A DNA stretch of 64,000 bases from Sporomusaceae bacterium (GTDB lineage: Bacteria > Bacillota > Negativicutes > UBA1444): the NCBI GenBank assembly GCA_018434355.1, contig JAHDPL010000003.1, positions 62,001 through 126,000 on the forward strand. Direction: 5' to 3'. The notes below the pieces were generated by a model that saw nothing but the letters and a program-made list of their open reading frames with translations, did no database searches and was not told the origin of the DNA. The number at the start of each line of letters is the position of its first letter. The stretch's first letter is position 1. This document shows positions 1 through 64,000 of this stretch, in pieces. The position numbers were made by a program, and so were the translations under genes.

Positions 1-2
1 AT

Positions 3-578
3 ACCGTGCATGATGAATATATTGCCAGCGAACGCTGCGCGTCATCCGAAGCAATCGCCGCAGGCACGATCTACCATCTGGCGGATTGGTTTCCTGATAG
101 TGGCGGCAAAACGCTGCAACTCAATCTGCGAGACTATGTGAATGCGGTCGTCGGGCCGGAATGGGCTGGCATGGCCCGGGCGGTTCACCGTCCGGCGCCG
201 GAAGCGGAAGCGGCAATACTAGCCCTATCTGCATCCCTCAAGGCGATCAAACCGGAAACCGCCGCCCAGCAGGCGGCCTATAGCGAGATGCTGCAGCGGT
301 TCACTGCGCTACGGGAGTTCCGCTATACCCGTCTCTACGGCAAGCGTTACGAACTGCCGTTTCCGATCTGGTTCTCCGTAATTTTCGGCGGAGTCATCAC
401 GATTGGTTTTACCTTGTTCTTTTCGATGCAAAGTACCCGGGCGCAGGCGTTGCTGATCTTTTTCGTTTCGGCGATGATCTGGAGCAATATCCTGATTATT
501 TCGGAGGTCCAGTATCCGTTTAACGGGATTAACATCACGCCGCCGCGGGCGATGTTGCAGTTGCAGCACCGATTTTGA
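3..578 (+). CDS. DUF4239 (bestrophin-like) membrane protein, 5' truncated
   Basis: The reading frame is open to the left edge, so the N-terminus is missing; the GTG at base 6 is in frame but need not be a start. The visible 190 residues have a soluble helical part (1-115) followed by two hydrophobic segments (about residues 122-140 and 145-165) and end in a short basic tail. The order, a cytosolic helical stretch with RLYGKRYELPFPIW just before paired membrane helices near the C-terminus, resembles DUF4239 proteins, a family of unknown function. The family call rests on general resemblance only. It is followed by a long non-coding leader belonging to aroF. Confidence 0.55.
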   Translation, partial: TVHDEYIASERCASSEAIAAGTIYHLADWFPDSGGKTLQLNLRDYVNAVVGPEWAGMARAVHRPAPEAEAAILALSASLKAIKPETAAQQAAYSEMLQRFTALREFRYTRLYGKRYELPFPIWFSVIFGGVITIGFTLFFSMQSTRAQALLIFFVSAMIWSNILIISEVQYPFNGINITPPRAMLQLQHRF

Positions 579-650
579 CATCAGGGGCAGGGCGTGGTAA
601 TCAAAAAATGTTACACTAAGTGATAAAAGTGCGGATTTTTTGACAAAAGG

Positions 651-679
651 TTGACACGTGGATTGTTGCCTGATAAAAT
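651..679 (+). promoter_or_regulatory. sigma-70-type promoter of the aroF leader
   Basis: A consensus -35 hexamer TTGACA (651-656) is followed after exactly 17 bases by TAAAAT (674-679). It lies 284 bases upstream of aroF, so the transcript would carry a long leader of roughly 270 bases containing two terminator-like hairpins. Confidence 0.7.
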
Positions 680-722
680 GACAACAATCATTCCCGTAGG
701 GAAAAGCGAGGTTGTATCCAAA

Positions 723-860
723 GTGAACGTTGCAACGGCATCGACCCGGCAAACCCGATATTTTACCTCTTTTGGCTGGCGCTACTTTTTTAGCGTTGGC
801 TTTTTTTATCGGGGTAAACAACATAGCGGGTTTGCGAAGGAGTTCTTGCCGGTGAGTTGA
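723..860 (+). CDS. possible aromatic-rich leader peptide of aroF
   Basis: A 45-codon frame starts at GTG 723, with GCGAGG (706-711) as a possible ribosome binding site, and stops at 858-860. Its middle (residues about 12-31) holds six Phe, three Tyr and one Trp in 20 residues, including GWRYFFSVGFFYRG. All three aromatic amino acids are therefore represented just upstream of the first enzyme of aromatic biosynthesis. The stop codon lies 36 bases before the hairpin at 896. This is the arrangement of an amino-acid attenuator. The caveat is that several Phe codons come from the T-runs of the hairpin at 774-807, so the aromatic content could be a by-product of that structure. Confidence 0.4.
   Translation: MNVATASTRQTRYFTSFGWRYFFSVGFFYRGKQHSGFAKEFLPVS
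774..807 (+). terminator. terminator-like hairpin inside the aroF leader
   Basis: GCTGGCGCTA (775-784) can pair with TAGCGTTGGC (791-800) around a six-base loop, with three G-U pairs, and is followed at once by seven T (801-807). It falls inside the putative leader ORF. A translating ribosome would prevent it from forming, so it may be part of the leader switch or a simple upstream terminator. Confidence 0.5.
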
Positions 861-895
861 CCGCATACATTGGCGGCAGCAAAATCATAGGCGAC

Positions 896-927
896 AGAAG
901 AAGGCTCGTTCGGGCCTTCTTTTTTTA
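896..927 (+). terminator. intrinsic terminator in aroF leader (attenuator candidate)
   Basis: AAGAAGGC (898-905) pairs with GCCTTCTT (914-921) and is followed by a T-run to 926. It stands between the only clear promoter (651-679) and the aroF start at 963, so aroF expression needs read-through or antitermination unless there is a weak promoter in the 36 bases that follow. I found no T-box consensus and no convincing antiterminator pairing by eye. Confidence 0.65.
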
Positions 928-962
928 TTGGACAGCGTTTTAATGCGAGAGGAGATGGCGGC

Positions 963-1976
963 ATGATCATCATCATCAATCCGTCGACGAACGAACGGCA
1001 ACTGGCGCAGTTGCAACAGGAGATTGAGCAGGCAGGCTGCGTTGTCAATCGCAGCGCCGATGGACTTCGGACCATTTTCGGCCTGACCGGTGATGTGGCG
1101 AAGCTGGACCCGGAGCAGCTGAAGAGCAAGCCCGGCGTTGAAAAGGTGGTGCGACTGAAAGAACCCTACAAAAAAGCCAACCGACTGTTTCGTGCGACGA
1201 ACACGCTGGTGCAGACGGCGGGACGGCAGATTGGCGGCGACCAACTGACGGTGATCGCCGGGCCCTGTTCGGTGGAAAGTGAATCGCAAATTGTCAGTAT
1301 CGCCGCGGCAGTAAAGGCGGCCGGAGCGGGATTTTTGCGCGGCGGTGCGTTCAAGCCGCGCAGCTCGCCTTACAGCTTTCAGGGCCTGAAGGAAGAGGGT
1401 CTGGAATTGCTGAAAATCGCCCGGGCCGCCACAGGCTTGCCGATTGTCAGTGAAATCATGTCGGTTTCGATGCTGGACCGGTTTGAACAGGAGGTCGACG
1501 TGTTGCAGATCGGCGCGCGCAACATGCAGAATTTCGACTTGCTGAAAGCGGTGGGGCAGATTCGCAAACCGGTGCTGCTCAAGCGCGGCATGAGCGCCAC
1601 GATCGAAGAGTTCCTGATGTCCGCCGAATACATCATGGTGGAAGGAAACGAAAATGTAATCCTCTGCGAAAGAGGGATTCGCACCTTCGAAACCTATACT
1701 CGCAACACGCTGGACCTCAGCGCAGTGTTGGCACTGAAAATGCAGAGCCATTTGCCGGTTCTGGTCGACCCCAGCCATGCGGCAGGCCTGTCCTGGATGG
1801 TGGAGTCGCTGTCCAAGGCGGCGGTGGCGGTTGGTGCCGACGGACTGATCATTGAGGTGCACAATGATCCGGCCAACGCCAAATGCGACGGACCGCAGTC
1901 AATTACCCCGGCTCGCTTCGCCGATCTGATGTTGTCACTGCGGGCCATCGCGCAATGTGAAAACAGGGTGGTATAG
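963..1976 (+). CDS. aroF: 3-deoxy-7-phosphoheptulonate (DAHP) synthase, type I beta
   Basis: This 337-residue protein condenses phosphoenolpyruvate with erythrose 4-phosphate, the first step of the shikimate pathway. Residues 1-70 form the small ferredoxin-like (ACT-like) regulatory domain found in the Thermotoga-type enzymes. The barrel follows, with AGPCSVES at 99-106, KPRSSPYSFQG at 131-141, a later LLKRG segment and DPSHAAG near residue 264, all signature elements of the KDPG/DAHP synthase family. Length matches that family. The start ATG has GAGAGGAGATGG just upstream. It appears to be a single-gene unit. The long leader with two hairpins suggests attenuation control, and the regulatory domain suggests allosteric inhibition by an aromatic amino acid, as known in the family. 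Confidence 0.95.
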   Translation: MIIIINPSTNERQLAQLQQEIEQAGCVVNRSADGLRTIFGLTGDVAKLDPEQLKSKPGVEKVVRLKEPYKKANRLFRATNTLVQTAGRQIGGDQLTVIAGPCSVESESQIVSIAAAVKAAGAGFLRGGAFKPRSSPYSFQGLKEEGLELLKIARAATGLPIVSEIMSVSMLDRFEQEVDVLQIGARNMQNFDLLKAVGQIRKPVLLKRGMSATIEEFLMSAEYIMVEGNENVILCERGIRTFETYTRNTLDLSAVLALKMQSHLPVLVDPSHAAGLSWMVESLSKAAVAVGADGLIIEVHNDPANAKCDGPQSITPARFADLMLSLRAIAQCENRVV

Positions 1977-1981
1977 AAGAA

Positions 1982-2020
1982 GCCCCTGACGATTCCATGA
2001 CGGATTCGGCAGGGGCGTTA
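1982..2020. terminator. hairpin between convergent aroF and nrdD
   Basis: GCCCCTG (1982-1988) is complementary to CAGGGGC (2010-2016), spanning a 21-base loop. A short GTTATTAT tract follows on the plus strand. It sits between the ends of the two convergent genes and could serve both, but the loop is large and the T-tract weak. Confidence 0.4.
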
Positions 2021-2039
2021 TTATGCGATTCTTTGCTGC

Positions 2040-4376
2040 TTAGACTTTAGAAACCGACATATGTTTGAAGCGGTCGCGTTCCTCGGCCCGTTTGGCATTG
2101 TTGAACCGGTCCAGCGTACCCACCAGGTAACCGGTGATGCGGCGAATCCGTTCGAACTGCGGCCCGCCATCGGTCTCCTTGCGGCTGCATTTGGGGCAAC
2201 TGCCGTTGATGATGCCGGTGTAGCCGCAAACAGGGTCGCGGTCGACCGGGTGGTTGATCGAGCCATAGCCGACACCGCTGTCTTTCATGCAGCGGATGAT
2301 CGCTTCCATCGAAGACGGGTTTTTTGCCGGATCGCCATCCAGTTCGACGTAAGTGATGTGACCGGCGTTGGTCATGGCGTGATACGGTGCTTCAATTTGG
2401 ATTTTTTCATAAGCGCCGATTGGGAAGTAGACAGGAATGTGGAACGAGTTGGTGTAGTATTCCTTGTCGGTGATTTCGGGAATCACGCCGAACCGTTTGC
2501 GGTCGATGTTGACGAATCTGCCGGCGAGGCCTTCGGCCGGAGTGGCGAGCAAGGTGAAATTGAGCTTGTATTTTTGCGCGGCTTCATCGAGGCGCTTGCG
2601 GATGTGGCCGACGATTTCCAGGCCAAGCTTCTGCGAATCCGCCGACTCGCCATGATGACGTCCGGTCAGCGCTTTCAAGGTTTCAGCCAGACCGATGAAG
2701 CCGATCGACAGGGTGCCGTGTCGCAGGACTTCGCGCAGTTCATCGTCAGGTCCCAATTTTTCCGAATCCAGCCAGATGCCGTTGCCCATCAGGAACGGGA
2801 AGTTGCGGATTTTTTTGCGGCACTGGATCTCGAACCGGTCAAGAATCTGGTCGATGCACAGGGCGATGATGTCATCGAGCCGCTGGTAAAAATCGCCGAG
2901 GTTGCCGTTGCTGAGCAGCGCCAGGCGGGGCAGGTTGAATGAAGTGAAGCTGAGGTTGCCGCGTCCGGTGACGATTTGCCGCGTCGGGTCGTTGACGTTC
3001 GCGATGACCCGGGTGCGGCAGCCCATGTAGACCACCTCGGTCTCCGGTCGGCCAGGCTGATAAAACTGCAGGTTGAACGGAGCGTCCAGGAACGAGAAGT
3101 TGGGGAACAGCCGCTTGGCGCTTACCCGGCAGGACAGCTGGAACAGATCGTAGTTCGGGTCGGTAGGATTGTAGTTGACGCCTTCCTTCACCTTGAAGAT
3201 CTGAATCGGGAAGATCGGCGTTTCACCGTAACCGAGACCGGCTTCGGTCGCCAACAGGATGTTGCGGGTGACCATCCGGCCTTCGGGTGAAATGTCTGTG
3301 CCGTAATTGATCGAGCTGAACGGAACCTGGGCGCCGGCCCGGCTGTGCATGGTGTTCAGGTTGTGGATCAGTGCTTCCATCGCCTGATAGGTGGCTTTTT
3401 CGGTTTCTTTCAGCGACTGCTTCAGCGAGTACGCCTGCGCCTTTTTAAGCAATTCGGGATTTACCACTGCCGACAACACGCGGAATTCTTCTTCCAGATA
3501 ACCGTTACTGCCGCTGATTTCCGGTTTCAGTTGCAGCCGCTCGCTGATTTCGCGGCCGGACAGCCTGACTTTTTCGGCAAGTCCTTCCTGATTATCGGTG
3601 GAGAACTCCAGCGTCTTGGTCAGGTTGTCCCAGTAACGGCGGGCAAAGGTTTTGCGAACGCCATCAGCCAGACCGTAATCGAAAGACGGGATGCTCTGGC
3701 CGCCATGCTGGTCATTTTGGTTAGACTGGATGGCGATGCAGGCGAGGGCAGAATAACTGGCAATGTCATTCGGTTCGCGCAGGAATCCGTGTCCGGTATT
3801 AAACCCGTCTTTAAACAACTTTTGCAGGTCGATTTGGCAACAGGTGGTGGTCAGGGTGTAAAAATCGAAGTCGTGGATGTGAATATCGCCGTCATTGTGC
3901 GCTTTGGCATGTTCCGGTTTCAAAATGTACATCTCGTTGAAAATTTTGGCGCCTTCCGCACCGTATTTCAACATCGATCCCATGGCGGTATCGCCGTCGA
4001 TATTGGCGTTGTCCCGCTTCAGGTCGCTGTTCTTCGAATCGCTGTTGGCGATCTCTTCATAGGTTTTCATCAAACGGGTGTTCATTTCGCGGGCCCGCGT
4101 CCGCTCGGCCCGGTACAGGATATATGCCTTGGCGGTCTTCGGCAGACCGGCGTCAATCAGAACCGTTTCGACGATGTCCTGAATTTCTTCAACGGTTGGG
4201 GCATTGCCAGTCGCGAGACTGCGCTCGGTTTTCTCCGCTACCAGAATTGCCAGTGAAAGCGCCTTGGCCTCGTCTGCTTCGCCAGTGACTCGCAGCGCTT
4301 TGGCAATCGCGTTGGTGATCTTCTCCAGATTGAATGTTACGGTGCGTCCGTCGCGTTTGGTGATGGTCGAAATCAT
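2040..4376 (-). CDS. nrdD: anaerobic (class III) ribonucleoside-triphosphate reductase
   Basis: The product reduces ribonucleoside triphosphates to deoxynucleotides using a glycyl radical and is active only without oxygen. From the N-terminus there is an ATP-cone (from MISTITKRDGR, about residues 1-95), the barrel with TTTCCQID holding active-site cysteines, and a C-terminal tail with CGYTG...CPKC zinc ligands followed by RRITGYLVG, the glycyl radical loop. I took ATG 4376 as start (778 residues) because the ATP-cone begins there; an in-frame GTG at 4427 would add 17 unconserved residues. No ribosome binding site is convincing for either. No nrdG activase lies next to it, so it must be elsewhere. 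In the zinc tail the first expected cysteine appears to be Asp (DRDPVC). Two NrdR boxes lie upstream. Confidence 0.95.
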   Translation of the reverse strand: MISTITKRDGRTVTFNLEKITNAIAKALRVTGEADEAKALSLAILVAEKTERSLATGNAPTVEEIQDIVETVLIDAGLPKTAKAYILYRAERTRAREMNTRLMKTYEEIANSDSKNSDLKRDNANIDGDTAMGSMLKYGAEGAKIFNEMYILKPEHAKAHNDGDIHIHDFDFYTLTTTCCQIDLQKLFKDGFNTGHGFLREPNDIASYSALACIAIQSNQNDQHGGQSIPSFDYGLADGVRKTFARRYWDNLTKTLEFSTDNQEGLAEKVRLSGREISERLQLKPEISGSNGYLEEEFRVLSAVVNPELLKKAQAYSLKQSLKETEKATYQAMEALIHNLNTMHSRAGAQVPFSSINYGTDISPEGRMVTRNILLATEAGLGYGETPIFPIQIFKVKEGVNYNPTDPNYDLFQLSCRVSAKRLFPNFSFLDAPFNLQFYQPGRPETEVVYMGCRTRVIANVNDPTRQIVTGRGNLSFTSFNLPRLALLSNGNLGDFYQRLDDIIALCIDQILDRFEIQCRKKIRNFPFLMGNGIWLDSEKLGPDDELREVLRHGTLSIGFIGLAETLKALTGRHHGESADSQKLGLEIVGHIRKRLDEAAQKYKLNFTLLATPAEGLAGRFVNIDRKRFGVIPEITDKEYYTNSFHIPVYFPIGAYEKIQIEAPYHAMTNAGHITYVELDGDPAKNPSSMEAIIRCMKDSGVGYGSINHPVDRDPVCGYTGIINGSCPKCSRKETDGGPQFERIRRITGYLVGTLDRFNNAKRAEERDRFKHMSVSKV

Positions 4377-4451
4377 AATCGCCGGCTGCTGCCTGGTTAG
4401 AGACCCAGCCTGTTCACACTCCTTCACAGAAAAATATCAGGTGCAATATAA

Positions 4452-4480
4452 ATGCTAACACTATATATAGTGTTTGTAAA
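4452..4480 (-). promoter_or_regulatory. nrdD promoter overlapping an NrdR box
   Basis: On the minus strand TTTACA (complement of 4475-4480) is followed after 17 bases by TAGCAT (complement of 4452-4457). The 17-base spacer is almost entirely the NrdR box at 4458-4473, so repressor binding would block polymerase directly. Confidence 0.6.
4458..4473. promoter_or_regulatory. NrdR box 1
   Basis: ACACTATATATAGTGT is a perfect 16-base palindrome and an exact match to the NrdR consensus, the ATP/dATP-sensing repressor of ribonucleotide reductase genes. It lies between the -35 and -10 of the nrdD promoter. Confidence 0.92.
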
Positions 4481-4489
4481 TAGTTTTTA

Positions 4490-4505
4490 GCGCAATATAT
4501 TGTAA
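4490..4505. promoter_or_regulatory. NrdR box 2
   Basis: GCGCAATATATTGTAA has the core CAATATATTG of an NrdR box. Its centre is 32 bases from that of box 1, close to three helical turns, the usual spacing of paired NrdR boxes. The pair therefore places both sites on the same face of the helix. Confidence 0.88.
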
Positions 4506-4653
4506 AAAATCCGAGATTTTTTGATAATTCTGGCGATGCTTTTTACCTAACCGATAATGATTGTTGGCGAAACTTCGCCGTTTGAGGCCGATCGCGCAGT
4601 GGTGAAAAAATTAGCGCGAACTGGCAGGCGGTGCTGTTCGCGCTGAAGAAAAG

Positions 4654-5361
4654 TTAGTTTTTGTGTTTTTCCGGTTGCGTTAGTGAAGCGTCAACCGGAC
4701 AGGTTTGTTCCGCAGCTGACGGCGTTGCATTGCGCGCCGCCAGCCACATACAGCCGAGTAGCGCCACAGTGCCGACCAGCACAATCGGCAAGGTCCAGAA
4801 GTCGGCCGGAACATTTTCATACAGTCCGGCAATGCCAAAGCCGATGAACAGCAGCGCCGCGACCCATTTCATCGTTCGTTCGGGGATTTTGTGACCCAGC
4901 ACGATGCCAAACACAATGCCGATTCCATCGGCGATCATCATGCCTGCCGTAGTACCCAGCCAAACGGGAAGGATGGTCTGATATTTGGCGGCGAGAGCGA
5001 TTGTGGCCAGTTGTGTTTTGTCGCCCATTTCTGCGATGAAAAAAGCGATGGCGACGGTCCAGAACGGGCTGAACTTGTCTTTTTTTGCTTCATCCCCCAG
5101 TTCATCGCCGCGGATGGTCCAAACGCCGAACAGAATGAAGGAAAGCGCCGCGCCGATCTGGATTGTCGACAGCGGGATCAATGCGGTGAGGTAGTTGCCC
5201 ACCAGCACGGCAAACAGGTGATTGAGAATGGTGGCGACCAGGACGCCCCACATGACGGTCTGCCAGCGAAAACGGCAGGCGAACGCCATTGCCAAGAGTT
5301 GTGTTTTGTCGCCCATTTCCGCCAGGACGACAAAAGCGAGCGACGCGAGAAAAGCGGTCAT
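4654..5361 (-). CDS. UPF0016/GDT1 family manganese exporter
   Basis: This is a 235-residue integral membrane protein of about six to seven helices built from two homologous halves. Each half carries the family signature EMGDKTQ: residues 15-21 and 111-117. The acidic residues of the two motifs form the cation pathway in this family (TMEM165/Gdt1, bacterial MneA), which exports Mn2+ or exchanges Ca2+/Mn2+. ATG 5361 is chosen because AAAGGAGG lies eight bases upstream; an upstream in-frame start at 5430 would run through the riboswitch terminator. The leader is a manganese-sensing yybP-ykoY riboswitch, so expression should rise with Mn2+, consistent with efflux. Single-gene unit. Confidence 0.92.
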   Translation of the reverse strand: MTAFLASLAFVVLAEMGDKTQLLAMAFACRFRWQTVMWGVLVATILNHLFAVLVGNYLTALIPLSTIQIGAALSFILFGVWTIRGDELGDEAKKDKFSPFWTVAIAFFIAEMGDKTQLATIALAAKYQTILPVWLGTTAGMMIADGIGIVFGIVLGHKIPERTMKWVAALLFIGFGIAGLYENVPADFWTLPIVLVGTVALLGCMWLAARNATPSAAEQTCPVDASLTQPEKHKN

Positions 5362-5400
5362 AAAAAAGAGCCTCCTTTGCATTTCGGCCGGCGCAGCGTA

Positions 5401-5531
5401 CAAAAAAACGAGACGCTTCGGCCCAACCATGACGGTTACGCCGAAGGTCTCGCTGATTGACGGATGTCAACGGTGCGGCCAGGCATTTCTGCCAGTATGT
5501 TGACCGTACCCGGGCAGCTACTCCCCTTCAG
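5401..5531 (-). ncRNA. yybP-ykoY manganese riboswitch with expression platform
   Basis: Read on the minus strand, the leader starts with the conserved GGGGAGTAGC (complement of 5517-5526), passes through a long hairpin region with paired ACGGTCAAC and GTTGAC segments, and reaches the second conserved arm GCGAGACCTTC. The last arm can instead form a strong hairpin, GAGACCTTCGGC with GCCGAAGCGTCTC, followed by seven U (complement of 5402-5408), a terminator. This matches the Mn2+-ON architecture in which metal binding locks the aptamer and prevents termination. It stands directly upstream of a UPF0016 gene, the best-known target of this riboswitch class. Confidence 0.88.
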
Positions 5532-5549
5532 GATGAATGGATAGATATA

Positions 5550-5578
5550 ATTTAATCAATTATCGACGCCGGTGTCAA
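5550..5578 (-). promoter_or_regulatory. promoter of the manganese riboswitch transcript
   Basis: On the minus strand TTGACA (complement of 5573-5578) is followed after 17 bases by TTAAAT (complement of 5550-5555). It lies within the last codons of the upstream transporter gene and would start transcription just before the aptamer. Confidence 0.5.
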
Positions 5579-6937
5579 GAGAAAGCCGGTCAGTACCACG
5601 ACCAGGCTGCCGGCCAGACCTGGCAGCAGTGGATTGCCATAGCCGGGATACAGCAGCAACCAGGCCAGCGAGGCAAACAGTCCCGCCAGCATTGAGCAGA
5701 CCGCGATGGCAGGGCGGAGTTTCCCCGGACAGAGGATTGCCAGCGTTAACGGGATGAAAATTCCTGTTCCGCGTAGGGCCATCGATAAGAAATTCCAATC
5801 CAGCACCAGGCTGTTAAGGTTATGCAGGACAAAATGCGCTGCAAATAGGCAGACAAACAGAATGCTGCCGCGGTTCGCCCATAATTGAAGCCGATTGTTG
5901 TGCAGACCGCAAAGCTCATGCAGGATGTCGCCGGAAAACATCGAGCCGATGCCCAGCGACAGTCCGGCAATCGAGCCGATGGCCGAAAGTAAAAGCGCAG
6001 CCAGGGCAATGCCGCCGAGCCAGGCCGGGAGATAATTCACCAGATAAAGCGGCAGGGCATGAAGCGGCAAAATGTCGGGATGATTGGCCCGCATGAACAG
6101 GCCGACAAGGACCGAGGGCAGGCCGATGGGGATTGTCAGGCTTGCGGCCGTTAACGACCCGACCATCGCAGTATGCGGGTTGCGTGCGGCAAAAATTGCC
6201 TGCGCATAGGTCTGGGTCGAGATGATTCCGATAATCAGAGAACCGGCATTGCTGAGCGCCAAACCGCCGCCCTGGCCAAGCAGGCTTAGCCAGGGCCCCG
6301 AACTAAAAGTGGAATGCAGGCCGTTGATGCCGCCAAGGCTTGCCAAGGCGGTAGTTCCGGCAACGACCAGCGTCAGGTACAATAAACCGGTCTTGCACAA
6401 ACCGGACCAGGCCGCGCCTCTGATGCCGCCCCAAAACACATACAGGCAGACCAACCCTACGGTTACGAACGCTGCGGCGAGCGAAGACACGCCAAGTATC
6501 GCGCTGATCAGGCCGAAACAGGAAAGCATGCTGGCGATAATGCTGAAGAAGATTCCTGCCGAGGAGGCCAGACTAGTGATTGGGCCGGCGGATTTTCCGT
6601 AGTGGGCGACCAGAAACTGCGGGATGGTCGACAGGCCGGTTTGCCGCAGCGGGTAGGCATAGAAAAGGGCCAGTAGAAAAAGGCCGATACCAGATCCCAG
6701 CGTGAACCACCAGGCGGACAGGCCGACGCAAAACGCCAGTTGCGCGGTTCCCAGCGTTGCCGCCCCGCCGATGATCGTGCCGACAATCGCGCCGGATACA
6801 ATCGGTGCGCCAGATGCGCGATTGCCCAAACTGTAGTCTTCGGCCCCGCCGATTTTACGAGCTGCAAGCAGGCTCGGCAGCAAAAAGAGAATCAGGGTAA
6901 TGACAAGACTGAGCAGATGTTCGCCGTTAAGCTGCAT
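5552..6937 (-). CDS. sodium:solute symporter family protein
   Basis: A 461-residue, strongly hydrophobic protein with roughly twelve to thirteen membrane helices. The N-terminal helix followed by KIGGAEDYSLGNR and then GAIVGTIIGGAATLGTAQLAF is typical of the SSS (SLC5-like) family, where this region contributes to sodium and substrate binding. Substrate cannot be read from sequence. GGAGG lies 11 bases before the ATG. It is divergent from the LysR gene at 7105 across 167 bases, the usual layout of a LysR regulator with its target, and a perfect LysR-type dyad lies 22 bases before the start codon. Confidence 0.85.
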   Translation of the reverse strand: MQLNGEHLLSLVITLILFLLPSLLAARKIGGAEDYSLGNRASGAPIVSGAIVGTIIGGAATLGTAQLAFCVGLSAWWFTLGSGIGLFLLALFYAYPLRQTGLSTIPQFLVAHYGKSAGPITSLASSAGIFFSIIASMLSCFGLISAILGVSSLAAAFVTVGLVCLYVFWGGIRGAAWSGLCKTGLLYLTLVVAGTTALASLGGINGLHSTFSSGPWLSLLGQGGGLALSNAGSLIIGIISTQTYAQAIFAARNPHTAMVGSLTAASLTIPIGLPSVLVGLFMRANHPDILPLHALPLYLVNYLPAWLGGIALAALLLSAIGSIAGLSLGIGSMFSGDILHELCGLHNNRLQLWANRGSILFVCLFAAHFVLHNLNSLVLDWNFLSMALRGTGIFIPLTLAILCPGKLRPAIAVCSMLAGLFASLAWLLLYPGYGNPLLPGLAGSLVVVLTGFLLTPASIID

Positions 6938-6958
6938 TGAGGGATTCGCCTCCGCAAA

Positions 6959-6971
6959 TCAAGTAACTTGA
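6959..6971. promoter_or_regulatory. T-N11-A dyad, probable LysR operator
   Basis: TCAAGTAACTTGA is a perfect inverted repeat (TCAAGT-A-ACTTGA) fitting the T-N11-A rule for LysR-type regulators. It lies in the intergenic region between the divergent symporter and lysR genes, closer to the symporter start. Confidence 0.6.
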
Positions 6972-7104
6972 CGAGGTTTCGTCTATCCATTACGATTATA
7001 GCAAGGCGCAAACAATACTTATAATACTTGTTTCTGGCGATTGATATATCTTGCAAGGTATAATAAAAGCAATATAAAGCAATATACGAACAGACGAGGC
7101 AACG

Positions 7105-8046
7105 ATGGAATTTGATGACATCGAATTGAGTGCGATCAGACGTTTTTTGACCATCGTCGAAACAGGCAGCATCAATGCCGCTGCCCAGCGACTGCATATT
7201 GCCCAGCCGCCGCTGAGTCGCCAGATGAAGCAACTTGAACTTCGTCTGGGGGTTAGGCTGTTTGACCGGGGCAAGCGCGCGGTCAGGCTGACAGAGGCGG
7301 GAAAATTGCTGCATAGCCGGGCATCGCAACTGCTAGGGCTACTCGGCAACACAATACAGGAAATGCGGGAAATCGATGCCGGTTCGCAGGGTAAACTGTC
7401 TATCGGTACGGTGACTTCTTCCGGTGCGACTCTGTTGCCACAAGTTGCCCGACTATTTCGGCTGCGCTACCCGGGTGTGACTTTCCAACTATGGGAAGGC
7501 GAAACCAGCCGGATTCTCGAATTGCTTGGCGATCGATCTGTTGAGATCGGCATGGTGAGGTACCCGTTCGACCTCTCCCAGTATGATGCGCTCCCCCTGC
7601 CCAATGAGCCCCTGGTCGTTGCGGTTCATCGTAGCCGCAGAAAAACCATAGCTAGCAAAGCGGGTCAGATCAGCCTGCGGGAATTGACTTCTCTGCCGCT
7701 ACTGATTCATCGCAAGTATGAGACGATGATTCGCGAGCAGTGTGAAGCTGTGGGCTTTACTCCGACAATCGTCTGCATGAGTGATGATGTGACCTCGATA
7801 CTGACCTGGGCGGATGCCGACATAGGCCTGGCAATCGTGCCCAGAGCCGCAAACGGGTTGATTCCCAGCGCCAATCTCGACTATTTGACGATTGTCGATC
7901 CGGGATTGGAAACGACTGCGGCGGTCATTTGGCTGAAAACCCGGGTGCTATCTGCGGCAGCCCGCAATTTTCTCCGCGAGTTTTCCAGCCTTTATCTGGA
8001 TAATACCAACAAAAGGGGCAAGCAATGTCGGAAGAAACAAAGCTGA
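7105..8046 (+). CDS. LysR family transcriptional regulator
   Basis: The 313-residue protein has an N-terminal winged helix-turn-helix (about residues 5-65: RRFLTIVETGSINAAAQRLH and QPPLSRQMKQLELRLGVRLF) followed by the two-lobed periplasmic-binding-like effector domain (about 95-300). The divergent symporter at 5552-6937 and the dyad between them suggest it controls uptake of its own effector. It overlaps the start of the downstream flippase gene by 22 bases, so it may head an operon with that gene, topB and hrpB. Confidence 0.92.
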   Translation: MEFDDIELSAIRRFLTIVETGSINAAAQRLHIAQPPLSRQMKQLELRLGVRLFDRGKRAVRLTEAGKLLHSRASQLLGLLGNTIQEMREIDAGSQGKLSIGTVTSSGATLLPQVARLFRLRYPGVTFQLWEGETSRILELLGDRSVEIGMVRYPFDLSQYDALPLPNEPLVVAVHRSRRKTIASKAGQISLRELTSLPLLIHRKYETMIREQCEAVGFTPTIVCMSDDVTSILTWADADIGLAIVPRAANGLIPSANLDYLTIVDPGLETTAAVIWLKTRVLSAAARNFLREFSSLYLDNTNKRGKQCRKKQS

Positions 8047-9647
8047 ATGATCGGGTCGGGGATGCCCGTTGTCATTTTTTCAAAGGCGCGTTGATCCTTA
8101 GTGTGGCCGGGGTCGTGGTAAAACTGATCGGCAGCGTGAACTGGATTTTGCTATCCTGGGTGCTCGGCGGTGAAGGGATCGGCATTTATCAGATCGCGTT
8201 TCCGCTCTACCTGCTGGCGCTTTGCCTATCTGACGCCGGGATTCCGGTCGCGGTCTCAATCCTTACGGCGGAGAAGGCGGCGCTGAAAGACTATGCAGGC
8301 GCGGCGCGGATTTTCAAACTGTCGTTTCTGCTGATGGCCGTTACCGGCTTGCTGCTCAGTCTGCTATTGTATTTCGGCGCCGGTTGGCTGATTGATCTGA
8401 AGATTATCCGCGAGCCGCGGGCATATTACTCGATTGTTGCCCTGGCGCCGGCGATTTTTCTGGTTTCGCTGATCTCCAGCCTGCGCGGCTACCTGCAAGG
8501 CTGGCAGATGATGACGCCGACTGCGGTGTCACAGATTGTCGAACAATTGCTGCGAGTCGTCACGATGCTGGCTTTGGCGTATTACCTGCTGCCACGTGGC
8601 TTGGCGTTCGCAGCCGGCGGCGCCAGCTTGGGGGCCGCGGTAGGTGCTTTGGCTGCGCTGGCCGTACTTGTCTGGTATTATGGCTGTTTGCAGAGAAGTC
8701 TGCCGCAGCAAGCGGAAGCGCCACAAACGGGGTTGGTCCGGGAAGCAAACGGCGCGATCATGAAACGGATCGGCGCGCTGGCCTTGCCGGTGGCGCTATC
8801 CAGCTTGATGCTGCCGGTGGTGGCAAACCTTGACCTGTTCATCGTGCCGCTGCGACTGGAAGTCGCCGGCTTTTCCGTCAGTCAGGCGACAGAACGGTTC
8901 GGTTACCTGACCGGCATGGCGGTGCCGCTGGTCAATCTGGCTACGATCGTCACCGCTTCGTTGGCAGTCAGCCTGGTACCGGCGATTTCGCAGTCCAAGG
9001 CCTTGGGCGACAACCCGACGATATTGCAGCAGACCGGTTTGGCGATGCGGCTCGCCTGTTTTACCACGATTCCGCTCGCGGTGATGTTGGCGGTGCTGGC
9101 GGAACCGGTGGTGGAAGTGCTATACCGTGCGCCGGGGGCGGCGGCGGTCACCCGCATCATGGCCGGCAGCATCTTCCTGCTGGGGCTGCATCAGGTATCG
9201 ACCGGCGTATTGCAGGGACTGGGACGCACCAGTATTCCGCTGGTCACCATGGGACTGGCTGCTGCACTCAAAGTCGTTCTCAACTGGCTGCTGACCGCAA
9301 TGCCGGCGTTGGGGATACAGGGTGCAGCAATCGCCACTTTGGCCGATATCGGGCTGGCGGCGCTGCTGAATCTGTTCTTTATTTACCGCTACACTGGTTA
9401 TGTATTCTGCTTTGCCGATCTGCTGAAGAATTGCGGCGCGGCATTGATCCTGGCGGCGATATTGTATCTGGGCTATCCGCCGCTGCAGCAATTGCTTGGC
9501 AATCGTTTTTTTGCCATGGGGATGATCTCGGCGTTTGGCGGACTTGTCTATGTTGGGGCGATGCTCTGTTGCGGCGGACTGACCCGGCGGGACCTGGAGC
9601 GAATGCCGTTCATCGGGCCGCGGTTGGCAAAGCAGGCAGGGGAATAA
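8025..9647 (+). CDS. MOP-superfamily lipid/polysaccharide flippase (SpoVB/MurJ-like)
   Basis: A 540-residue membrane protein with about fourteen helices. The first helices contain GVVVKLIGSVNWILLSWVLG and EGIGIYQIAFPLYLLALCLS, typical of the SpoVB/MurJ branch of MATE-related flippases, which move lipid-linked cell-wall or polysaccharide precursors across the membrane. Length matches SpoVB (about 520). It could serve spore cortex or envelope synthesis; sequence alone does not decide. The ATG has AAAAGGGG upstream and lies inside the end of lysR. topB starts 16 bases after its stop, so the genes are probably co-transcribed. Confidence 0.85.
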   Translation: MSEETKLNDRVGDARCHFFKGALILSVAGVVVKLIGSVNWILLSWVLGGEGIGIYQIAFPLYLLALCLSDAGIPVAVSILTAEKAALKDYAGAARIFKLSFLLMAVTGLLLSLLLYFGAGWLIDLKIIREPRAYYSIVALAPAIFLVSLISSLRGYLQGWQMMTPTAVSQIVEQLLRVVTMLALAYYLLPRGLAFAAGGASLGAAVGALAALAVLVWYYGCLQRSLPQQAEAPQTGLVREANGAIMKRIGALALPVALSSLMLPVVANLDLFIVPLRLEVAGFSVSQATERFGYLTGMAVPLVNLATIVTASLAVSLVPAISQSKALGDNPTILQQTGLAMRLACFTTIPLAVMLAVLAEPVVEVLYRAPGAAAVTRIMAGSIFLLGLHQVSTGVLQGLGRTSIPLVTMGLAAALKVVLNWLLTAMPALGIQGAAIATLADIGLAALLNLFFIYRYTGYVFCFADLLKNCGAALILAAILYLGYPPLQQLLGNRFFAMGMISAFGGLVYVGAMLCCGGLTRRDLERMPFIGPRLAKQAGE

Positions 9648-9663
9648 ATAGGAGAATTAGCAA

Positions 9664-11670
9664 TTGAAGTTATTTATCGCGGAAAAACCCAGCCTGGGGG
9701 CGGAAATCGCCAAATATCTGCCGGGGCCGCTCACTCGCCGGGATGGCTATATCACTACAGGCGACGGCGTGGTGACCTGGGGGTTTGGTCACATCCTGCG
9801 CCAGGCGGAACCGGGCGAGTATGATCCGAAGTATGAAAAGTGGCGGATGGAAGATTTGCCAATTATCCCGGAAACTTGGAAACTGGTGGTATCACCTTCC
9901 TGTCAAAAACAATTCGACGTGATTAAGAACCTGATCGACGAGGCGACGGAAATCGTCCATGCCGGTGACCCTGACCGTGAAGGACAGCTGCTGATTGATG
10001 AAGTGCTGGAGTATGTCGGCAATCAAAAGCCGGTCAAGCGGGTTTTGCTCAATGCGCTGGATGAAAAAAGCATCAGGCAGGCGCTGGCCGGGCTGCGCGA
10101 TAACCAGGATTTTCAGAATCTCAAGCAATCGGCGCTAGCCAGGGCGCGTGCCGACTGGCTGATCGGCATGAACTTTTCGCGGGCCTTTACACTGGCTGCG
10201 CAGCGGGCCGGGCACCGGACCACCCTGCCGGTGGGCAGGGTAAAAACGCCGACACTGGCGCTGGTCGTCAGACGGGAACGCGAGATTGAGAGTTTTCAAC
10301 TGGTGGATTACTTCACCGTCAAGGCCGATTTTCAGCATGAAAACGGCCTGTTCACCGCGTACTGGAAACCGGCGGAGAATCAGGCGGGACTCGATGCCGA
10401 GGGGCGCCTGGCGGACAACGCGGTGGCTCAGGCGCTGCTGGCGAAACTGACGGCGCCGCCGCAGACTGCCGAGGTTGTCCAGTGCGAGACCACCGAGAAG
10501 AAAGAGCCACAGCGGTTGCCGCTGTCGCTTTCTTCGCTGCAGGTGTTGGCAGGCAGAAAGTTTGGCTATGATCCGCAACTGGTGCTGGATACGGCGCAAA
10601 AATTGTATGAAAAGAAACTCGCCACCTATCCGCGTTCGGATTGCGATTTTCTGCCGGAGTCCCAGCTAGCGGACGCCGCCGTGATTCTGGGTAATTTGCG
10701 CGGTAACAAGGTAGCAGTTCTGGCGGATTGGGCTGGCAGGGCCGATGCCCGGATTCGCAGCCGGGCCTGGAATGACAAAAAAATAACAGCCCACCACGCG
10801 ATCATTCCCACGGTGGAAAAGTGTAGCGGGGCAGGGCTAAGTGAGACAGAGCAAAATGTGTACTTTCTGATTGCGCAGGCCTATATCGCGCAATTTTTTC
10901 CTGTCCATGCCTATAGTCAGACCAAGGTGGCAGTTCGCCATGCCGCAGAAAATTTTACCGCAGGCGGGCGCATCGTCCGTGAGCTGGGCTGGAAGGAACT
11001 ATACGGCACGGACGCCGATGAGAAGAAAGAGGAGGACGAAGGTACGCTGCCGCCGATGGAATCGGGTGACAAAGTCGACTTTGTCCAGGCTGCCGCCGAA
11101 AAGAAAAGCACAAGGCCGCCCGGGCGGTTTACCGCGGCCACACTGCTGGCGGCGATGAAAGAAATCCATAAATACGTCAAGAACCAAGAGCTGAAAAAGC
11201 AGCTCAAGGATGTGAGCGGGATCGGCACCGAAGCAACGCGGGCCACGATCATCACAGAGTTGTTGACACGTGGCTTCTTGCGGGAAGAAAAAAAGAAAAA
11301 GTTCCTGGTGCCGACTGCATCGGCTTATCTGCTGATCGATGCGTTGCCGGAGGAACTGACGTATCCCGACTCCACGGCGCTATGGGAAAACATTCTCAGG
11401 CAGATGGCTGAAGGCAGCCAAAGCTTGGAGGAGTTTCTGCGGCGTCAGGCGGAGTATACGGCGGAAATATGCGCACAGGCGACCGACCTGCGCTTTGCGC
11501 TGAAGGGCGACTATCCCTGCCCTCGATGCGGCAACGGGGTTATGCAACCAAGAAACGGCAAGAACGGTAAGTTCTGGGGCTGCTCACAGTACCCGGCATG
11601 CCGGAACAGCTGCAACGATAAAGACGGTGCGCCGGATATGCCGCTGCAGTCAGCGCGGGCAGGCGGGTAA
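9664..11670 (+). CDS. topB: DNA topoisomerase III
   Basis: Type IA topoisomerase of 668 residues that passes single strands and decatenates DNA. The Toprim domain occupies the N-terminus (FIAEKPSLGAEIAKYL, and HAGDPDREGQLL with the metal-binding acidic triad). The catalytic tyrosine is in ATYPRSDCDFLP near residue 322, and the C-terminus ends in a zinc-ribbon CPRCGNG...CSQYPAC. Start codon is TTG with AGGAG ten bases upstream; no ATG fits better because the conserved KLFIAEKPS begins right after it. hrpB follows one base after the stop codon. Confidence 0.95.
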   Translation: MKLFIAEKPSLGAEIAKYLPGPLTRRDGYITTGDGVVTWGFGHILRQAEPGEYDPKYEKWRMEDLPIIPETWKLVVSPSCQKQFDVIKNLIDEATEIVHAGDPDREGQLLIDEVLEYVGNQKPVKRVLLNALDEKSIRQALAGLRDNQDFQNLKQSALARARADWLIGMNFSRAFTLAAQRAGHRTTLPVGRVKTPTLALVVRREREIESFQLVDYFTVKADFQHENGLFTAYWKPAENQAGLDAEGRLADNAVAQALLAKLTAPPQTAEVVQCETTEKKEPQRLPLSLSSLQVLAGRKFGYDPQLVLDTAQKLYEKKLATYPRSDCDFLPESQLADAAVILGNLRGNKVAVLADWAGRADARIRSRAWNDKKITAHHAIIPTVEKCSGAGLSETEQNVYFLIAQAYIAQFFPVHAYSQTKVAVRHAAENFTAGGRIVRELGWKELYGTDADEKKEEDEGTLPPMESGDKVDFVQAAAEKKSTRPPGRFTAATLLAAMKEIHKYVKNQELKKQLKDVSGIGTEATRATIITELLTRGFLREEKKKKFLVPTASAYLLIDALPEELTYPDSTALWENILRQMAEGSQSLEEFLRRQAEYTAEICAQATDLRFALKGDYPCPRCGNGVMQPRNGKNGKFWGCSQYPACRNSCNDKDGAPDMPLQSARAGG

Positions 11671-11671
11671 C

Positions 11672-14185
11672 ATGGGCGAGCTGCCGATCGATGCAATCCT
11701 GCCGGAACTGAAAGAAACGCTGAAAGAGCAGGCCAATTTGGTGCTGGTTGCGCCGCCGGGGGCGGGAAAAACCACCCGGGTTCCCCTGGCGTTACTTGGC
11801 GAGTCCTGGCTGGCCGGTCGCAAGATCGTTGTGCTGGAGCCGCGCCGCTTGGCGGCCCGGGCCGTCGCTAGGTACATGGCGATGCTGCTGGGCGAACCGG
11901 TGGGTAGGACCGTCGGCTACCGGGTGCACCGAGATACTTGTGTTTCGGTGCACACACGGATCGAAGTGGTGACGGAAGGCGTACTGACGAGGCTGCTGCA
12001 AAGCGATCCGGCGTTGGAAGATGTGGGCCTGGTGATTTTCGATGAATTTCATGAGCGCAGCCTGCAGGCGGACTTGGGCCTGGCGCTGGCGCTGGAGTGC
12101 CAGGCGGTGCTACGGCAAGATTTGAAGCTGATTGTGATGTCGGCCACGCTGGAAACGCAGACGGTTGCGGCGCTGCTGGGCGACGCGCCGGTCATCCGCA
12201 GCGAGGGGAAGCTGTTTCCGGTCCAGACGTTCTATTTTTCGGCTCCCTCAGAGGAAAGGCTGGAAAAAAGTATTGCCGACCGGGTGCAGGTCGCGTTGCG
12301 CCAACAAACCGGCGATATTCTGGTTTTTTTGCCTGGCGCCGGCGAGATTCGCCGCGTGGAACGATTGCTTGAAGCTAGAGCCATTGACGAATCGGTCAAA
12401 ATCAGTTGTCTGTACGGAGACCTATCGCCTGAGCGACAGGATGAGGCACTGCTGCCTTCGCGGTTCGGTCAGCGAAAAATCGTGCTGTCGAGCGCCATCG
12501 CCGAAACGAGTCTCACGGTGGAAGGCATCGGGGTGGTGATTGACAGCGGACTGATGCGGGTGCCGCGGTTTTCGCCCCGTACGGGAATGTCCCGACTGGA
12601 AACGGTCCAGGTGTCGCGTTCGTCAGCGGATCAACGCCGGGGCCGGGCGGGGCGTTTGGGACCAGGCAGCTGCTATCGCCTTTGGACCGAACAGGAGGAT
12701 GCCAGGCTGATCCTGCGCAATACGCCGGAAATTCTTGAAAGCGACTTGGCCCCGCTGGTCCTTGAACTGGCGGCGTGGGGCGTGAGCGAACCGCAGCGGC
12801 TCCGCTGGATCGATCTGCCGCCGCAGGCTGCCTGGTGTCAGGCGGTCGAACTGCTGCAGGAGCTGGGGGCGGTCGGCGCAGACGGAAAAATTACCGCGCA
12901 TGGACAGCAGATGAATCGAACAGGGCTGCATCCTAGGCTGGCCCACATGCTGCTGACGGCGGTTCCGCTGGGGCTGGGGCAGGAGGCGTGCTGTCTGGCG
13001 GCGCTTTTGACTGAACGGGATGTGCTGCGCAGCACCGATCGCTCGGAAGATGTCGATTTGCGGCTGCGGCTGGCGATTATCCGGCAGGGTCAGGCAGGTC
13101 TTGACGAGGTCGGCCAATCGGCGTATATCGTGGACAGGAACCGTCTGGTGCGATTGCGGCAGGAAATCGCCTATTGGCAGAAAACCTTTGGCATTGCCGG
13201 AAAAAACGAGTTTGACAGCGACTGTTGCGGGATGCTGCTGGCACTGGCCTACCCGGACCGGATTGGACAGGGCAGGGGCAAAGGGCGGTTTTTGCTGCGC
13301 AATGGCCGGGGCGCGGTACTAAAGGAGCAGCAACCGCTGGCAGCCGAACCGTATATTGTGGCGGCTGATCTGGCGGATGGCGGTGCGGACAGTCGGATTT
13401 TTGCGGCGGCCCCGGTAACCGAACAAGCTTTGCGCCAGCATTTGGCTGCGCAGATCACAGAGACGCTGACGGTAAACTGGGATAGTCGGGCCAAAGCCGT
13501 CAGGGCAGTAAAATCTGAACGACTGGGTGCGTTGGTGCTCAAAGAAGAGATCGTGGCGGTTCAGGGCCGAGAGCAAGTGATGACCGCCCTGTTGCAGGGA
13601 ATTCGTCTGGAAGGGTTGGCTATTTTGCCCTGGACCCCGGGTAGCAAAGCGCTGCTCAACCGGCTGCGGTTTATCCAGCGGTTGGCGCCGGATTGGCCGG
13701 ACTTCGGGGACGTTAGTCTCTTGAGCGAGCTGGAAATCTGGCTGGCCCCCTATCTGGACGGCATCAGGAATGCGCAGCAACTGGACCGGATAAAACTTGG
13801 CGAAGCGCTGCTGGCGCGACTGACCTGGCAGCAACAACAAACGCTGAACCAATGGGCCCCGACGCATCTGGCAGTACCCAGCGGACGACGGATTGCTGTG
13901 GATTATTCGGATGCGGCCGCGCCGGTTTTGGCAGTCAAGTTGCAGGAAATGTTCGGCGTAACCGAGACGCCGAACATTGCCGGCGGCCGGTCGCCAGTGA
14001 CCCTGCAGCTGCTGTCGCCGGCAGGGAGGCCGATCCAGGTAACCCGGGATTTGGCCAGCTTTTGGCGGCAGGGATATTTTGCTGTAAAAAAAGACCTGAA
14101 AGGCCGCTATCCCAAACATTACTGGCCGGATGATCCGCTGACCGCCGTGCCGACCCACCGGGTCAGACCGCGTGAAGGGGACTGA
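11672..14185 (+). CDS. hrpB: ATP-dependent helicase HrpB
   Basis: DEAH/RHA-type helicase of 837 residues. Walker A APPGAGKTT is at about residues 26-34, the DEFHERS motif (the variant DEAH box of HrpB) at about 120, SATLE follows, and motif VI QRRGRAGRLGPG is near 325. The C-terminal half has the helicase-associated and HrpB-specific regions, ending with YPKHYWPDDP, a hallmark of HrpB. Cellular role is poorly known. The ATG at 11672 is one base past the topB stop; an upstream in-frame GTG would overlap topB and precede the family start. Last gene of the lysR-flippase-topB-hrpB run. Confidence 0.93.
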   Translation: MGELPIDAILPELKETLKEQANLVLVAPPGAGKTTRVPLALLGESWLAGRKIVVLEPRRLAARAVARYMAMLLGEPVGRTVGYRVHRDTCVSVHTRIEVVTEGVLTRLLQSDPALEDVGLVIFDEFHERSLQADLGLALALECQAVLRQDLKLIVMSATLETQTVAALLGDAPVIRSEGKLFPVQTFYFSAPSEERLEKSIADRVQVALRQQTGDILVFLPGAGEIRRVERLLEARAIDESVKISCLYGDLSPERQDEALLPSRFGQRKIVLSSAIAETSLTVEGIGVVIDSGLMRVPRFSPRTGMSRLETVQVSRSSADQRRGRAGRLGPGSCYRLWTEQEDARLILRNTPEILESDLAPLVLELAAWGVSEPQRLRWIDLPPQAAWCQAVELLQELGAVGADGKITAHGQQMNRTGLHPRLAHMLLTAVPLGLGQEACCLAALLTERDVLRSTDRSEDVDLRLRLAIIRQGQAGLDEVGQSAYIVDRNRLVRLRQEIAYWQKTFGIAGKNEFDSDCCGMLLALAYPDRIGQGRGKGRFLLRNGRGAVLKEQQPLAAEPYIVAADLADGGADSRIFAAAPVTEQALRQHLAAQITETLTVNWDSRAKAVRAVKSERLGALVLKEEIVAVQGREQVMTALLQGIRLEGLAILPWTPGSKALLNRLRFIQRLAPDWPDFGDVSLLSELEIWLAPYLDGIRNAQQLDRIKLGEALLARLTWQQQQTLNQWAPTHLAVPSGRRIAVDYSDAAAPVLAVKLQEMFGVTETPNIAGGRSPVTLQLLSPAGRPIQVTRDLASFWRQGYFAVKKDLKGRYPKHYWPDDPLTAVPTHRVRPREGD

Positions 14186-14290
14186 CGATGAAAATCATCG
14201 CGGATGTGTTGTTGATTTGGCAGCGGGGGCTGGTTGATCGGCCGGCTAAGGTGTAGAATAAGGACAATATGTTGATTTAAGGGAGTCGCG

Positions 14291-15205
14291 ATGCTCGAAA
14301 ATTTGTCAAAAAAAGGCCTTTTCCATCTGTTCATTGTTTATACGGTCTGGAGTACCACTTATCTGGGGATGCGGGTCGGCGTCGATCCGGCCAATGGCTT
14401 TCCTCCATTCCTGTTCGGCGCGTTGCGACTGGGGGCGGCTGCGCTGATCCTATTTGCACTGGCCCGGTTGCAGCATTTTACGATAAAACCGACCCGGCAG
14501 GAACTGGTGTCGCTGGCGCTGGTCGGCAATTTGCTCTGGATGGGCGGCAACGGCCTGGTTCTCTGGGCGTTGCAGTTCGCTGATTCGGGGTTTGCCTCGT
14601 TGATTGTCGCGTCGGCGCCTATCTGGGCAACCATGATTGAGTTGGTGCTGTACAAGAAAAAGCCCTCGACGGTTTTACTAATTGCGTTATTTGTCGGTTT
14701 TATTGGTGTTGCGGCATTGAGCGCCCCCTCTTTGGGCAAAGGCAGCGCCCAGGCTTTTGCCGTGGTCGCCTTGTTGGTCGCCGCTGTCAGCTGGGCGCTG
14801 GGGTCGGTGATTCAGACCCGCAGACCGGTTAACTTGCCACCGCAGGTGATGTCGGCTTATCATCAGCTGTTTGCCAGCGTCGGGTTTTTACTGTGCTCCC
14901 AGCTGCTGGGCGAACCGTCGCCGCAGCCCAATCTGTCGGCCTGGCTGGCCTGGCTGTACCTGGTTAGCTTCGGTTCGGTGTTTGCCTTCACATCGTACAT
15001 CTATTCGTTGAAGCTGTTACCGATTAACATTGCGATGACCTACGCCTATGTAAACCCAGTATTGGCGCTATTTTTGGGTTGGCTGCTGCTCAATGAACCG
15101 ATCGGCATTTGGACGATTCTCGGCGCGGCGCTGGTCCTGGTGAGTGTGTTCGGCATCTTTAGCGCCAAACATCAGCCGAAGTTGGCCGCTGCGACAAAGC
15201 GCTGA
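14291..15205 (+). CDS. EamA/DMT family transporter
   Basis: A 304-residue protein with about ten hydrophobic helices in two repeats, each resembling an EamA domain (about residues 12-140 and 155-290). The first begins IVYTVWSTTYLGMRVGV, typical of the drug/metabolite transporter superfamily (YedA/RhaT-like exporters). The substrate is not evident; members export amino acids or other metabolites. GGGAG precedes the ATG. It is separated by 105 bases from hrpB and convergent with the next gene. Confidence 0.9.
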   Translation: MLENLSKKGLFHLFIVYTVWSTTYLGMRVGVDPANGFPPFLFGALRLGAAALILFALARLQHFTIKPTRQELVSLALVGNLLWMGGNGLVLWALQFADSGFASLIVASAPIWATMIELVLYKKKPSTVLLIALFVGFIGVAALSAPSLGKGSAQAFAVVALLVAAVSWALGSVIQTRRPVNLPPQVMSAYHQLFASVGFLLCSQLLGEPSPQPNLSAWLAWLYLVSFGSVFAFTSYIYSLKLLPINIAMTYAYVNPVLALFLGWLLLNEPIGIWTILGAALVLVSVFGIFSAKHQPKLAAATKR

Positions 15206-15225
15206 AAAAACTTGTTGCACTCTAT

Positions 15226-16890
15226 TTAGGACGGCTTTGTCGACGCATGTTCCGATGTGATACGGTGCATCATTTCTAGGAATAACAGTGTCAGAGAAGG
15301 GTCGAACTGACTGCCTGCGCAGCGCTCCAGTTCTTCAAGCGCGGTTTGGTGCGGCATTCCTTTGCGATATGGCCGGTCGCTGATCATTGCGTCATAACTG
15401 TCGACAATTGCCAACAAACGGCACTCGAAAGGGATGTCTGGGCCTGCCAGTCCCAATGGATAACCCTGCCCATTCCAATGCTCATGGTGTTTTAAAATCC
15501 AATTCGCAATTGGTCGCAATTCATGCGAAGCATAAGCGATGCGGTAGCCAATTTCACTATGTTTTTTCAATGTTTGCCATTCTTCGGTGCTTAGAGCACC
15601 TGGTTTCAACAGGATGTGATCCGGAATGCCAACTTTGCCGATATCGTGAAATCGGGCGAATAAACGAAGATCGGCCATGCTGGAGGGAGGCATGCCGGAT
15701 AGCTGCGCCAGCTCGCAAATCAGCGCCTCCAGTCGTTCGCTATGTTCGCCGGTGTCGAAATCGCGGGCAGACAGCATTTGTTTGACTGTTTGCATGATTG
15801 TCCAATTGTCGTTTGCGTGGTGCAATAGTTTTTCCCGATACATCTTTCCTTCGGCGTCTTTAAGCAAATCGCGCAGCGCTTGATTATGACCGAGCGCAAA
15901 CGCAAAAGAAAGATTCAGCGGGAGCTCTGTTTCAGGGCATTGCCGGTTGGCTATTTTCAATGCCTGTTCGACTTTAGCGTAGAGTGATTCGAGCCGATCC
16001 CGTTGCGCCTGTTGCAGCAAGATTACAAATTCATCGCCGCCAATACGAAAAATCGGTTCGCCAGTCACGAAAACAGAATTTAGAATTTCCACAGCGCGAA
16101 CCAATAGGCGGTCGCCTTGCGCGTGGCCCAACGTGTCGTTAACAAATTTCAGTCCGTCAACATCAAAAAAGAATACGCCGACTTGTTGGCTTTGCCCCTG
16201 CTCCAACCGTAACAATTCTTCATCAAAACAGGTTCGGTTGAAGGTGTTGGTCAATTTATCGTGGTAGCTCAAATACCGCATATGATTATTTGCTTGTTGA
16301 GTTTCTGCCAAAAAATAATTGGCCCGTTGACATTCTTCCAGATAGTAACCGAAAATTTTACTAAACACGATGCTGCTGGCAATAATCGTCAGGGACAGCG
16401 ACAGGCCGAGGTCCCAATATCGCGCGGCTGAATGCAAGGGGAGATGGATTGCCTGGGGATGCAGGTACTCCCAATAAATCAGGCCGTTGCTCAGTAAAAG
16501 CAGCAGTAGAATTGTCAGGTTTCTTCTCCCGCCGTCTAGCAGGATCGATATCATGGGTACAAATAGAACAATATATAGCGGTGAACGGCTTAGACTACCA
16601 CCTGTATTCAGCCAGGCCACAGGCAAGATCAGCATGGTTAGGCACAGGGCGGCGAATATCGGGATGTTGTAATGACAATGAAAGCGGGACAGATAATAAA
16701 GGCCGGTCAGGTAAGACCCCGATGCCAGAGTAGGAACAATTGCGATTAAAGGCAAAGCGAGAATATAATTGGCGCCAGCGCCCAGAAAAGACAGTAGCAC
16801 GCCAAGAAACAAGATGCTGTTTAGCAACCGATGTCGAACCGAAAAGGTTGTTCTGTCGCCCATAATTTTTTCTATGAGGATAAGGATCAT
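15226..16890 (-). CDS. membrane protein with GGDEF and HD-GYP domains
   Basis: The N-terminal 150 residues hold five or six membrane helices, then a short coiled linker, a GGDEF domain with intact FRIGGDEFVILL, and an HD-GYP domain with HDIGKVGIPDH and HHEHWNGQGYPLGL. GGDEF makes cyclic di-GMP and HD-GYP degrades it; with both motifs intact, either activity is possible. The membrane part probably senses an unknown signal. I chose ATG 16890 (554 residues; GAAAGG immediately upstream, a tight fit). ATG 16863 is an alternative, and a longer frame to 16998 also exists. Surrounding genes give no hint of function. Confidence 0.9.
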   Translation of the reverse strand: MILILIEKIMGDRTTFSVRHRLLNSILFLGVLLSFLGAGANYILALPLIAIVPTLASGSYLTGLYYLSRFHCHYNIPIFAALCLTMLILPVAWLNTGGSLSRSPLYIVLFVPMISILLDGGRRNLTILLLLLLSNGLIYWEYLHPQAIHLPLHSAARYWDLGLSLSLTIIASSIVFSKIFGYYLEECQRANYFLAETQQANNHMRYLSYHDKLTNTFNRTCFDEELLRLEQGQSQQVGVFFFDVDGLKFVNDTLGHAQGDRLLVRAVEILNSVFVTGEPIFRIGGDEFVILLQQAQRDRLESLYAKVEQALKIANRQCPETELPLNLSFAFALGHNQALRDLLKDAEGKMYREKLLHHANDNWTIMQTVKQMLSARDFDTGEHSERLEALICELAQLSGMPPSSMADLRLFARFHDIGKVGIPDHILLKPGALSTEEWQTLKKHSEIGYRIAYASHELRPIANWILKHHEHWNGQGYPLGLAGPDIPFECRLLAIVDSYDAMISDRPYRKGMPHQTALEELERCAGSQFDPSLTLLFLEMMHRITSEHASTKPS

Positions 16891-17025
16891 CCTTTCAGTA
16901 AAAGTGCATAAACTAGTTTTACATATTCCCCCTTTTTTCGCAAAATCCTCTTTGTCGGCGCTGCTTATTCTGGCGGCGACGGTGTAGTAGTTGCACAAGA
17001 ATAAGCCCCTGATTGGCTGCTTTGC

Positions 17026-17054
17026 AAAAATAATCCGCCTGATTTCAGGCGGAT
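17026..17054 (-). terminator. terminator of the MATE gene
   Basis: On the minus strand ATCCGCCTGA pairs with TCAGGCGGAT around a two-base centre and is followed by TATTTTTG. It begins 23 bases past the MATE stop codon. Confidence 0.85.
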
Positions 17055-17076
17055 AGGGAATCTGAATAGTTATTTC

Positions 17077-18450
17077 TTATTGGGTTTGCGGCGGAATGTC
17101 GTGAACCCTTTTGCTTCGCATTGCCAGTGTTTTCATTTCCCGTAGCATGAACCAACCGGTCACAATGGAGGCCCCCAGGTCCGACAGCGGTCCAGCCAGC
17201 CAGATGCCGTTCAGGCCAAAGAAATGCGGCAGCAGATAAACCAACGGGATTAACAGGATGATTTGCCGCAGCAGGTTGAAGACAATCGCATAGCCGGCCT
17301 TGCCTACGGCCTGATAATAATTGGCGCCGATCAGCTGAAAGCCGATGATTGGCAACAACAGCAGATAAAAACGCAAGCCGTCCGCGCCCAGTTGCACCAA
17401 CTCGGCGTGACCGTTAAACAATCGCACAATCTGCTCGGCAAAAAGCTGGACGCCGGCGAATCCGAGCAGACAGAACCCGGTCGCTGCCAGTACGGCCAGT
17501 CGGACGACTTCGATCACCCGCTGAAATTTTCCTGCGCCGAAATTGTAACCGATAATCGGCTGCGCCCCCTGACTGATGCCCATTACCGGCATCAGGATCA
17601 GCATCATCACCCGGTTGACGACGCCGAATGCCGCTACCGCCAGACCTCCGCCGTAAGCCAGCAGATTGAAATTGAGCACCACCATCACCAGCCCTGCTCC
17701 GATCTGAAGTAAAAAAGGCGCCATGCCGATGCGGGCGATTTCGCTGAAGATCTTGCGTTGCAAGCGCAGGTTTTGCACTTTTAGTTGCATCGTGCCGGTG
17801 CCTTTGATGAAGTAAACCAACACCCAGACGGTCGCTACGATCTGGGCGGCGACGGTGGCCCAGGCCGAACCCTTGATACCCATGTCGAAACCGAAGATGA
17901 ACAGCGGATTGAGCGCCGCATTGAGCAGCGCGGCGATCAACATCGTTTTCAGTGCGGTGTGAGGGTCGCCCTGGGCCCGGATCAGGTTGTTCAGGCCAAA
18001 ACTCACATGCATGAAAATGCTGCCGCCAAGGATGATCAGCGAAAAATCACGGGCATAAGGCATTACTTCCGGCGTCGCGCCGAGAAACAGCAACAGCGGA
18101 TCAAGAAACCACAACGACACGGCGGTGGTGAGCAGCACCAGAATAATTACCAATGAAAGGGCGTTGCCCAGAATCAGTTCCGCGCCGGCTTTGTCCTTTT
18201 GGCCGAGACGGATCGAAATCAGCGAACCGGCCCCCAGGCCGACAAACATGCCTACTCCCATCAGAATCAACATCAGCGGGAATACCAGCGTGACAGCCAC
18301 CAGGCCGATCTCGCCGACGCCCTGTCCGACAAAAATGCTATCAACTACGTTATATAAAGCATTTACGACCATGCCGATGATCGCCGGGCCGGAATAGCGT
18401 CGCAACAAAGTCGCGACTTTCTCCTCGCCCAGTGCGGTTGACTTGTCCAT
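17077..18450 (-). CDS. MATE family efflux transporter
   Basis: A 457-residue protein with about twelve membrane helices in two bundles. The N-terminal segment RRYSGPAIIGMVVNALYNVVDSIFVGQGVGEIGL carries the conserved DSIFVGQ and placement typical of MATE multidrug/Na+ or H+ antiporters of the MepA/NorM type; this is a quoted stretch only in part (key: N.LYNVVDS.FVG). AGGAGG lies just before the ATG. It is a single-gene unit with its own terminator. Substrate unknown. Confidence 0.9.
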   Translation of the reverse strand: MDKSTALGEEKVATLLRRYSGPAIIGMVVNALYNVVDSIFVGQGVGEIGLVAVTLVFPLMLILMGVGMFVGLGAGSLISIRLGQKDKAGAELILGNALSLVIILVLLTTAVSLWFLDPLLLFLGATPEVMPYARDFSLIILGGSIFMHVSFGLNNLIRAQGDPHTALKTMLIAALLNAALNPLFIFGFDMGIKGSAWATVAAQIVATVWVLVYFIKGTGTMQLKVQNLRLQRKIFSEIARIGMAPFLLQIGAGLVMVVLNFNLLAYGGGLAVAAFGVVNRVMMLILMPVMGISQGAQPIIGYNFGAGKFQRVIEVVRLAVLAATGFCLLGFAGVQLFAEQIVRLFNGHAELVQLGADGLRFYLLLLPIIGFQLIGANYYQAVGKAGYAIVFNLLRQIILLIPLVYLLPHFFGLNGIWLAGPLSDLGASIVTGWFMLREMKTLAMRSKRVHDIPPQTQ

Positions 18451-18548
18451 GAATCCTCCTGAGTTTTCCTGTGAAGAGTTTTTTTGACGATTTAATTATT
18501 ATACCACTTTCGCACTACAAACGCAGAAATGTCCTCCGGACAAAACAA

Positions 18549-18573
18549 AAGAACCTCGCGCGAGGTTCTTTAT
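18549..18573. terminator. perfect palindrome, terminator
   Basis: AAGAACCTCGC and GCGAGGTTCTT form a perfect 22-base palindrome (18549-18570), with TTTATTT after it on the plus strand and TTTTGTTTTG on the minus strand. On the minus strand it follows the hydrolase gene that ends at 18601. Confidence 0.8.
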
Positions 18574-18600
18574 TTGCAGCAATTGAGTTGCTCGGTTTGT

Positions 18601-19593
18601 TCAGGGCCAGTTCGTGGCAAAGGTCTGTGGTTCCTGTATCGAACGGGCAAATCCCTGCACGATTGTCCGGTAACGAGACCGGTCGGTGAAAATTGAGCTG
18701 ACGTGGTCGGCGCGGGGAAACAGTTGAATCTGCCGCTGTCCCTTGGTGGCGCTGAACAGCTGCTGTGACATGTTGGCAGGTACCAATCGGTCTGCTTCGC
18801 CATGGATATACAGCACCGGTGTGGTCACTTGTTTCACGACCCTGAGCGGCGCAGCATCGCCAAAAGTGAACCGCGAGCGCAAGAAGGTGACTGCGTTGGC
18901 GTAGGGCAACAGGACCTGCGGCGGAATGTTGCCTGGTAGCTGCAAGCGCTGGTTCATCTGATCGGCCAGCAAAGACTCCAGGTCGGAGTAGGCGCTGTCT
19001 GCAATGTAAAACGCCACCCGTTTATTGGATTCGTTCAAGCCGGCATGCAGCAGAGCCGTCGCCGCGCCCATCGAAATGCCGTGCATGCCGATGATTCCTG
19101 CGGGGTAGCGGTGGCGTAGCCAATCGACCCACTGGTCTACATCATGTTTTTCATACACTCCCCAGGTGACCGAATCGCCGCCGCTGTCGCCATGCGCCCG
19201 CGAATCGACCAGCAGCAGGTTGTAGCCGGCATTCAAATAGATGTTTACATAACTAAGCCCGGCCAAGCGGCTTTCGCTGAAGCCATGCAAGAAGATCAAG
19301 GTCTTATCAGTCGTTTGCGGATTGGGAATAAAGGTGCCGGTCAATGAATAGCCAAAACGCGACGGCATCCGGATATCTTGCCAGTTGCGTGACGTTTTAC
19401 CGTTTTCGAGAATTTGCTGCCAGCGGCCGGTGTTGTTCGCATGTAAACGGGAATGACGGACGCACATTTCGTTATATATGATGTTGCCCATGAACAAGCC
19501 GACCGCATTGACAGCAAAAAATGCGAAAAAGAGCAATATAAGCAGGAGGCGTCGCCAAAAGTTTTTGCCGCTAATAAATTTTTTGATAGCCAT
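18601..19593 (-). CDS. membrane-anchored alpha/beta hydrolase
   Basis: The 330-residue protein has one N-terminal membrane helix (about residues 14-38) and an alpha/beta hydrolase fold outside. LIFLHGFSES is the oxyanion region, GMHGISMGAATA holds the nucleophile serine in a GxSxG elbow, a late HGEADRLVP provides the acid and DHVSS the catalytic histidine. Similar proteins are described as extracytoplasmic esterases/peptidases of the YqkD/BEM46 type; the substrate is unknown. Single gene, followed by a strong palindromic terminator. Confidence 0.85.
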   Translation of the reverse strand: MAIKKFISGKNFWRRLLLILLFFAFFAVNAVGLFMGNIIYNEMCVRHSRLHANNTGRWQQILENGKTSRNWQDIRMPSRFGYSLTGTFIPNPQTTDKTLIFLHGFSESRLAGLSYVNIYLNAGYNLLLVDSRAHGDSGGDSVTWGVYEKHDVDQWVDWLRHRYPAGIIGMHGISMGAATALLHAGLNESNKRVAFYIADSAYSDLESLLADQMNQRLQLPGNIPPQVLLPYANAVTFLRSRFTFGDAAPLRVVKQVTTPVLYIHGEADRLVPANMSQQLFSATKGQRQIQLFPRADHVSSIFTDRSRYRTIVQGFARSIQEPQTFATNWP

Positions 19594-19674
19594 GAACTCC
19601 TCGCGCTGATCAAGGGATCAGCAGTGGGTTATACCATTCATTTTATCAAAAAATAATTCTTGTAGCGAGACTTT

Positions 19675-20979
19675 CTATTCCGCCTGCAAGGTCACTACTG
19701 TCTTGACAATTAATTCCACGCCGGTGGACAGGACTGATTCGTCAAAATCAAACTTGTCATTGTGATGTCCGGCGGATAGATTGGCGCCCAGCATGAAATA
19801 GGTGCCGAGACCGCCGTTTTCCTGAACCACCGTCATCAGGTGAGAAAAGTCTTCAGTGGCGCCAAACCCTATGTAGTCGCGAATGTCGTTGAAGCAGCCC
19901 ATTTCGATGGCGACTTTTTTCAGAACGTCGCGGGTGGCGGGGCTACTTTCGCCGCTTTTGGTGCCGCCTACCATCTCAATGTGGTAATCCACGCCGTAGG
20001 TGAGGGCTGACCCTTCGATGATCCGGCGGGCTTCGCCGGCCATGAATTCATCGATCTCACTGGTTTCACCGCGGGTTTCCATTTTGAAAACGGCATGGGC
20101 TGGTATCACGTTGCGGCCTTCGCCAGCTACCAACGTACCGACGGTGATGCGGGTGGCGCCTTGCCCGTGTCGGGCGATCGCATGTAGGTTGAGCGAGGCA
20201 GAAGCGGCCGCCAGCAGGGCGTTTTTGCCTTCCTGCGGCGCGGCGCCTGCGTGGGCCGGTTTACCAGTATAAGTGACATCCAGCTTGGTGGTGGCGAGGA
20301 ATTTCCCGGTGCTGCAGATCAACTGGCCGGTTTTGGTGGCTTGGAACCCGATATGCACGCCGAGGATATGGTCGACTCCGTCCACCGCACCTGCGCCAAC
20401 CATGGCCCGGGCGCCGCGGCTACCTTCTTCGCCCGGCTCAAAAATCAGTCGGATTTTGCCTTTCAGCTCCGATTTCATCTCTGTCAACAGGCTGGCAACA
20501 CCCAGTCCCATCGCCACATGTCCATCGTGACCACAGGCGTGGGCTGCGCCGGGGTTGACCGAGGCGAAACTTTCTTTGCGGGGAAAGTGTTCTGCAGTGC
20601 TTGCCTCATTGATGTCATTGGCGTCAATGTCAAACCGCAGGGCAATCAGCGGGCCAGGTTTGCCGCTGTCCAGCTCGGCGACCAAGCCAGTCAGGCCGCC
20701 TTCCATCGCTTTTACCAGCGCCGGATCCGCGCCCTGCTTGACCGCGCGTTCCATATGTGCGCTCAATTCGTCAGGCGCAGGTACGCCGAGCATATCGGCT
20801 TTTTTTACCGCTGCTTCGCCCATTTTAACTTCATAACCTAGTTCTTTCAACCGGGCGGCGATCACCGCGGCGGTGCGAAACTCGGTCCAGCCGACCTCCG
20901 CGTGCCGGTGGATGTCACGGCGCAGGCGGACCAGTTCGGCTTGCATCGCCTGTGATTTTTGTCGAATCAGGTCATTCAC
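19675..20979 (-). CDS. M20D family amidohydrolase (AbgA-like)
   Basis: A metal-dependent amidohydrolase of 434 residues. RRDIHRHAEVGWTEFRTA marks the N-terminal catalytic domain, with metal ligands in HACGHDGH and FEPGEEGSRG; a lid/dimerisation domain lies in the middle. An insertion (about residues 60-95) before the core resembles p-aminobenzoyl-glutamate hydrolase subunit AbgA and related enzymes that cleave N-acyl amino acids. I prefer GTG 20979 because AAGGAG is nine bases upstream; a TTG at 20988 is too close to it. Next to a DcuC-type carrier and a second amidohydrolase, it probably releases an amino acid from an acylated substrate. Confidence 0.85.
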   Translation of the reverse strand: MNDLIRQKSQAMQAELVRLRRDIHRHAEVGWTEFRTAAVIAARLKELGYEVKMGEAAVKKADMLGVPAPDELSAHMERAVKQGADPALVKAMEGGLTGLVAELDSGKPGPLIALRFDIDANDINEASTAEHFPRKESFASVNPGAAHACGHDGHVAMGLGVASLLTEMKSELKGKIRLIFEPGEEGSRGARAMVGAGAVDGVDHILGVHIGFQATKTGQLICSTGKFLATTKLDVTYTGKPAHAGAAPQEGKNALLAAASASLNLHAIARHGQGATRITVGTLVAGEGRNVIPAHAVFKMETRGETSEIDEFMAGEARRIIEGSALTYGVDYHIEMVGGTKSGESSPATRDVLKKVAIEMGCFNDIRDYIGFGATEDFSHLMTVVQENGGLGTYFMLGANLSAGHHNDKFDFDESVLSTGVELIVKTVVTLQAE

Positions 20980-21025
20980 GGCAAACAACTCCTTAAACTA
21001 ATATATTCATTGAATTTATTGAATG

Positions 21026-22285
21026 CTAAAGCAGAATGAACATCGCGGCGATAATCGCCAAAATCATGCCGGGTGCGTTGCGTTTGGCCAGCTCCATCGG
21101 ATTCACCTGGGCGATGGTGGCACAGATGATGCAAGCGCCGGTGATCGGTGACATGGTCCGGCCCAGTGCGCCGCCTAGCGTTGCGATACTGCCCATCCGG
21201 ATCGGTTCGATACCAAACTGCATGGCATGCGGCGTGACCGCCTCATTGAAGGCAAATGCCGCCGCATCGCCGGAACCGGCGATGATCGCCAGGGAAAAAG
21301 GACCGAATGTCGCTGCATATTTGGCGATGCCGGTCGAGCTGATCATCATGTCGATGAACGCCTTGACCAGACCAATCTCCTGCATTCCGCTTACAAAAAC
21401 GCCGGCAGCGATGATGATGCCCATGATTTGACCATAGGCCGTTCCCATACCGTCAAAAAACGCTTTGGTTACATCGGCCGGGTTTTTGCGGGTCACGATA
21501 ATCGCCAGAATGGCGCCAATGATCATCGCATGAGATACCCCCAGCTTTTTCAGCATCGGCACTAGACCTGTAGCGCCCAGCACCAGCAGAACAACCGGAA
21601 TGATCGGCACGATCGCGAACAGGAAGTTGGCCTGAAGTTCCTGGGTCGCTGATTTGGCGGTCGATTCCGGGGCGACATAGCCACGGTCTTCTTTCAGGAT
21701 ATACGCGACAACCGTGATCGAGATAGCGGCAATAATTCCTGCCACGATATCGGCAGTCGAGTGGACGGCAATTACCTGCATCACATCCACTTTGGCGATT
21801 TTTGCCACGAACGGGTTGTGAGCCAGGCCAGGATTAAGCATGCTGCCGAAGGTTCCGGCGAATACTGCGGCTCCGGCGGTAGCGGGATGGACGCCCGACG
21901 CGATGAGGATCGGGATGAAGATCGCGCCGACGGCGGCTGATACGCCGGCTGCGCTGGGCAATGCGATGTTGATTGCGAAGGTGCCGAGGGTTGCGCCGGG
22001 AATCAGGATCGGCCGAACTTTTTTCAGGCCGTTGGCGACCAGATTAATCAAGTGCCTGTCACATTCGGTTGCTTTCATGACCAGGGCAAAGCCCATGACC
22101 GAACAGATGGCTTGGATCAATCCGCTTGTCACCATTGTCTTGGCGAAAGCATCAAATGCGGCCAGCGGCTTCAGCGCCAGGGAGGCCATTAACAGACCCG
22201 AACCGAACAGAACCATTCTGGTTTCGTACTGTTTGACAAGCAGATAGATTGTGATACAGACAATTAACGCGCCTACGTAGACCAT
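21026..22285 (-). CDS. DcuC-family C4-dicarboxylate/amino-acid carrier
   Basis: A 419-residue membrane protein with about eleven to twelve helices. The FAINIALPSAAGVSAAVGAI and GSGDAAAFAFNEAVTPHA stretches, and the related GRTMSPITGACIICA, are typical of the DcuC family of anaerobic C4-dicarboxylate carriers. DcuC exchanges fumarate, succinate or aspartate, but more distant members carry other organic anions. AAGGAGG precedes the ATG. It lies between two amidohydrolases in the same direction (26 bases to the upstream gene), suggesting it imports their substrate or exports a product. Confidence 0.85.
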   Translation of the reverse strand: MVYVGALIVCITIYLLVKQYETRMVLFGSGLLMASLALKPLAAFDAFAKTMVTSGLIQAICSVMGFALVMKATECDRHLINLVANGLKKVRPILIPGATLGTFAINIALPSAAGVSAAVGAIFIPILIASGVHPATAGAAVFAGTFGSMLNPGLAHNPFVAKIAKVDVMQVIAVHSTADIVAGIIAAISITVVAYILKEDRGYVAPESTAKSATQELQANFLFAIVPIIPVVLLVLGATGLVPMLKKLGVSHAMIIGAILAIIVTRKNPADVTKAFFDGMGTAYGQIMGIIIAAGVFVSGMQEIGLVKAFIDMMISSTGIAKYAATFGPFSLAIIAGSGDAAAFAFNEAVTPHAMQFGIEPIRMGSIATLGGALGRTMSPITGACIICATIAQVNPMELAKRNAPGMILAIIAAMFILL

Positions 22286-22311
22286 GAACGAAGCCTCCTT
22301 TTAATTTTGTT

Positions 22312-23724
22312 TCAGAGCGGTTGATAGAAACCGCTTTGGGCCAGGTCGACAATGATTGGCGACAACCCTTTGTCCTTGACGAAGCTAGCCCCGGCTGCGG
22401 TTGTGATCGCCTGAGCGCCTTTGCCGCAGACATAACCCTTGTGCATGATGACTTTTCCGTTGACCAGGCTCATCACCGGCTGCTGATTATTAAGGTTTAG
22501 CACGGTGATATCGGCATCGGCGCCCGGTCGGAAGTGTCCTTTTTGGGTCAGGCCAAGAATCCGCGCTGGATTGTAACTGGTTTTCTGGACAAACTCTTTA
22601 AGGGTCAGCGCTTGCAGTTTTACTAGGGCCAGGCCCATTTGCACGATGACATTGCGAGGAATACCACCGCCATCGGTACTGATACAGTCAACCACAAACC
22701 TGCCGTCCGGCCGCTTGGCAACCGCAAGCCGCAGCCGCGGTTCCGGCGGATTGACTTTGAAACTTACGGTGGTATCCGTGCCCAGATCCCGCCAATAAGC
22801 GACGGCTCGTTCACCGGTGGCCAGCACCATCCGACCGCCTTCCTCCATGTTGATGTTGGCCCAGCCAGCTCGGATCGCTTCTTCAAAACCTGACTCGGTT
22901 TTGGCAAAGCCGCCCATGGCCAGATTGGTTTGAGTCTGCAGGCTTTCCGGAACGCCTTGGCTGCATTTGGCGCTGGTGCCGTTCATCGGTGACAGGTACG
23001 ATTCGGAGCGGATGGCTGGATTATTGACAAGCGCGCTGATTGCTTCTTCGGCTTCCGTCATATAGGGGCGCTTGAGTCCTCGTGTGTAACTGTTGATGTG
23101 GGCGATGTGCAGGGCATGACCGTTGGCCAGTTTCACTGCTTCCAGAAGCCCGTCGATGTTGGAACCGTTGCTGGCGGTGCCACAATGGAAAGCAATGTAA
23201 GCTTTGTTCTGATTAACCAGTTCGATTGCCCGGGCCGTTGCTTCTGAGGTCAGCGGATAATGACCGCCCAGCAGTTTTAGACCGATCGCGCCCTGACTGA
23301 GGCAGCGGTCGAGCAGGGATTGTAGTTCGGCCCGGTCGGGGTCAGGGGTTTTGACTGTGTGCTCCGGTCGCACGTACTCAATACTGGCAATATTCAATCC
23401 AGCGCCATAGTCGCGGGCAAGGTCCCAGACCCCTTCCACCGGCCCTGCCATGTCGAGCGCGGTGGTTACGCCAGCCAATGCCAGCATCTTGTGCCCATAG
23501 CGCCCGCCGATCCAGTTGGAAAAGTGTGTGTGGATGTCAATAATCCCAGGGACGACATGCTGACCGGTCAGGTCGAAGACTTCGCGGGCCAGGCTTGGGT
23601 TCAGGCCAGCGGCGATTTCGACGATCTGTCCGTCCGCAATTGCCACATCCAGCAATTCTTCCCGGTCGGTGGCATAGTCGACGACGGTTCCGCTCCGGAG
23701 CAGGATGTCATACTTATAGGCCAT
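22312..23724 (-). CDS. amidohydrolase family protein (D-aminoacylase/dihydroorotase-like)
   Basis: A 470-residue metal-dependent hydrolase with a beta-sandwich split around a barrel. The metal motif is DIHTHF, the bridging lysine is probably in GAIGLKLLGGHYPL, and further ligands are in HIAHINS and STDGGG. The C-terminal part TSYNPARILGLTQKGHFRPGADADITVL is typical of D-aminoacylase and dihydroorotase relatives. It probably hydrolyses an N-acyl amino acid, an imide or a cyclic amide; neighbours acting on D-amino acids favour an N-acyl-D-amino-acid deacylase. AAGGAGGAG precedes the ATG. Part of the operon with 23744-24856 and the DcuC-type gene. Confidence 0.8.
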   Translation of the reverse strand: MAYKYDILLRSGTVVDYATDREELLDVAIADGQIVEIAAGLNPSLAREVFDLTGQHVVPGIIDIHTHFSNWIGGRYGHKMLALAGVTTALDMAGPVEGVWDLARDYGAGLNIASIEYVRPEHTVKTPDPDRAELQSLLDRCLSQGAIGLKLLGGHYPLTSEATARAIELVNQNKAYIAFHCGTASNGSNIDGLLEAVKLANGHALHIAHINSYTRGLKRPYMTEAEEAISALVNNPAIRSESYLSPMNGTSAKCSQGVPESLQTQTNLAMGGFAKTESGFEEAIRAGWANINMEEGGRMVLATGERAVAYWRDLGTDTTVSFKVNPPEPRLRLAVAKRPDGRFVVDCISTDGGGIPRNVIVQMGLALVKLQALTLKEFVQKTSYNPARILGLTQKGHFRPGADADITVLNLNNQQPVMSLVNGKVIMHKGYVCGKGAQAITTAAGASFVKDKGLSPIIVDLAQSGFYQPL

Positions 23725-23743
23725 GTCAAACTCCTCCTTTTTT

Positions 23744-24856
23744 TCAACGGGTTTTGCCGCGGGCGGAGATCGCTAGCTCGCCGAGGACATTTCCCTGAGA
23801 AACCGCATAGGCGCTGTCATATAAATTACAGACCGGACAGATATGATTCGGGATGATTTCCAGTTTGTCGCCCAGCTTGAGTTCGGCTCGCAAGGCCGCA
23901 TCATAAATCAGGCCGTGTTCGTCAAACATGCCGCTGAGGCGGACGTTGGCAGAGTTTTTGACCAGGCCGTAGCCTTGAGTGGCGCAGATGCCTTCGCTGC
24001 GGGTTTGGAGGGTAAGCGCCTTGGCGCCGGTATCCAGCACGATCCGCTCGGCGGTGGGCAGACTGATGACGCTTGCCAGCACGCTAGCGGCGCAGCGGCT
24101 GTAATCGGCGATGGCGGTTCCCTGACCGACATCCATGAAGATGTAAGTTCCGGGCCGGATTTCGCTGATGCCTGGCAGGACCTCCGAATGCATCAAGGAA
24201 GGGGTGGCGCCGATGCTGACCGTATCGATGTCCGCTCCCAGCTCGCGGACCAATTTGGCAGCCCACAGCGTACGGTTCTGGCTGTCCAGGCAAAGCCTGC
24301 GGCAATCTTCGCTGCTCTTTGCTTTGTAAGTATGGCCCTCATGCGAAAAAACACCTTTTAGTACAACCTTGGTTTGCGCTTGGATATGTTTGACGAGTTG
24401 AATCAATTGCGCTTCCTCAATGACACCGGAACGGTTTTCGCCGGTTTCGATCTCGATCAGCACTTCGACCGGCTGCGGTTCGTCGCGAAAAACGGTTGCC
24501 AGCTGGTCAATCTGAACCGGATTGTCAACGCCCAGCCGGATTTTGATCTGGCGAGCCAGCTGGCGGATTCGCTCCAGTTTTCTAATACCGACAATCTGGT
24601 TGGCGATGAAGATGTCCGATAGTCCTGCCGCAGCCATGACCTCGGCTTCACCGACTTTTGCCACTGTGATGCCGCGTGCGCCGGCTGCAATCTGCAGTTT
24701 GGCCAGCTCCGGCATTTTGTGCGTTTTGGTATGCGGCCGCAGGGCAACGCCATATTTGTCGGCTTTTTCCTGCATCCGTGAGATATTTTCGTGGACCAGG
24801 TCCATGTCGATCAGCAGGGCAGGGGTATCGAGCTGACTATATTTAGATAGAACCAT
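23744..24856 (-). CDS. PLP-dependent D-threonine aldolase/D-serine dehydratase-like enzyme
   Basis: A 370-residue fold-type III enzyme. The N-terminal alanine-racemase-like barrel starts TPALLIDMDLVHENI and has the PLP lysine in LRPHTKTHK. The C-terminal beta domain ends with a metal site, HICPVCN, whose His and Cys bind Zn2+ in eukaryotic-type D-serine dehydratase (DSD1) and Mn2+-type D-threonine aldolases. It should cleave or dehydrate a D-hydroxy amino acid. ATG 24856 is used because GGAGGTG lies about eleven bases upstream; an in-frame ATG at 24919 overlaps the preceding terminator. First gene of the downstream sub-operon after that terminator. Confidence 0.85.
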   Translation of the reverse strand: MVLSKYSQLDTPALLIDMDLVHENISRMQEKADKYGVALRPHTKTHKMPELAKLQIAAGARGITVAKVGEAEVMAAAGLSDIFIANQIVGIRKLERIRQLARQIKIRLGVDNPVQIDQLATVFRDEPQPVEVLIEIETGENRSGVIEEAQLIQLVKHIQAQTKVVLKGVFSHEGHTYKAKSSEDCRRLCLDSQNRTLWAAKLVRELGADIDTVSIGATPSLMHSEVLPGISEIRPGTYIFMDVGQGTAIADYSRCAASVLASVISLPTAERIVLDTGAKALTLQTRSEGICATQGYGLVKNSANVRLSGMFDEHGLIYDAALRAELKLGDKLEIIPNHICPVCNLYDSAYAVSQGNVLGELAISARGKTR

Positions 24857-24915
24857 TGCTGAGAGCACCTCCGGATTCAGTTCGTTTGCGTATTTTCCCT
24901 TATAATTGGAGTATG

Positions 24916-24961
24916 GCAAAAGAGGCTCAAATTCGTTGAAACAAATTTGAGCCTCTTTTGC
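24916..24961 (-). terminator. strong hairpin ending the TRAP/D-cysteine desulfhydrase unit
   Basis: An 18-base perfect inverted repeat (24916-24933 with 24944-24961, arms GCAAAAGAGGCTCAAATT) encloses a ten-base loop. It separates the gene ending at 25036 from the aldolase-like gene and should terminate transcripts from the TRAP operon, so the downstream genes probably have their own promoter. Confidence 0.8.
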
Positions 24962-25035
24962 ATCATTATTTTATGCGCTTTCGATCAGTCCGAAAACTCA
25001 ACGTTCGCATGTTATTGCCTTTTCCTCTGCCAGAA

Positions 25036-26031
25036 TTAGGATTGAGCAAAGTAGTCTTTGTAGTGGTAGAGCGCGGGAGAACCGCCGGTGTGGACAAAGA
25101 CGACGTTTTCGCCTTTTTTGAAACGTCCCTGGCGAATCAGGCCGAGCAAACCGGCAAACGATTTTCCGGTATAGACAGGGTCCAGCAGGATCGCTTCGGT
25201 ACGGGCCATCAGTTTTACAGCCTCTACCATTTCCGGTGTTGGTAGCGAGTAACCGGGGCCTACATAACCTTCCACACAATCGACCATCGCTTCAGGGAAG
25301 TCAAGGCCGAACCGTTTGGCGGTTGCCACTGCGTCCTTGATAATGACAGGGCGCTGGGTTTCGTTCGGGCGGCTGATATTAATGCCTACCACCGGAATGT
25401 TGGTGTTGTTGCCCCAGAAGCCTACAGCCAGTCCTGCATGGGTTCCGCCGCTGCCGCTGGTGCACACGACATAATCGATATTCAGCCCTTTGTCAAATGC
25501 TTGAGCGATGATTTCTTCGGCGCAGGCGACGTAGCCGAGCGTGCCGACCGCATTGGAGCCGCCGCCGGGAATGATATAGGGTTTGCCGCCTTTTTGGCGA
25601 ATGGAATCGGCCAGTTTTTCCATTGCTTCCATCATATTGGATCCGCCAGGAACTACAGTGACGCTGGCGATTCCCATCAGATGAAACAGAAAATTGTTGC
25701 CGGAAGCTTGCTCGTTATAACTGCCAGGAACGCGTTCCTCAATGATGAAATGACAGGGCAGGCCTTCCTTGCAAGCGGCCGCCAGCGTCAACCGGCAGTG
25801 GTTCGATTGTACCGCGCCGCAGGTAATCAAGGTATCGGCGCCCTGCGCAAAGGCATCGGCGACCAGGAATTCAAGTTTGCGGGTCTTGTTGCCGCCTCCG
25901 GCCAGACCAAGCATATCATCCCGCTTGATCCAGATGTTTGGTCCGTTCAGTTCCTTGGTGAGACGGGGCAGAAACTCCAGGGGAGTCTGTCCTTCAGTGT
26001 AACGTCGACGAGGAAATTGTGCCAGATTCAT
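25036..26031 (-). CDS. D-cysteine desulfhydrase / L-cysteate sulfo-lyase family PLP enzyme
   Basis: A 331-residue fold-type II PLP enzyme of the ACC-deaminase family. The PLP lysine is in GGGNKTRKLEFL near residue 51, GAVQSNHCR binds the substrate carboxylate, and a glycine loop GSGGTHAG holds the phosphate. Two close relatives are possible: D-cysteine desulfhydrase (DcyD), which releases sulfide, pyruvate and ammonia, and L-cysteate sulfo-lyase (CuyA), which releases sulfite. The start FPRRRYTEG.TPLE is close to what I recall for CuyA, but this does not settle it. GGAGG precedes the ATG. It is the last gene of the TRAP unit, suggesting its substrate comes in through DctPQM. Confidence 0.82.
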   Translation of the reverse strand: MNLAQFPRRRYTEGQTPLEFLPRLTKELNGPNIWIKRDDMLGLAGGGNKTRKLEFLVADAFAQGADTLITCGAVQSNHCRLTLAAACKEGLPCHFIIEERVPGSYNEQASGNNFLFHLMGIASVTVVPGGSNMMEAMEKLADSIRQKGGKPYIIPGGGSNAVGTLGYVACAEEIIAQAFDKGLNIDYVVCTSGSGGTHAGLAVGFWGNNTNIPVVGINISRPNETQRPVIIKDAVATAKRFGLDFPEAMVDCVEGYVGPGYSLPTPEMVEAVKLMARTEAILLDPVYTGKSFAGLLGLIRQGRFKKGENVVFVHTGGSPALYHYKDYFAQS

Positions 26032-26153
26032 TTTAGTTCCACCTCTCCATTTATTTTTTTCTTAATCTGATATCAAGTATAGACCATAATCGGAAAATTA
26101 AAAATGATCCTGATGTCAAAAGCCACTTTAATTCTCCCCAATGCCGGAAACTA

Positions 26154-27389
26154 TTACAAAGGTGCAATCAAATTGACAATTGGTAAGGTTAATCCTCGCC
26201 TATGCAAAGAATCCTTGGCTTCAGGCAACAATTTTGCCAACTCTTTGATGGAAAGTAAGGTGAGTTGAACATATTTTTGTAAATCGTCTGCCGTTAGAAA
26301 GGGAACCACAACTTCAGCAATATAATCTTTCGTCACAACATAGTTGAATACGGCGCTGGTCCCGGGCATCATACCGGCCCCGCCAACGATTTCATTCAAT
26401 TTGTTCGACATAAAACTGCTGCCGCCGCCGTCTTGACTGATAAGCACGGCCAAATCGGCCAAAATGGCCACTTTTTCCTGGGAAGATCCAGCCGACTTCA
26501 ATTGTTCGCCAAGCTCAGCAATTTTGGTGCCCAGTGCCTGCGTCGTATTTGCCATTCCGTTTGCGATGCGCGGCACGGCATTTTCTTTAAAAAGCACCGG
26601 AACATCGATCGAGGCGCCAGCATTCACGATACTCTGCGCGACAACGAGGTTGTCAAGTTCATTATCGGCACGAACCATAAAGGAACAACCGTCGATATCG
26701 CTCAAATATTTTTCGTTATAAATTTTTCCTTCGATTACAATCGTTGGCAGATCCAGCAAGCCCAGCCGGTCCATAAGGAGTTTCTTTATCCCCAGCGCCA
26801 CGTTTCCTTCCAGATCTTCATTCGGTCCGATTCCTCCTTCGGACGCGTTGACGGTTCCCAGCACCGAAACGGGGATGCCGTCAATATCAAGCACGGCTCC
26901 GGCGATTAGACCGCATGAACCGGGGACGTCTTCGATTCCGAACTGGAAATGTTGCGGAAAATTTTTCACGAACGAATCCAATGCAGCATTGGCAATCGCA
27001 GTCTGCAGCGATACAGGGGCCTCGTGGATTCCTTGCCCATAGCAGCGACCGAAAGCGTCAAACACCAGCGCCTGAGTAAGAACGGCTTCCTGACCGATAA
27101 GGCCCTTGGCCGCCCGCGCCTCCTGCAAGGTGATCCCGCGCCTGGGATACGCTCTGCCCACGCCGCCTGCTTCTGTCTCGACTTCAAAAAAACCGCCGAC
27201 ACCGGCCTGGAAGCGGATATCCTTGATCACCAGAGAAACCCCTGTCGCTGCCTGAAACAGCGCCAGCGCAACGGCCAATCCGGCAGAGTCATCCTGCACC
27301 TGATTGGAATGACTGTGGCAATGTCCGCAGCCGACATGCCCAACGACGCCGAGGATTCCTTTGTCTTGCTTGCTCAATGAAATCTTCAT
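26154..27389 (-). CDS. unrecognised 411-residue protein with N-terminal Cys/His cluster
   Basis: I do not recognise this family. It begins with a distinctive metal-ligand-like cluster HVGCGHCHSH (residues 18-27: His18, Cys21, His23, Cys24, His25, His27) followed by QDDSAGLAVALALFQ. The remainder is rich in Gly and Ala, with motifs such as EDVPGSCGLIAGAV, TVNASEGGIGPNED and SQDGGGSSFMSNKLN, looks soluble and enzyme-like, and has no signal peptide or membrane helix. It lies seven bases after dctM and before the D-cysteine desulfhydrase-like gene in one operon, so it probably acts on the imported substrate. AGGTGA is its best ribosome binding site. Confidence 0.75.
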   Translation of the reverse strand: MKISLSKQDKGILGVVGHVGCGHCHSHSNQVQDDSAGLAVALALFQAATGVSLVIKDIRFQAGVGGFFEVETEAGGVGRAYPRRGITLQEARAAKGLIGQEAVLTQALVFDAFGRCYGQGIHEAPVSLQTAIANAALDSFVKNFPQHFQFGIEDVPGSCGLIAGAVLDIDGIPVSVLGTVNASEGGIGPNEDLEGNVALGIKKLLMDRLGLLDLPTIVIEGKIYNEKYLSDIDGCSFMVRADNELDNLVVAQSIVNAGASIDVPVLFKENAVPRIANGMANTTQALGTKIAELGEQLKSAGSSQEKVAILADLAVLISQDGGGSSFMSNKLNEIVGGAGMMPGTSAVFNYVVTKDYIAEVVVPFLTADDLQKYVQLTLLSIKELAKLLPEAKDSLHRRGLTLPIVNLIAPL

Positions 27390-27396
27390 GCGTCAC

Positions 27397-28686
27397 CTAT
27401 TTTGTCATCAGGGTAGGCAACCAAAGGCTGATTTGAGGAACAAAGGCCAACACTAATGCAGCCAGGCTCATTGCAAAAACGAAAGGGAGTACCGCATAAC
27501 TCAATGTTTCAATGCGAAGTTTGCTTATTCCACAACCGACAAAAAGGTTGACGCCGACCGGCGGGGTTAAGAATCCAATCGATACTGTGACAATCATGAT
27601 AATGCCGAAATGCACCAAGTTAAAATCGAACTTTTGCACTACCGGTAGCAGCAATGGCGTCAGGATCAGAATGTTCGCCAACGCATCCATAAAAGTGCCC
27701 ATAATCAGCAACAGAACGATGATGATGGTGATGAAGACATATTTGTTGGTTGAAAACTCCGTCAACGTACTCACCATAAGGTCAGGAACATTGTAAAACA
27801 TCAGGATCTGACCAAAAGCGGTTGCCGTTGCCACCACAAGAAAAATCGATGAGTTGGTTAGCACAGTGCCTCTGATGATTTCGTAGCCTTTATCCCAGTT
27901 CAGCGACTTGTGGATCAACCCTTCCGCCAGCAGCGCATAGATGACCGCAATCACGCCAGCCTCGGTTGGCGTCGTTAAACCGCCGTAAATGCCACCCAAC
28001 ACAATCACGGGCACAAATAGTGCATATTTGGCTTCATTAAGTGAGTGAAAAAGTTCTTTCAAGCTGGCGCGTTTACCAGCGGCATAGCCCTTTCGTTTGG
28101 CAATGATGTAGCTGGTGAGCATAAGACAAAGTCCAACAAAAACTCCTGGAATTACCCCGGCCATAAATAAATCGCCAACCGACACGCCTGCGACCGTACC
28201 GTAGATAATCAACGGTACGCTGGGCGGAATCATTACCCCTAAACAGCCGGCAGCCGTATTAACAGCTGTTGAAAACGGTTTGTCGTAGCCTTCTTTTTCC
28301 ATCGAGGGAATCATGACCCCACCCACTGCTGCGACAGTAGCGGGGGAAGATCCGCTCAACGCGCCATAAAACATACAAGTCAGAATAGAAATATGCGCCA
28401 TGCCTCCGGTAATGTGTCCGACCAAGCAGCGGGATACTGCCAGTAAACGCTGCGCCATCTCACCTTTTTGCATTATTTCGCCGGCCAAGATAAAGAAGGG
28501 GACAGCCATTAACGGGAACAGATCGAGCGATGAGATCATTTTTTGCATGAGAAAAGCGGATTGCATTTGCTGTTCACCGATAAACATTCCCACAAGAACA
28601 CTCAGTCCGATTGCGATACCGATCGGTATGCTCAGCCCAAGACAAATGGCCAGTGAAAGAAAGATGGCTCCGATGGTCATTTCCAT
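27397..28686 (-). CDS. dctM: TRAP transporter large membrane subunit
   Basis: A 429-residue protein of about twelve membrane helices, homologous to DctM. It has SIPIGIAIGLSVLVGM near the N-terminus, the conserved AAGCLGVMIPPSVPLIIYG and GFLTPPVGVNLFVG, which belong to the duplicated transport motifs of the family. Energy comes from an ion gradient. ATG 28686 is preferred (AGGTGG eight bases upstream) over an in-frame GTG at 28698. It is the third gene of dctP-dctQ-dctM and shares the operon with two putative enzymes. Confidence 0.93.
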   Translation of the reverse strand: MEMTIGAIFLSLAICLGLSIPIGIAIGLSVLVGMFIGEQQMQSAFLMQKMISSLDLFPLMAVPFFILAGEIMQKGEMAQRLLAVSRCLVGHITGGMAHISILTCMFYGALSGSSPATVAAVGGVMIPSMEKEGYDKPFSTAVNTAAGCLGVMIPPSVPLIIYGTVAGVSVGDLFMAGVIPGVFVGLCLMLTSYIIAKRKGYAAGKRASLKELFHSLNEAKYALFVPVIVLGGIYGGLTTPTEAGVIAVIYALLAEGLIHKSLNWDKGYEIIRGTVLTNSSIFLVVATATAFGQILMFYNVPDLMVSTLTEFSTNKYVFITIIIVLLLIMGTFMDALANILILTPLLLPVVQKFDFNLVHFGIIMIVTVSIGFLTPPVGVNLFVGCGISKLRIETLSYAVLPFVFAMSLAALVLAFVPQISLWLPTLMTK

Positions 28687-28716
28687 AATTGACACCACCT
28701 ACCTAAATTAAATAGC

Positions 28717-29217
28717 TCAACTGAATAGTTTAGACGCATCGTCGGTGTCCGTTCCGTCATTTTGTTTATAGATAGTGATCATCCGCTCTACGGTTCGGAA
28801 TGCCATCATTCCCATGCCAAGCGGAATCGCCAGGTACACCCAGTACATTTTTACTTCCATCGCAGCGCTGTTCTGTCCGGTTTTCATTAAGAATAGGATC
28901 ATTTTTACGCCAAACCACACGCAAACGATGTTGAAAATGACAGAGAGCGAATAGGCGATCAATGTTGCAGGCCTGGCAAATCTTCCGCCCCAGAAATGTC
29001 GCACAAAAGTGATTTCCAGGTGACGATCGGCTTTCATGGCAAAACTACAGCCGATATATACAGACCAGATGAACAGATACCGACCCAACTCTTCGGACCA
29101 GTCGAGCGAAAAACCTAAAACATATCTTGTAAAAACCTGAACTGCAATAATCGTGCACATTCCAAGCAAGAAAAAACAAGATAGCAGTTCATCGGCTCTA
29201 TCAAGCAGTTTTTTCAT
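28717..29217 (-). CDS. dctQ: TRAP transporter small membrane subunit
   Basis: A 166-residue protein with four membrane helices typical of DctQ. LDWSEELGRYLFIWSVYIG contains the conserved W.EE..R..F.W motif of the family. It partners DctM and docks the DctP binding protein. GGAGGGATAAAT precedes the ATG. The short C-terminal tail is acidic. Confidence 0.92.
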   Translation of the reverse strand: MKKLLDRADELLSCFFLLGMCTIIAVQVFTRYVLGFSLDWSEELGRYLFIWSVYIGCSFAMKADRHLEITFVRHFWGGRFARPATLIAYSLSVIFNIVCVWFGVKMILFLMKTGQNSAAMEVKMYWVYLAIPLGMGMMAFRTVERMITIYKQNDGTDTDDASKLFS

Positions 29218-29309
29218 GATATTTATCCCTCCGTCTCTCTTCGAGATAAAATGTTCCGGAGGAAGGCCAAGTGTTCTTTCTCCCTCGCTCCGGAACTATG
29301 TTGCGCCCG

Positions 29310-30356
29310 TTATTTTGCCGTTAGTGTTTTTCTGGCTTCATCCAGCACGTCTTTGCCGATTTCTTTCTCAAACTCTTGGTAGATCGCCTCGCATTGTTTG
29401 GCCCAACGGGCTCTTTCCGCCGCAGACAAAACTACTATTTTCAAACCTTTTTTCTTGTACTCGTCCATGATCATCTTTTCATTATCACGAATCAATTTTC
29501 TCTGGTACAGTTTAATTTCATTGAATGTTTCATCAACGATTTTTTTGTGCGCTGGCGACAGTTTATCATAGAAGGGTTTGTTGATCATCACCAAGTGGGG
29601 ACTGTAGATGCTGTTGACAATTGTCATCTGGGTCTGAACTTCATGGAAGTTGTTGAACCAGGCAAGATTGAGGTCGATATCGATGCCATCAACAGTTTTC
29701 TGTTGCATTGCCGTATAAACCTCGCCCCAGGCCACCGGAGTCGGACTTGCGCCCAAGGCTTTCAGCGTGGCGATATGCGCCTTGCTGGCAGTGGAACGGA
29801 TTTTCAGGCCCTGCATATCTTCCATTTTTTCCACAGGCCGCTTGTTGTTGTAGATATTGCGGAAGCCGATCTCGATGTAGCCCAGCCCCAATACATTGTG
29901 CTTTTCCAGAGCACTGGCCATCTTTTTGCCCATCGGTCCATCGGTGATCTTGTCGGTTGACGGATAGTCCGGGAACAAGAATGGCATGTCAAATAGCAAA
30001 AACGCATTGGAAAAAGGCTGGAGGTTGGGTGTGGATGAAGAACCCATCTGGAGCATGCCGGACTGCAGCCCCTCTACGATTTCACGTCCGCCGCCAAACT
30101 TGCCGCTGTCGTAAAGATCGACCTTGATTTCGCCATTACTGCGGCTTTCCACCAATTCCTTAAATTTAATGAACGCCATCCCCATCGGATGCTTGGGGAC
30201 ATTCTCATGTGCCAGTTTGATCACTACGGCAGCTGGTTTTTTCGTATCGGTTTTTGCCCCATCGGCAGGTTTTGAAGAAGATCCGCACCCAGCAATGAGT
30301 GCAACAGTAAGCAAGCAGACAATCAACAGAAATAGAAACCGGCTTTTTCTCAACAT
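29310..30356 (-). CDS. dctP: TRAP transporter substrate-binding lipoprotein
   Basis: A 348-residue DctP-type binding protein. The signal peptide ends in a lipobox LIAGC (Cys24), so it should be anchored to the outer face of the inner membrane. The mature part has the DctP pattern: KLAHENVPKHPMGMAFIKF, GLKIRSTASKAHIATLKALG with the arginine that binds a substrate carboxylate, and GWVYT-like GEVYTAMQQKTVDGID. The ligand is an organic acid, possibly a D-amino-acid derivative or a sulfonate to judge from the linked enzymes. First gene of the operon; divergent from the LysR gene at 30782. Confidence 0.92.
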   Translation of the reverse strand: MLRKSRFLFLLIVCLLTVALIAGCGSSSKPADGAKTDTKKPAAVVIKLAHENVPKHPMGMAFIKFKELVESRSNGEIKVDLYDSGKFGGGREIVEGLQSGMLQMGSSSTPNLQPFSNAFLLFDMPFLFPDYPSTDKITDGPMGKKMASALEKHNVLGLGYIEIGFRNIYNNKRPVEKMEDMQGLKIRSTASKAHIATLKALGASPTPVAWGEVYTAMQQKTVDGIDIDLNLAWFNNFHEVQTQMTIVNSIYSPHLVMINKPFYDKLSPAHKKIVDETFNEIKLYQRKLIRDNEKMIMDEYKKKGLKIVVLSAAERARWAKQCEAIYQEFEKEIGKDVLDEARKTLTAK

Positions 30357-30781
30357 CTACAACACTTCCTTTTCCATTATTATGTCTCTCTGGCCCGACT
30401 TTTTTCGTCCAAACTTTTAATGTAGGTCAAATACACCTGTCATTTGTTTGCCGAAGTAGCTGAGATTTATACGGAATTTAGAAGGAGTGATTTTGGTATG
30501 CCAATATTGATTCTTCTTTCACCATCCCTTCTGCCCAAGATCAGGTTTGCCGCCGGGGGTTGTGTCTATTCGCTGCATGTCGGACAAAGTATTTTAATGT
30601 GTGTTCACTTACAACTTTTCTCCGATTATTCTTCGATAATGAATGAAAATTGCGTCAACACACTATATTCACAGAATAACTCATTATGCAAAATAAGAAA
30701 AATAATTTATAATTATTGATACGATAAGTAAAAACATATAGTGTATTGTCTGGAAAAGACTTTTATGCTGGAGGAAAAGCA
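30357..30781. promoter_or_regulatory. divergent control region between dctP and lysR
   Basis: This 425-base AT-rich gap has no supported gene. It contains an inverted repeat ACACTATAT (30660-30668) with ATATAGTGT (30736-30744), 67 bases apart, and a dyad AATAATT-TAT-AATTATT (30701-30717) that fits T-N11-A. Both could be sites for the adjacent LysR protein. The AT-richness makes chance dyads likely, so the individual sites are tentative. Confidence 0.45.
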
Positions 30782-31702
30782 ATGGAGCAATTACTCACCG
30801 TTTATATCACAGTTGTAGAAAAAGAAAACTTTACTCGCGCAGCTGAAGCTCTTCACATGACACAACCCGCCGTCAGTCAGTACATTCAGACGTTGGAGCG
30901 CACGATGGGAACCAGACTGCTGGAAAGGAACAACAAACAGGTTGTAATGAACAAAGCTGGAGAAATCGTCTTTCATTATGCGAAGGAAATTATGGGCTCG
31001 TATTCACAGATGCAGAAATTGGTAGATGATCTGATGAACAAAGCGGGCGGCAGGTTGGCTATCGGAGCAAGCTATACCTTCGGTGAATATATCTTGCCGC
31101 ATATTGTCGCTTTTTTAAAAAGCAGGTATCCGTTAATAAAACCCAAAATTACGATTGCGAACACAACCAGAATCTCTGAATGGGTGGCAATTCGTCAGCT
31201 GGATATTGGAATAGTGGATGGAGAAGTTAAGCACAAAAATCTTAAAGTTGAGCCATTTGCCGAGGATAAAATGTATGTCGTTGTCTCGCATAGACATGCT
31301 TTGGCTGACAGAAGCGACGTTAAAGTTAGTGATCTGCAAAACGAGACATGGATAGTAAGAGAAGCGACATCGGGGTCCAGGCAAGCCACAGAACAATTAT
31401 TTACTCAGTTGGGGTTTTATCCGGAACGGATCATGGAGTTTGGTAGTACTCAGATCATCAAAGAATCCGTAGAAGCAGGATTGGGGATATCATTGCTTTC
31501 CCACTGTACGCTGCAAAAAGACATTTCGTTTGGGACATTAAAGGTTCTCAAATTAAATTTTACCCCGTTCTTTCGCAAGTTCTCATATGTTCGGCAGGCG
31601 ACGCCATTCTCGACGAAAGCTGCCGAAGTATTCATAGAGATTCTAAAGCGAAACGAAGGCTTTCCGGCATTCTTTTGCAATACTTGGGGGTGCGAACAAT
31701 AA
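30782..31702 (+). CDS. LysR family transcriptional regulator
   Basis: A 306-residue regulator with an N-terminal helix-turn-helix (FTRAAEALHMTQPAVSQYIQ, about residues 18-37) and a C-terminal effector domain of the CysB/CysL type, with GASYTFGEYILPHIVAFL at the start of the binding fold. ATG 30782 follows GGAGG by nine bases; the upstream in-frame start at 30746 lacks such a site. Divergent from dctPQM, which it probably controls. Confidence 0.9.
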   Translation: MEQLLTVYITVVEKENFTRAAEALHMTQPAVSQYIQTLERTMGTRLLERNNKQVVMNKAGEIVFHYAKEIMGSYSQMQKLVDDLMNKAGGRLAIGASYTFGEYILPHIVAFLKSRYPLIKPKITIANTTRISEWVAIRQLDIGIVDGEVKHKNLKVEPFAEDKMYVVVSHRHALADRSDVKVSDLQNETWIVREATSGSRQATEQLFTQLGFYPERIMEFGSTQIIKESVEAGLGISLLSHCTLQKDISFGTLKVLKLNFTPFFRKFSYVRQATPFSTKAAEVFIEILKRNEGFPAFFCNTWGCEQ

Positions 31703-31733
31703 TTCAACAGAAAAAGTTGCCTTCTTTGACAAT

Positions 31734-31765
31734 AAAAAGAATCCCCATGAGGAGATTCTTTTTGT
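31734..31765. terminator. bidirectional terminator between lysR and the hyp operon
   Basis: AAAAAGAATC.CC and GG.GATTCTTTTT form a hairpin with A-run and T-run on either side, between the convergent ends of lysR (31702) and the small gene at 31789. Confidence 0.75.
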
Positions 31766-31788
31766 GATAATGTTTCAATTGATTTTAG

Positions 31789-32094
31789 CTATTGCCCCAA
31801 AAGCTTTTTAATGAACCCGCTGATACTGTGTTGGTGAGGCGCTTCAGTCAATTCGACGGATTCGATTGTATAGCCCGACCCGGTAATCCGTTGCTCAAGT
31901 TCTTGTTGCGTCGCACGTTGCGGATTGAAGTCGACCGAAATCTGACCGTTTTTTTCATCGATTGTCACTTGTAATACACCGGGTGCGCCAATTAAATCTT
32001 GGTAAAGCGCCTGAATTTCTAACGGTTGCTCATTTTTACTGACTTGAAACCGGAGTTGCTGTGTACCTGCTGCACAGCCGCATGTCTTGCACAT
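31789..32094 (-). CDS. small CxxCxC protein at the end of the hyp operon
   Basis: A 101-residue cytosolic protein starting MCKTCGC, a cysteine cluster, followed by a domain whose pattern (about residues 14-75: betas around VLQVTIDEKNGQISVDFNPQ and a helix QELEQRITGSGY) resembles a heavy-metal-associated ferredoxin-like fold, but without its usual CxxC in the loop. ATG 32094 is chosen since AGGAGGG lies eight bases upstream; ATG 32103 touches that site. It follows hypE by 18 bases, so it is probably co-transcribed with the hydrogenase maturation genes. A metal-handling role is inference only. Confidence 0.6.
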   Translation of the reverse strand: MCKTCGCAAGTQQLRFQVSKNEQPLEIQALYQDLIGAPGVLQVTIDEKNGQISVDFNPQRATQQELEQRITGSGYTIESVELTEAPHQHSISGFIKKLLGQ

Positions 32095-32112
32095 TTGGTT
32101 CATCCCTCCTGT

Positions 32113-33117
32113 TCAACAAATACGCGGTAACGGGTCGGAAACCATCACGTCGAGAATTCGGCGACTGCCATAAGGCGTGCGCATAAACAACCGACCGACC
32201 GGTTGAGCAAGTACCCGACCGATGATCGCGGCTTCTTTGCCATAAACGTGGTTTTTCATCGCGGCCAGAATCTGCTCTGCCATCTCGGCGGGGACAATCG
32301 CTGCCAATTTGCCTTCGTTGGCCAAGTATAGCGGATCGAGCCCCAACATTTCACAGACGCCTCGTACAGCGGGTTTGATCGGGATGCTGGCTTCATCCAG
32401 TTCAATGCCGACCCGGCTCTGGCTGGCGATTTCATTCAGTGCCGTGGCCAGACCGCCGCGGGTCGGGTCGCGCAGGACCCTGATTTGTGGGCAGACACTC
32501 AGCATGGCGGCGACCAGGCCGCCGAGCGGCCCACAGTCGCTGGCTAGGTTGGCGGCAAGGCCTAGCTGCTCACGTTCCAGCAAGATCGTCGCGCCGTGGT
32601 CGCCGAGGCTGCCGCTGACAATCACCACATCGCCAGGCGTTGCGTTGCTTCCGCAGATGTCGATGCCGGGGGGAATTTCACCGATACCGGCCGTATTGAT
32701 AAACAACTTGTCGGCTGCTCCCCGGTTGACGACTTTGGTATCGCCGGTCACGACCAGCACGCCGGCTTCCCTGGCGGCATCGGCCATCGAACGAACTATC
32801 GTTTCCAACAGCGACAGCGGCAGCCCGTCTTCGATGATGAAGCCGCAGCTTAGATATAGCGGCCGAGCGCCGCTCATCGCCAGGTCGTTCACCGTGCCGC
32901 AGACCGCCAGTTTGCCGATGTTGCCGCCGGGAAACTGAAGCGGACTGATTACATAGGAATCGGTGGTAAAGGCGGTTTTGCCGGAGAGTATCGGCAAGCG
33001 GGCGGCGTCATGCGCTTCAGTCAGGTAAGGGTTTTCAAAGTGACGGCGAAACAGATCGTTAATCAACGCACCGGTCAGGCTGCCGCCGGATCCGTGGGCC
33101 AGGCTGACGACATCCAT
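32113..33117 (-). CDS. hypE: hydrogenase maturation protein HypE
   Basis: A 334-residue member of the PurM/SelD-like ATPase family. HypE takes the carbamoyl group from HypF, dehydrates it to a thiocyanate on its C-terminal cysteine and passes cyanide to the iron of the [NiFe] site. The start LAHGSGG and the C-terminal PRIC with its terminal cysteine are both intact. The ATP-binding glycine-rich segments VTGDTKVV and DPTRGGLA are present. ACGGAG lies before the ATG. It is 20 bases downstream of hypD. Confidence 0.96.
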   Translation of the reverse strand: MDVVSLAHGSGGSLTGALINDLFRRHFENPYLTEAHDAARLPILSGKTAFTTDSYVISPLQFPGGNIGKLAVCGTVNDLAMSGARPLYLSCGFIIEDGLPLSLLETIVRSMADAAREAGVLVVTGDTKVVNRGAADKLFINTAGIGEIPPGIDICGSNATPGDVVIVSGSLGDHGATILLEREQLGLAANLASDCGPLGGLVAAMLSVCPQIRVLRDPTRGGLATALNEIASQSRVGIELDEASIPIKPAVRGVCEMLGLDPLYLANEGKLAAIVPAEMAEQILAAMKNHVYGKEAAIIGRVLAQPVGRLFMRTPYGSRRILDVMVSDPLPRIC

Positions 33118-33137
33118 AAAAAATCTCCGTTTCTTTT

Positions 33138-34223
33138 TTAATCGACGATATATTTATAATAGGCGGCGCAGGTGCCTTCGCTGGAAACCATGCAAGCCCC
33201 CATCGGTGTTTGCGGTGTGCAGACCTTTTTATACAAGGGGCACTGCGGCGGTGTTTTCAAGCCGCGCAGGATATCGCCGCAACTACAGCCATTTGGTGTT
33301 TGAGTTTCGGTTTCTTTCAGGCCGAACCGCACTGCGGCGTCAAAGCGGGCAAACTCTGGACGAATTTGCAGTCCGGACTTGCGAATCAGGCCGAGGCCTC
33401 GCCAGACACTGTCGGATGGCATAAAGACCCGCTGCAGGATTTCCCGCGCGGTCGGATTTCCAGCATCGGATACCGCACGCGGGTATGCGTTCACGGCGGC
33501 AGGCTTGTCCAGGCGCAGCATTTCGGCAATCAACAGCAGTGCATGCAGGATATCGACGATTTCAAAACCGGCGATCACCGCCGGTTTATGATGTTGTTCC
33601 GCCAGAAACCGATAGGGTTCCAGTCCGATTACGGTGCTGACATGACCTGGGCAGAGGAACCCGTCAACCTGCAGGCCGCTGTCGGCACACAAGGCTTCCA
33701 TGGCAGGCGGCACCAGTTTGTGGGCGGAAAAAACGCTAAAGTTGTTCAGGCCACGTTTGGCGGCATCAAGGATCGTTACTGCCACTACCGGGGCGGTCGT
33801 TTCAAAGCCTACGCCAAGAAATACAACCTGCCGCGCAGGGGTGGCCGCTGCAATTTCCAGGGCGTCCAGCGGCGAATAAAGCACCCGGATATCGTGACCG
33901 GCGGCTTTTTCTTTCAGCAGACTGCTTTGGGTTCCCGGCACCCGCAGCATATCGCCGAAACTGGCCAGGATAACATCTTGGCTCCGCGCCAGCTCGATAG
34001 CGCTATCAATATAGCCTTGCGGCGTAACGCAGACTGGGCAGCCGGGCCCGGACAGCAGCTGCATGTCGGCTGGCAGCAGGTCGCGGATGCCGTGATGGAA
34101 AATCGACATGGTGTGACTGCCGCAGACTTCCATGATCTTGATGGGGCGAGTGACAGCCTGCGCCAGTCTGGCTGTCAGCGAACTGACCAGGTCCTTACTG
34201 CGAAAGGCCTCAGTCTGTTTCAT
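33138..34223 (-). CDS. hypD: hydrogenase maturation protein HypD
   Basis: A 361-residue [4Fe-4S] scaffold protein on which, with HypC, the Fe(CN)2CO unit is assembled. Conserved EVCGSHTMSI and GPGCPVCVTP hold the cysteines of the active region; the C-terminal part has CSCGDILRG and a cysteine-rich ...CPLY..VC...GACMVSSEGTCAAYY for the iron-sulfur cluster. Start ATG overlaps the hypC end by 14 bases, suggesting translational coupling. Confidence 0.96.
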   Translation of the reverse strand: MKQTEAFRSKDLVSSLTARLAQAVTRPIKIMEVCGSHTMSIFHHGIRDLLPADMQLLSGPGCPVCVTPQGYIDSAIELARSQDVILASFGDMLRVPGTQSSLLKEKAAGHDIRVLYSPLDALEIAAATPARQVVFLGVGFETTAPVVAVTILDAAKRGLNNFSVFSAHKLVPPAMEALCADSGLQVDGFLCPGHVSTVIGLEPYRFLAEQHHKPAVIAGFEIVDILHALLLIAEMLRLDKPAAVNAYPRAVSDAGNPTAREILQRVFMPSDSVWRGLGLIRKSGLQIRPEFARFDAAVRFGLKETETQTPNGCSCGDILRGLKTPPQCPLYKKVCTPQTPMGACMVSSEGTCAAYYKYIVD

Positions 34224-34431
34224 CGTGGATTCTATTCAACAGCGCAATCGTTTCCGTCGCCGCCTGTTCGTCAATCACTTTCATGCCGCTACCGGCATGG
34301 ATCAGCACATAATCGCCAACCTTGGCTTCGGGTACCAGCGCCAGCGAAATTCGCCGCTGCACGCCTTCGATTTCGCCGATGCCGCTATATTCATCGCGCT
34401 CCAATAATTTCAAAGGAACTCCTATACACAT
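34210..34431 (-). CDS. hypC: hydrogenase maturation chaperone HypC
   Basis: A 73-residue chaperone that binds the precursor large subunit and, with HypD, the iron ligands. It begins MCIGVP, in which Cys2 is the essential iron ligand after removal of Met1. The rest forms the small beta-barrel with YVLIHAGSGMKVI, as usual. It overlaps hypD and starts six bases from the end of hypB. Confidence 0.96.
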   Translation of the reverse strand: MCIGVPLKLLERDEYSGIGEIEGVQRRISLALVPEAKVGDYVLIHAGSGMKVIDEQAATETIALLNRIHDETD

Positions 34432-34437
34432 GATGGT

Positions 34438-35127
34438 TCATCCCTTCTCTTGCATTGCGGTCCGGGCCAGTTCCTGCCGCTTCGCGGTTACGCATTGCTT
34501 GATCCATTCGGCCAGTTCAGCCAGTCCCGCAGCGGTTCGGCAGGACACTTCGAGGATGGTTGCCTGCGGATTCAACAAAGTTAGATCCTGGTAGAACTGT
34601 TTCAGGCCGAAATCGACATACGGCAGCAGGTCCACTTTATTCAGCACTACCGCGTCGGCGTCTTTGAACATCAACGGATATTTGGTTATTTTATCTTCAC
34701 CCTCGGTGACGCTGAGTAGGCAGAGACGGAAATCTTCGCCCAGATCGAATTCGGCCGGGCAAACCAGATTGCCGATGTTTTCAATGATCAGCAGGTCGAT
34801 TTCATCCAATGCGAGCTGGTCCAATGCGCCTTCCATCATGTTGCCGTCGAGGTGGCAGGCGCCGCGGGTATTGATCTGCACGGCCGGAATCCCTAGTGCG
34901 GCGACTCTTTTAGCATCTTTGGATGTGAACAGGTCGCCTTCGATGACAGCTACCCGCAGATCAGGGCGCAGCAGCGCCATTACACCTTCCAGCAACGAGG
35001 TTTTTCCAGCGCCAGGCGATCCCATCAGATTGATCGTCACGATCCGTTTGGCTGCCAGAAGTTGTTTGTTTTGTGCGGTTTTTGCCTCATGCGCGCTGAG
35101 GATCCTTTGGTTGATGTCAATTTTCAC
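34438..35127 (-). CDS. hypB: hydrogenase nickel incorporation GTPase HypB
   Basis: A 229-residue SIMIBI-class GTPase that helps insert nickel into the large subunit. P-loop GSPGAGKT lies near residue 35, the metal site at the dimer interface is in GACHLDG, and NKVDLLPY is the guanine-specificity motif. It has neither the N-terminal CxxCGC motif nor a histidine-rich stretch, as in many short HypB proteins. The start is GTG 35127 with GGAGGAATCAGTCG upstream; it overlaps the end of hypA by 11 bases. Longer in-frame starts lie inside hypA. Confidence 0.94.
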   Translation of the reverse strand: MKIDINQRILSAHEAKTAQNKQLLAAKRIVTINLMGSPGAGKTSLLEGVMALLRPDLRVAVIEGDLFTSKDAKRVAALGIPAVQINTRGACHLDGNMMEGALDQLALDEIDLLIIENIGNLVCPAEFDLGEDFRLCLLSVTEGEDKITKYPLMFKDADAVVLNKVDLLPYVDFGLKQFYQDLTLLNPQATILEVSCRTAAGLAELAEWIKQCVTAKRQELARTAMQEKG

Positions 35128-35383
35128 CGACTGATTCCTCCTGCTCTCCCTCGATTGTCTGCAAGTCCAGCTCACGACCAGGGGTGTGCTCAATAACGAA
35201 TTCGGCCCCCTCCACCAGCGTGCCCTGACTGATTGCGGAAAAGGCGAACTGCAGAGAATCCTTGCAGACTCCGGTCTGGTCACCGACCCGTATCACGACC
35301 CGGCTGACTTTGGTCATGGCATATTCTGCGGCATATCGTTCCACCTGATCCATCAGGCTTTGGATGATCGATACTTCATGCAT
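35117..35383 (-). CDS. hypA: HypA-like nickel chaperone lacking the zinc domain
   Basis: An 88-residue protein whose first 66 residues match HypA, starting MHEVSIIQSLM with the nickel-binding His2 and including SLQFAFSAISQGTLVEGAEF. Normal HypA (about 113-118 residues) then has a zinc loop with two CxxC pairs. Here the sequence passes from VIEHTP directly to GRELDLQTIEGE, which corresponds to the part of HypA after the zinc loop. About 30 residues with all four zinc cysteines are missing in frame; only Cys40 remains. It starts the hypABCDE operon and is divergent from hypF. Confidence 0.85.
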   Translation of the reverse strand: MHEVSIIQSLMDQVERYAAEYAMTKVSRVVIRVGDQTGVCKDSLQFAFSAISQGTLVEGAEFVIEHTPGRELDLQTIEGEQEESVGEN

Positions 35384-35465
35384 GGTTTGTTACTAGCTCC
35401 TTAAAGGGTTTGCTTCGATGTCCGTCGTAATATATTTCAGGCAGTAATATGCGGGAGGCAACGCA

Positions 35466-37754
35466 ATGCGCAGGCATTTGGTCATTGGCGGCATCGTCCA
35501 GGGCGTCGGGTTTCGTCCATTCGTCTACCGACTGGCGACGCGACATGGGCTGACCGGATGGGTAAACAACGCGACTGACGGCGTTCATATCGAGGTCGAG
35601 GGGACAGCGACCGAGATTGATGCATTTATCCGCAATCTCCGGCAGGAAAAGCCGCAACAGGCGGAAATCTATTCGTTGACTGCGTATGAGATTCCTGATC
35701 GTCACGAGAAGCTGTTCATTATTGCCGAAAGCGAGGCGCCTTCGGCAGCAGTGCCGTTTGTTTCCGCCGATATTGCGACCTGTGAGGACTGTCGCTGCGA
35801 GATCCGGGATCCGGCTGACCGACGGTATCAATATCCATTCACCAATTGCACGAATTGCGGCCCCCGTTATACGATCATCCGGCAGACGCCTTATGATCGG
35901 CAGTCGACGACGATGGATGCGTTTCCGATGTGCGAGGCTTGCAGGAGTGAATTTGACGATCCTGCCAACCGGCGGTTCCACGCCCAACCCAACGCCTGTC
36001 CGGTGTGCGGGCCAAAGTATTATCTGGTGAACCGGCAGGGAGCTGCGTTGCCTTTGGAAAGCGGACAGAATGTTTTCGTCCAAACACGGAAGTTGCTGCA
36101 GTCGGGAAAGATAGTGACCATCAAGGGACTGGGCGGCTTTCATCTGGCCTGTGATGCAAAGAATGAAACAGCAGTGGCGACGCTGCGTCAGCGAAAAATC
36201 CGTGAAGACAAGCCGTTTGCCGTCATGGCCGGTTCGCTGGCAGCGGTCCGGCAATTTTGCAATGTATCGGCGGCTGAGCAGAAACTCTTGGCAGGTACGG
36301 TACGGCCGATTCTGCTGCTTGACAAGGCCGAACCCTATGATTTGGCCGACAGCGTCGCGCCAGGAAATCCGCGAATCGGCGTGATGCTGCCCTATACGCC
36401 GCTGCACGAGATTTTGCTTGCGGATGAGGATATCTGGGTGATGACCAGCGGCAATACCAGCGATGAACCGATAGCCTACAGCAACGAAGACGCCTTGGAA
36501 CGTTTAAATTCGATAGCCGACTTTTTTCTGCTGCACAACCGCGATATCCATCGCCGCGCCGATGATTCGGTAGTGCGACTGATCGGTGAGCAGCCTTATC
36601 TGTTGCGACGCAGCCGGGGCTATACACCGCTGCCGATCCGGTTGGCGAAACCAACAGTTCGGCTGCTGGCCTGCGGCGGCGAACTAAAGAACACGTTCTG
36701 TCTGACCCATGGGCAACAGGCGTTTCTCAGCGCCCATATCGGCGACCTGGAGAACCTGTCAACCTATCAATACTATACAGATTCCATCCAATTTTACAAA
36801 TCCCTTTTTAATATCACGCCGGAAGTCGTGGCTTACGACCTGCATCCGGAGTATCTGGCGACAAAATACGCCAAAGAACTGCCGTTGTCGCAGATCGGCG
36901 TGCAACATCACCATGCCCATATCGTTTCGGTCATGGCCGAACACGGCCTGGATGAACCGGTAATCGGCGTGGCCTTCGACGGAACCGGCTACGGTTCTGA
37001 CGGCGCGATCTGGGGCGGGGAGTTTCTGATCGCTGATTGCTTCGATTTTCGTCGGGTTGCCCATTGCAGCTACTTGCCGCTGCCAGGCGGTACGCAGGCG
37101 ATCAAGCAGCCCTGGCGGCTTGCAGCCTGGATTTTGTCGGAACTGTTCGGTGAACGGATGGAGACGCTGCCGCTTCGATTTGTCCGTTCGCTGCCGCCGG
37201 AATGGCCGACAGTGCTCAAAGCGGCAGAAAAACGCATTAACACCCCGCTTACGTCGAGCGCCGGTCGACTATTTGATGCTGCTTCGGCTTTGCTTGGCAT
37301 TCGTGGTTCCATCCATTATGAGGGACAGGCGGCTGTGGAACTGGAACTGGCGGCAGGCAACAGAACAGGCAGATTGTTGCCGTTTGCGATTCGCGAAGGG
37401 GCTCCCGGGCAACTCGATTTTTTGCCGACGTTCGCGGTCATGAGCGAATTGTTGGAACGCGGCGATGATCCGGCTGATTTGGCGGCGTCTTTTCATAATA
37501 CAGTCGCTGCGGCGATTGTCACGACAGTCCGTCAGATAAAAAAAGAAACCGCGCTCAGAAAAGTTGCGCTAAGCGGCGGTGTGTTTCAAAATCTGCGGCT
37601 GCTGACTGCCGTCGAACAACAACTGAAGGCAGAACAGTTCCAGGTATACCGGCATTGTCGGGTTCCGACCAATGACGGCGGCCTGTCGTTGGGTCAGGCA
37701 GTTATTGCTAGCGAGCGGTACACTCGAGGCCCCAGTCGTGCAACTGGCGGATGA
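35466..37754 (+). CDS. hypF: carbamoyltransferase HypF
   Basis: A 762-residue enzyme that makes the carbamoyl precursor of the cyanide ligands. Domain order is complete: acylphosphatase (residues 1-90, GIVQGVGFRPFVYRLA), two zinc fingers (about 105-180: CEDCRCEI, CTNCGPRY, CEACRSEF, CPVCGPKY), a YrdC-like domain (about 200-380, KIREDKPFAVM) and a Kae1-like carbamoyltransferase domain with HHHAHIVSVMAEH and GVAFDGTGYGSDG. GGGAGG precedes the ATG. It lies alone on the plus strand between hypA and the hydrogenase operon and overlaps the 3' end of the protease gene by 47 bases tail to tail. Confidence 0.96.
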   Translation: MRRHLVIGGIVQGVGFRPFVYRLATRHGLTGWVNNATDGVHIEVEGTATEIDAFIRNLRQEKPQQAEIYSLTAYEIPDRHEKLFIIAESEAPSAAVPFVSADIATCEDCRCEIRDPADRRYQYPFTNCTNCGPRYTIIRQTPYDRQSTTMDAFPMCEACRSEFDDPANRRFHAQPNACPVCGPKYYLVNRQGAALPLESGQNVFVQTRKLLQSGKIVTIKGLGGFHLACDAKNETAVATLRQRKIREDKPFAVMAGSLAAVRQFCNVSAAEQKLLAGTVRPILLLDKAEPYDLADSVAPGNPRIGVMLPYTPLHEILLADEDIWVMTSGNTSDEPIAYSNEDALERLNSIADFFLLHNRDIHRRADDSVVRLIGEQPYLLRRSRGYTPLPIRLAKPTVRLLACGGELKNTFCLTHGQQAFLSAHIGDLENLSTYQYYTDSIQFYKSLFNITPEVVAYDLHPEYLATKYAKELPLSQIGVQHHHAHIVSVMAEHGLDEPVIGVAFDGTGYGSDGAIWGGEFLIADCFDFRRVAHCSYLPLPGGTQAIKQPWRLAAWILSELFGERMETLPLRFVRSLPPEWPTVLKAAEKRINTPLTSSAGRLFDAASALLGIRGSIHYEGQAAVELELAAGNRTGRLLPFAIREGAPGQLDFLPTFAVMSELLERGDDPADLAASFHNTVAAAIVTTVRQIKKETALRKVALSGGVFQNLRLLTAVEQQLKAEQFQVYRHCRVPTNDGGLSLGQAVIASERYTRGPSRATGG

Positions 37755-38184
37755 CGCTAGTCACTGCTTCGTCAATGCGTGAGGCGACCAAGGGCGTCAA
37801 GTCCAGACCTATTTCCAGACTTTGCGGTACGACACCGATCACTACGATTTCACTGATCGGCTTTTCCATTACCACCAATGACGCCAATACTTCCTGAATC
37901 CCCATTTCATGCAATGAGACTTTTTCCTGGAAATAGAGCCGGACGTCATCGCCCTGAATGATGCGAAAAGAACCAGGTTCCGGCCCGTGGATCGCGTCAA
38001 TCAGAATCAGGCGCTCGGCTCCGTCCAGAAAGCGCATCAGTTCGATGCCGAGCGTACCGCCGTCGAGAACGTCTACAGCATCGGGAAAGCGGAAGCGCTG
38101 TGACAGCGCTTCCGCTACTCTTACGCCGAACCCTTCGTCAGACAATAAGATGTTGCCAACTCCTAAAACTACCGTTTTTGCCAC
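37708..38184 (-). CDS. hyaD: hydrogenase maturation endopeptidase (HyaD/HybD family)
   Basis: A 158-residue nickel-dependent protease that removes the C-terminal peptide of the large subunit after nickel insertion. GVGNILLSDEGFGV carries the first nickel-binding acidic residue (Glu or Asp), DGGTLGIELM the second, and HEMGIQEVL the histidine. GTG 38184 is the start: GGAGG lies ten bases upstream and the family start KTVVLGVGN follows. It overlaps the cytochrome b stop by one base. The 3' end overlaps hypF. Confidence 0.94.
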   Translation of the reverse strand: MAKTVVLGVGNILLSDEGFGVRVAEALSQRFRFPDAVDVLDGGTLGIELMRFLDGAERLILIDAIHGPEPGSFRIIQGDDVRLYFQEKVSLHEMGIQEVLASLVVMEKPISEIVVIGVVPQSLEIGLDLTPLVASRIDEAVTSVIRQLHDWGLECTAR

Positions 38185-38891
38185 TATTTGAGGTCCTCCG
38201 CATCCGCCGGTTTGCCGGGAAGATACTTGATGCCCGAGAAGATGCTGGAAATTTCGCCGTCGCCATGCATCATGTCCGAACGATAGGCGAAATAGGTGTG
38301 GAACGTCAGGAACAGGGGGAAGAACCAAGCGGCATAGTTGTGCACGACATGCACATTATACTCGTTGCCGAGCAGACTAATCACCGGTGAGAAAAATTTT
38401 GCCGTCCAGCTGGCGGGGTTGATCATGCCGTACATGGCAAAGCCGGTGGCCATTAGAACAAATGTTACGATATACCAAATCAGATAAGTGGTTCGGGCCA
38501 GTGAGTTGCGCAAATACGGCTGATGGTCGCTTTTCAGGAACAGGTAATGTTGAAGCACCTCACTAAGGCCTGTCCAGTAGAGTTTCGTCCAGAACTTCGG
38601 CAACAACCGGTCTCCCTTGTACATCACCCAGCCGTAAATCCGCAGAATGAACGAGGCGACCAGAACATAGGCCCAGAAGAAATGCCAGAACCGGATCGTT
38701 TCCATCGACATCAGGTTGCCGACGGATATCGTCGGATCGACGCCGATCGAACCATGAAAGAACGGATTGGCAATGTAGCGGCCCGTCAAAAACAACATCA
38801 GGACCGCCGCCGCCATGATCCAGTGGAACAGCCGCAGGAACGGACTGAAGATGTAGATGCCGTCAACCCGCTTGTTTTTCAACTGCCACAC
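38184..38891 (-). CDS. hyaC: Ni/Fe-hydrogenase b-type cytochrome subunit
   Basis: A 235-residue membrane anchor with four to five helices and the histidines that bind heme b: FHWIMAAAVLML, RFWHFFWAYVLV, and VHNYAAWFFPLFLTFHTYFAYR. It takes electrons from the periplasmic hydrogenase dimer and passes them to menaquinone. Start GTG 38891 has a GGGGGG tract upstream; TTG 38882 is also possible. It overlaps the end of the large subunit gene by 13 bases. Confidence 0.93.
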   Translation of the reverse strand: MWQLKNKRVDGIYIFSPFLRLFHWIMAAAVLMLFLTGRYIANPFFHGSIGVDPTISVGNLMSMETIRFWHFFWAYVLVASFILRIYGWVMYKGDRLLPKFWTKLYWTGLSEVLQHYLFLKSDHQPYLRNSLARTTYLIWYIVTFVLMATGFAMYGMINPASWTAKFFSPVISLLGNEYNVHVVHNYAAWFFPLFLTFHTYFAYRSDMMHGDGEISSIFSGIKYLPGKPADAEDLK

Positions 38892-40795
38892 CCCCCGCAG
38901 GCATTGATATAGGGGTCGCTGTTAATGACTGCTTTTTTGTTGCCTTCCGTGTCGTACAGGTGGGTGGCGCAGGCGATGCAAGGATCGAAAGAATGGATGA
39001 CCCGCAACACCTCGAGCGGTTTGTCGGCAACCTTGATCTTGGTTTCGATCATGCTGGACTCGTAAGCGCCACTGCCGGCCTTGGAATCGCGCGGACAGGC
39101 ATTCCAGGTGCTCGGCACAACTGCTTGGTAATTGGCGGTCAGTCCGTTCTTGATCTGGATCCAGTGCCCGAGCGCGCCGCGCGGCGCTTCGTGCAGACCG
39201 ACTCCCTTGGCTTCTTTCGGCCAACTGGCCGGCTCGAACTTGCTCATGTTGGCTGTGGCGGTATCGCCATTACGAATGTTCTTGATCATCTTATCAAAGA
39301 AATACTTGTTAATGTAAGCCATCACTTGGGCTTCCAGACCGCGGCAGGCCGTTCGGCCGACAGTCGAGCACATCCAGACATGGGCCGGTGCGCCAAGCAC
39401 TTTCGATACACCGTCGATTTGGTCGACGATCATTTTTTCCGCCCAAGTCGGTTGCATCAAGCCTTGCTTGACTTTTACATAGGTGACGATATAGCGGGCC
39501 AAAGGTCCGACCTCGGCCATCTTGCCACGCCACATCGGAGTCTTGATCCAGGAATACTTGCCTTTTTCATCAAGATATTTCCAATTCGTTTTCGTGCCTT
39601 CCTTGGGACCGGTGTAATTGGGTGCGGTGACGCCGGCCAGCGGATGCAAGGCTTTGCCGGCCTGCGGGTAACTGTACCAGGAATGCTCGATGTTTTCGGT
39701 GATGATTTCTGGGTCGACATAGTCTTTGCCTTCCAGGTTGGTGAATTTGGCGGCCATCACCCCGGCGGCGAAGTTTTCCACCACTCCCTGGCAGCGCAGT
39801 AGGAGGCGTTTGTGAAAATCGCCGTTGGCAATGCCGGTATAGCTGTCTTCCGGGTAATCTCCGTAGCCGAGCACGCATTTTCCGGCCAGGCCGCCACCGT
39901 CCACCATTTTGTGTTTGGTGACGTAGATGTCGCCGATTGCCAGCAGGTCCGGCAGGTAGAAATAATTGACGGCGGAAATGCCGAGATTGACTGCGACATC
40001 GACGACTCCCAGCCGTGCGGTGTTAATCGGGGCATTCATGTCATTCATCGAAATGGCGCAGGGCATGCCGCCAACAATATACTGCGGATGGGGATTTTTC
40101 CCTCCATAGACGACATGTCCGGTCACCAGTTCGCGTTGACGGTCCAGCATCGTCAGATAGTGGGTTACTGCCATTAAATGTACTTCCGGCGGCAACAACG
40201 AATAGTCGGGGTGATCCCACCAATGGGCGGCGAAGATGCCTAGCTGACCGCTTTCGACCAATGCCTTGACTTTGGCCTGGATCGCTTTGAAATAGGCAGG
40301 GGTCGCGCGGGGGAATTCCTTGGGATAGGCATCGGTATTGAAGTCGAACGGACCGGACAGGCCCAGGTCATATTTTGCCAGGATCGCATTTTGCAGCGAT
40401 GCGGTTGCGCCGGGATCGGCCTTGAGCGCCTCGACCGGGCTGACCCAGTCCAGAGCGTGCAGGTGATAGAAGTGGATCAGGTGGTCCTGCACCGCCAGCG
40501 ATGAAGCCATCTGATTGCGGATATAGTTGGCGTTTTTGGGGATTTCGATGCCCAGCGCATCTTCGACGGTGCGAACCGAGGCCAGGGCGTGGGTTGTCGT
40601 ACATACGCCGCAGAACCGCTGGGTAAAGGCCCAGGCGTCACGCGGGTCGCGATCTTTCAGGATGATTTCGATGCCCCGCCAGGCCGTACCGCTGGAGAGG
40701 GCGTCCTGCACCTTTCCGGTGGCTTCGTCCACGGTGACTTCCACCCGCAGATGGCCTTCGATCCGAGTTACAGGGTCGACTACTACTCGTTTCAT
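38879..40795 (-). CDS. hyaB: [NiFe] hydrogenase large subunit, group 1
   Basis: A 638-residue catalytic subunit. The N-terminal nickel-binding motif RFCGVCTTTHALASVR and the C-terminal DPCIACATH are intact, so all four active-site cysteines are present. The protease cuts after the His of the last motif; the removed peptide here is 26 residues and ends CGGCGS, longer than the roughly 15 residues of E. coli HyaB. GGGAGG precedes the ATG. With the Tat-exported small subunit and cytochrome b it makes a respiratory H2-uptake enzyme facing the periplasm. Confidence 0.96.
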   Translation of the reverse strand: MKRVVVDPVTRIEGHLRVEVTVDEATGKVQDALSSGTAWRGIEIILKDRDPRDAWAFTQRFCGVCTTTHALASVRTVEDALGIEIPKNANYIRNQMASSLAVQDHLIHFYHLHALDWVSPVEALKADPGATASLQNAILAKYDLGLSGPFDFNTDAYPKEFPRATPAYFKAIQAKVKALVESGQLGIFAAHWWDHPDYSLLPPEVHLMAVTHYLTMLDRQRELVTGHVVYGGKNPHPQYIVGGMPCAISMNDMNAPINTARLGVVDVAVNLGISAVNYFYLPDLLAIGDIYVTKHKMVDGGGLAGKCVLGYGDYPEDSYTGIANGDFHKRLLLRCQGVVENFAAGVMAAKFTNLEGKDYVDPEIITENIEHSWYSYPQAGKALHPLAGVTAPNYTGPKEGTKTNWKYLDEKGKYSWIKTPMWRGKMAEVGPLARYIVTYVKVKQGLMQPTWAEKMIVDQIDGVSKVLGAPAHVWMCSTVGRTACRGLEAQVMAYINKYFFDKMIKNIRNGDTATANMSKFEPASWPKEAKGVGLHEAPRGALGHWIQIKNGLTANYQAVVPSTWNACPRDSKAGSGAYESSMIETKIKVADKPLEVLRVIHSFDPCIACATHLYDTEGNKKAVINSDPYINACGGCGS

Positions 40796-40818
40796 CAGTG
40801 CTCGTTCCTCCCTCTCAG

Positions 40819-41913
40819 CTATTCTTCGTCATGTTCGGATTCGTTTTTCGCGTGTCTTGCCTTTTGAACCGAAGAAATTACGGCGTGGACCGTTACTCCG
40901 GCCATCGCGGCGACTGTCAATCCGGCGCCGATCTTGTCTGCGTTGGTCAGCGTGTTCGGCAGAACGACATTAGGCAGCCGCTCATGGAAGGGACCGTTGT
41001 CCCAGAACCCGTCGCTGCCGCAAGCAAAGCAGGGCGACCCGGACTGGATCGGATAAGAAAGACCGTTCCACCAGCGCAGGTTGCCACAGGCGTTATAGGC
41101 TTCCGGACCTCGACAGCCCAGCTTGTAAAGACACCAACCGGCCTTGGAGCCTGCATCGTCGAACCGTTCGGCAAACATTCCGGCGTCGAAGAAAGAGCGA
41201 CGATAACAGGTATCGTGAATCCGGTTGCCATAGAATTGTTTCGGTCGTCCCTGCGCATCAAGCGGCGGGATTTGGCCGAACAGGGCCAGATGCATCACCA
41301 CTCCGGTCATGACTTCCGGGATTGGCGGACAGCCCGGAACTTTGATGATCGGTTTACCGCTGATCACCTTGCTGACGGAAACGGAGCCGGTCGGATTCGG
41401 TTTGGCGGCTTGCACGCCGCCCCAGGCAGCGCAGGAACCGTACTCGATAATCGCGGCGGCATGTTTGGCGACTTCCTTCAGCACATCCACGAACGGCTTG
41501 CCGCCGACCATGCAGGAAATTCCCTGATCAGCCAGCGGGACGCCGCCTTCCACCGCCAGGATGAATTTGCCGTCGTATTTTTTGATCACGGTTTCCAGAT
41601 GTTTTTCAAACGGTTCGCCGGCGGCGGCGGCCAGAGTGTCGGAGTATTCGAGCGAAATCATGTTCAGGACCAGGTCTGAGGCCAATGGCGACTGCGAGCG
41701 GATGAACGCCTCGTCGCAGCCGGTACATTCGTGACCATGCAACCAAACCACGACAGGTAGAGGCTGTTTGGTCGCGGCCTCGACGACCTTTTTGCGATCG
41801 GTGAGCGGAAGCCCCATCATGGCGGTTAAAGCTGTACAGGTTTTAAGAAAGGTGCGTCGGCTGAGACCCCGTTTGGAGAATGAATCCCACATCGTCATGC
41901 GCGTTTCCATCAT
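40819..41913 (-). CDS. hyaA: [NiFe] hydrogenase small subunit with Tat signal
   Basis: A 364-residue electron-transfer subunit. The N-terminus has a twin-arginine signal LSRRTFLKTC followed by a hydrophobic stretch, so the folded dimer is exported with the large subunit. WLHGHECTGCDEAF starts the proximal [4Fe-4S] site, GSCAAWGG and PGCPP continue it; DTCYRR, CLYKLGCRGP and CFACGSDGFWD bind the distal clusters. A C-terminal membrane helix (about 325-345) precedes a charged tail and anchors it beside the cytochrome. GGGGAGGGT lies directly before two ATG codons. First gene of the hya operon. Confidence 0.96.
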   Translation of the reverse strand: MMETRMTMWDSFSKRGLSRRTFLKTCTALTAMMGLPLTDRKKVVEAATKQPLPVVVWLHGHECTGCDEAFIRSQSPLASDLVLNMISLEYSDTLAAAAGEPFEKHLETVIKKYDGKFILAVEGGVPLADQGISCMVGGKPFVDVLKEVAKHAAAIIEYGSCAAWGGVQAAKPNPTGSVSVSKVISGKPIIKVPGCPPIPEVMTGVVMHLALFGQIPPLDAQGRPKQFYGNRIHDTCYRRSFFDAGMFAERFDDAGSKAGWCLYKLGCRGPEAYNACGNLRWWNGLSYPIQSGSPCFACGSDGFWDNGPFHERLPNVVLPNTLTNADKIGAGLTVAAMAGVTVHAVISSVQKARHAKNESEHDEE

Positions 41914-42120
41914 ACCCTCCCCTTCGTTTGGTTTTCACACGCTATTTACCGGAGCATATTTTTGCAAAGCAGCAAAGTGTCTGATTAATTTTCAATTCTC
42001 TGACATTTGTATGGATTCCTGCTGTTTCTATTATTATATTTCATGATTGTTTCATTATCAGTTTACTAATGTGAGATAATATGGATATATTCTCGACTTA
42101 CCTGCAGACTGATAGGGGGA

Positions 42121-42741
42121 GTGAAATTGAAAAAAAGTTTCGCGCACCGGATTGCAACCATTGTGTTGATTGTTGGTTTGTGTCTGTTTGCCCCATTGCA
42201 GCCAGCTGTTGCAATGCCAGCTGAAACAGGGCAATTAAACCTACCTGGCATTGGCGGGGTCGTGCTGCCGGACTGGCTGACGGCGAGTGCAGCCAAGGGA
42301 TTGGAAAACCAAGCCCATGCCGGGCAACAATACGATTTGACCGGACTGTCCGGCGATGCTTGGCGCTATGCGCGAATTGTAGTTTATCGTCTGGAACAAA
42401 ATCTGGGCCCAGCTGCTTTGCTATTTGGCATTGTTGAAGCCAGCCCGGCTACGCTCGGCGAACTGGCCCGCCCATTATTGGAAAAGAGTCTGGCGGAAAA
42501 TGGCGGCAAAATTCTCGAATGGTCGCCAGCCCGCAAAACTTCGCTCGGTGGTCGCGGGGCGCCGACGATTTCTGCCAGATTGACCATGACCGATAAAGTG
42601 CCGCTGCCGATGGCGGCTACTGTATATGTGTTCATGCATAAAGAACGGTTGTATGCGTTGGGCTATTTCGTGCCGGACAGCGACCGGCGGTTCTGGGAGA
42701 AAATTGCCAATCCTATGTTTAGTCAGTTGAAGTGGGAATGA
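42121..42741 (+). CDS. secreted protein of unknown function
   Basis: I do not recognise this 206-residue protein. It has a Sec signal peptide (hydrophobic core IATIVLIVGLCLFAP, probable cleavage after AVA near residue 31) and a mature part of about 175 residues with no cysteines or clear motif. A start at TTG 42127 fits AGGGGGAG better than GTG 42121, which touches it. It is divergent from the hydrogenase operon across about 207 bases and is followed by another exported protein, with which it may be co-transcribed. Confidence 0.7.
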   Translation: MKLKKSFAHRIATIVLIVGLCLFAPLQPAVAMPAETGQLNLPGIGGVVLPDWLTASAAKGLENQAHAGQQYDLTGLSGDAWRYARIVVYRLEQNLGPAALLFGIVEASPATLGELARPLLEKSLAENGGKILEWSPARKTSLGGRGAPTISARLTMTDKVPLPMAATVYVFMHKERLYALGYFVPDSDRRFWEKIANPMFSQLKWE

Positions 42742-42808
42742 CTGCCGGCAGGAAAAATTGGCGCGGGTCCGTAATAACATAAGAAACTAAATATGAGGAG
42801 GCTGCGTC

Positions 42809-43657
42809 ATGAAAAAGATGGCTAGCCTGATCATCCTGTTGTTTTTCACATTCACCTTACAGGGCGTTGCAGCTGCAGCGAATTGGCTGTTTGTGCAGCG
42901 TCTGGAAGGAACCCGGATGGGCGTTTGCAATGAATACATCGATGAAGAGTCGGTCGTCAGACGCGGCGACCAAATTGTTTATTGGACAATATGGCTTTAT
43001 GAGAAACCGTTTGGCAAACAGCAAGTACGACAGATTTTATGGAAAAAAGAAGCGCTGTTGGATGGGCCAGGGCGGGTGCGAGGACTGGAATATTACCATT
43101 ACGACCAGTCGGGAGAAGAAGTGTTCCAGTATCTGAAGCCGACGATGTATTCGCCGCTGGCGGATAATTACGCCGCAAGGCGCGCCGTGCAGTATGCCCG
43201 GCAAGACGGCAGTCTGCTGACGGAAAAGCCGCTGGATCTAAACGTATCTCCGCCGCGGTGGTACTCTACAGGAGCAGATTTCAAGGAGTATGAACTGTTG
43301 GTTGACGTGCGCTCGATAAAAGCCGTGCCCAAAGTCGCGGCAACAGAAGTTCCGGCTCAGTTTGAAATGACGGTAAAACGGATTTGGACCGAGCAGGCGG
43401 CTGCGGCGCGTCGGGCGCAATTGATGCAAAGCGAACCGTTGCGTCATGCCTACGCCGGGTTGGAGTACATGGTCACGACCTACCGGTTCCGCACCAATGC
43501 CGAAAAAATGCTTGTATTATTAAATTCCGACCACAATCAGCATGGAGTGCCGATGGCGTTTGCGACGGAAACCGATTGGCGACAGATCCTGCCGGGTTCG
43601 CCGGAAGCGCAATTTCGGCAAATAGGACTGCGCTGGCTACGCGGCGAGATCGAGTAG
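42809..43657 (+). CDS. secreted protein of unknown function
   Basis: A 282-residue protein with a Sec signal peptide (cleavage probably after VAAA near residue 23). The mature part has an opening WLFVQRLEGTRMGVCNEYID, common in exported surface-affecting proteins of this group of bacteria, but I cannot name a family. AGGAGG is nine bases before the ATG. It lies 67 bases after another exported protein and ends at a strong terminator. Confidence 0.7.
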   Translation: MKKMASLIILLFFTFTLQGVAAAANWLFVQRLEGTRMGVCNEYIDEESVVRRGDQIVYWTIWLYEKPFGKQQVRQILWKKEALLDGPGRVRGLEYYHYDQSGEEVFQYLKPTMYSPLADNYAARRAVQYARQDGSLLTEKPLDLNVSPPRWYSTGADFKEYELLVDVRSIKAVPKVAATEVPAQFEMTVKRIWTEQAAAARRAQLMQSEPLRHAYAGLEYMVTTYRFRTNAEKMLVLLNSDHNQHGVPMAFATETDWRQILPGSPEAQFRQIGLRWLRGEIE

Positions 43658-43669
43658 TCAATAGTAAAG

Positions 43670-43715
43670 AACAGGGAGTGCGACATTATTGTCTGTCGCA
43701 CTCCCTGTTCTTATT
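43670..43715. terminator. bidirectional terminator
   Basis: A 16-base perfect repeat, AACAGGGAGTGCGACA (43670-43685) with its complement at 43694-43709, followed by TTCTTATT. It sits between the convergent ends of the 42809 and 43762 genes. Confidence 0.85.
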
Positions 43716-43761
43716 GTTTCCAACTTGCAGCGGTCGGTTCGATGACTCCGCTGCATCGTGA

Positions 43762-44229
43762 CTAATATCGGTTGCTGGTCTGAGTCTGTTGCTTTTCTTT
43801 ATGCCGCAGCCACAAGAAGCGGCCAAGCATGAAAATGGCGACAATCGGAATGAGCGAAATCAGGATGCCGAGGATATCGGCCAACCAACCAGTGCTGCCG
43901 TGACCGAACATGTTGCTCAGCATTCCACCCAGCATCATGCCGCCGGCAATCATTCCAGCGTTACGCAGCCAGCTGCTGCCGCCGGATTGAGCTGCGGCTT
44001 GGGGCGGCGCCGGAGGTTTCACGGCTGGTGCCTTGTCGCTGTAGCTGTTGGCCGGGGCTGAAGGTTTATAGCCGCTGTTTGGCGCTGTTTGCGCCGGAGC
44101 CGTTTTTGCAGCGGGCGTGCTGGTTGACGGACGCGACGGACTTGATGGGCGGGAACTGCTTTTTGCCGCAAGGGCAAGGCTGTTCAGGGCAAAAATCAGC
44201 AGAAAAGTGAGCAATAGGATTCTTTTCAT
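43762..44229 (-). CDS. Ser/Pro/Ala-rich exported membrane protein
   Basis: A 155-residue protein with a signal peptide (ALA near residue 21), then a low-complexity region rich in Ser, Pro, Ala and Lys (about 22-85), a glycine-methionine-rich hydrophobic segment MIAGGMMLGGMLSNMFG and a final membrane helix (about 117-142) with a polar basic tail. The plan resembles the N-terminal half of Tim44-like/TIM44-domain bacterial proteins, but the domain itself is absent. Function unknown. Nine bases downstream of the small gene at 44239, probably one operon. Confidence 0.6.
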   Translation of the reverse strand: MKRILLLTFLLIFALNSLALAAKSSSRPSSPSRPSTSTPAAKTAPAQTAPNSGYKPSAPANSYSDKAPAVKPPAPPQAAAQSGGSSWLRNAGMIAGGMMLGGMLSNMFGHGSTGWLADILGILISLIPIVAIFMLGRFLWLRHKEKQQTQTSNRY

Positions 44230-44238
44230 CGTGAAATT

Positions 44239-44517
44239 CTATTCCTCCCGGTGGGGTTTGACATCTTCGTCAAAAGCGTAAATTTCGGCCAGGTTGGGCA
44301 ATTCGCCCGCCAGATAGCGATCAATGTCATGAACGTCAATATAAAAGGTGCATCCAACTTCCAGATAGCCTTGTTCCTTGCCCTGACTGGCATTGCGGAT
44401 GGCCAGCAGTTTTTCGCGTAGCGCGAGACAGTTTTGCTGATCTGCTGTCACATTCAGCGTAACTAGGGGCACGCCATACTCTCGTAGCACATCTGCCAGG
44501 TCCATTCTTTCCGACAT
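44239..44517 (-). CDS. small acidic protein of unknown function
   Basis: A 92-residue cytosolic protein with acidic ends and no motif I can name. It starts SERMDLADVLREYGVP and ends in DEDVKPHREE. ATG 44517 fits GGAGGA six bases upstream better than ATG 44523, which is directly behind it. It is preceded by a terminator-like leader hairpin and followed by the exported protein at 43762. Confidence 0.6.
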   Translation of the reverse strand: MSERMDLADVLREYGVPLVTLNVTADQQNCLALREKLLAIRNASQGKEQGYLEVGCTFYIDVHDIDRYLAGELPNLAEIYAFDEDVKPHREE

Positions 44518-44548
44518 CAACATTCCTCCGATTTTTCTTGCTTTACCT

Positions 44549-44605
44549 AAAAAACCTGCGGAACAAATAACGTTCCACAGGTTTTTGCGTTGCTGGGCAA
44601 CAAAA
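44549..44605 (-). promoter_or_regulatory. tandem hairpins in the leader of the 44239 gene
   Basis: On the minus strand a small hairpin GTTGC-CCA-GCAAC is followed by AAAACCTGTGGAAC pairing with GTTCCGCAGGTTTT and a T-run, then GGAGGA and the start codon 30 bases on. It is a terminator in the 5' leader rather than at a gene end, because the two flanking genes diverge. It could attenuate the small gene or stop stray transcription. Confidence 0.5.
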
Positions 44606-44746
44606 TCAGTATAGCAAATAAGCGTGGAAGATGCAATGCGCCGTGTACAAAAGAAGACAGGGAATGAACCTCTTTCATAGTATGTTATTCAGTTTATATC
44701 TATCTGAAAAAGGGTTTCAAAGCAAGAGATAGAAACTATAAATATC

Positions 44747-46189
44747 ATGAGTAAACACCTACCGCCGTCCCTACGGGAGTTATGCCTGCAATACACTAAT
44801 TTGGCAATGGAGGACGTCTGCCAGCTGGAAACGATGGCTGGACAGATTTCTTTCGTTTCTGAACTGACCCAGACAGACATCTTTATCGACGCACTAACCA
44901 GTAATGGTGTCGATGCGATTGTGTTGGCATGGGCCCCACCACGTCAAAACTCGCTTTACCGGCATAGTGTGGTTGGCGAGTTGGCCTACGCAACCCGCGA
45001 ACCGGCTGTTTACCAGGTTTTTTCGGCCGGAGAAATGGTGCGCAATGTAAGGGGAGTTAGTCAGGAAGGGGTTCCGATTGCCCAAACGGTGGTGCCGCTG
45101 CGAAATGTCGATCGCCGGATTATCGGTGTGTTAATCATGGAAAAAGATATCACGGCAGAAGTTCGTCAGGCGGAGCAGGTAGAGTTTCTAAGCCAGACGG
45201 CAGAGCGGCTCAGTAGCACGTTGATGTCGTTTTCGATGACAAACTCGACCTGGGAAGACTGGCTTGGCAACGGGATATTCGTGCTGAACTTAAAAGGCGA
45301 AATTACTTATGCCAACCGAAACGCCGCCAGAATGTACCGAATGGCTCGCGGTTGTGAACCGCTCAGCAGCGATCTGATGGCTATTTTCGGCTACCAGTCC
45401 GTGCAGAGCTTGCTGGAGGCAATGAAAAATCCGATGGAATTCAGCTTTGGGCAACAAGTTTTTCTGTTCCAGGCGCATCCGTTGGTGACATATGGCGACC
45501 TTAGCGGTTGTGTGGTTTCGTTGCAAGATGTGACGGAATTGCGGCGCAAGGAAAAACAGTTGAACATGCAGAGCGCAATAATTCGGGAAATTCATCACCG
45601 TGTCAAAAATAATCTGCAAAATGTAGTATCCCTTTTGAGGCTGCAGATGCATCGTTCACAGTCGCCGGCAGTGCAAGACGAGTTTTCCGCCTGTATAAAC
45701 CGGGTGTTTTCGATTACTCAGGTGCATGACATGTTTGCGCAACAGAATTGGGATTCCATCGATTTATTGGAATTGACGGAAGGGATTTTAACGAAACTTG
45801 TGGAATCCTCTGTTTTGCCGGATCAAGAAATCAAGACCGCCGTGCAGGGTCAGTCAGTGCGAATTCCCGCCTCACAGGCGGTGCCAATGGCTTTGGTGAT
45901 CAATGAACTGGTGACCAATAGCCTGAAGCATGGCATTGGCCATGCCAGCTATGGTGAAATAAGCATTTTGGTCGAAGAATCAGCGGGGATTGTGCATATC
46001 ATGGTCGCAGATAGCGGTGATAAGTTGGTGCTGCCGCACAATCGTGGTAAAAGTGGCCATCTGGGACTTTATATTGTCAACTTGTTAATTTGCGATCAAT
46101 TAGAAGGCAGTTTTCGACTGGAGCGACAAGGCGGATCCACGGTCGCCAAAGTATCATTTGCGCTTTGCAATGCGGAGGAAAACGGATGA
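44747..46189 (+). CDS. eutW: sensor histidine kinase of the ethanolamine two-component system
   Basis: A 480-residue cytosolic kinase. Residues 1-160 form an N-terminal sensor domain like that of EutW/PdtaS kinases; a PAS domain follows (about 170-265, NGIFVLNLKGEITYANRNAARMY); then a HisKA_2 dimerisation domain with REIHHRVKNNLQ, phosphoacceptor His283, and a HATPase with ALVINELVTNSLKHG and GHLGLYIV. In Firmicutes EutW senses ethanolamine and phosphorylates EutV. The ribosome binding site is weak. Its stop overlaps the eutV start by four bases (ATGA). It lies just upstream of the eut genes, supporting the assignment. Confidence 0.88.
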   Translation: MSKHLPPSLRELCLQYTNLAMEDVCQLETMAGQISFVSELTQTDIFIDALTSNGVDAIVLAWAPPRQNSLYRHSVVGELAYATREPAVYQVFSAGEMVRNVRGVSQEGVPIAQTVVPLRNVDRRIIGVLIMEKDITAEVRQAEQVEFLSQTAERLSSTLMSFSMTNSTWEDWLGNGIFVLNLKGEITYANRNAARMYRMARGCEPLSSDLMAIFGYQSVQSLLEAMKNPMEFSFGQQVFLFQAHPLVTYGDLSGCVVSLQDVTELRRKEKQLNMQSAIIREIHHRVKNNLQNVVSLLRLQMHRSQSPAVQDEFSACINRVFSITQVHDMFAQQNWDSIDLLELTEGILTKLVESSVLPDQEIKTAVQGQSVRIPASQAVPMALVINELVTNSLKHGIGHASYGEISILVEESAGIVHIMVADSGDKLVLPHNRGKSGHLGLYIVNLLICDQLEGSFRLERQGGSTVAKVSFALCNAEENG

Positions 46190-46761
46190 AATCGTTATCG
46201 TTGCTGATTGCTGAAGATGAAGTGCTGACAAGGGCTGATATAAGAGCCATGGTGGAAAGAGCCGGACACATTGTCTGCGGTGAATGCGGCAATGGAAAGC
46301 GCGCCATTGAATTAGCACGCCAAATGTTGCCGGACATGGCGATCCTTGACGTGATGATGCCTGAATTGGATGGGATTGAAACGGCGCGGGCCCTATATTC
46401 GCTCAATATACCTGTGGTGATGTTGACGGCATATAGTCAGCCCAACATTGTGAAGCGGGCGGAAAATGTTTATGTCTGCGGCTATTTGGTCAAGCCGGTG
46501 TCAGAACAGAATTTGATGGCTACACTGCGAATTGCCTATGCGCGGTGGAGAGACATGCAATCTATGCGCCAGGAACTGGCCGAAACGAAAGAACTACTGA
46601 AGCAACAAAAAACAATCGCCCGAGCGAAAGCCTTATTTGCCAATGCACAGTGTATATCCGAGCATGCGGCCCATCAACAGATGATTCAGGATGCAATGCA
46701 GCACCGGATTACCCTGGTTGAATTGTCGCGTCAGATTATCAGCGCACGCGCCGCAAAATAA
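46186..46761 (+). CDS. eutV: ANTAR-domain response regulator (antiterminator)
   Basis: A 191-residue regulator. The receiver domain (1-120) has the acidic pocket AEDE and the phosphoacceptor Asp55 in AILDVMMPELDG. A coiled-coil linker leads to a C-terminal ANTAR domain (about 140-191, AKALFANAQCISEHAAHQQM and LVELSRQI) that binds RNA hairpins and prevents termination. AGGAAAACGG precedes the ATG, which overlaps the eutW stop. Its expected targets are the two leaders at 46805 and 48881. Confidence 0.92.
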   Translation: MKSLSLLIAEDEVLTRADIRAMVERAGHIVCGECGNGKRAIELARQMLPDMAILDVMMPELDGIETARALYSLNIPVVMLTAYSQPNIVKRAENVYVCGYLVKPVSEQNLMATLRIAYARWRDMQSMRQELAETKELLKQQKTIARAKALFANAQCISEHAAHQQMIQDAMQHRITLVELSRQIISARAAK

Positions 46762-46804
46762 TTTTTTTCTCAGCAGGATTTTGCACACGACAGCGCGAAT
46801 TAGC

Positions 46805-46837
46805 TATTTCAACAATGGAATATGGGCAGTAGCGCCC
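46805..46837 (+). ncRNA. ANTAR-type hairpin pair in the cobT leader
   Basis: Hairpin P1 is TATTTC-AACAAT-GGAATA (46805-46822) and hairpin P2 GGGC-AGTAGC-GCCC (46824-46837), one base apart, both with hexanucleotide loops beginning with A. The 3' arm of P2 is also the first part of the terminator at 46835, so P2 and the terminator exclude each other. This is the EutV antitermination layout. Loop position 4 is A in both, not the G of the consensus I recall from other species. A near-copy of this block precedes eat. Confidence 0.75.
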
Positions 46838-46881
46838 TTTAATGTCACTACGTAACCGTAGTGGCATTAAAGGGTTTATTT
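46835..46881 (+). terminator. regulated terminator upstream of cobT
   Basis: An 18-base-pair stem, CCCTTTAATG..CACTACG (46835-46852) with its complement at 46857-46874 (one G-U pair), a four-base loop, and TTTATTTTTG. It lies between eutV and the cobT start and shares bases with hairpin P2. Confidence 0.88.
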
Positions 46882-46898
46882 TTGGGGGAGGTCTCAAA

Positions 46899-47954
46899 TT
46901 GGAAAAAATCGTTGCCACAATTCAAAAAATCAAACCGTTAAGCGAATTAGCCATGAAGGAAGCGCAGCTTCGCTTGGATGGTTTGACAAAGCCGGTGGGA
47001 AGTTTGGCTGTACTGGAAAGCATGGCCAGGCAGTTTGCCGGAGTCGTAGGAAACCCCAGGCCGGCGCTGCCGGAAAAAGCCATTGTGTTGATGGCGGCTG
47101 ACCATGGAGTGGCGAGTGAGGGTGTCAGTGCTTTTCCACCGGAAGTGACCGAGCAAATGGTGTACAATTTTGTCCGCGGCGGCGCCGGGATCAATGTGTT
47201 GGCCCGTCATGCCAATGCGCGGCTGATTTTGGTTGATGTTGGCGTGAAAAACCAACTTTCGCCGAGTGTTCCGATTCGACACTGCAAAGTAAAACACGGA
47301 ACAGACAATATGCGTTTGGGTCCGGCCATGAGCAAACAGGAAGCGATTGCTGCGATTGGCGTAGGGATTGACATCGCCAATGAATTGGCGGACGAAGGAA
47401 TCCGCGTGGTAGCGCTGGGTGAAATGGGGATTGGCAATACGACAGCCAGTTCGGCGATTACAAGTGTCTTGACAGGTCGGCCGGTATCGCCGGTAGTTGG
47501 TAAAGGAACCGGGATTGCGCCGGATTTTGTAAATCATAAGATTCAGGTGATTGCCGAGGCGATTGCCTGCAACAACCCCAACCCCAAAGACGCTCTAGAC
47601 GTATTGGCAAAAGTCGGCGGCCTGGAAATTGCCGGATTGGCCGGGGTGGTGCTGGGAGCAGCCTCGCGCGGCATGCTGGTGATGTTGGATGGATTTATTG
47701 CATCGGCTGCTGTGTTGGCGGCTTACCGGATCAGTGTTGCGGTTCGGCCCTATCTGATGGCTTCTCATTTGTCTGAAGAACCTGGGCATGCGGCTATTCT
47801 TGAAGTATTGGGAGTGAAACCCTGTCTTCATTTGAATATGAGATTGGGGGAAGGGACCGGGGCTGCGTTGGGGATGACGCTGCTTGACGCCGCAGTAAAA
47901 ATTATCAATGAAATGGCGACTTTTGAAGAGGCGCAGGTGGCGCCCTCCTGTTAA
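46899..47954 (+). CDS. cobT: nicotinate-nucleotide--dimethylbenzimidazole phosphoribosyltransferase
   Basis: A 351-residue enzyme that activates 5,6-dimethylbenzimidazole to alpha-ribazole phosphate, the lower ligand of cobalamin. VYNFVRGGAGINVLAR, EMGIGNTTASSA (with the conserved nucleotide loop) and the catalytic glutamate in the C-terminal MRLGEGTGAA are all present. The start is TTG 46899 with GGGGGAGG upstream; the frame reaches back to 46842 inside the terminator. It is the first gene of the antiterminated transcript, so it serves cobalamin supply for ethanolamine ammonia-lyase. Confidence 0.95.
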   Translation: MEKIVATIQKIKPLSELAMKEAQLRLDGLTKPVGSLAVLESMARQFAGVVGNPRPALPEKAIVLMAADHGVASEGVSAFPPEVTEQMVYNFVRGGAGINVLARHANARLILVDVGVKNQLSPSVPIRHCKVKHGTDNMRLGPAMSKQEAIAAIGVGIDIANELADEGIRVVALGEMGIGNTTASSAITSVLTGRPVSPVVGKGTGIAPDFVNHKIQVIAEAIACNNPNPKDALDVLAKVGGLEIAGLAGVVLGAASRGMLVMLDGFIASAAVLAAYRISVAVRPYLMASHLSEEPGHAAILEVLGVKPCLHLNMRLGEGTGAALGMTLLDAAVKIINEMATFEEAQVAPSC

Positions 47955-47998
47955 GTTATTGGCAATCAAATTCGAAGAAATGATGGCGGTGAAGCGTG

Positions 47999-48340
47999 AT
48001 GGCAACGGAAAAACAAAGGGTCATTCAGGAATATGTTCCCGGCAAGCAGGTGACAATGGCCCATATCATTCCTAATCCTCAGGGCGATTTGCATGAACGG
48101 CTGGGACTCGACGGCAAAGGGGCGATCGGCATCATGACGATTACTCCCAGCGAAGCGGCGATCATTGCGGCGGATGCCGCAACAAAAGCAGGCAATATTG
48201 AAATCGGCTTTGTCGATCGGTTTACCGGCTCATTGGTAGTTACCGGCGATGTTGCCGATGTGGAGGCTGCAGTTCGTGCGGCCGTCAATACGCTGGTTAG
48301 CGTGCTTGGTTTTACCGCGACGGAAGTGACCCGCAGTTGA
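47999..48340 (+). CDS. eutS: EutS-type microcompartment shell protein
   Basis: A 113-residue circularly permuted BMC-H protein. It starts with the extension [21 protein letters not shown] typical of EutS/PduU, followed by the BMC core [38 protein letters not shown] and a final [15 protein letters not shown]. Quoted parts are consecutive pieces of the fold. EutS makes bent hexamers that help shape the shell. It lies 45 bases after cobT and overlaps eutP by four bases. Confidence 0.92.
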
Positions 48341-48786
48341 AGAACAAAATCTTGTTGATTGGCGGGGTTGGCGCAGGAAAGACGACGTTGAAACAACGGT
48401 TGCTTCAGGAGTCTTTAACATATCGCAAGACCCAGGTAATTGATTTCAAGGGTTTGTTTATCGACTGTCCCGGTGAATACATTCAAATTCCCACCTATTA
48501 CCGGGTGTTGATCGATGCTAGCCATCGGGTGTCGGAAGTGTGGGCTTTGCAGGATGCGACCAACAAACGGTCGCCATATCCGCCGAAATTCGCCAATGTA
48601 TTCAATAAAAAGACTGTAGTGGGCATTGTTACAAAGCTGGACCGCGAGGACGCCGACACATCGGTTGCTGAAAGATATTTGCAGCAGGCAGGATTCGCCG
48701 ACCCTTTGCACATCATTTCCGCCAAAGAAGGGATTGGTTTGGAACCGTTGATTTTGCGTCTGGAAGCGTTGATGAAAAAAGATTGA
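48337..48786 (+). CDS. eutP: EutP/PduV family GTPase-like protein
   Basis: A 149-residue small GTPase-fold protein. P-loop [10 protein letters not shown] at residues 9-18 and FIDCPGEY (DxPG-like switch) are clear, with VTKLDRED as the guanine motif. EutP of Salmonella was reported to act as acetate kinase; PduV associates with the shell. TTG start overlaps the end of eutS. A regulated terminator follows 122 bases on. Confidence 0.9.
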
Positions 48787-48880
48787 GAAGTTTGCTTTTG
48801 CTTGCAGGAATTTTGCTGATTCGCTCGAAATAGGGAAATAGTAGTTTGGTGTTCCTGCTAGATCACCCATTTGTCTTTTC

Positions 48881-48955
48881 TCCGGGAACAATGAAATACG
48901 GGCAACAACGCCCTTTACAACCGCCGGCATTGCCGGGCGGTTGTAAAGGGCGTTT
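48881..48955 (+). ncRNA. second ANTAR-type leader and terminator, upstream of eat
   Basis: The block AACAATGAAATACGGGC (48887-48902 region) matches the one before cobT with a few changes. P2 is GGGC-AACAAC-GCCC (48899-48912). Its 3' arm GCCC begins a 16-base-pair terminator, GCCCTTTACAACCGCC (48909-48924) with its complement at 48935-48950, followed by GTTTCTT. P1 is not a clean hexaloop here: the 5' arm TTTTC is separated from AACAAT by six extra bases. It should allow eat and the following genes to be expressed only with active EutV. Confidence 0.72.
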
Positions 48956-49020
48956 CTTGTGTCTTGCCGCCCGATTTCACGATGAAGATACATCACCAAA
49001 AATAAAGGAGGACTTATTTT

Positions 49021-50391
49021 ATGAGCAATCCGGCAGACACGAACAAGATTCCGGCCGCAAACGGCGCGCCCCATTTGCAGAGAGTTCTCAAACCGATTCA
49101 CCTATGGGCTCTGGCAGTGGGATTGGTTATCTCGGGCAACTACTTCGGCTGGAGTTATGGGTTCGCCGCCGGCGGTCCGATCGGTCTCGCCATCGCCCTG
49201 GTTCCCGTCACCATTTTTTATGTAACCTTTATTCTATCCTATTCGGAATTGGCCACCGCCATTCCCCATGCCGGAGGACCTTCGGCCTACGCACGTCGCG
49301 CGCTCGGAAAATTCTGGGGCTATATGAATGGCGTCAGTTGTCTGATTGAGTTTGTCTTCGCGCCTCCAGCCATCGCCTTGGCAGTTGGTGGATACATCCA
49401 CAACATGATGCCGGCGATCCCCCAAATGCAAGCGACGATAGTTGCCTTCCTGTTCTTTATTTTAGTCAACTACTGGGGCATGAAAACCTCGGCAATGGTC
49501 GAACTGGTGGTCACCGTGGTGGCGCTGGTCGGCCTGGTGATTTACTGGATCTTGGCTGTACCGCACTTTGAAATGTCCCGTTTGATGGCGCAACCGTTGC
49601 TGCCAAACGGATTTGAAGGGGTTATGGCTGCCGTACCCTTTGCCATCTGGTTCTATCTGGCGATCGAGGGCGGCGCTATGGCGGCTGAGGAATGCGTCAA
49701 TCCGCAAAAAGATATTTCCACAGGGTTCCTGACTGGCATGGCGACATTGATGGTCATGGCATTTTTGACCCTGTTTCTGACAGCAGGTATCGCAGACTAT
49801 AAAACCGTCCAGGCGGTTGACTTCCCGCTGCCGATGGCGCTGAGTGAAGCTGGAGTCGGTGCGGTCGGCGTCGCTTTGGTCAACTTTATCGGCTTGTTTG
49901 GCTTGATTGCCTCCTTGCATGGAATTATCGTCGGCTATTCGCGCCAGACTTACGCAATGGCTCGTACCGGATATTTGCCGAAATTCCTGGCCTATGTTCA
50001 TCCCAAACATCATACTCCCGTCTGGGCGCTGATTTTGCCGGGCCTGGTCGGTCTGGGCGCAGCACTGACAGGATTGACAGACATCGTCATTACGATTTCC
50101 GTATTTGGCTCTGTTGCGATGTATCTGGTCAGTTTGGTCAGTTTGTTTGTGCTTCGTTCCAAGGAACCGGACCTCAAGCGGCCATTCAAAGTATGGTATC
50201 CGGTGGTTCCGGCAATCAGCTTTGTGATCGCTCTGTTTTGCTTAGTCAGCTTGTTTATGGCTTCTGCCGAAGCGTTGAAGTGGGTTGCGTTGGTTTACGG
50301 AGTCGCCATTGCCTATTATTTCATCTGGGGCAACAAGAATATCCGGCCGTTTGAAGAGGAGTTCGGCGTGCTGGATGAATTGGATGCATAA
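49021..50391 (+). CDS. eat: ethanolamine permease
   Basis: A 456-residue APC-family transporter with twelve membrane helices. The start LKPIHLWALAVGLVISGNYF and GGPSAYARRALGKFWGYMNG match the Eat-type ethanolamine permeases of actinobacteria and proteobacteria, which replace EutH in many species. AAAGGAGG precedes the ATG. It is the first gene after the second leader. Confidence 0.92.
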   Translation: MSNPADTNKIPAANGAPHLQRVLKPIHLWALAVGLVISGNYFGWSYGFAAGGPIGLAIALVPVTIFYVTFILSYSELATAIPHAGGPSAYARRALGKFWGYMNGVSCLIEFVFAPPAIALAVGGYIHNMMPAIPQMQATIVAFLFFILVNYWGMKTSAMVELVVTVVALVGLVIYWILAVPHFEMSRLMAQPLLPNGFEGVMAAVPFAIWFYLAIEGGAMAAEECVNPQKDISTGFLTGMATLMVMAFLTLFLTAGIADYKTVQAVDFPLPMALSEAGVGAVGVALVNFIGLFGLIASLHGIIVGYSRQTYAMARTGYLPKFLAYVHPKHHTPVWALILPGLVGLGAALTGLTDIVITISVFGSVAMYLVSLVSLFVLRSKEPDLKRPFKVWYPVVPAISFVIALFCLVSLFMASAEALKWVALVYGVAIAYYFIWGNKNIRPFEEEFGVLDELDA

Positions 50392-50452
50392 AATTAACTC
50401 ATACCGAAAGAAGCGCGGTAGAAATATACATTGAGGGAAAGGGGATATCAAA

Positions 50453-50788
50453 ATGTCCAACAAAGATGGCTTGATTGCTCTGGGCATGGTGGAAACAAAA
50501 GGCGTCGTGGGAGCGGTTGAAGCGGCGGATGCCATGGTTAAGGCGGCCAATGTCACGCTGATCGGCAAAGTCAAAGTGGGTGGAGCGCTGGTCACCGTGA
50601 TGGTGCGCGGCGATGTCGGTGCGGTGAAGGCTTCGGTCGATGCCGGAGCGGCGGCAGCCTCCCGAGTGGGAGAGCTGATGAGCTGTCATGTGATTCCTCG
50701 TCCGCATCCTGATCTGGAAGCGATTTTGCCCAAATTGGCGCCGATCGAAGAAAAAGCCGTCAAGGCGGGTAAAGGCGACGCAAAGTAA
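50453..50788 (+). CDS. eutM: BMC-H shell protein (EutM/PduA-type), copy 1
   Basis: A 111-residue hexamer-forming shell protein. The BMC domain (residues 5-88) has [20 protein letters not shown] and [12 protein letters not shown]; the pore loop is VKVGGAL (about 40-46). A charged tail ([13 protein letters not shown]) follows. AAAGGGG lies before the ATG. A second, diverged copy is at 56723. Confidence 0.92.
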
Positions 50789-50791
50789 CCG

Positions 50792-52249
50792 ATGGGCAAG
50801 GAACTGACACTGACCAGCGTAGGCATTGATATTGGCACGACGACAACCCAGTTGGTGTTGTCGCGTCTGACGCTGGTTAATGTCATGCCGGGTTCACAGG
50901 TGCCACGGATTGAAATCTCTCACAAAAGCGTAATTTACATGGGAACTGTTCATTTCACGCCGTTTCTTGATCGTCGGCATGTCGATGGCCCGACGCTGCG
51001 CAAGCTGATTGCGCGGGAATATGAACTGGCTGGCATCGGTCCCGCCGATATCGATACAGGTGCGATCATCATCACCGGCGAGGCGGCCAAGAAAGAAAAC
51101 GCAGCGGAGATTATCCATTCCCTTGCAGATTACGCCGGTGATTTTGTCGTGGCGACCGCCGGCCCCGATCTGGAAAGCCTGATTGCCGGTAAAGGATCCG
51201 GCGCAGAGGAACTGTCGAAACGCTTTCGTAGCCGAATCGCCAATATCGATATTGGCGGCGGAACATCGAATATCGCCCTTTTTGATAAAGGCGTCTGTAT
51301 TGGAACTGCCTGCGTGAATGTCGGCGGGCGCCTGTTTGAGGTCGATGCACTGACCCAGCGGCTTTCCTACGTAACCGCTCCGGCGCAAAATGTTGCGGAT
51401 TGTCTGGCGAAAAAGTGGGGACAGGATTTGTTTCCGGCCGCAACACCTGAAGCCGAACTGGCAGGGATAAATGCCTGCCTGGACCGGATGGTCGAGTCGG
51501 TGGACCGGATGCTATTTCGAGATTTGCTTGCAGCAGTTGATCAATCCCTGGTGATGAGTGACCGTCTTCCTGCGGAGCCGCCGCAAGCAGTCGTTTTTTC
51601 CGGCGGAGTGGCCCGCTATATCTACCAACCGGGGTTGCAATCGTGGTGGATTCATGGCGATGTAGGCCCGTTGTTGGCAGAAGCGTTCCGACGAGGTCGG
51701 GCGTTTCAAAACCTGAAGGTTTATCAGGGGGCGGAAACCCTGCACGCCACGGTGCTTGGCGCCGGTGCGCACACGGTGAATGTTTCCGGCTCGACAGTGA
51801 CGGTTGATAAAAATGTTCTGCCACTACGCAATTTGCCGGCAGTGTATCCGAATCCCAAAACGGACGGAGAATGGAGCTGGGTTGAACCGGCCGGACACTT
51901 TCAAGACGGACTTTACCGAACAGTGGCGCTAATCGTTCCGGTGCTCGGCGATACGGATTTTTCCACGATTACGGATGTGGCCCGTCAGCTGGCGGCGGAG
52001 TTCGGACAAATTGCGGGGTCGCCCAAAGTTGTGATTGCGCAGCAAGATATCGCTAAGGTATTGGGGCAAAGTTTGCAAAGAATTGCTCCCGAGTATGAAC
52101 TGGTATGTCTGGATGGAGTTGAACTAAAATTGGGCGACTTCATCGATATCGCCAAACCGCTCCCGTATGAAGAAGCCGTGCCGGTCATTGTGAAGACTCT
52201 GGTATTTTCCGGCGGAGTCGGACCAGGCAGCGCGAAGGGTAGTGAATAA
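50792..52249 (+). CDS. eutA: ethanolamine ammonia-lyase reactivating factor
   Basis: A 485-residue chaperone-type ATPase that exchanges damaged cobalamin out of EutBC. The N-terminal phosphate loop SVGIDIGTTTTQLVLSRL and a second IANIDIGGGTSNIALFD mark the actin/Hsp70-like fold of EutA. It starts four bases after the shell gene and ends two bases before eutB, so the genes are coupled. Confidence 0.93.
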   Translation: MGKELTLTSVGIDIGTTTTQLVLSRLTLVNVMPGSQVPRIEISHKSVIYMGTVHFTPFLDRRHVDGPTLRKLIAREYELAGIGPADIDTGAIIITGEAAKKENAAEIIHSLADYAGDFVVATAGPDLESLIAGKGSGAEELSKRFRSRIANIDIGGGTSNIALFDKGVCIGTACVNVGGRLFEVDALTQRLSYVTAPAQNVADCLAKKWGQDLFPAATPEAELAGINACLDRMVESVDRMLFRDLLAAVDQSLVMSDRLPAEPPQAVVFSGGVARYIYQPGLQSWWIHGDVGPLLAEAFRRGRAFQNLKVYQGAETLHATVLGAGAHTVNVSGSTVTVDKNVLPLRNLPAVYPNPKTDGEWSWVEPAGHFQDGLYRTVALIVPVLGDTDFSTITDVARQLAAEFGQIAGSPKVVIAQQDIAKVLGQSLQRIAPEYELVCLDGVELKLGDFIDIAKPLPYEEAVPVIVKTLVFSGGVGPGSAKGSE

Positions 52250-52251
52250 GA

Positions 52252-53616
52252 GTGAAGCTAAAAACAAGATTGTTTGGGCAAACCTTTGCTTTTAAAAACA
52301 TCAAGGAAGTTTTGGCCAAGGCCAATGAAATCAAATCAGGCGACATTCTGGCCGGAATTGGCGCGGAAAATGCCGCCGAGCGGATTGCCGCCAAACGGGT
52401 GTTGTCGCAACTGACGCTGGAAGATTTGCGCAACAATCCGGTCGTGCCGTTGGAAACCGATGAAGTGTCGCGAATTATTGACGGCGATGTGAATGAAGCG
52501 ATCTACCGTTCGGTAAAGAACTGGTCGGTGGCAGAGCTGCGCGAATTCATCCTGAAAACGGAAACGACCAATGACGAACTGCAGCGATTGAGTCGCGGCC
52601 TGACCGCTGAGATGGTTGCTGCCACGACCAAGTTGATGAGCAATCTCGATTTGGTGCTGGGCGCAAGTAAAATCAAGAATATTGCCCACTGCAATACGAT
52701 GATCGGTCAGCCGGGCTGTCTCGCCGCCCGTTTGCAACCCAACCATCCGACCGACAATGTCGAAGGGATCTTGGCCAGTCTGCGGGAGGGTTTGTCCTAT
52801 GGGGTGGGTGATGCGGTAATCGGACTGAACCCGGTCGACGATACGCTGCCGGCAGTCATTCGCAGTCTGGAAACTCTGTATGATTTTGTCGAGGAATGGA
52901 AGATTCCCACCCAGATCTGTGTTCTCGCGCATATCACAACCCAGCTCAAAGCGTTGCAGAAAGGCGCTCCGGTGCATCTGCTATTCCAATCGGTGGCTGG
53001 CACCGAAGCCGGAAACACGGCATTCGGCATCAGCGGTGCCATCCTGCAGGAGGCTTATGAAGCCGGGTTGAAGCAAGGGCGGGCCACCGGTCCCAACATT
53101 ATGTATTTTGAAACAGGACAGGGTTCGGAATTATCGGCGGAAGCCCATAACGGGGCGGACCAACTGACGCTGGAAGCCCGATGCTACGGATTCGCCAGGC
53201 ACTACAAACCCTATCTGGTCAATACGGTGGTCGGCTTCATCGGGCCGGAGTATCTCTACGATACCCGCCAGGTAACCCGGGCCGGTCTGGAAGATCATTT
53301 CATGGGGAAACTGACCGGCCTGCCGATGGGTGTTGACGCCTGCTACACCAATCACATGAAAGCGGACCAGAATGATATTGAAAATCTGGCCACACTGCTG
53401 ACAGCTGCCGGATGTACCTATTTCATGGGCATTCCGATGGGCGATGATGTGATGTTGAACTATCAATGCACCAGCTTCCATGATATCCCGACACTGCGAA
53501 GCATATTCAACCTTCGTCCGCTACCGGCATTTGAAGCCTGGCTGGAATGCATGGGGATCATGGAAAACGGCAAGCTGACCGCTCGGGCCGGCGACGCCAC
53601 GATCTTTACGAGGTAA
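52252..53616 (+). CDS. eutB: ethanolamine ammonia-lyase large subunit
   Basis: A 454-residue TIM-barrel catalytic subunit that binds ethanolamine and, with EutC, adenosylcobalamin, giving acetaldehyde and ammonia. The sequence is typical over its length: NHPTDNVEGILASLREG, ETGQGSELSAEAHNGADQ with substrate-binding residues, and MGIPMGDDVMLNYQCTSFHD. GTG start two bases after eutA. Confidence 0.96.
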   Translation: MKLKTRLFGQTFAFKNIKEVLAKANEIKSGDILAGIGAENAAERIAAKRVLSQLTLEDLRNNPVVPLETDEVSRIIDGDVNEAIYRSVKNWSVAELREFILKTETTNDELQRLSRGLTAEMVAATTKLMSNLDLVLGASKIKNIAHCNTMIGQPGCLAARLQPNHPTDNVEGILASLREGLSYGVGDAVIGLNPVDDTLPAVIRSLETLYDFVEEWKIPTQICVLAHITTQLKALQKGAPVHLLFQSVAGTEAGNTAFGISGAILQEAYEAGLKQGRATGPNIMYFETGQGSELSAEAHNGADQLTLEARCYGFARHYKPYLVNTVVGFIGPEYLYDTRQVTRAGLEDHFMGKLTGLPMGVDACYTNHMKADQNDIENLATLLTAAGCTYFMGIPMGDDVMLNYQCTSFHDIPTLRSIFNLRPLPAFEAWLECMGIMENGKLTARAGDATIFTR

Positions 53617-53629
53617 GGGGGCAACAGCC

Positions 53630-54508
53630 ATGGGCCTGGAAATGGATATCCGCTCGATAGTGGAGCAAGTGCTACTGGAAATGAAGCATGGAACGCAGGG
53701 CAACTCCGGGGCGAATTTGCCGGCGCAAACTGTTGTGAGCGCCAGTGAAGAGGACGCGCTGACCGATCTGGCCAAGGTCGATCTGCAACGTTATTTGCAA
53801 GTGCCGCATCCGGTGAATGCAGAGTTGTACCAGGAAATGAAACTGGCTACGCCGGCCCGTATCGGCGTCTGGCGCTCGGGTTCGCGCCCGCTGACCGATA
53901 CCTGGCTGCGGTTCCGCGCCGACCATGCGGTTGCACAGGATTCGGTGCTCGGCGACGTGCCGGAAGATTTTCCTGCCAAATACAACATGGTTTGTGTAAA
54001 AACCATGTGTAGCAGCAAGGACGAATATCTGACCCGGCCCGATCTGGGGCGGAAGCTCGACGATGAAAATCTGGCCATTTTGCGGCAGCATTGCAAAAAA
54101 GGGCCGAAACTTCAAATCATCGTTGCCGATGGACTGTCGAGCAAAGCGGTTGAAGCAAACATCCCAAACCTCCTGCCGGCGATGATTCAGGGACTGGAAG
54201 GTATGGGGATTCAGCTGGGGACGACGATTTTTGTCAAATACGCCCGAGTGGCGATAATGGACGTGATTGGCGAAGAATTGAAACCGGAGGCGGCGATCGT
54301 ATTGATCGGCGAGCGACCGGGACTAGGGACGGCCGAGAGCATGAGCGCCTACATGGGATACAATCCGCGGGTGGGCATGGTGGAAAGCGAACGAACCGTC
54401 GTCAGCAACATTCATAAAGGAGGTACGCCGGCGGCCGAAGCCGGTGCACATCTTGCGAGCCTGCTCAAGCGAATCCTCGACGCCCGGGCATCCGGCGTCA
54501 ATATGTGA
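53630..54508 (+). CDS. eutC: ethanolamine ammonia-lyase small subunit
   Basis: A 292-residue subunit that binds the base-off face of adenosylcobalamin. The conserved ATPARIGVWRSGSRPLT, FRADHAVAQDSV and RPGLGTAESMSAYMGY are present. Residues 1-22 form an amphipathic helix (DIRSIVEQVLLEMKHG) before a flexible linker, the usual look of an encapsulation peptide. GGGGG precedes the ATG. Confidence 0.96.
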   Translation: MGLEMDIRSIVEQVLLEMKHGTQGNSGANLPAQTVVSASEEDALTDLAKVDLQRYLQVPHPVNAELYQEMKLATPARIGVWRSGSRPLTDTWLRFRADHAVAQDSVLGDVPEDFPAKYNMVCVKTMCSSKDEYLTRPDLGRKLDDENLAILRQHCKKGPKLQIIVADGLSSKAVEANIPNLLPAMIQGLEGMGIQLGTTIFVKYARVAIMDVIGEELKPEAAIVLIGERPGLGTAESMSAYMGYNPRVGMVESERTVVSNIHKGGTPAAEAGAHLASLLKRILDARASGVNM

Positions 54509-54531
54509 CCACAGGGGAGGAGGATAAGATC

Positions 54532-55179
54532 ATGATTGAACCGATTAAACCGAAAGTGTTGGCAGTACGGATGATTCCCAACGTTGCCTCTGATTTGATC
54601 GAGCAGCTGAATTTGCAGCCGGGTCAGCGATCGATCGGAATGATTACCTGCACGATCGATGACGCGACCTATACATCGTTAGATGAAGCGACGAAAAAAG
54701 CGGAAGTGGAAGTCGTGTATGCAAAGAGCTTTTATGCCGGCTCCGCCCACGCATCCGGCCCCCGTTCCGGCGAGATCCTAGGGATACTGGCCGGACCGAC
54801 GCCGGCTGAAGTAAGGGCAGGAATTGACGCCTGTATCGATTATCTGGAAACAGAAGCGTTTTTTTACACCTGTGATGGTGGCGCCACAGCTTGGTATCCA
54901 CACACGATATCCCGTACCGGCAGCTATCTGTCGAAACTAGCCGGTATTCCCGAAGGCGATCCGCTGGCCTACCTGATTGCGCCGCCGCTGGAAGCGGTGT
55001 ATGGCATCGATGCCGCCTTAAAAGCGGCAGAAGTGTCGATGAAGGTATTTTATGGCCCGCCGACGGAAACCAACTTTGGCGGCGCGTTGTTGACTGGCAG
55101 CCAGAGCGCCTGCAGGGCGGCATGTGAAGCCTTTCAACGGGCGGTCGTCGAAGTGGCGACCACGGCGCTCAAACTCTGA
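54532..55179 (+). CDS. eutL: EutL-type tandem-BMC shell protein
   Basis: A 215-residue trimer-forming shell protein with two fused BMC domains (about 1-100 and 110-215) that forms a large, gated central pore. RSIGMITCTIDDATYTSLDEATKKA and FFYTCDGGATAWYPHTISRTGSYLS are characteristic. I chose ATG 54532 (GGGAGGAGG upstream); the frame reaches to 54505, overlapping eutC. Confidence 0.95.
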   Translation: MIEPIKPKVLAVRMIPNVASDLIEQLNLQPGQRSIGMITCTIDDATYTSLDEATKKAEVEVVYAKSFYAGSAHASGPRSGEILGILAGPTPAEVRAGIDACIDYLETEAFFYTCDGGATAWYPHTISRTGSYLSKLAGIPEGDPLAYLIAPPLEAVYGIDAALKAAEVSMKVFYGPPTETNFGGALLTGSQSACRAACEAFQRAVVEVATTALKL

Positions 55180-55200
55180 TCGGAAAGCGAGGCGGCATTT

Positions 55201-56679
55201 ATGGAGCTGGATCGCGATCTGTCTTCGATTCAGGAGACGCGCAATCTGCTGAAAGCAGCCCGAAAAGCGCAGGATGCACTGAAATCGTTTTCCCAGTCGC
55301 AGGTCGATGCAATCATCGATGCGCTCAGGGCGGCTGGCGAAGCGGAAGCTTGCCGGCTTGGCGCCATGGCGGTGCAGGAAACCGGGATGGGCAAATACGA
55401 GGACAAGTGTTTCAAAAACTATTTCGCGGCTCACTATGTGCATGAGTTTATCAAAGACATGAAAACCGTAGGCATCGTGAAAAAGGATGCAGCGACCAAG
55501 ACCTGGGAAATCGCTGAGCCGGTTGGCGTGATTGCCGGGATTGTTCCGACGACCAATCCGACTTCCACGGTGATTTATAAATCAATGGTTGCACTGAAAT
55601 CGCGCAATGCTATTGTGTTTTCGCCGCATCCGTCGGCAGTCCGTTGTACGGCGGAAGCGGCCCGGGTCATGCATCAGGCGGCAGTTGCTGTCGGAGCGCC
55701 CGAAGGATCGATCGGTTGCCTGACCACAGTATCGCTGGAAGCAACCCAGGAGCTGATGAAGAATCCGCTGACCTCGATTATTCTGGCTACCGGCGGCAGC
55801 GCTCTAGTCAGGGCGGCCTACAGCAGCGGCAAACCGGCTCTTGGCGTTGGACCGGGCAATGTACCGGCCTTTGTTGAACGAAGCGCCGATCTTGCCAAGG
55901 CGGCGGAATTTATCATTGCCGGAAAATCCTTTGATAACGGGACGATTTGCGCTTCTGAACAGGCGATTGTCGCCGAGAGTTGCATCGTCAAAGAGCTGAA
56001 AGAACAACTGGTCAGATACGGCGCGCATTTCCTCGAGTCGGGAGAAGTGGAGAAAGTGTCCCGAGTCGTCATGCTGCCGAATAATGGCGTGAACCCGAAA
56101 GTGGTCGGTAAAGACCCGGCCTTCATCGGCAAGCTGGCTGGAATCAACGTGCCGACGCATGCAAAAATTCTGGTTGCGCCACTGGAGGGCGTTGGGCCGC
56201 AGTGGCCGTTGTCCTATGAAAAACTGTGCACCGTTCTGGGTTTTTATCAGGTCAAGGATTGGCATGAAGGCTGCGAACGCTGCATTCAGTTGTTGGAACT
56301 GGGCGGTATTGGTCATAGTCTGGCGATTCATTCCAATGATGAAAAAATCATTGAAGAATTTGCCCTGAAAAAGCCAATCTTCCGGATTTTGGTCAATACG
56401 CCGGCTGCCCTTGGCGGCGTGGGGGCAACAACATCCCTGGCGCCTTCATTTACATTAGGTTGCGGTACTTGGGGCGGTTCAAGCGTTTCCGAGAATGTAA
56501 CCCCGATGCACTTGATCAATACGAAACGAGTGGCCTGGCATATGGGAATGCCGGCAGGACCGGATGTCAAGCCGATTAGCGCGGCAGCCGCCGCCGCACC
56601 GGTTCAACCCGGAGTTGACGCAAAACTGGTGCAACAAGTTGTCGAACAGGTGCTGAAAGCAATCAAAGCGGGTCAATAA
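55201..56679 (+). CDS. eutE: acetaldehyde dehydrogenase (CoA-acylating)
   Basis: A 492-residue enzyme that converts acetaldehyde, CoA and NAD+ to acetyl-CoA and NADH inside the compartment. The catalytic cysteine is in NGTICASEQAI near residue 250; GGSALVRAAYSSGKPALG is the NAD-binding region. It lacks an N-terminal targeting helix, as found on EutE/PduP of enterobacteria, and instead ends in an Ala/Pro-rich linker and the helix KLVQQVVEQVLKAIKAG, an encapsulation-peptide-like C-terminus. Starts 21 bases after eutL. Confidence 0.95.
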   Translation: MELDRDLSSIQETRNLLKAARKAQDALKSFSQSQVDAIIDALRAAGEAEACRLGAMAVQETGMGKYEDKCFKNYFAAHYVHEFIKDMKTVGIVKKDAATKTWEIAEPVGVIAGIVPTTNPTSTVIYKSMVALKSRNAIVFSPHPSAVRCTAEAARVMHQAAVAVGAPEGSIGCLTTVSLEATQELMKNPLTSIILATGGSALVRAAYSSGKPALGVGPGNVPAFVERSADLAKAAEFIIAGKSFDNGTICASEQAIVAESCIVKELKEQLVRYGAHFLESGEVEKVSRVVMLPNNGVNPKVVGKDPAFIGKLAGINVPTHAKILVAPLEGVGPQWPLSYEKLCTVLGFYQVKDWHEGCERCIQLLELGGIGHSLAIHSNDEKIIEEFALKKPIFRILVNTPAALGGVGATTSLAPSFTLGCGTWGGSSVSENVTPMHLINTKRVAWHMGMPAGPDVKPISAAAAAAPVQPGVDAKLVQQVVEQVLKAIKAGQ

Positions 56680-56722
56680 AGAATAACGACACTGACAAAC
56701 AGTATTGAAGGAGGATATGAAC

Positions 56723-57034
56723 ATGGTGGCAGAAAGAAGTGTAATCGCATTGGGAATGATTGAAACAAAGGGGCTGATCCCGGCCATTGAAGCTGCGGAC
56801 CAGATGCTCAAGGCGGCCAATGTTACGCTATCCGGCAAAGAACATGTCTCAGGCGGCTATGTGGCTGTGATGGTACGCGGCGATGTCGGCGCGGTGAAGG
56901 CAGCAGTTGATGCGGGGGGCGCGGCGGCCCAACGAGTCGGCGAATTGCTTAGCGTGCACGTAATTCCCCGGCCGCATGGGGATGTCGAATATATCCTGCC
57001 GGAAGGCGACAACAAGGATCGCGGCGCGAAATAA
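56723..57034 (+). CDS. BMC-H shell protein (EutM/PduA-type), copy 2
   Basis: A 103-residue hexameric shell protein with [20 protein letters not shown] and [12 protein letters not shown]. The pore loop reads EHVSGGY, unlike VKVGGAL of copy 1, and the tail is shorter and acidic. ATG 56723 has AAGGAGG eight bases upstream; another ATG at 56717 is too near. It is three bases upstream of the fusion gene. Confidence 0.92.
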
Positions 57035-57037
57035 GCG

Positions 57038-58333
57038 ATGCTGATCAACGAAGCCGAACTCCGCAGCCAGTGGCATAAGACAAAAACAGATGTGATTACG
57101 GTGCCCCGCGGCAGCGTTTTGACGCCGTCGGCGCGTGACTTTCTGCGGGGCAACGGGATTCGTGTAGTCGTTGAGGGCGAGGGTGTGCAGGACTTGGATC
57201 GGCGACCGATGTCCACGGCGAAGAACCCTGCGCCGGTTGCCGCAACTGCCGGTAAACCAGAGCACCAGACCCACCTGCATGGCAGTCAGCTTGTCGACAA
57301 GACGCACCCGGTCATCGCCTGGCGCGGTCAGCTGGACCAGTTCGATTGCGCGGTGGTGGAATCGCAGGTACAGCTGGTTCGCTATGGTCATGATGCATTG
57401 GCGGCGCAGCTGGAAGAAATCCTGCGGTTTGCCCAGCGGATCATGGCGGCAGAAGTGCGGGAGACTCCGTTTGAATTCAAGACGTTGCTTGGCTGGACGC
57501 CAGAGCAGATCCGCGAGATGTCCCATCACCCGGATCGTTATTTTGGCGTGACCCATTCGACAATGTCTTATCTGGATGGTCCGGTAGTGGCCCGGCTGAA
57601 CATTTTGCGCGCCAAGGTTCGCGAGGTCGAGTTGTCTGCCAATCGGGCCTTTATCGATTCTCAGGGCAATTGCCGACGCACAGACATCGTGCAGGCGCTC
57701 AACCGCTTATCTAGTGTATTGTATATTCTGGTTTGCCGGACCCGCAGCGAAACTGTTCAGGAAAAGAAACTGCCGATCGGGGTTTCCAACCGTCATGTGC
57801 ATTTGTCAGCAGCGGACTTGACCAGTTTGTTCGGCAGCGGACACAGTTTGTCGAAGTGGAAAGACCTTTCCCAACCGGGACAGTTCGCCGCCGTAGAAAC
57901 GGTCAAAATTGCCGGTCCGAAAGGTTCCATTGACAATGTGCGGATTCTGGGTCCAGTGCGCAAACAGACGCAGGTAGAAATCAGCGCCACCGACTCCTTC
58001 CAACTGGGGGTGAAACCGGTCGTGCGCGATTCCGGGCAGCTGGAAGGCAGTGAAGGACTTCGCCTGATTGGCCCGAATGGCTCTGTTGACCTGGCAAGCG
58101 GCGTAATTGTGGCGGCGCGTCATATCCATATGCATCCGGATCAAGCCAAACAGTGGAATCTTCAGGATGGGCAGAAGGTCCGGGTCCGGGTTGACAGCGC
58201 CCGGCCGGTATACTTTGAAGACGTGCTGGTTCGGGTCAATCCGCAGTATCAGGGCGAAATGCATCTGGATACTGATGAGGCCAACGCGGCGATGGTTGAT
58301 AAAAATAGTCTGGCCGTGATTGTGGGAGGATAA
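57038..58333 (+). CDS. EutT-like cobalamin adenosyltransferase fused to PduL phosphotransacylase
   Basis: A 431-residue two-enzyme fusion. Residues 1-237 resemble EutT: an N-terminal module with LTPSARDFL (28-36), then THLHGSQLVDKTHPVIAWRG and ALNRLSSVLYIL (220-231), which would make adenosylcobalamin from ATP and cob(I)alamin. The HX11CCX2C metal motif of Salmonella EutT is missing. Residues 244-431 are a full PduL: SNRHVHLS (250-257), EISATDSFQLG, ARHIHMHPDQA (360-370), with His/Glu zinc ligands, which exchanges CoA for phosphate on acetyl-CoA. There is no stop codon or frame change between them. Starts four bases after the shell gene and ends two bases before the next gene. Confidence 0.9.
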   Translation: MLINEAELRSQWHKTKTDVITVPRGSVLTPSARDFLRGNGIRVVVEGEGVQDLDRRPMSTAKNPAPVAATAGKPEHQTHLHGSQLVDKTHPVIAWRGQLDQFDCAVVESQVQLVRYGHDALAAQLEEILRFAQRIMAAEVRETPFEFKTLLGWTPEQIREMSHHPDRYFGVTHSTMSYLDGPVVARLNILRAKVREVELSANRAFIDSQGNCRRTDIVQALNRLSSVLYILVCRTRSETVQEKKLPIGVSNRHVHLSAADLTSLFGSGHSLSKWKDLSQPGQFAAVETVKIAGPKGSIDNVRILGPVRKQTQVEISATDSFQLGVKPVVRDSGQLEGSEGLRLIGPNGSVDLASGVIVAARHIHMHPDQAKQWNLQDGQKVRVRVDSARPVYFEDVLVRVNPQYQGEMHLDTDEANAAMVDKNSLAVIVGG

Positions 58334-58335
58334 GG

Positions 58336-59112
58336 ATGGACGAGAATATCTTGCGGGAAGTGATAGCCCGTATCATGGCGGACCCCCGGCTGCAACCTTT
58401 ATTGGCGGCTGCTGCCGCCAAATCATCCCTGCAAAAACCAAACTGCCTGGTTGTGATCGAAAATGAGGCAGGACTGCGCAAGTTGCCGGAAATACAAAAA
58501 CAGTGGGGCAACTGTGCGGAACTGCAGCTATGCCTGGCAGGTCCGATTAGCGTTCCTTCGGCGAGTTTGCCGCAAGTTTCCTGTGAAAATGCGACCGCAC
58601 GCACTGACTGGAGCAAGATCCTGTTGCCGGTGTGTACGGCGCAACAACTGGGCGAAGTTGTACTCGGATTTCGCCGCGACAAGGTCACGGATCTGATCGC
58701 TTGGGCAATCTTGCAGGGGATTCCGGTGGAGATTGGCTATGTCGACTATGGTTTCAGCGAGAAAACGCCAGTAGCTTATCGGCAACTTTTAGAAGGATAT
58801 GTGGAGCAGGCTGCCGCCTATGGGGTTACTATTAGTAAGGGGTCGTTTTGTTCAGATCCACTGCCGGCGCCTCCGATGCAATCAGCCCCGGAGCTGCCCT
58901 GGAGTTGTGGCGAGCCTGTGAATGCACCGGAGCCGGAAACACGAGCCGCGATTCGTTATGAAAAAAATCTCATGACGGAAAAAGAAGCGATCCTGTTGCC
59001 GGAATATGCGGTGCTCATGTTGAACAAAGCGGTGGTGCTTACGCCTTCGGCGATCGACACGTTGAAACGGCAAAAAGTGCAGGTTTATAAGGAAGGGGTG
59101 CGATTCCTGTGA
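58336..59112 (+). CDS. BMC-operon protein of unknown function with C-terminal LTPSA module
   Basis: A 258-residue protein. It starts with a short amphipathic helix (ENILREVIARIMAD) like an encapsulation peptide, has a central alpha/beta region (about 35-190) with VVIENEAGL and AWAILQGIPVEIGYVDYGFS, and ends in AVVLTPSAIDTLKRQKVQVY. I recall an uncharacterised family seen only in Firmicute-type ethanolamine operons (the TIGR02536 type) that this may belong to, but cannot confirm it. It overlaps eutN by four bases. Confidence 0.7.
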   Translation: MDENILREVIARIMADPRLQPLLAAAAAKSSLQKPNCLVVIENEAGLRKLPEIQKQWGNCAELQLCLAGPISVPSASLPQVSCENATARTDWSKILLPVCTAQQLGEVVLGFRRDKVTDLIAWAILQGIPVEIGYVDYGFSEKTPVAYRQLLEGYVEQAAAYGVTISKGSFCSDPLPAPPMQSAPELPWSCGEPVNAPEPETRAAIRYEKNLMTEKEAILLPEYAVLMLNKAVVLTPSAIDTLKRQKVQVYKEGVRFL

Positions 59113-59402
59113 TTCTGGCGCGTGTGATCGGAAGCGTCTGGTCGACCCGCAAGGAAGAATCGTTGCGAGGTCTGAAGTTTTTAATCGTACAGCCGGTAGT
59201 TGTCCAATATTCGGTCGAGGGAAACAGCAAGCTGGAAGATTACGGCCCGACCCTGGTGGCGGCTGATAAAATAGGCGCCGGTGAAACGGAAATCGTGATG
59301 ATTGCCAGTGGTTCGTCTGCCCGACAGAGTCTGCCGGACACCCATGTTCCCGTCGATGCGATGGTCGTGGGAATTATCGACAAAGAAACGTTTGAAGCCT
59401 GA
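59109..59402 (+). CDS. eutN: EutN/CcmL-type pentameric vertex protein
   Basis: A 97-residue BMC-P protein that caps the vertices of the shell. LARVIGSVWSTRKEESLRGLKF and IVQPV give the N-terminal part of the fold, and VDAMVVGIIDKETF the C-terminal strand. GTG start overlapping the previous stop codon; the next gene starts ten bases on. Confidence 0.94.
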   Translation: MILARVIGSVWSTRKEESLRGLKFLIVQPVVVQYSVEGNSKLEDYGPTLVAADKIGAGETEIVMIASGSSARQSLPDTHVPVDAMVVGIIDKETFEA

Positions 59403-59412
59403 TGAGGTTGAC

Positions 59413-60744
59413 ATGATGAGCAACATCAGTGAGAAAGTGAAAGCGGCAGGGGTCGTGGGGGCTGGCGGGGCCGGTTTTCCCACCCATGTCAAGCTGGAAG
59501 CCAAAGCGGATATATTTCTTGTCAATGCGGCGGAATGCGAACCGATGCTGCGTACCGACCAACAATTGATGGCGGTGCAACCAGACCTTTTATTGCGGGG
59601 GCTGGAACTGGGAATGCAGTCAACTGGCGCCAGCGAAGGAATCATTGCGCTGAAACCGAAATATAAGGACGCGATTGCGGCTTTGCAGCCGATTCTGCCT
59701 GCCAATGTTCGGATTGAAATGCTGCGGGACGTTTACCCGGCAGGCGATGAAGTGATTACACTTTGGCTGACGACTGGACGGCGGGTACCGCCAGGCGGTT
59801 TGCCGCTGCATGTCGGTGCGGTGGTCAACAATGTGCAGACCTTGATTAATGTGGCGCGCGCCGTGGACGGACTGCCTGTTACGACCCGGACATTCACAGT
59901 CACCGGCGCAGTGAAAAGCCCGTTAACCGTGACCGTGCCGATAGGAATGCCGCTGTCGGAAGTATTGGCGCTGGCCGGGGGTCCGACTGTTGATCCGGTG
60001 GCGTTCATCGATGGCGGACCGCTGATGGGTAAGTTGCTGACCGACTTGGAACAACCGGTGACCAAAACGACTGGCGGATTGATTGCTCTGCCGGCAGATC
60101 ACCTGCTGATCAAACGAAAAAAGCAGACGATGGAATCAGTGCTGCGGATTGCCAAGACAGTCTGCGAACAGTGTTGCTATTGCACCGAACTCTGCCCGCG
60201 CCATATTATCGGGCATGAATTGCCGCCACATCTGATTATTCGCGCCGCCAACCACAATTATCTCGGCAGTCCCTCGGTGGTTACCAGCGCGCTGACCTGC
60301 TCCGAGTGCGGCGTCTGTGAGGCTTATGCCTGCCCGGTCGGGATTTCGCCGATGCGGGTCAATATTGCATTAAAGGACAAACTGCGAAAAGCAGGCGTGC
60401 GCTACGAGGGAGGTCTGGGCAAAGCAGACCCGATGGCCGAGAACAGGTTGGTACCAACCTCGCGGATGGTAACGCGGCTCAATCTCGCTGCCTGGTATCC
60501 GCCGGAAGCTCCGTTGCAACAAGACACTTGCGCGGCGTCCCGGGTGCAGATACCGCTTAAGCAACACATTGGCGCGCCGGCTGCGCCTTTGGTGAAAGCC
60601 GGAGACAAGGTGAGCCGGGGGCAGCTGATTGCTGAAATGCCAAGCGGCGCGCTGGGAGCAAATGTGCATGCGAGCATTGACGGGACGGTGGAAGAAGTGT
60701 CGTCTTGTGCGATAACGATAGGAAATAGAGGTGCCGGTCGATGA
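59413..60744 (+). CDS. pduS: PduS-type SLBB iron-sulfur flavoprotein (cobalamin reductase)
   Basis: A 443-residue RnfC-related electron carrier. The N-terminal GVVGAGGAGFPTHVKL and AAECEPML are FMN/NADH-binding parts, SLBB is in the middle, and two 4Fe-4S sites follow: CEQCCYCTELCP (Cys251 on) and CSECGVCEAYACP (Cys296 on). The C-terminus has a biotinyl-lipoyl-like sandwich (KAGDKVSRGQLIAEMPS). PduS reduces cob(II)alamin for the adenosyltransferase. ATG 59413 or 59416 is the start with GAGG upstream. Confidence 0.92.
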   Translation: MMSNISEKVKAAGVVGAGGAGFPTHVKLEAKADIFLVNAAECEPMLRTDQQLMAVQPDLLLRGLELGMQSTGASEGIIALKPKYKDAIAALQPILPANVRIEMLRDVYPAGDEVITLWLTTGRRVPPGGLPLHVGAVVNNVQTLINVARAVDGLPVTTRTFTVTGAVKSPLTVTVPIGMPLSEVLALAGGPTVDPVAFIDGGPLMGKLLTDLEQPVTKTTGGLIALPADHLLIKRKKQTMESVLRIAKTVCEQCCYCTELCPRHIIGHELPPHLIIRAANHNYLGSPSVVTSALTCSECGVCEAYACPVGISPMRVNIALKDKLRKAGVRYEGGLGKADPMAENRLVPTSRMVTRLNLAAWYPPEAPLQQDTCAASRVQIPLKQHIGAPAAPLVKAGDKVSRGQLIAEMPSGALGANVHASIDGTVEEVSSCAITIGNRGAGR

Positions 60745-61295
60745 TTCACGCGATTGGAATGGTTGAGTTCACGAGCATTGCCAAGGGAATTGATGCGGCG
60801 GATATCATGTCAAAGACCGCCGAAGTGGAAATCCTGGTGATGAAAACGCTCTGTCCCGGTAAATTCATGGTGCTGGTCAGCGGCGATGTTTCCTCCGTGC
60901 AACAGGCGGTATCGGCCGGAGCGGAGCTGGGCGCCGATACGTTGGTCGATCAGTTTGTGATTCCCAATGTGCATCATTCAATCCTGCCGGCGATCGGTGG
61001 CGGCAACGACATCCCGCTACCGGAAATTCGGGCGATCGGCGTGATTGAAACCTATAGTGTGGCATCAGCGATCGAAGCGACCGATGCGGCTGTCAAGGCG
61101 GCGAACGTCGAACCGCTAAGGCTGCATCTGGCGTTTGGCATCGGCGGCAAAAGTTATTGTGTGCTCACGGGCGAAGTCGCGTCTGTTAAGGCTGCTGTCG
61201 AAGTCGGCAGCGAATTGGCGGGGGAAAAAGGACTGCTTGTTCATCAACTGGTGATTCCACGGCCGCATAAGCAGGTTTTGGAAGGGTTGCTCTAA
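60741..61295 (+). CDS. pduT: PduT-type tandem-BMC shell protein with [4Fe-4S] pore
   Basis: A 184-residue double BMC protein (about 1-90 and 97-184). Cys38 in MKTLCPGKF is at the position of the cysteine by which three PduT subunits hold one [4Fe-4S] cluster in the central pore. It is thought to pass electrons across the shell to PduS. It overlaps the end of pduS by four bases, supporting the partnership. Confidence 0.92.
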   Translation: MIHAIGMVEFTSIAKGIDAADIMSKTAEVEILVMKTLCPGKFMVLVSGDVSSVQQAVSAGAELGADTLVDQFVIPNVHHSILPAIGGGNDIPLPEIRAIGVIETYSVASAIEATDAAVKAANVEPLRLHLAFGIGGKSYCVLTGEVASVKAAVEVGSELAGEKGLLVHQLVIPRPHKQVLEGLL

Positions 61296-61317
61296 ACGGG
61301 AAGAGAGGGGAATGATC

Positions 61318-61917
61318 ATGGCAAAACTGATTTCGGCAGCGGAACTGCGCGAACTGGCCGGGGACAGCAAACAGGTTGCGGTGCCGACTGGTGCGATATT
61401 AACTCCGTCAGCCTATGATCTGGCCAAAGAAATGAACCTGACAATCATCCGACAGTCAGAAGCCGAACAGCCGGCAGACAAGGCAAGATCTGGCCAAAAA
61501 CCTTGCGTCAGCGAAGTGCAGGAGATTGTTCGCCGTGTGGTGGACAAAATGACCAAGCCGGCCTGCGCCAATCCCCGCCTGACTCATGTCAAAGCGGCAG
61601 GAATCGTACTGGAGCCGTTTGATCAGGCGCCGCCCGGCCAGAAGATCAAACTGAAAGATGTCATCACTTCTCGGGAAGCGAACTTGGGCGCTGGATTTAT
61701 GGAGTTTGACCGCAGCGAGCTCCCCTGGCACTTGACCTATGATGAAGTGGATTATGTCGTGGAAGGAACATTTACGCTGCAGTCAGGCGGGACTACCTAC
61801 ACCTGCAAAGCCGGCGATGTACTGTACATTCCCAAAGACACCAAGGTGGTGTTCGGGTCCCCTGCGCAGGCAAGGGTCTTTTATGTGACCTATCCTGCCA
61901 ATTGGGCGGATCTTTAA
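61318..61917 (+). CDS. eutQ: EutQ-type cupin protein (acetate kinase)
   Basis: A 199-residue protein with an N-terminal module carrying AVPTGAILTPSAYDLA (LTPSA at 28-32), a helix VSEVQEIVRRVVDKM (64-78) of encapsulation-peptide type, and a C-terminal cupin (about 95-199: PWHLTYDEVDYVVEG, CKAGDVLYIPKDTKV). EutQ of Salmonella has acetate kinase activity and is needed under anaerobic conditions. Start ATG 61318 (or 61312), behind GAGAGGGG. Confidence 0.9.
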   Translation: MAKLISAAELRELAGDSKQVAVPTGAILTPSAYDLAKEMNLTIIRQSEAEQPADKARSGQKPCVSEVQEIVRRVVDKMTKPACANPRLTHVKAAGIVLEPFDQAPPGQKIKLKDVITSREANLGAGFMEFDRSELPWHLTYDEVDYVVEGTFTLQSGGTTYTCKAGDVLYIPKDTKVVFGSPAQARVFYVTYPANWADL

Positions 61918-62019
61918 CCATAATGCCTCCCGATCACAAATCAAAACCTAAGGAGGTGGTCGCCGAGCGCGGATATCATGAAATCCATGGCCAATAAAAA
62001 AGAAGGAGTGATACGGCAG

Positions 62020-63288
62020 ATGTTCAAGAGCAAAAAAAGTTTAGTCGCGTTGCTGGTCCTCGCCATGTTCCTGATTGCCAATGTTGCGGTGGTCAGTGCG
62101 GCAGGGCAGGTCCTGACTCCAGGGAAATGGGCCCCCAATACTTACAAATCAATGCAAAAACTGATTGATGAAAATGGCGCAAAAAGTCCCAACTACAACT
62201 CGTCGAAAAAGCCCTACGTTGTTTTTGACTGGGACAATACCGCGATTATGAACGATACGGAAGAAGCCCTTTATCAATACCAAATCGAAAACCTGGCCTT
62301 CAAACTGACACCGGAAGAAATGGGTGCTTTGGTTGCCAAAAATGTTCCGGCGGGCGCTTTCCTGAAAGACTACAACAATGCCGCCGGACAACCGGTCACG
62401 CTGGATGCATTGGTCGCTGACATCGTCAGCAGTTATAAGTTTATCTATGATAACTACATTGGTTTCAAAGGGTTGATGAGTCTGGAAGATATTAAGAAAA
62501 CCGATGAGTATCAAGATTTCCGCGCAAAAATGTGGTATGCGTATGAAGCGATTGGCGATACCTATGGCACGAAGGTCAGCTACACCTGGGTATTGTTCTT
62601 CTTCAAGAACATGACAACAGGCGAAGTGGAAGCGTTAGCCGAAAAATCTAATGATTATGCACTTGGCCAGGCAATTAGCCGCGCAAAATGGGTCAGCCCG
62701 GCGTCGCTGCCCGGTAAAGCCGGTGTTGTAGGCGTGTCTCGCTGGACGGGGCTGCGTTTGACCGAAGAAATCGCCGACCTGATGCATACTTTCCGTGACA
62801 ACGGAATTGATGTATACATCTGTACTGCATCACTGGAAGATGTAGTCGGTGTATTTGCCTCCAATCCCAAGTATGGATATAAGCTGCCCCGCGCCAACGT
62901 AATCGGCATGCGGCTGGAAAAGGTCAATGATGTTTATCAGGACACTTACAAGAAGGATTATCCGCAAACTGCTGAAGGTGGTAAAACCGTCGTGTTGAAA
63001 ATGTTGTTGGCGGACAAAAAAGGCTATGACCCAATTTTCATCGCTGGCGATAGCAATGGTGACTGGAACATGATGGTTGACTTTAAAGGAATTAAAAGAA
63101 TCCTGGTTGTCAATCGGCTGCGTAGCGGCAAGAAAATCGGTGCGCTTTCCGCTGAAGCGGCTGCGACCATCGGCAAACCCGATGCCCGTGTTCTGTTGCA
63201 AGGACGTAATGAAAACACCGGTCTCTGGATGCCCACCGAATATATGCTCAAATACGGTCGTGACACTGAAGCGCTGATCGCAAAATAA
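62020..63288 (+). CDS. secreted HAD-superfamily phosphatase
   Basis: A 422-residue exported protein. Signal peptide: basic MFKSKKS, hydrophobic core, likely cleavage after VSA near residue 27. HAD motif I is FDWDNT (Asp70, Asp72), motif IV is AGDSNGDWN near residue 344, and a large cap lies between. Related proteins include phosphocholine/phosphoethanolamine phosphatases. AAGGAG is eleven bases before ATG 62020; earlier in-frame ATGs at 61978 and 61987 are less well placed. The gap to eutQ is 102 bases with no terminator, and a strong terminator follows, so it may be the last gene of the eut transcript and release ethanolamine outside the cell. Confidence 0.85.
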   Translation: MFKSKKSLVALLVLAMFLIANVAVVSAAGQVLTPGKWAPNTYKSMQKLIDENGAKSPNYNSSKKPYVVFDWDNTAIMNDTEEALYQYQIENLAFKLTPEEMGALVAKNVPAGAFLKDYNNAAGQPVTLDALVADIVSSYKFIYDNYIGFKGLMSLEDIKKTDEYQDFRAKMWYAYEAIGDTYGTKVSYTWVLFFFKNMTTGEVEALAEKSNDYALGQAISRAKWVSPASLPGKAGVVGVSRWTGLRLTEEIADLMHTFRDNGIDVYICTASLEDVVGVFASNPKYGYKLPRANVIGMRLEKVNDVYQDTYKKDYPQTAEGGKTVVLKMLLADKKGYDPIFIAGDSNGDWNMMVDFKGIKRILVVNRLRSGKKIGALSAEAAATIGKPDARVLLQGRNENTGLWMPTEYMLKYGRDTEALIAK

Positions 63289-63314
63289 AAGCAGATCGGC
63301 AATTAATTTTAGGG

Positions 63315-63372
63315 AACACAGTAAACCGGCGGGAGAAATCAGCGTTTTTCCCGCCGGTTTGCTGTGTTGAAA
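63315..63372 (+). terminator. terminator after the phosphatase / eut operon
   Basis: AACACAGTAAACCGGCGGG (63315-63333) pairs with CCCGCCGGTTTGCTGTGTT (63350-63368) with one mismatch, around a 16-base loop with a T-run. It is the first terminator seen after the second eut leader. Confidence 0.8.
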
Positions 63373-63643
63373 GCTAGCTGTTGCGAAAAGAACGGCCATA
63401 AACATTGGAAATGCGCAGGAATAAAGCGCAGTTTGGCGAAAGTAGATATGGAATGAATTGGGCAGAAGCCGATAAAACCTTTTCAACTATAAGATAGATT
63501 TCTGCAACCACTTTGTTTTTGTGGCACTTACTCACCCAAATAACCGACACCCGTTGGAGTACTTACTAAATCAAGCGTATCTTTGTTTTGGCTGGATGAG
63601 AATCGAAGTTGAACATCTTGTGACGAAGAGGGGGAAAAACAAA
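63373..63643. other. non-coding gap before the DUF3089 gene
   Basis: Together with the terminator, the space between the phosphatase and the next gene is 355 bases. I see no gene, tRNA, riboswitch or strong promoter in it; the promoter of the next gene must lie here, but no hexamer pair stands out. Confidence 0.4.
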
Positions 63644-64000
63644 ATGATTTGTAAAAAAATCGTGGGAATCGTTCTGGTGCTTTGGATCAGTTTGCTGCTG
63701 GGTGGGCAAGTCTTGGCCGAACCGGCCACCGACTATGCAAAACCGGCGCATTGGCTGTCGTTGCCAACCACGCCAACCAAGTCGGTTGATGTTTTTTACC
63801 TCTATCCTACGGTATATCAAAAAAAGACTCCAGCGGACGCTAATATCTGTAATGTCGATAATCCGGACATGCTTCAGCGTTCTCAGATGGCTTTTGCCTA
63901 CCAAGCTTCGGCGTTTGCGCCAACTGCCAATTTGTATGCACCCTATTATCGTCAGGCCGACGCAGCCTACACGCTGACATTGCCACTGGCAGAACAGCGA
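63644..64000 (+). CDS. secreted DUF3089-like protein, 3' truncated by the window
   Basis: The frame is open from ATG 63644 to the right edge (119 codons). GAGGGGG lies about ten bases upstream. The protein has a signal peptide (IVLVLWISLLLGGQVLA, cleavage near residue 25), then PAHWLSLP, VDVFYLYPTVY and YAPYYRQAD. These are typical of the start of DUF3089 proteins, alpha/beta-hydrolase-like exported proteins of unknown substrate. The rest, with any catalytic residues, is beyond the window. Confidence 0.75.
   Translation, partial: MICKKIVGIVLVLWISLLLGGQVLAEPATDYAKPAHWLSLPTTPTKSVDVFYLYPTVYQKKTPADANICNVDNPDMLQRSQMAFAYQASAFAPTANLYAPYYRQADAAYTLTLPLAEQR

Follow-up and report, generated by a model that had tools for sequence, protein, structure and literature searches.

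Putative A4-loop attenuators with a conserved upstream box accompany EutV in ethanolamine operons of Negativicutes and Desulfitobacteriia and suggest a second ANTAR recognition code

The ethanolamine operon in the 64,000-nucleotide stretch of Sporomusaceae DNA analyzed here (the window) is probably controlled by two EutV/ANTAR-type attenuators, and comparison with dozens of relatives suggests that these leaders belong to a second recognition code, in which a variant loop letter is accompanied by a conserved box. The operon is of the microcompartment type, as judged from Pfam assignments and gene order, with genes for a permease, shell proteins, EutA, EutB, EutC, and an aldehyde dehydrogenase located 3' of cobT, eutS, and eutP (Table 1). 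An ANTAR/EutV-type attenuator with cobT, eutS, and eutP behind it had been proposed in the initial annotation of this DNA, and the sequence evidence upholds that proposal. There are no matches to Rfam families of any kind across the window, and therefore no cobalamin riboswitch in it. Frames at 35466-41913, 5' of the eut genes, resemble by eye those for hydrogenase maturation proteins and nickel-iron hydrogenase subunits.

Table 1. Regulatory genes, leaders, and first structural genes of the ethanolamine operon, in window coordinates. His163 and Gln141 of the window EutV correspond to positions 164 and 142 of E. faecalis EutV.
Feature	Position	Strand	Evidence
EutW-like sensor kinase, PdtaS-type	44747..46189	+	Pfam GAF_PdtaS, PAS, HisKA_2, HATPase
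EutV-like response regulator with ANTAR domain	46186..46761	+	Pfam, alignment, fold; His163, Gln141
Leader 1 P1, unconserved in relatives	46805..46822	+	Folding, site comparison
Leader 1 conserved box ACAATGGAATA	46812..46822	+	Site comparison
Leader 1 P2 hexaloop hairpin, loop AGUAGC (A1, A4)	46824..46837	+	Folding, structure scan
Leader 1 intrinsic terminator with U tract	46834..46882	+	Folding, terminator search
cobT (TTG start codon), the first gene after leader 1	46899..47954	+	Pfam PF02277, 443 bits
eutS-like shell gene	47996..48340	+	Pfam BMC
eutP-like gene	48337..48786	+	Pfam PduV-EutP
Leader 2 conserved box ACAATGAAATA	48888..48898	+	Site comparison
Leader 2 P2 hexaloop hairpin, loop AACAAC (A1, A4)	48900..48913	+	Folding, structure scan
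Leader 2 terminator	48910..48951	+	Folding, structure scan
Permease gene behind leader 2	49021..50391	+	Pfam AA_permease_2

Leader 1 lies directly after a gene for an ANTAR response regulator, as had been claimed, the product of the upstream gene carrying receiver and ANTAR (PF03861) domains that score 79.9 and 31.6 bits against Pfam cut-offs of 30.2 and 27.3. Its P2 hairpin consists of GGGC (46824-46827), the loop AGUAGC (46828-46833), and GCCC (46834-46837), and the terminator stem (46834-46875) begins in the GCCC arm, comprises 19 pairs, is followed by TTATTTTTGG, and has a centroid energy of -30.2 kcal/mol. The earlier description of a second hairpin sharing its 3' arm with the terminator is borne out, with 19 pairs in place of the 18 bp given there. 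The fold of the 91-nt leader beats 200 of 200 shuffles (z -6.9); the small hairpins P1 and P2 alone are no better than shuffles (z -1.7). Leader 2 (48888-48951), absent from the initial annotation, is a second copy of the attenuator between eutP and the permease gene, with its P2 formed by GGGC-AACAAC-GCCC and a terminator of its own. When both strands of the 64 kb were scanned for a hexaloop with A at position 1 (A1) whose stem is no shorter than 4 bp, with no fewer than 3 GC pairs, and overlaps with a terminator no shorter than 15 bp, exactly two matches were returned, at 46828 and 48904, and the same structure was found 0 times in 20 dinucleotide-shuffled windows. A simple hexaloop pattern, by comparison, was discarded as nondiscriminating, as it gave 103 matches at one mismatch in the organism's own genome and 67 in the control. 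Two canonical features of ANTAR target RNAs, a P2 overlapping an intrinsic terminator and A1, are thus present in both leaders, but the canonical G at loop position 4 (G4) is replaced by A (A4) in both. The A-N-N-G consensus named in the initial annotation is the published one (PMC3369931; PMC8934654), and the loops AACAAU and AGUAGC of leader 1 had rightly been read as A-N-N-A.

The first of these two loops belongs to P1, which was drawn as UAUUUC (46805-46810), AACAAU (46811-46816), and GGAAUA (46817-46822). A possible pair between A46811 and U46816 leads the energy model to favor a stem of 7 bp capped by the tetraloop ACAA, and of the two adjacent hexaloops originally described, that of P2 stands while that of P1 is only one reading. 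Nor is a tandem P1 conserved as part of the element. Among 30 nonredundant sites with the box described below, at least 3 pairs of P1 can form at 9 in the register of the window, at 8 in the next register, and at 12 in either, against expectations of 2.6 and 1.9 when the 5' side is shuffled, and P1 cannot form at the second leader of the window. P1 as an obligatory hairpin was rejected on these grounds, since it is commoner than chance in a minority of the 30 sites and absent from the majority; given that excess, a degenerate P1 may be important in some leaders. What is kept across the A4 class is ACAAnGGAATA, located a few nucleotides 5' of P2. From this comparison of sites, the conserved upstream part of the A4 leaders is a linear, predicted mostly unpaired box, which would be a candidate recognition element.

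Orthologs of the window EutV, 48-71% identical, are encoded in 22 other genomes, so that 23 of 380 Negativicutes genomes carry one, this genome included. The loci read comprised 22 stretches from these genomes, two further loci (L063, from a sister species and overlapping with L143 on one contig, and L064, from a Desulfosporosinus MAG), and the window, amounting to 24 distinct loci, in which a structure-based scan found 53 P2-type sites after filtering. In this Negativicutes-led set, the sites with the box comprise 21 with A4 and 3 with T4, the latter all from the sister species and one of them counted twice, and the sites without it comprise 27 with G4 and 2 with A4. The sister species has T4 in both of its box sites, at L063 3394 and 8672 (AATTGA and AATTGG), the second of which is the same site as L143 3557. 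Of the two box-free A4 exceptions, the site at L149 3595 does have a box, in a shortened form missed by the pattern, and the site at L154 1043 looks spurious. With near-duplicates removed, the table of box against A4 reads 18:0 versus 2:18 (Fisher p 6e-9), the box pattern and the site filter having been chosen after viewing this first data set. For that reason, a loop-blind scan was repeated in Desulfitobacteriia, where it returned 18 sites in 18 EutV-like loci, many of them from close relatives; all 14 box sites have A4, one of them with GGAACA in its box, and all four box-free sites have G4. Among the 30 nonredundant box sites, A1 is found at 29, and position 4 is A at 28 and T at 2. The closing pair of P2 is C-G in 19 of 20 A4 sites, pairing in the P2 of A4 leaders is kept through two-sided changes at 2 of 4 pairs, and the terminator of G4 leaders covaries, with 10 of 13 pairs changed on both sides. 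In nearly all fetched loci, the leaders lie directly 3' of eutV or 5' of the permease gene or eutW. On this sequence comparison, A1-N-N-A4 loops are characteristic, at the level of the family, of the EutV loci in Negativicutes and Desulfitobacteriia. The A4 loop noted earlier as setting this EutV apart therefore does hold for it, but not as a peculiarity, as A4 is clade-wide.

A covariance-model search of the leader had been proposed as a check on the attenuator, and such a model of the A4-box element (R1, built from 20 sequences) tracks EutV in both classes. In Negativicutes, R1 is found in 20 of the 23 genomes with EutV, mostly at training loci, and in 0 of the 357 genomes without it, which lie outside the training set. 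In Desulfitobacteriia (82 genomes, one of them used in R1 training, with EutV orthologs 53-58% identical), it is found in 16 of 17 genomes with EutV and 0 of 65 others (Fisher p 4e-16); the only EutV genome missed, G397, carries a G4 site without the box. Another ANTAR response regulator (E at most 1e-25) is encoded in 231 of the 357 EutV-free Negativicutes genomes, and some ANTAR protein in 52 of the 65 Desulfitobacteriia genomes lacking this EutV; because most EutV-free genomes have another ANTAR protein, the box goes with this EutV and not with ANTAR proteins generally. A site in G080, outside the R1 training set, precedes a permease gene and is followed by a G4 site ~115 nt further on. In G391, G394, and G400 (L249, L250, and L251), an A4-box leader precedes a methyl-accepting chemotaxis gene away from eutV, the assignment having been made by Pfam for L249, which suggests that a chemoreceptor is under EutV control in these genomes.

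The protein itself also departs from the one whose RNA contacts are described. An AlphaFold2 model of the window EutV (pLDDT 91.5) has as its best two PDB matches EutV alone and the EutV-RNA complex (6wsh and 6ww6), over 189 columns with TM 0.80-0.81 and with Z 22 in a fold comparison limited to listed families. In the published account of the EutV-RNA crystal, G4 flips out and stacks on Tyr164, with hydrogen bonds from Arg142, Lys149, and Glu160 (PMC8934654), and a change of G4 to A is described as lowering induction in E. faecalis (PMC3369931). At these positions (142, 149, 160, and 164), the window EutV has Gln, Lys, Glu, and His, and since two of the four G4-reading residues are changed, the earlier suggestion that this EutV may read a different loop gains support, although the retention of Lys149 and Glu160, both G4 contacts in E. 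faecalis, speaks against it. His164 is present in 41 of 41 aligned EutV rows (40 distinct genomes) and Gln142 in 39 of 41, while position 164 is Tyr in one outgroup row and Phe in the other, each with Arg at 142. A second ANTAR protein found throughout Negativicutes has Arg142, Lys149, Glu160, and Tyr or Phe at 164 in nine of nine cases checked, and among 28 further Desulfitobacteriia ANTAR proteins that aligned (30 tried), 25 have Arg142, position 164 is aromatic in 23, and the Gln-His pair occurs in none. The His164 clade forms one branch (40 rows, 98% SH-aLRT), and with a single origin, the link between residues and loop counts as one event and not as repeated covariation. Positions 160 and 175 were considered as an A4/G4 code within the clade and rejected, as the post-eutV leaders of the supposed G4 lineages also have A4.

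The G4 sites have a distribution of their own. R2, a model built from 14 G4 leader sequences and itself favoring G4, has matches in 73 of the 380 Negativicutes genomes. EutV is absent from 53 of the 73, and 48 of those 53 encode the second ANTAR protein (lists compared by hand). The 13 strongest EutV-free R2 loci have G4 in 13 of 13 cases and A1 in 11, and the genes behind them encode ammonium transporters in five (one by Pfam, four by eye), CT_C_D-domain (pxpB-type) proteins in three (one checked), a NifH-type protein in one, an Nramp-like protein in one (under the Pfam cut-off), and chemoreceptor-like proteins in two, with one gene left unassigned. Such sites fit the nitrogen ANTAR regulons already published, as those are described in PMC3369931. 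The single R2 match in the organism's own genome (L230 ~1265-1345, C16) is an A1/G4 attenuator before a glutamine synthetase gene, preceded by a TTGACA-TAAAAT promoter and likely a target of that genome's second ANTAR protein (L003 7619-8203), and we infer from these sequences that two loop codes are in use in one cell. Every site in the window operon is of the A4 kind, and in 12 cases non-microcompartment ethanolamine operons have a G4 site 99-203 nt after an A4-box site; if the two are on one transcript, such a series would demand both signals. Two explanations of the G4 sites were set aside. Promoter proximity was dropped for eut loci, as the best upstream promoter-like scores are alike for A4 (8.1) and G4 (8.4), and the presence of a second ANTAR protein does not discriminate among Desulfitobacteriia, where each of the 17 genomes with EutV encodes 2-3 ANTAR proteins whether or not a G4 site was seen.

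From its position, cobT would be the first gene under the control of leader 1. It lies directly behind a leader in the window and in G312, and in the sister species both a leader and eutH precede it; in G082, G147, and G148, a divergent cobT homolog is found after eutC. Elsewhere in the organism's own genome, two cobT homologs overlap in tandem (L231 2872-3912 and 3905-4750, C18), both matching PF02277. Two adjacent cobT homologs are the feature of ArsAB found at this second locus, and the pair is accordingly described here as ArsAB-like, a designation made from sequence. Ethanolamine ammonia-lyase is a base-on enzyme. ArsAB is reported to activate phenolic lower ligands and to be nearly confined to Negativicutes (PMC6461909), and phenolyl cobamides are described as having no bond between lower ligand and cobalt, with cobamides unable to form this bond being inactive in base-on enzymes (PMC6759758). 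As phenolyl cobamides would be unfit for such enzymes, a CobT switched on by ethanolamine could, judging from the position of its gene, supply the fitting cofactor.

By default, the nascent RNA would fold into the strong terminators after eutV and before the permease and enzyme genes. Upon activation of the EutW-like kinase, presumably by ethanolamine, phosphorylated EutV would bind the P2 hexaloop and probably also the upstream ACAAnGGAATA box; the bound P2 would keep the GCCC arm, the terminator would be blocked, and RNA polymerase would read on. The sequences themselves show the leaders, their conservation, their phyletic association with this EutV clade, and the residue changes; we infer EutV binding, the ethanolamine signal, readthrough, and the role of the box in recognition. 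A broader reading, to which we give somewhat less than even confidence, joins three parts. EutV with His164 and Gln142 would read the box-preceded A1-N-N-A4 loop, and the ANTAR protein with Tyr or Phe at 164 and Arg142 would read the G4 loop of a nitrogen regulon; the A4-box and G4 sites of non-microcompartment operons would together act as an AND gate at the RNA level, with ethanolamine and the need for nitrogen as its inputs; and the A4 code would turn on a dedicated CobT beside the ArsAB-like homologs, remodeling the cobamide lower ligand.

The main alternative, possible and on balance doubtful, is that EutV of the His164 clade tolerates any purine at position 4, so that A4 and G4 sites alike, those in eut loci included, would be its targets and no second code would be involved. 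In G145, G304, and G397, which have this EutV, the stretches searched showed G4 sites without a box and no others, so that G4 may also be read by this EutV. Within ethanolamine loci, G4 sites are confined to EutV lineages without Glu160 (L256, L258, L266, L267, and, in Negativicutes, the non-microcompartment loci), as if its loss loosened reading, although this link comes down to two independent pairs with support on the tree and falls short of significance. Against purine tolerance, the box and A4 co-occur without exception among clear sites, and many genomes with no EutV at all have G4 sites before nitrogen genes. It is very unlikely that A4 instead reflects terminator strength, with loop adenines pairing with the U tract and the box as an A-rich part of the same effect. 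By eye, the loop can pair with the tail in L148 and L064, and GGAAUA is complementary to UAUUUU in several tails, but in neither window leader does the tail pair with the loop over its full length, the terminators of G4 leaders are equally strong without A4 or box, and the 357 and 65 genomes lacking this EutV have terminators without the element. Finally, ordinary terminators after eutV and eutP, with P2 as a by-product and separate promoters for the genes behind, would account for two strong terminators with U tracts but are most improbable, as each precedes same-strand operon genes with no clear promoter between either leader and the gene behind it, and the hexaloop and box are kept across two classes along with this EutV.

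If EutV of the His164 clade does read the A4-box element, then a changed RNA letter and changed contact residues stand beside proteins keeping the old pair, which makes these bacteria a natural experiment on RNA-binding specificity and reduces the specificity question to a few residues and one loop base. The choice of lower ligand for B12-type cofactors could also be linked to the use of ethanolamine in bacteria whose cobamides are otherwise phenolyl. An A1/G4 loop is common to EutV, NasR, and AmiR, the ANTAR systems that have been well studied. Published ANTAR search models are described as seeded with G4 (PMC3369931), so an A4 class could be missed by them. In the open-licence literature, supplements aside, we found no publication joining ethanolamine, ANTAR, and Negativicutes, nor one joining ethanolamine, EutV, and cobT, which is weak evidence of novelty.

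Several known ANTAR systems invite comparison. Actinobacterial ANTAR RNAs also vary in their loops, with more than 50% A1/G4, but the search that found them required dual stem-loops, and its account has no A4-plus-box class in the passages available (PMC8164766). The ANTAR attenuators of nitrogen genes described in PMC3369931 resemble in theme the G4 elements that precede amtB, nifH-like, and glutamine synthetase genes in the genomes analyzed here, and these nitrogen-type elements differ from the window leaders in having a G4 loop and no box. The nasF leader of Klebsiella oxytoca, read by NasR, has loops with a C-G closing pair, like the A4 sites here, but NasR is described as a one-component nitrate sensor that selects A1 and G4 in tandem hairpins (PMC7496416). 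The closest likeness is to EutV/EutW antitermination of the E. faecalis eut genes (PMC3369931; PMC8934654). As portrayed there, that system shares with the window a kinase and an ANTAR regulator encoded beside eut genes, several attenuators within the operon, a P2 sharing the terminator arm, A1, and the fold of the protein. It differs in that loop position 4 is G and not A, P1 stands in place of a linear box, and Tyr164, Arg142, and Arg168 of its EutV are His, Gln, and Ile here; cobT as the first gene controlled, judging from its position, is a further difference. Because they lack both G4 and a conserved P1, the window leaders are kept out of the canonical ANTAR target RNA motif and are classed, from their sequence features, as a putative variant of EutV attenuation.

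Follow-up and report, generated by a model that had tools for sequence, protein, structure and literature searches.

The phosphotransacylase PduL is known from a study in which its histidine motifs and the arginine of the phosphate site were discussed (PMC4784909). In that study, rPduL was composed of six subunits with the encapsulation peptide and was a dimer without it. For Listeria EutD, an encapsulation peptide has been predicted (PMC8547011). For the adenosyltransferase EutT, a 2018 report (Costa & Escalante-Semerena, as cited in PMC9426561, ref. 14) described a metal-independent class from Listeria and other Firmicutes. Salmonella EutQ is an encapsulated protein: its residues 9-41 (H1/H2) contact the shell, its H3/H4 serve as the binding site for the EutC and EutE encapsulation peptides, and residues 1-99 suffice to target GFP to the compartment (PMC12487888). 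Furthermore, luminal ATP made by EutQ has been proposed to serve EutA and EutT (PMC12487888, PMC5821096).

In this study, we analyzed a protein in which EutT and PduL are joined. It is encoded in a stretch of 64,000 nucleotides from a Sporomusaceae bacterium; this whole stretch is called the window. An earlier note on this DNA, which knew of no characterised example, had proposed the fusion, and our own literature search, within searchable papers, likewise found no description of an EutT-PduL fusion.

Results

EutT and PduL are encoded in one open frame

The EutT-PduL fusion is real: an EutT-type adenosyltransferase is followed by a complete PduL in one open frame. As the earlier note had claimed, the 431-aa ORF is uninterrupted, and both domain families are matched by Pfam and NCBIfam models. 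The gene and its parts are as follows.

57038..58333, + strand, eutT-pduL fusion gene: single ATG-to-TAA frame of 431 aa; Pfam and NCBIfam matches; 24 fused homologues
57044..57184, + strand, N-terminal 47-residue module (residues 3-49): homology to H1/H2 at the N-terminus of EutQ from profile searches and profile-profile comparison; high pLDDT
57200..57262, + strand, disordered linker (residues 55-75): pLDDT < 50 at residues 55-65; most length-variable stretch among homologues
57263..57751, + strand, EutT adenosyltransferase core (residues 76-238): Pfam; Foldseek to PduO-type enzymes; residue mapping
57752..57769, + strand, EutT/PduL junction (residues 239-244): predicted structure; no encapsulation peptide
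57770..58330, + strand, PduL phosphotransacylase (residues 245-431): PTAC 258 bits; 5cuo_A TM 0.96; invariant residues

Residues 77-232 match Pfam Cob_adeno_trans with 53.9 bits (cut-off 24). The NCBIfam EutT model NF011595 matches residues 3-234 with 120.9 bits, which is below the curated equivalog cut-off of 226; this cut-off was built on enterobacterial EutT, and all other Firmicutes EutT matches found fall below it too. By profile-profile alignment of EutT with PduO-type enzymes (97.0%, E 9e-11; numbering via phmmer against L. reuteri PduO), D100, F169, R191, R195 and N222 correspond to PduO-type D35, F112, R128, R132 and N156; among these positions are those altered in the D35N, F112 and R132K variant structures found by Foldseek. 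Across an alignment of 22 fused and 35 separate EutT proteins, D100, R191, R195 and N222 never vary.

The Cys-rich CCxxC metal motif, which marks the enterobacterial Fe(II)-dependent subclass of EutT and is present in E. coli EutT (CCELC), is absent from the fusion protein. The earlier note had pointed out this absence correctly. However, it is not a special feature of the fusion protein: the motif is missing in all 106 Firmicutes EutT relatives examined. Loss of the motif and metal independence of Firmicutes-type EutT are thus already known and are not new here.

In the PduL half, residues 246-420 match Pfam PTAC/PduL with 258 bits (cut-off 25) over profile positions 1-175 of 176, and the NCBIfam PduL model NF011652 matches residues 245-428 with 266 bits (cut-off 209). 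H253, H255, R308, E314, H362, H364 and H409 are the same in every one of 22 fused and 25 separate PduL proteins. The claim that PduL is complete with both histidine motifs is therefore borne out: the PTAC match is nearly full length and the histidines are intact. The seven invariant positions cover the histidine motifs and the arginine of the phosphate site (PMC4784909); the exact match of individual residues to zinc ligands is presumed. A degenerate active site, considered for either half, was rejected because all 22 aligned fused proteins keep the catalytic residues unchanged.

The AlphaFold2 model, made with an 82-row alignment, has a mean pLDDT of 93.2 and a pTM of 0.66; the two domains are confident and their mutual orientation is uncertain. 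The last predicted helix of EutT (215-240) is continuous and leads directly to the first PduL strand (243-250), which leaves next to no linker. Most of the Desulfosporosinus homologues have a charged linker of about 10-30 residues between the halves. Foldseek superposes the PduL half on 5cuo_A (TM 0.96, rmsd 1.1 Å) and the EutT half on PduO-type enzymes (TM about 0.6-0.7).

The N-terminal module is homologous to the N-terminus of EutQ

The first ~47 residues, with the pattern '...vpkGsiLTPsArdflre.gI.v...', form a predicted module with helices at residues 5-15 and 30-38 and pLDDT of about 94-96 up to residue 40. When a profile of the module was compared with the 855 frames of the window, only two others matched, namely the N-terminus of EutQ (61339-61419) and the C-terminus of the adjacent orf258 (59005-59097). 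E. coli EutT and EutQ also match the profile (domain E 2e-12 and 6e-5, respectively). Direct comparison of EutT and EutQ N-termini by hhalign gave 96.9% (E 2e-10), and the negative controls gave 1.6% and 7.4%. Proteins of the TIGR02536 family carry the same module at the C-terminus. Several stand-alone PduL proteins also have it at the C-terminus (L072:8665-9621, L119:8735-9670, L093 and L005:1480-2340), which is a second way of joining PduL to the module.

Most stand-alone PduL/EutD proteins in the set begin with an amphipathic peptide of the encapsulation type right before the PduL domain (for example, Listeria MNNELITSLIEEVTRRALLE); exceptions are few and include L015, L019 and L023. No encapsulation peptide precedes PduL in the fused proteins. 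The 431-aa protein is not amphipathic at either terminus, whereas EutC, EutE and orf258 of the same operon do have amphipathic ends. The earlier note had suggested that a single targeting event delivers both activities to the lumen. This idea is plausible although the usual peptide is absent; the candidate signal is the EutQ-like module, which the earlier note had missed. We infer that this module may be a docking module that replaced the PduL encapsulation peptide in the fused clade.

The fusion gene lies in a eut operon

The operon features referred to below are as follows.

46842..61917, + strand, EUT operon body around the fusion gene: Pfam and NCBIfam matches; identical gene set and nearly unchanged order in fused loci
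58336..59112, + strand, orf258, directly 3' of the fusion gene: encapsulation-peptide-like N-terminus; EutQ-like module at the C-terminus
61312..61917, + strand, eutQ, acetate kinase-type cupin: Pfam EutQ; EutQ-like module at the N-terminus

The genes in the operon body are, in order, cobT, eutS, eutP, permease, BMC-H, eutA, eutB, eutC, eutL, eutE, eutM, eutT-pduL, orf258, eutN, pduS (pduS/RnfC-like), pduT and eutQ. A histidine kinase and an ANTAR regulator (eutW and eutV) also belong to the eut locus; the regulator, the permease and some eut gene names were assigned by reading the sequence. The neighbours and a near-identical gene order are kept across the fused eut loci. Between positions 40000 and 64000, which include the fusion gene, no Rfam family reached the gathering threshold in a search for known riboswitches.

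The product of orf258 has no Pfam or NCBIfam match; a homologue (L049:2383) matches TIGR02536 weakly with 22 bits. In related loci, orf258 always lies directly 3' of the fusion gene. Because orf258 combines a peptide-like N-terminus with a C-terminal module of the shell type, it may be an adaptor.

Genome-wide profile matches placed no second EutT/PduO or PduL gene in the window: only the fusion gene lies inside it. This agrees with the earlier statement that the operon has no stand-alone eutT, pduO, eutD or pduL. The conclusion drawn from it, that both steps depend on this protein, holds within the operon but not at the level of the genome, which encodes three more PduL proteins, one PduO-type and two CobA/BtuR-type adenosyltransferases, and three Pta/Ptb proteins. 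One of these PduL genes lies in a microcompartment locus of the glycyl-radical type and two lie in surroundings other than microcompartment loci. The former locus, the second of this genome (L155, G000:C36:86000-102000), is apparently of the glycyl-radical-enzyme type and has its own PduL and aldehyde dehydrogenase.

The fusion recurs in Sporomusa and Desulfosporosinus

The earlier note had proposed to look for the same architecture in other genomes. We found 24 further fused proteins in 15 genomes (25 proteins in 16 genomes including that of the window), and every one of these homologues sits in a eut microcompartment operon. A survey with the EutT half, in which one genome was used for each of 84,980 species, gave 80 loci. 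The two halves are fused in 24 of the 80 (L046-L070 except L053), and the hosts are Sporomusa malonica (2), S. acidovorans (2), a Selenomonadales MAG, Desulfosporosinus species and uncultured relatives, and a Bacillota MAG (2). The fused proteins from Sporomusa and Desulfosporosinus are 55-65% identical and the position of the junction is invariant. In one fused locus (L070), the frame is broken inside the EutT part. EutT is separate in 55 loci (L071-L125), for example in Listeria, Paenibacillus, Brevibacillus, Clostridium and Oscillospiraceae. Of these hosts, Listeria, Paenibacillus and Clostridium are relatives at a greater distance.

Desulfosporosinus fructosivorans, S. malonica and S. acidovorans have two fused copies apiece. 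Genomes with two eut loci, each with its own EutT-PduL, were observed in both Sporomusa and Desulfosporosinus (L046/L051, L047/L048, L049/L050, L062/L069 and L063/L066).

In 380 genomes of the same class, full-length matches to the EutT profile were found solely in frames of 427-451 residues, and all of these are fused. Among 398 sampled genomes of the phylum, 35 have an EutT match, and the window's own protein is the sole fusion. The best matches of a plasmid tblastn search were separate eutT and eutD genes only. A further candidate (L146; a 559-residue frame with EutT at 300-549) was rejected because its extra frame overlaps eutE. Short divergent EutT-like proteins of 223-226 aa ('MKFITEMELRDLY...') with weak matches to the EutT model were seen in three loci of the same class (L028, L029 and L035).

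Origin of the fusion

One explanation of the fusion is neutral: adjacent eutT and pduL genes, co-transcribed and translationally coupled, lost the intervening stop codon, the enzymes are unchanged and their linkage has no special role. The arrangement in unfused loci fits this explanation, since PduL/eutD lies directly downstream of eutT on the same strand at a short distance in 43 of the 55, and in six of these 43 (for example, Listeria L100 and L102) the two genes are in the same frame with a single stop codon between them. In addition, eutT adjoins eutD in E. coli, and two relatives have EutT without PduL. Against it, the fusion has been kept across Sporomusa and Desulfosporosinus at the identity given above with an invariant junction, and loss of the encapsulation peptide alters targeting unless it is compensated.

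The PduL tree also speaks against the neutral explanation. The fused PduL halves form one clade (SH-aLRT 95), which is nested in a group with Negativicutes PduL, including the stand-alone copies from the genome of the window, and not with EutD adjacent to eutT. However, a constraint grouping fused PduL with eutT-adjacent EutD was not rejected (p-AU 0.24), so the neighbouring eutD, joined by simple loss of a stop codon, may also have been the fusion partner. We regard the neutral explanation as unlikely.

In the EutT tree, the fused proteins and two unfused proteins form one clade with a support of 100. The unfused members, from a Peptococcaceae MAG (L141/L053/L160) and from L154/L159, are both without PduL. 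A single strict clade of fused EutT is absent from the best tree owing to these two members and was not rejected (p-AU 0.22). Two histories are both possible: the fusion arose once and one or two lineages lost it, or it took place only after the unfused lineages had branched off. Because EutT without PduL occurs within the fused clade, some lineages either can do without the fusion or have lost it. The operon of the Peptococcaceae MAG (L053/L160) is otherwise the same, with EutT alone and no PduL near.

Discussion

Judging from homology, both for the activities and for docking, the fusion protein is probably a shell-docked, luminal bifunctional enzyme of the ethanolamine microcompartment. The EutT part would re-adenosylate cob(I)alamin with ATP, with no bound metal, and supply AdoCbl to ethanolamine ammonia-lyase (EutBC/EutA). 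The PduL part would convert acetyl-CoA made by EutE, together with phosphate, to acetyl-phosphate and CoA, and thereby close a private CoA pool. Acetyl-phosphate could then be used by EutQ, the acetate kinase of the same operon, to make ATP available to EutT. In this scheme, the fused activities would be the two ends of one loop that leads from acetyl-CoA through acetyl-phosphate and ATP to AdoCbl. The protein would be recruited by its N-terminal module, by analogy with the shell contact of EutQ H1/H2, and not by the lost PduL peptide. Should EutT form trimers, as PduO-type enzymes do, and PduL dimers, the chain would self-assemble into a hexamer or a larger core, and EutT could in this way stand in for the lost peptide in oligomerisation.

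It is also conceivable that EutT serves mainly as a scaffold for targeting and oligomerisation of PduL, and that AdoCbl comes from the PduO-type and CobA/BtuR-type enzymes of the cell. The one PduO-type and two CobA/BtuR-type genes described above would allow this, and EutT does carry the EutQ-like module on which PduL, having lost its own peptide, depends; yet the catalytic residues of the adenosyltransferase are invariant in 22 of 22 fused proteins aligned, which a mere scaffold would not need, and we consider this explanation very improbable. A sequencing or assembly artefact hiding a stop or frameshift near base 57,760, about which the earlier note had warned, can be set aside, since the junction lies at the same position in 24 independent homologues from 15 other genomes and no evidence supporting an artefact was found.

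The putative bifunctional, shell-docked enzyme touches on two open questions, namely how metabolosomes maintain and recycle B12 and CoA in their interior and by what route proteins that lack an encapsulation peptide get inside. In this protein, evolution has physically linked the two recycling activities; the usual targeting peptide is gone, and a homologue of the shell-contacting region of EutQ is left. Three ideas thus become testable: that EutT works in the lumen, that a second targeting code resides in the EutQ-like module, and that the loop from acetyl-CoA to AdoCbl is spatially ordered. Engineered compartments are another possible use, with the module as a tag. A broader proposal, about which we have more doubt than confidence, is that the ~47-residue module might be a general and hitherto unrecognised shell-docking module of ethanolamine-type microcompartments, present in EutT, EutQ, TIGR02536-type proteins and the C-termini of some PduL proteins; in the fused clade it would replace the PduL peptide, and EutT-PduL would form an oligomeric hub, anchored to the shell, in which EutQ links CoA recycling to the ATP-dependent re-adenosylation of B12.

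EutT-PduL is a new architecture made from two known enzymes; it is real, conserved in Negativicutes and Desulfosporosinus, a selected variant judging from its recurrence in 24 related proteins, and undescribed in searchable papers. Among the closest known systems is the eutT and eutD pair of Listeria and other Firmicutes (about 39-40% identity), which shares the EutT fold, the N-terminal module, the lack of CCxxC and the position of eutT upstream of pduL/eutD. In that system, EutT and EutD are two proteins and EutD has its own encapsulation peptide, whereas here they are one chain. The L. reuteri PduO-type adenosyltransferase (PDB 3ci1/3ci4) shares the helical bundle fold and the equivalents of catalytic D35, R128, R132 and N156. 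However, its N-terminal ATP loop 'TKTGDxGxT' is missing in the fusion protein, which has the EutT stretch 'KPEHxTHL' in its place and an additional N-terminal EutQ-like module. The PduL half shares 49% identity, the superposition described above (TM 0.96, rmsd 1.1 Å) and all zinc- and phosphate-site residues with R. palustris PduL (PDB 5cuo/5cup, PMC4784909). Free microcompartment PduL begins with an encapsulation peptide that also controls oligomerisation; in the fusion protein, EutT occupies that place. Finally, the first ~47 residues are homologous to H1/H2 of EutQ, the N-terminal part of which is a shell and cargo adaptor (PMC12487888). EutQ continues with H3/H4, which bind encapsulation peptides, and a cupin, whereas the fusion protein continues with EutT and PduL.
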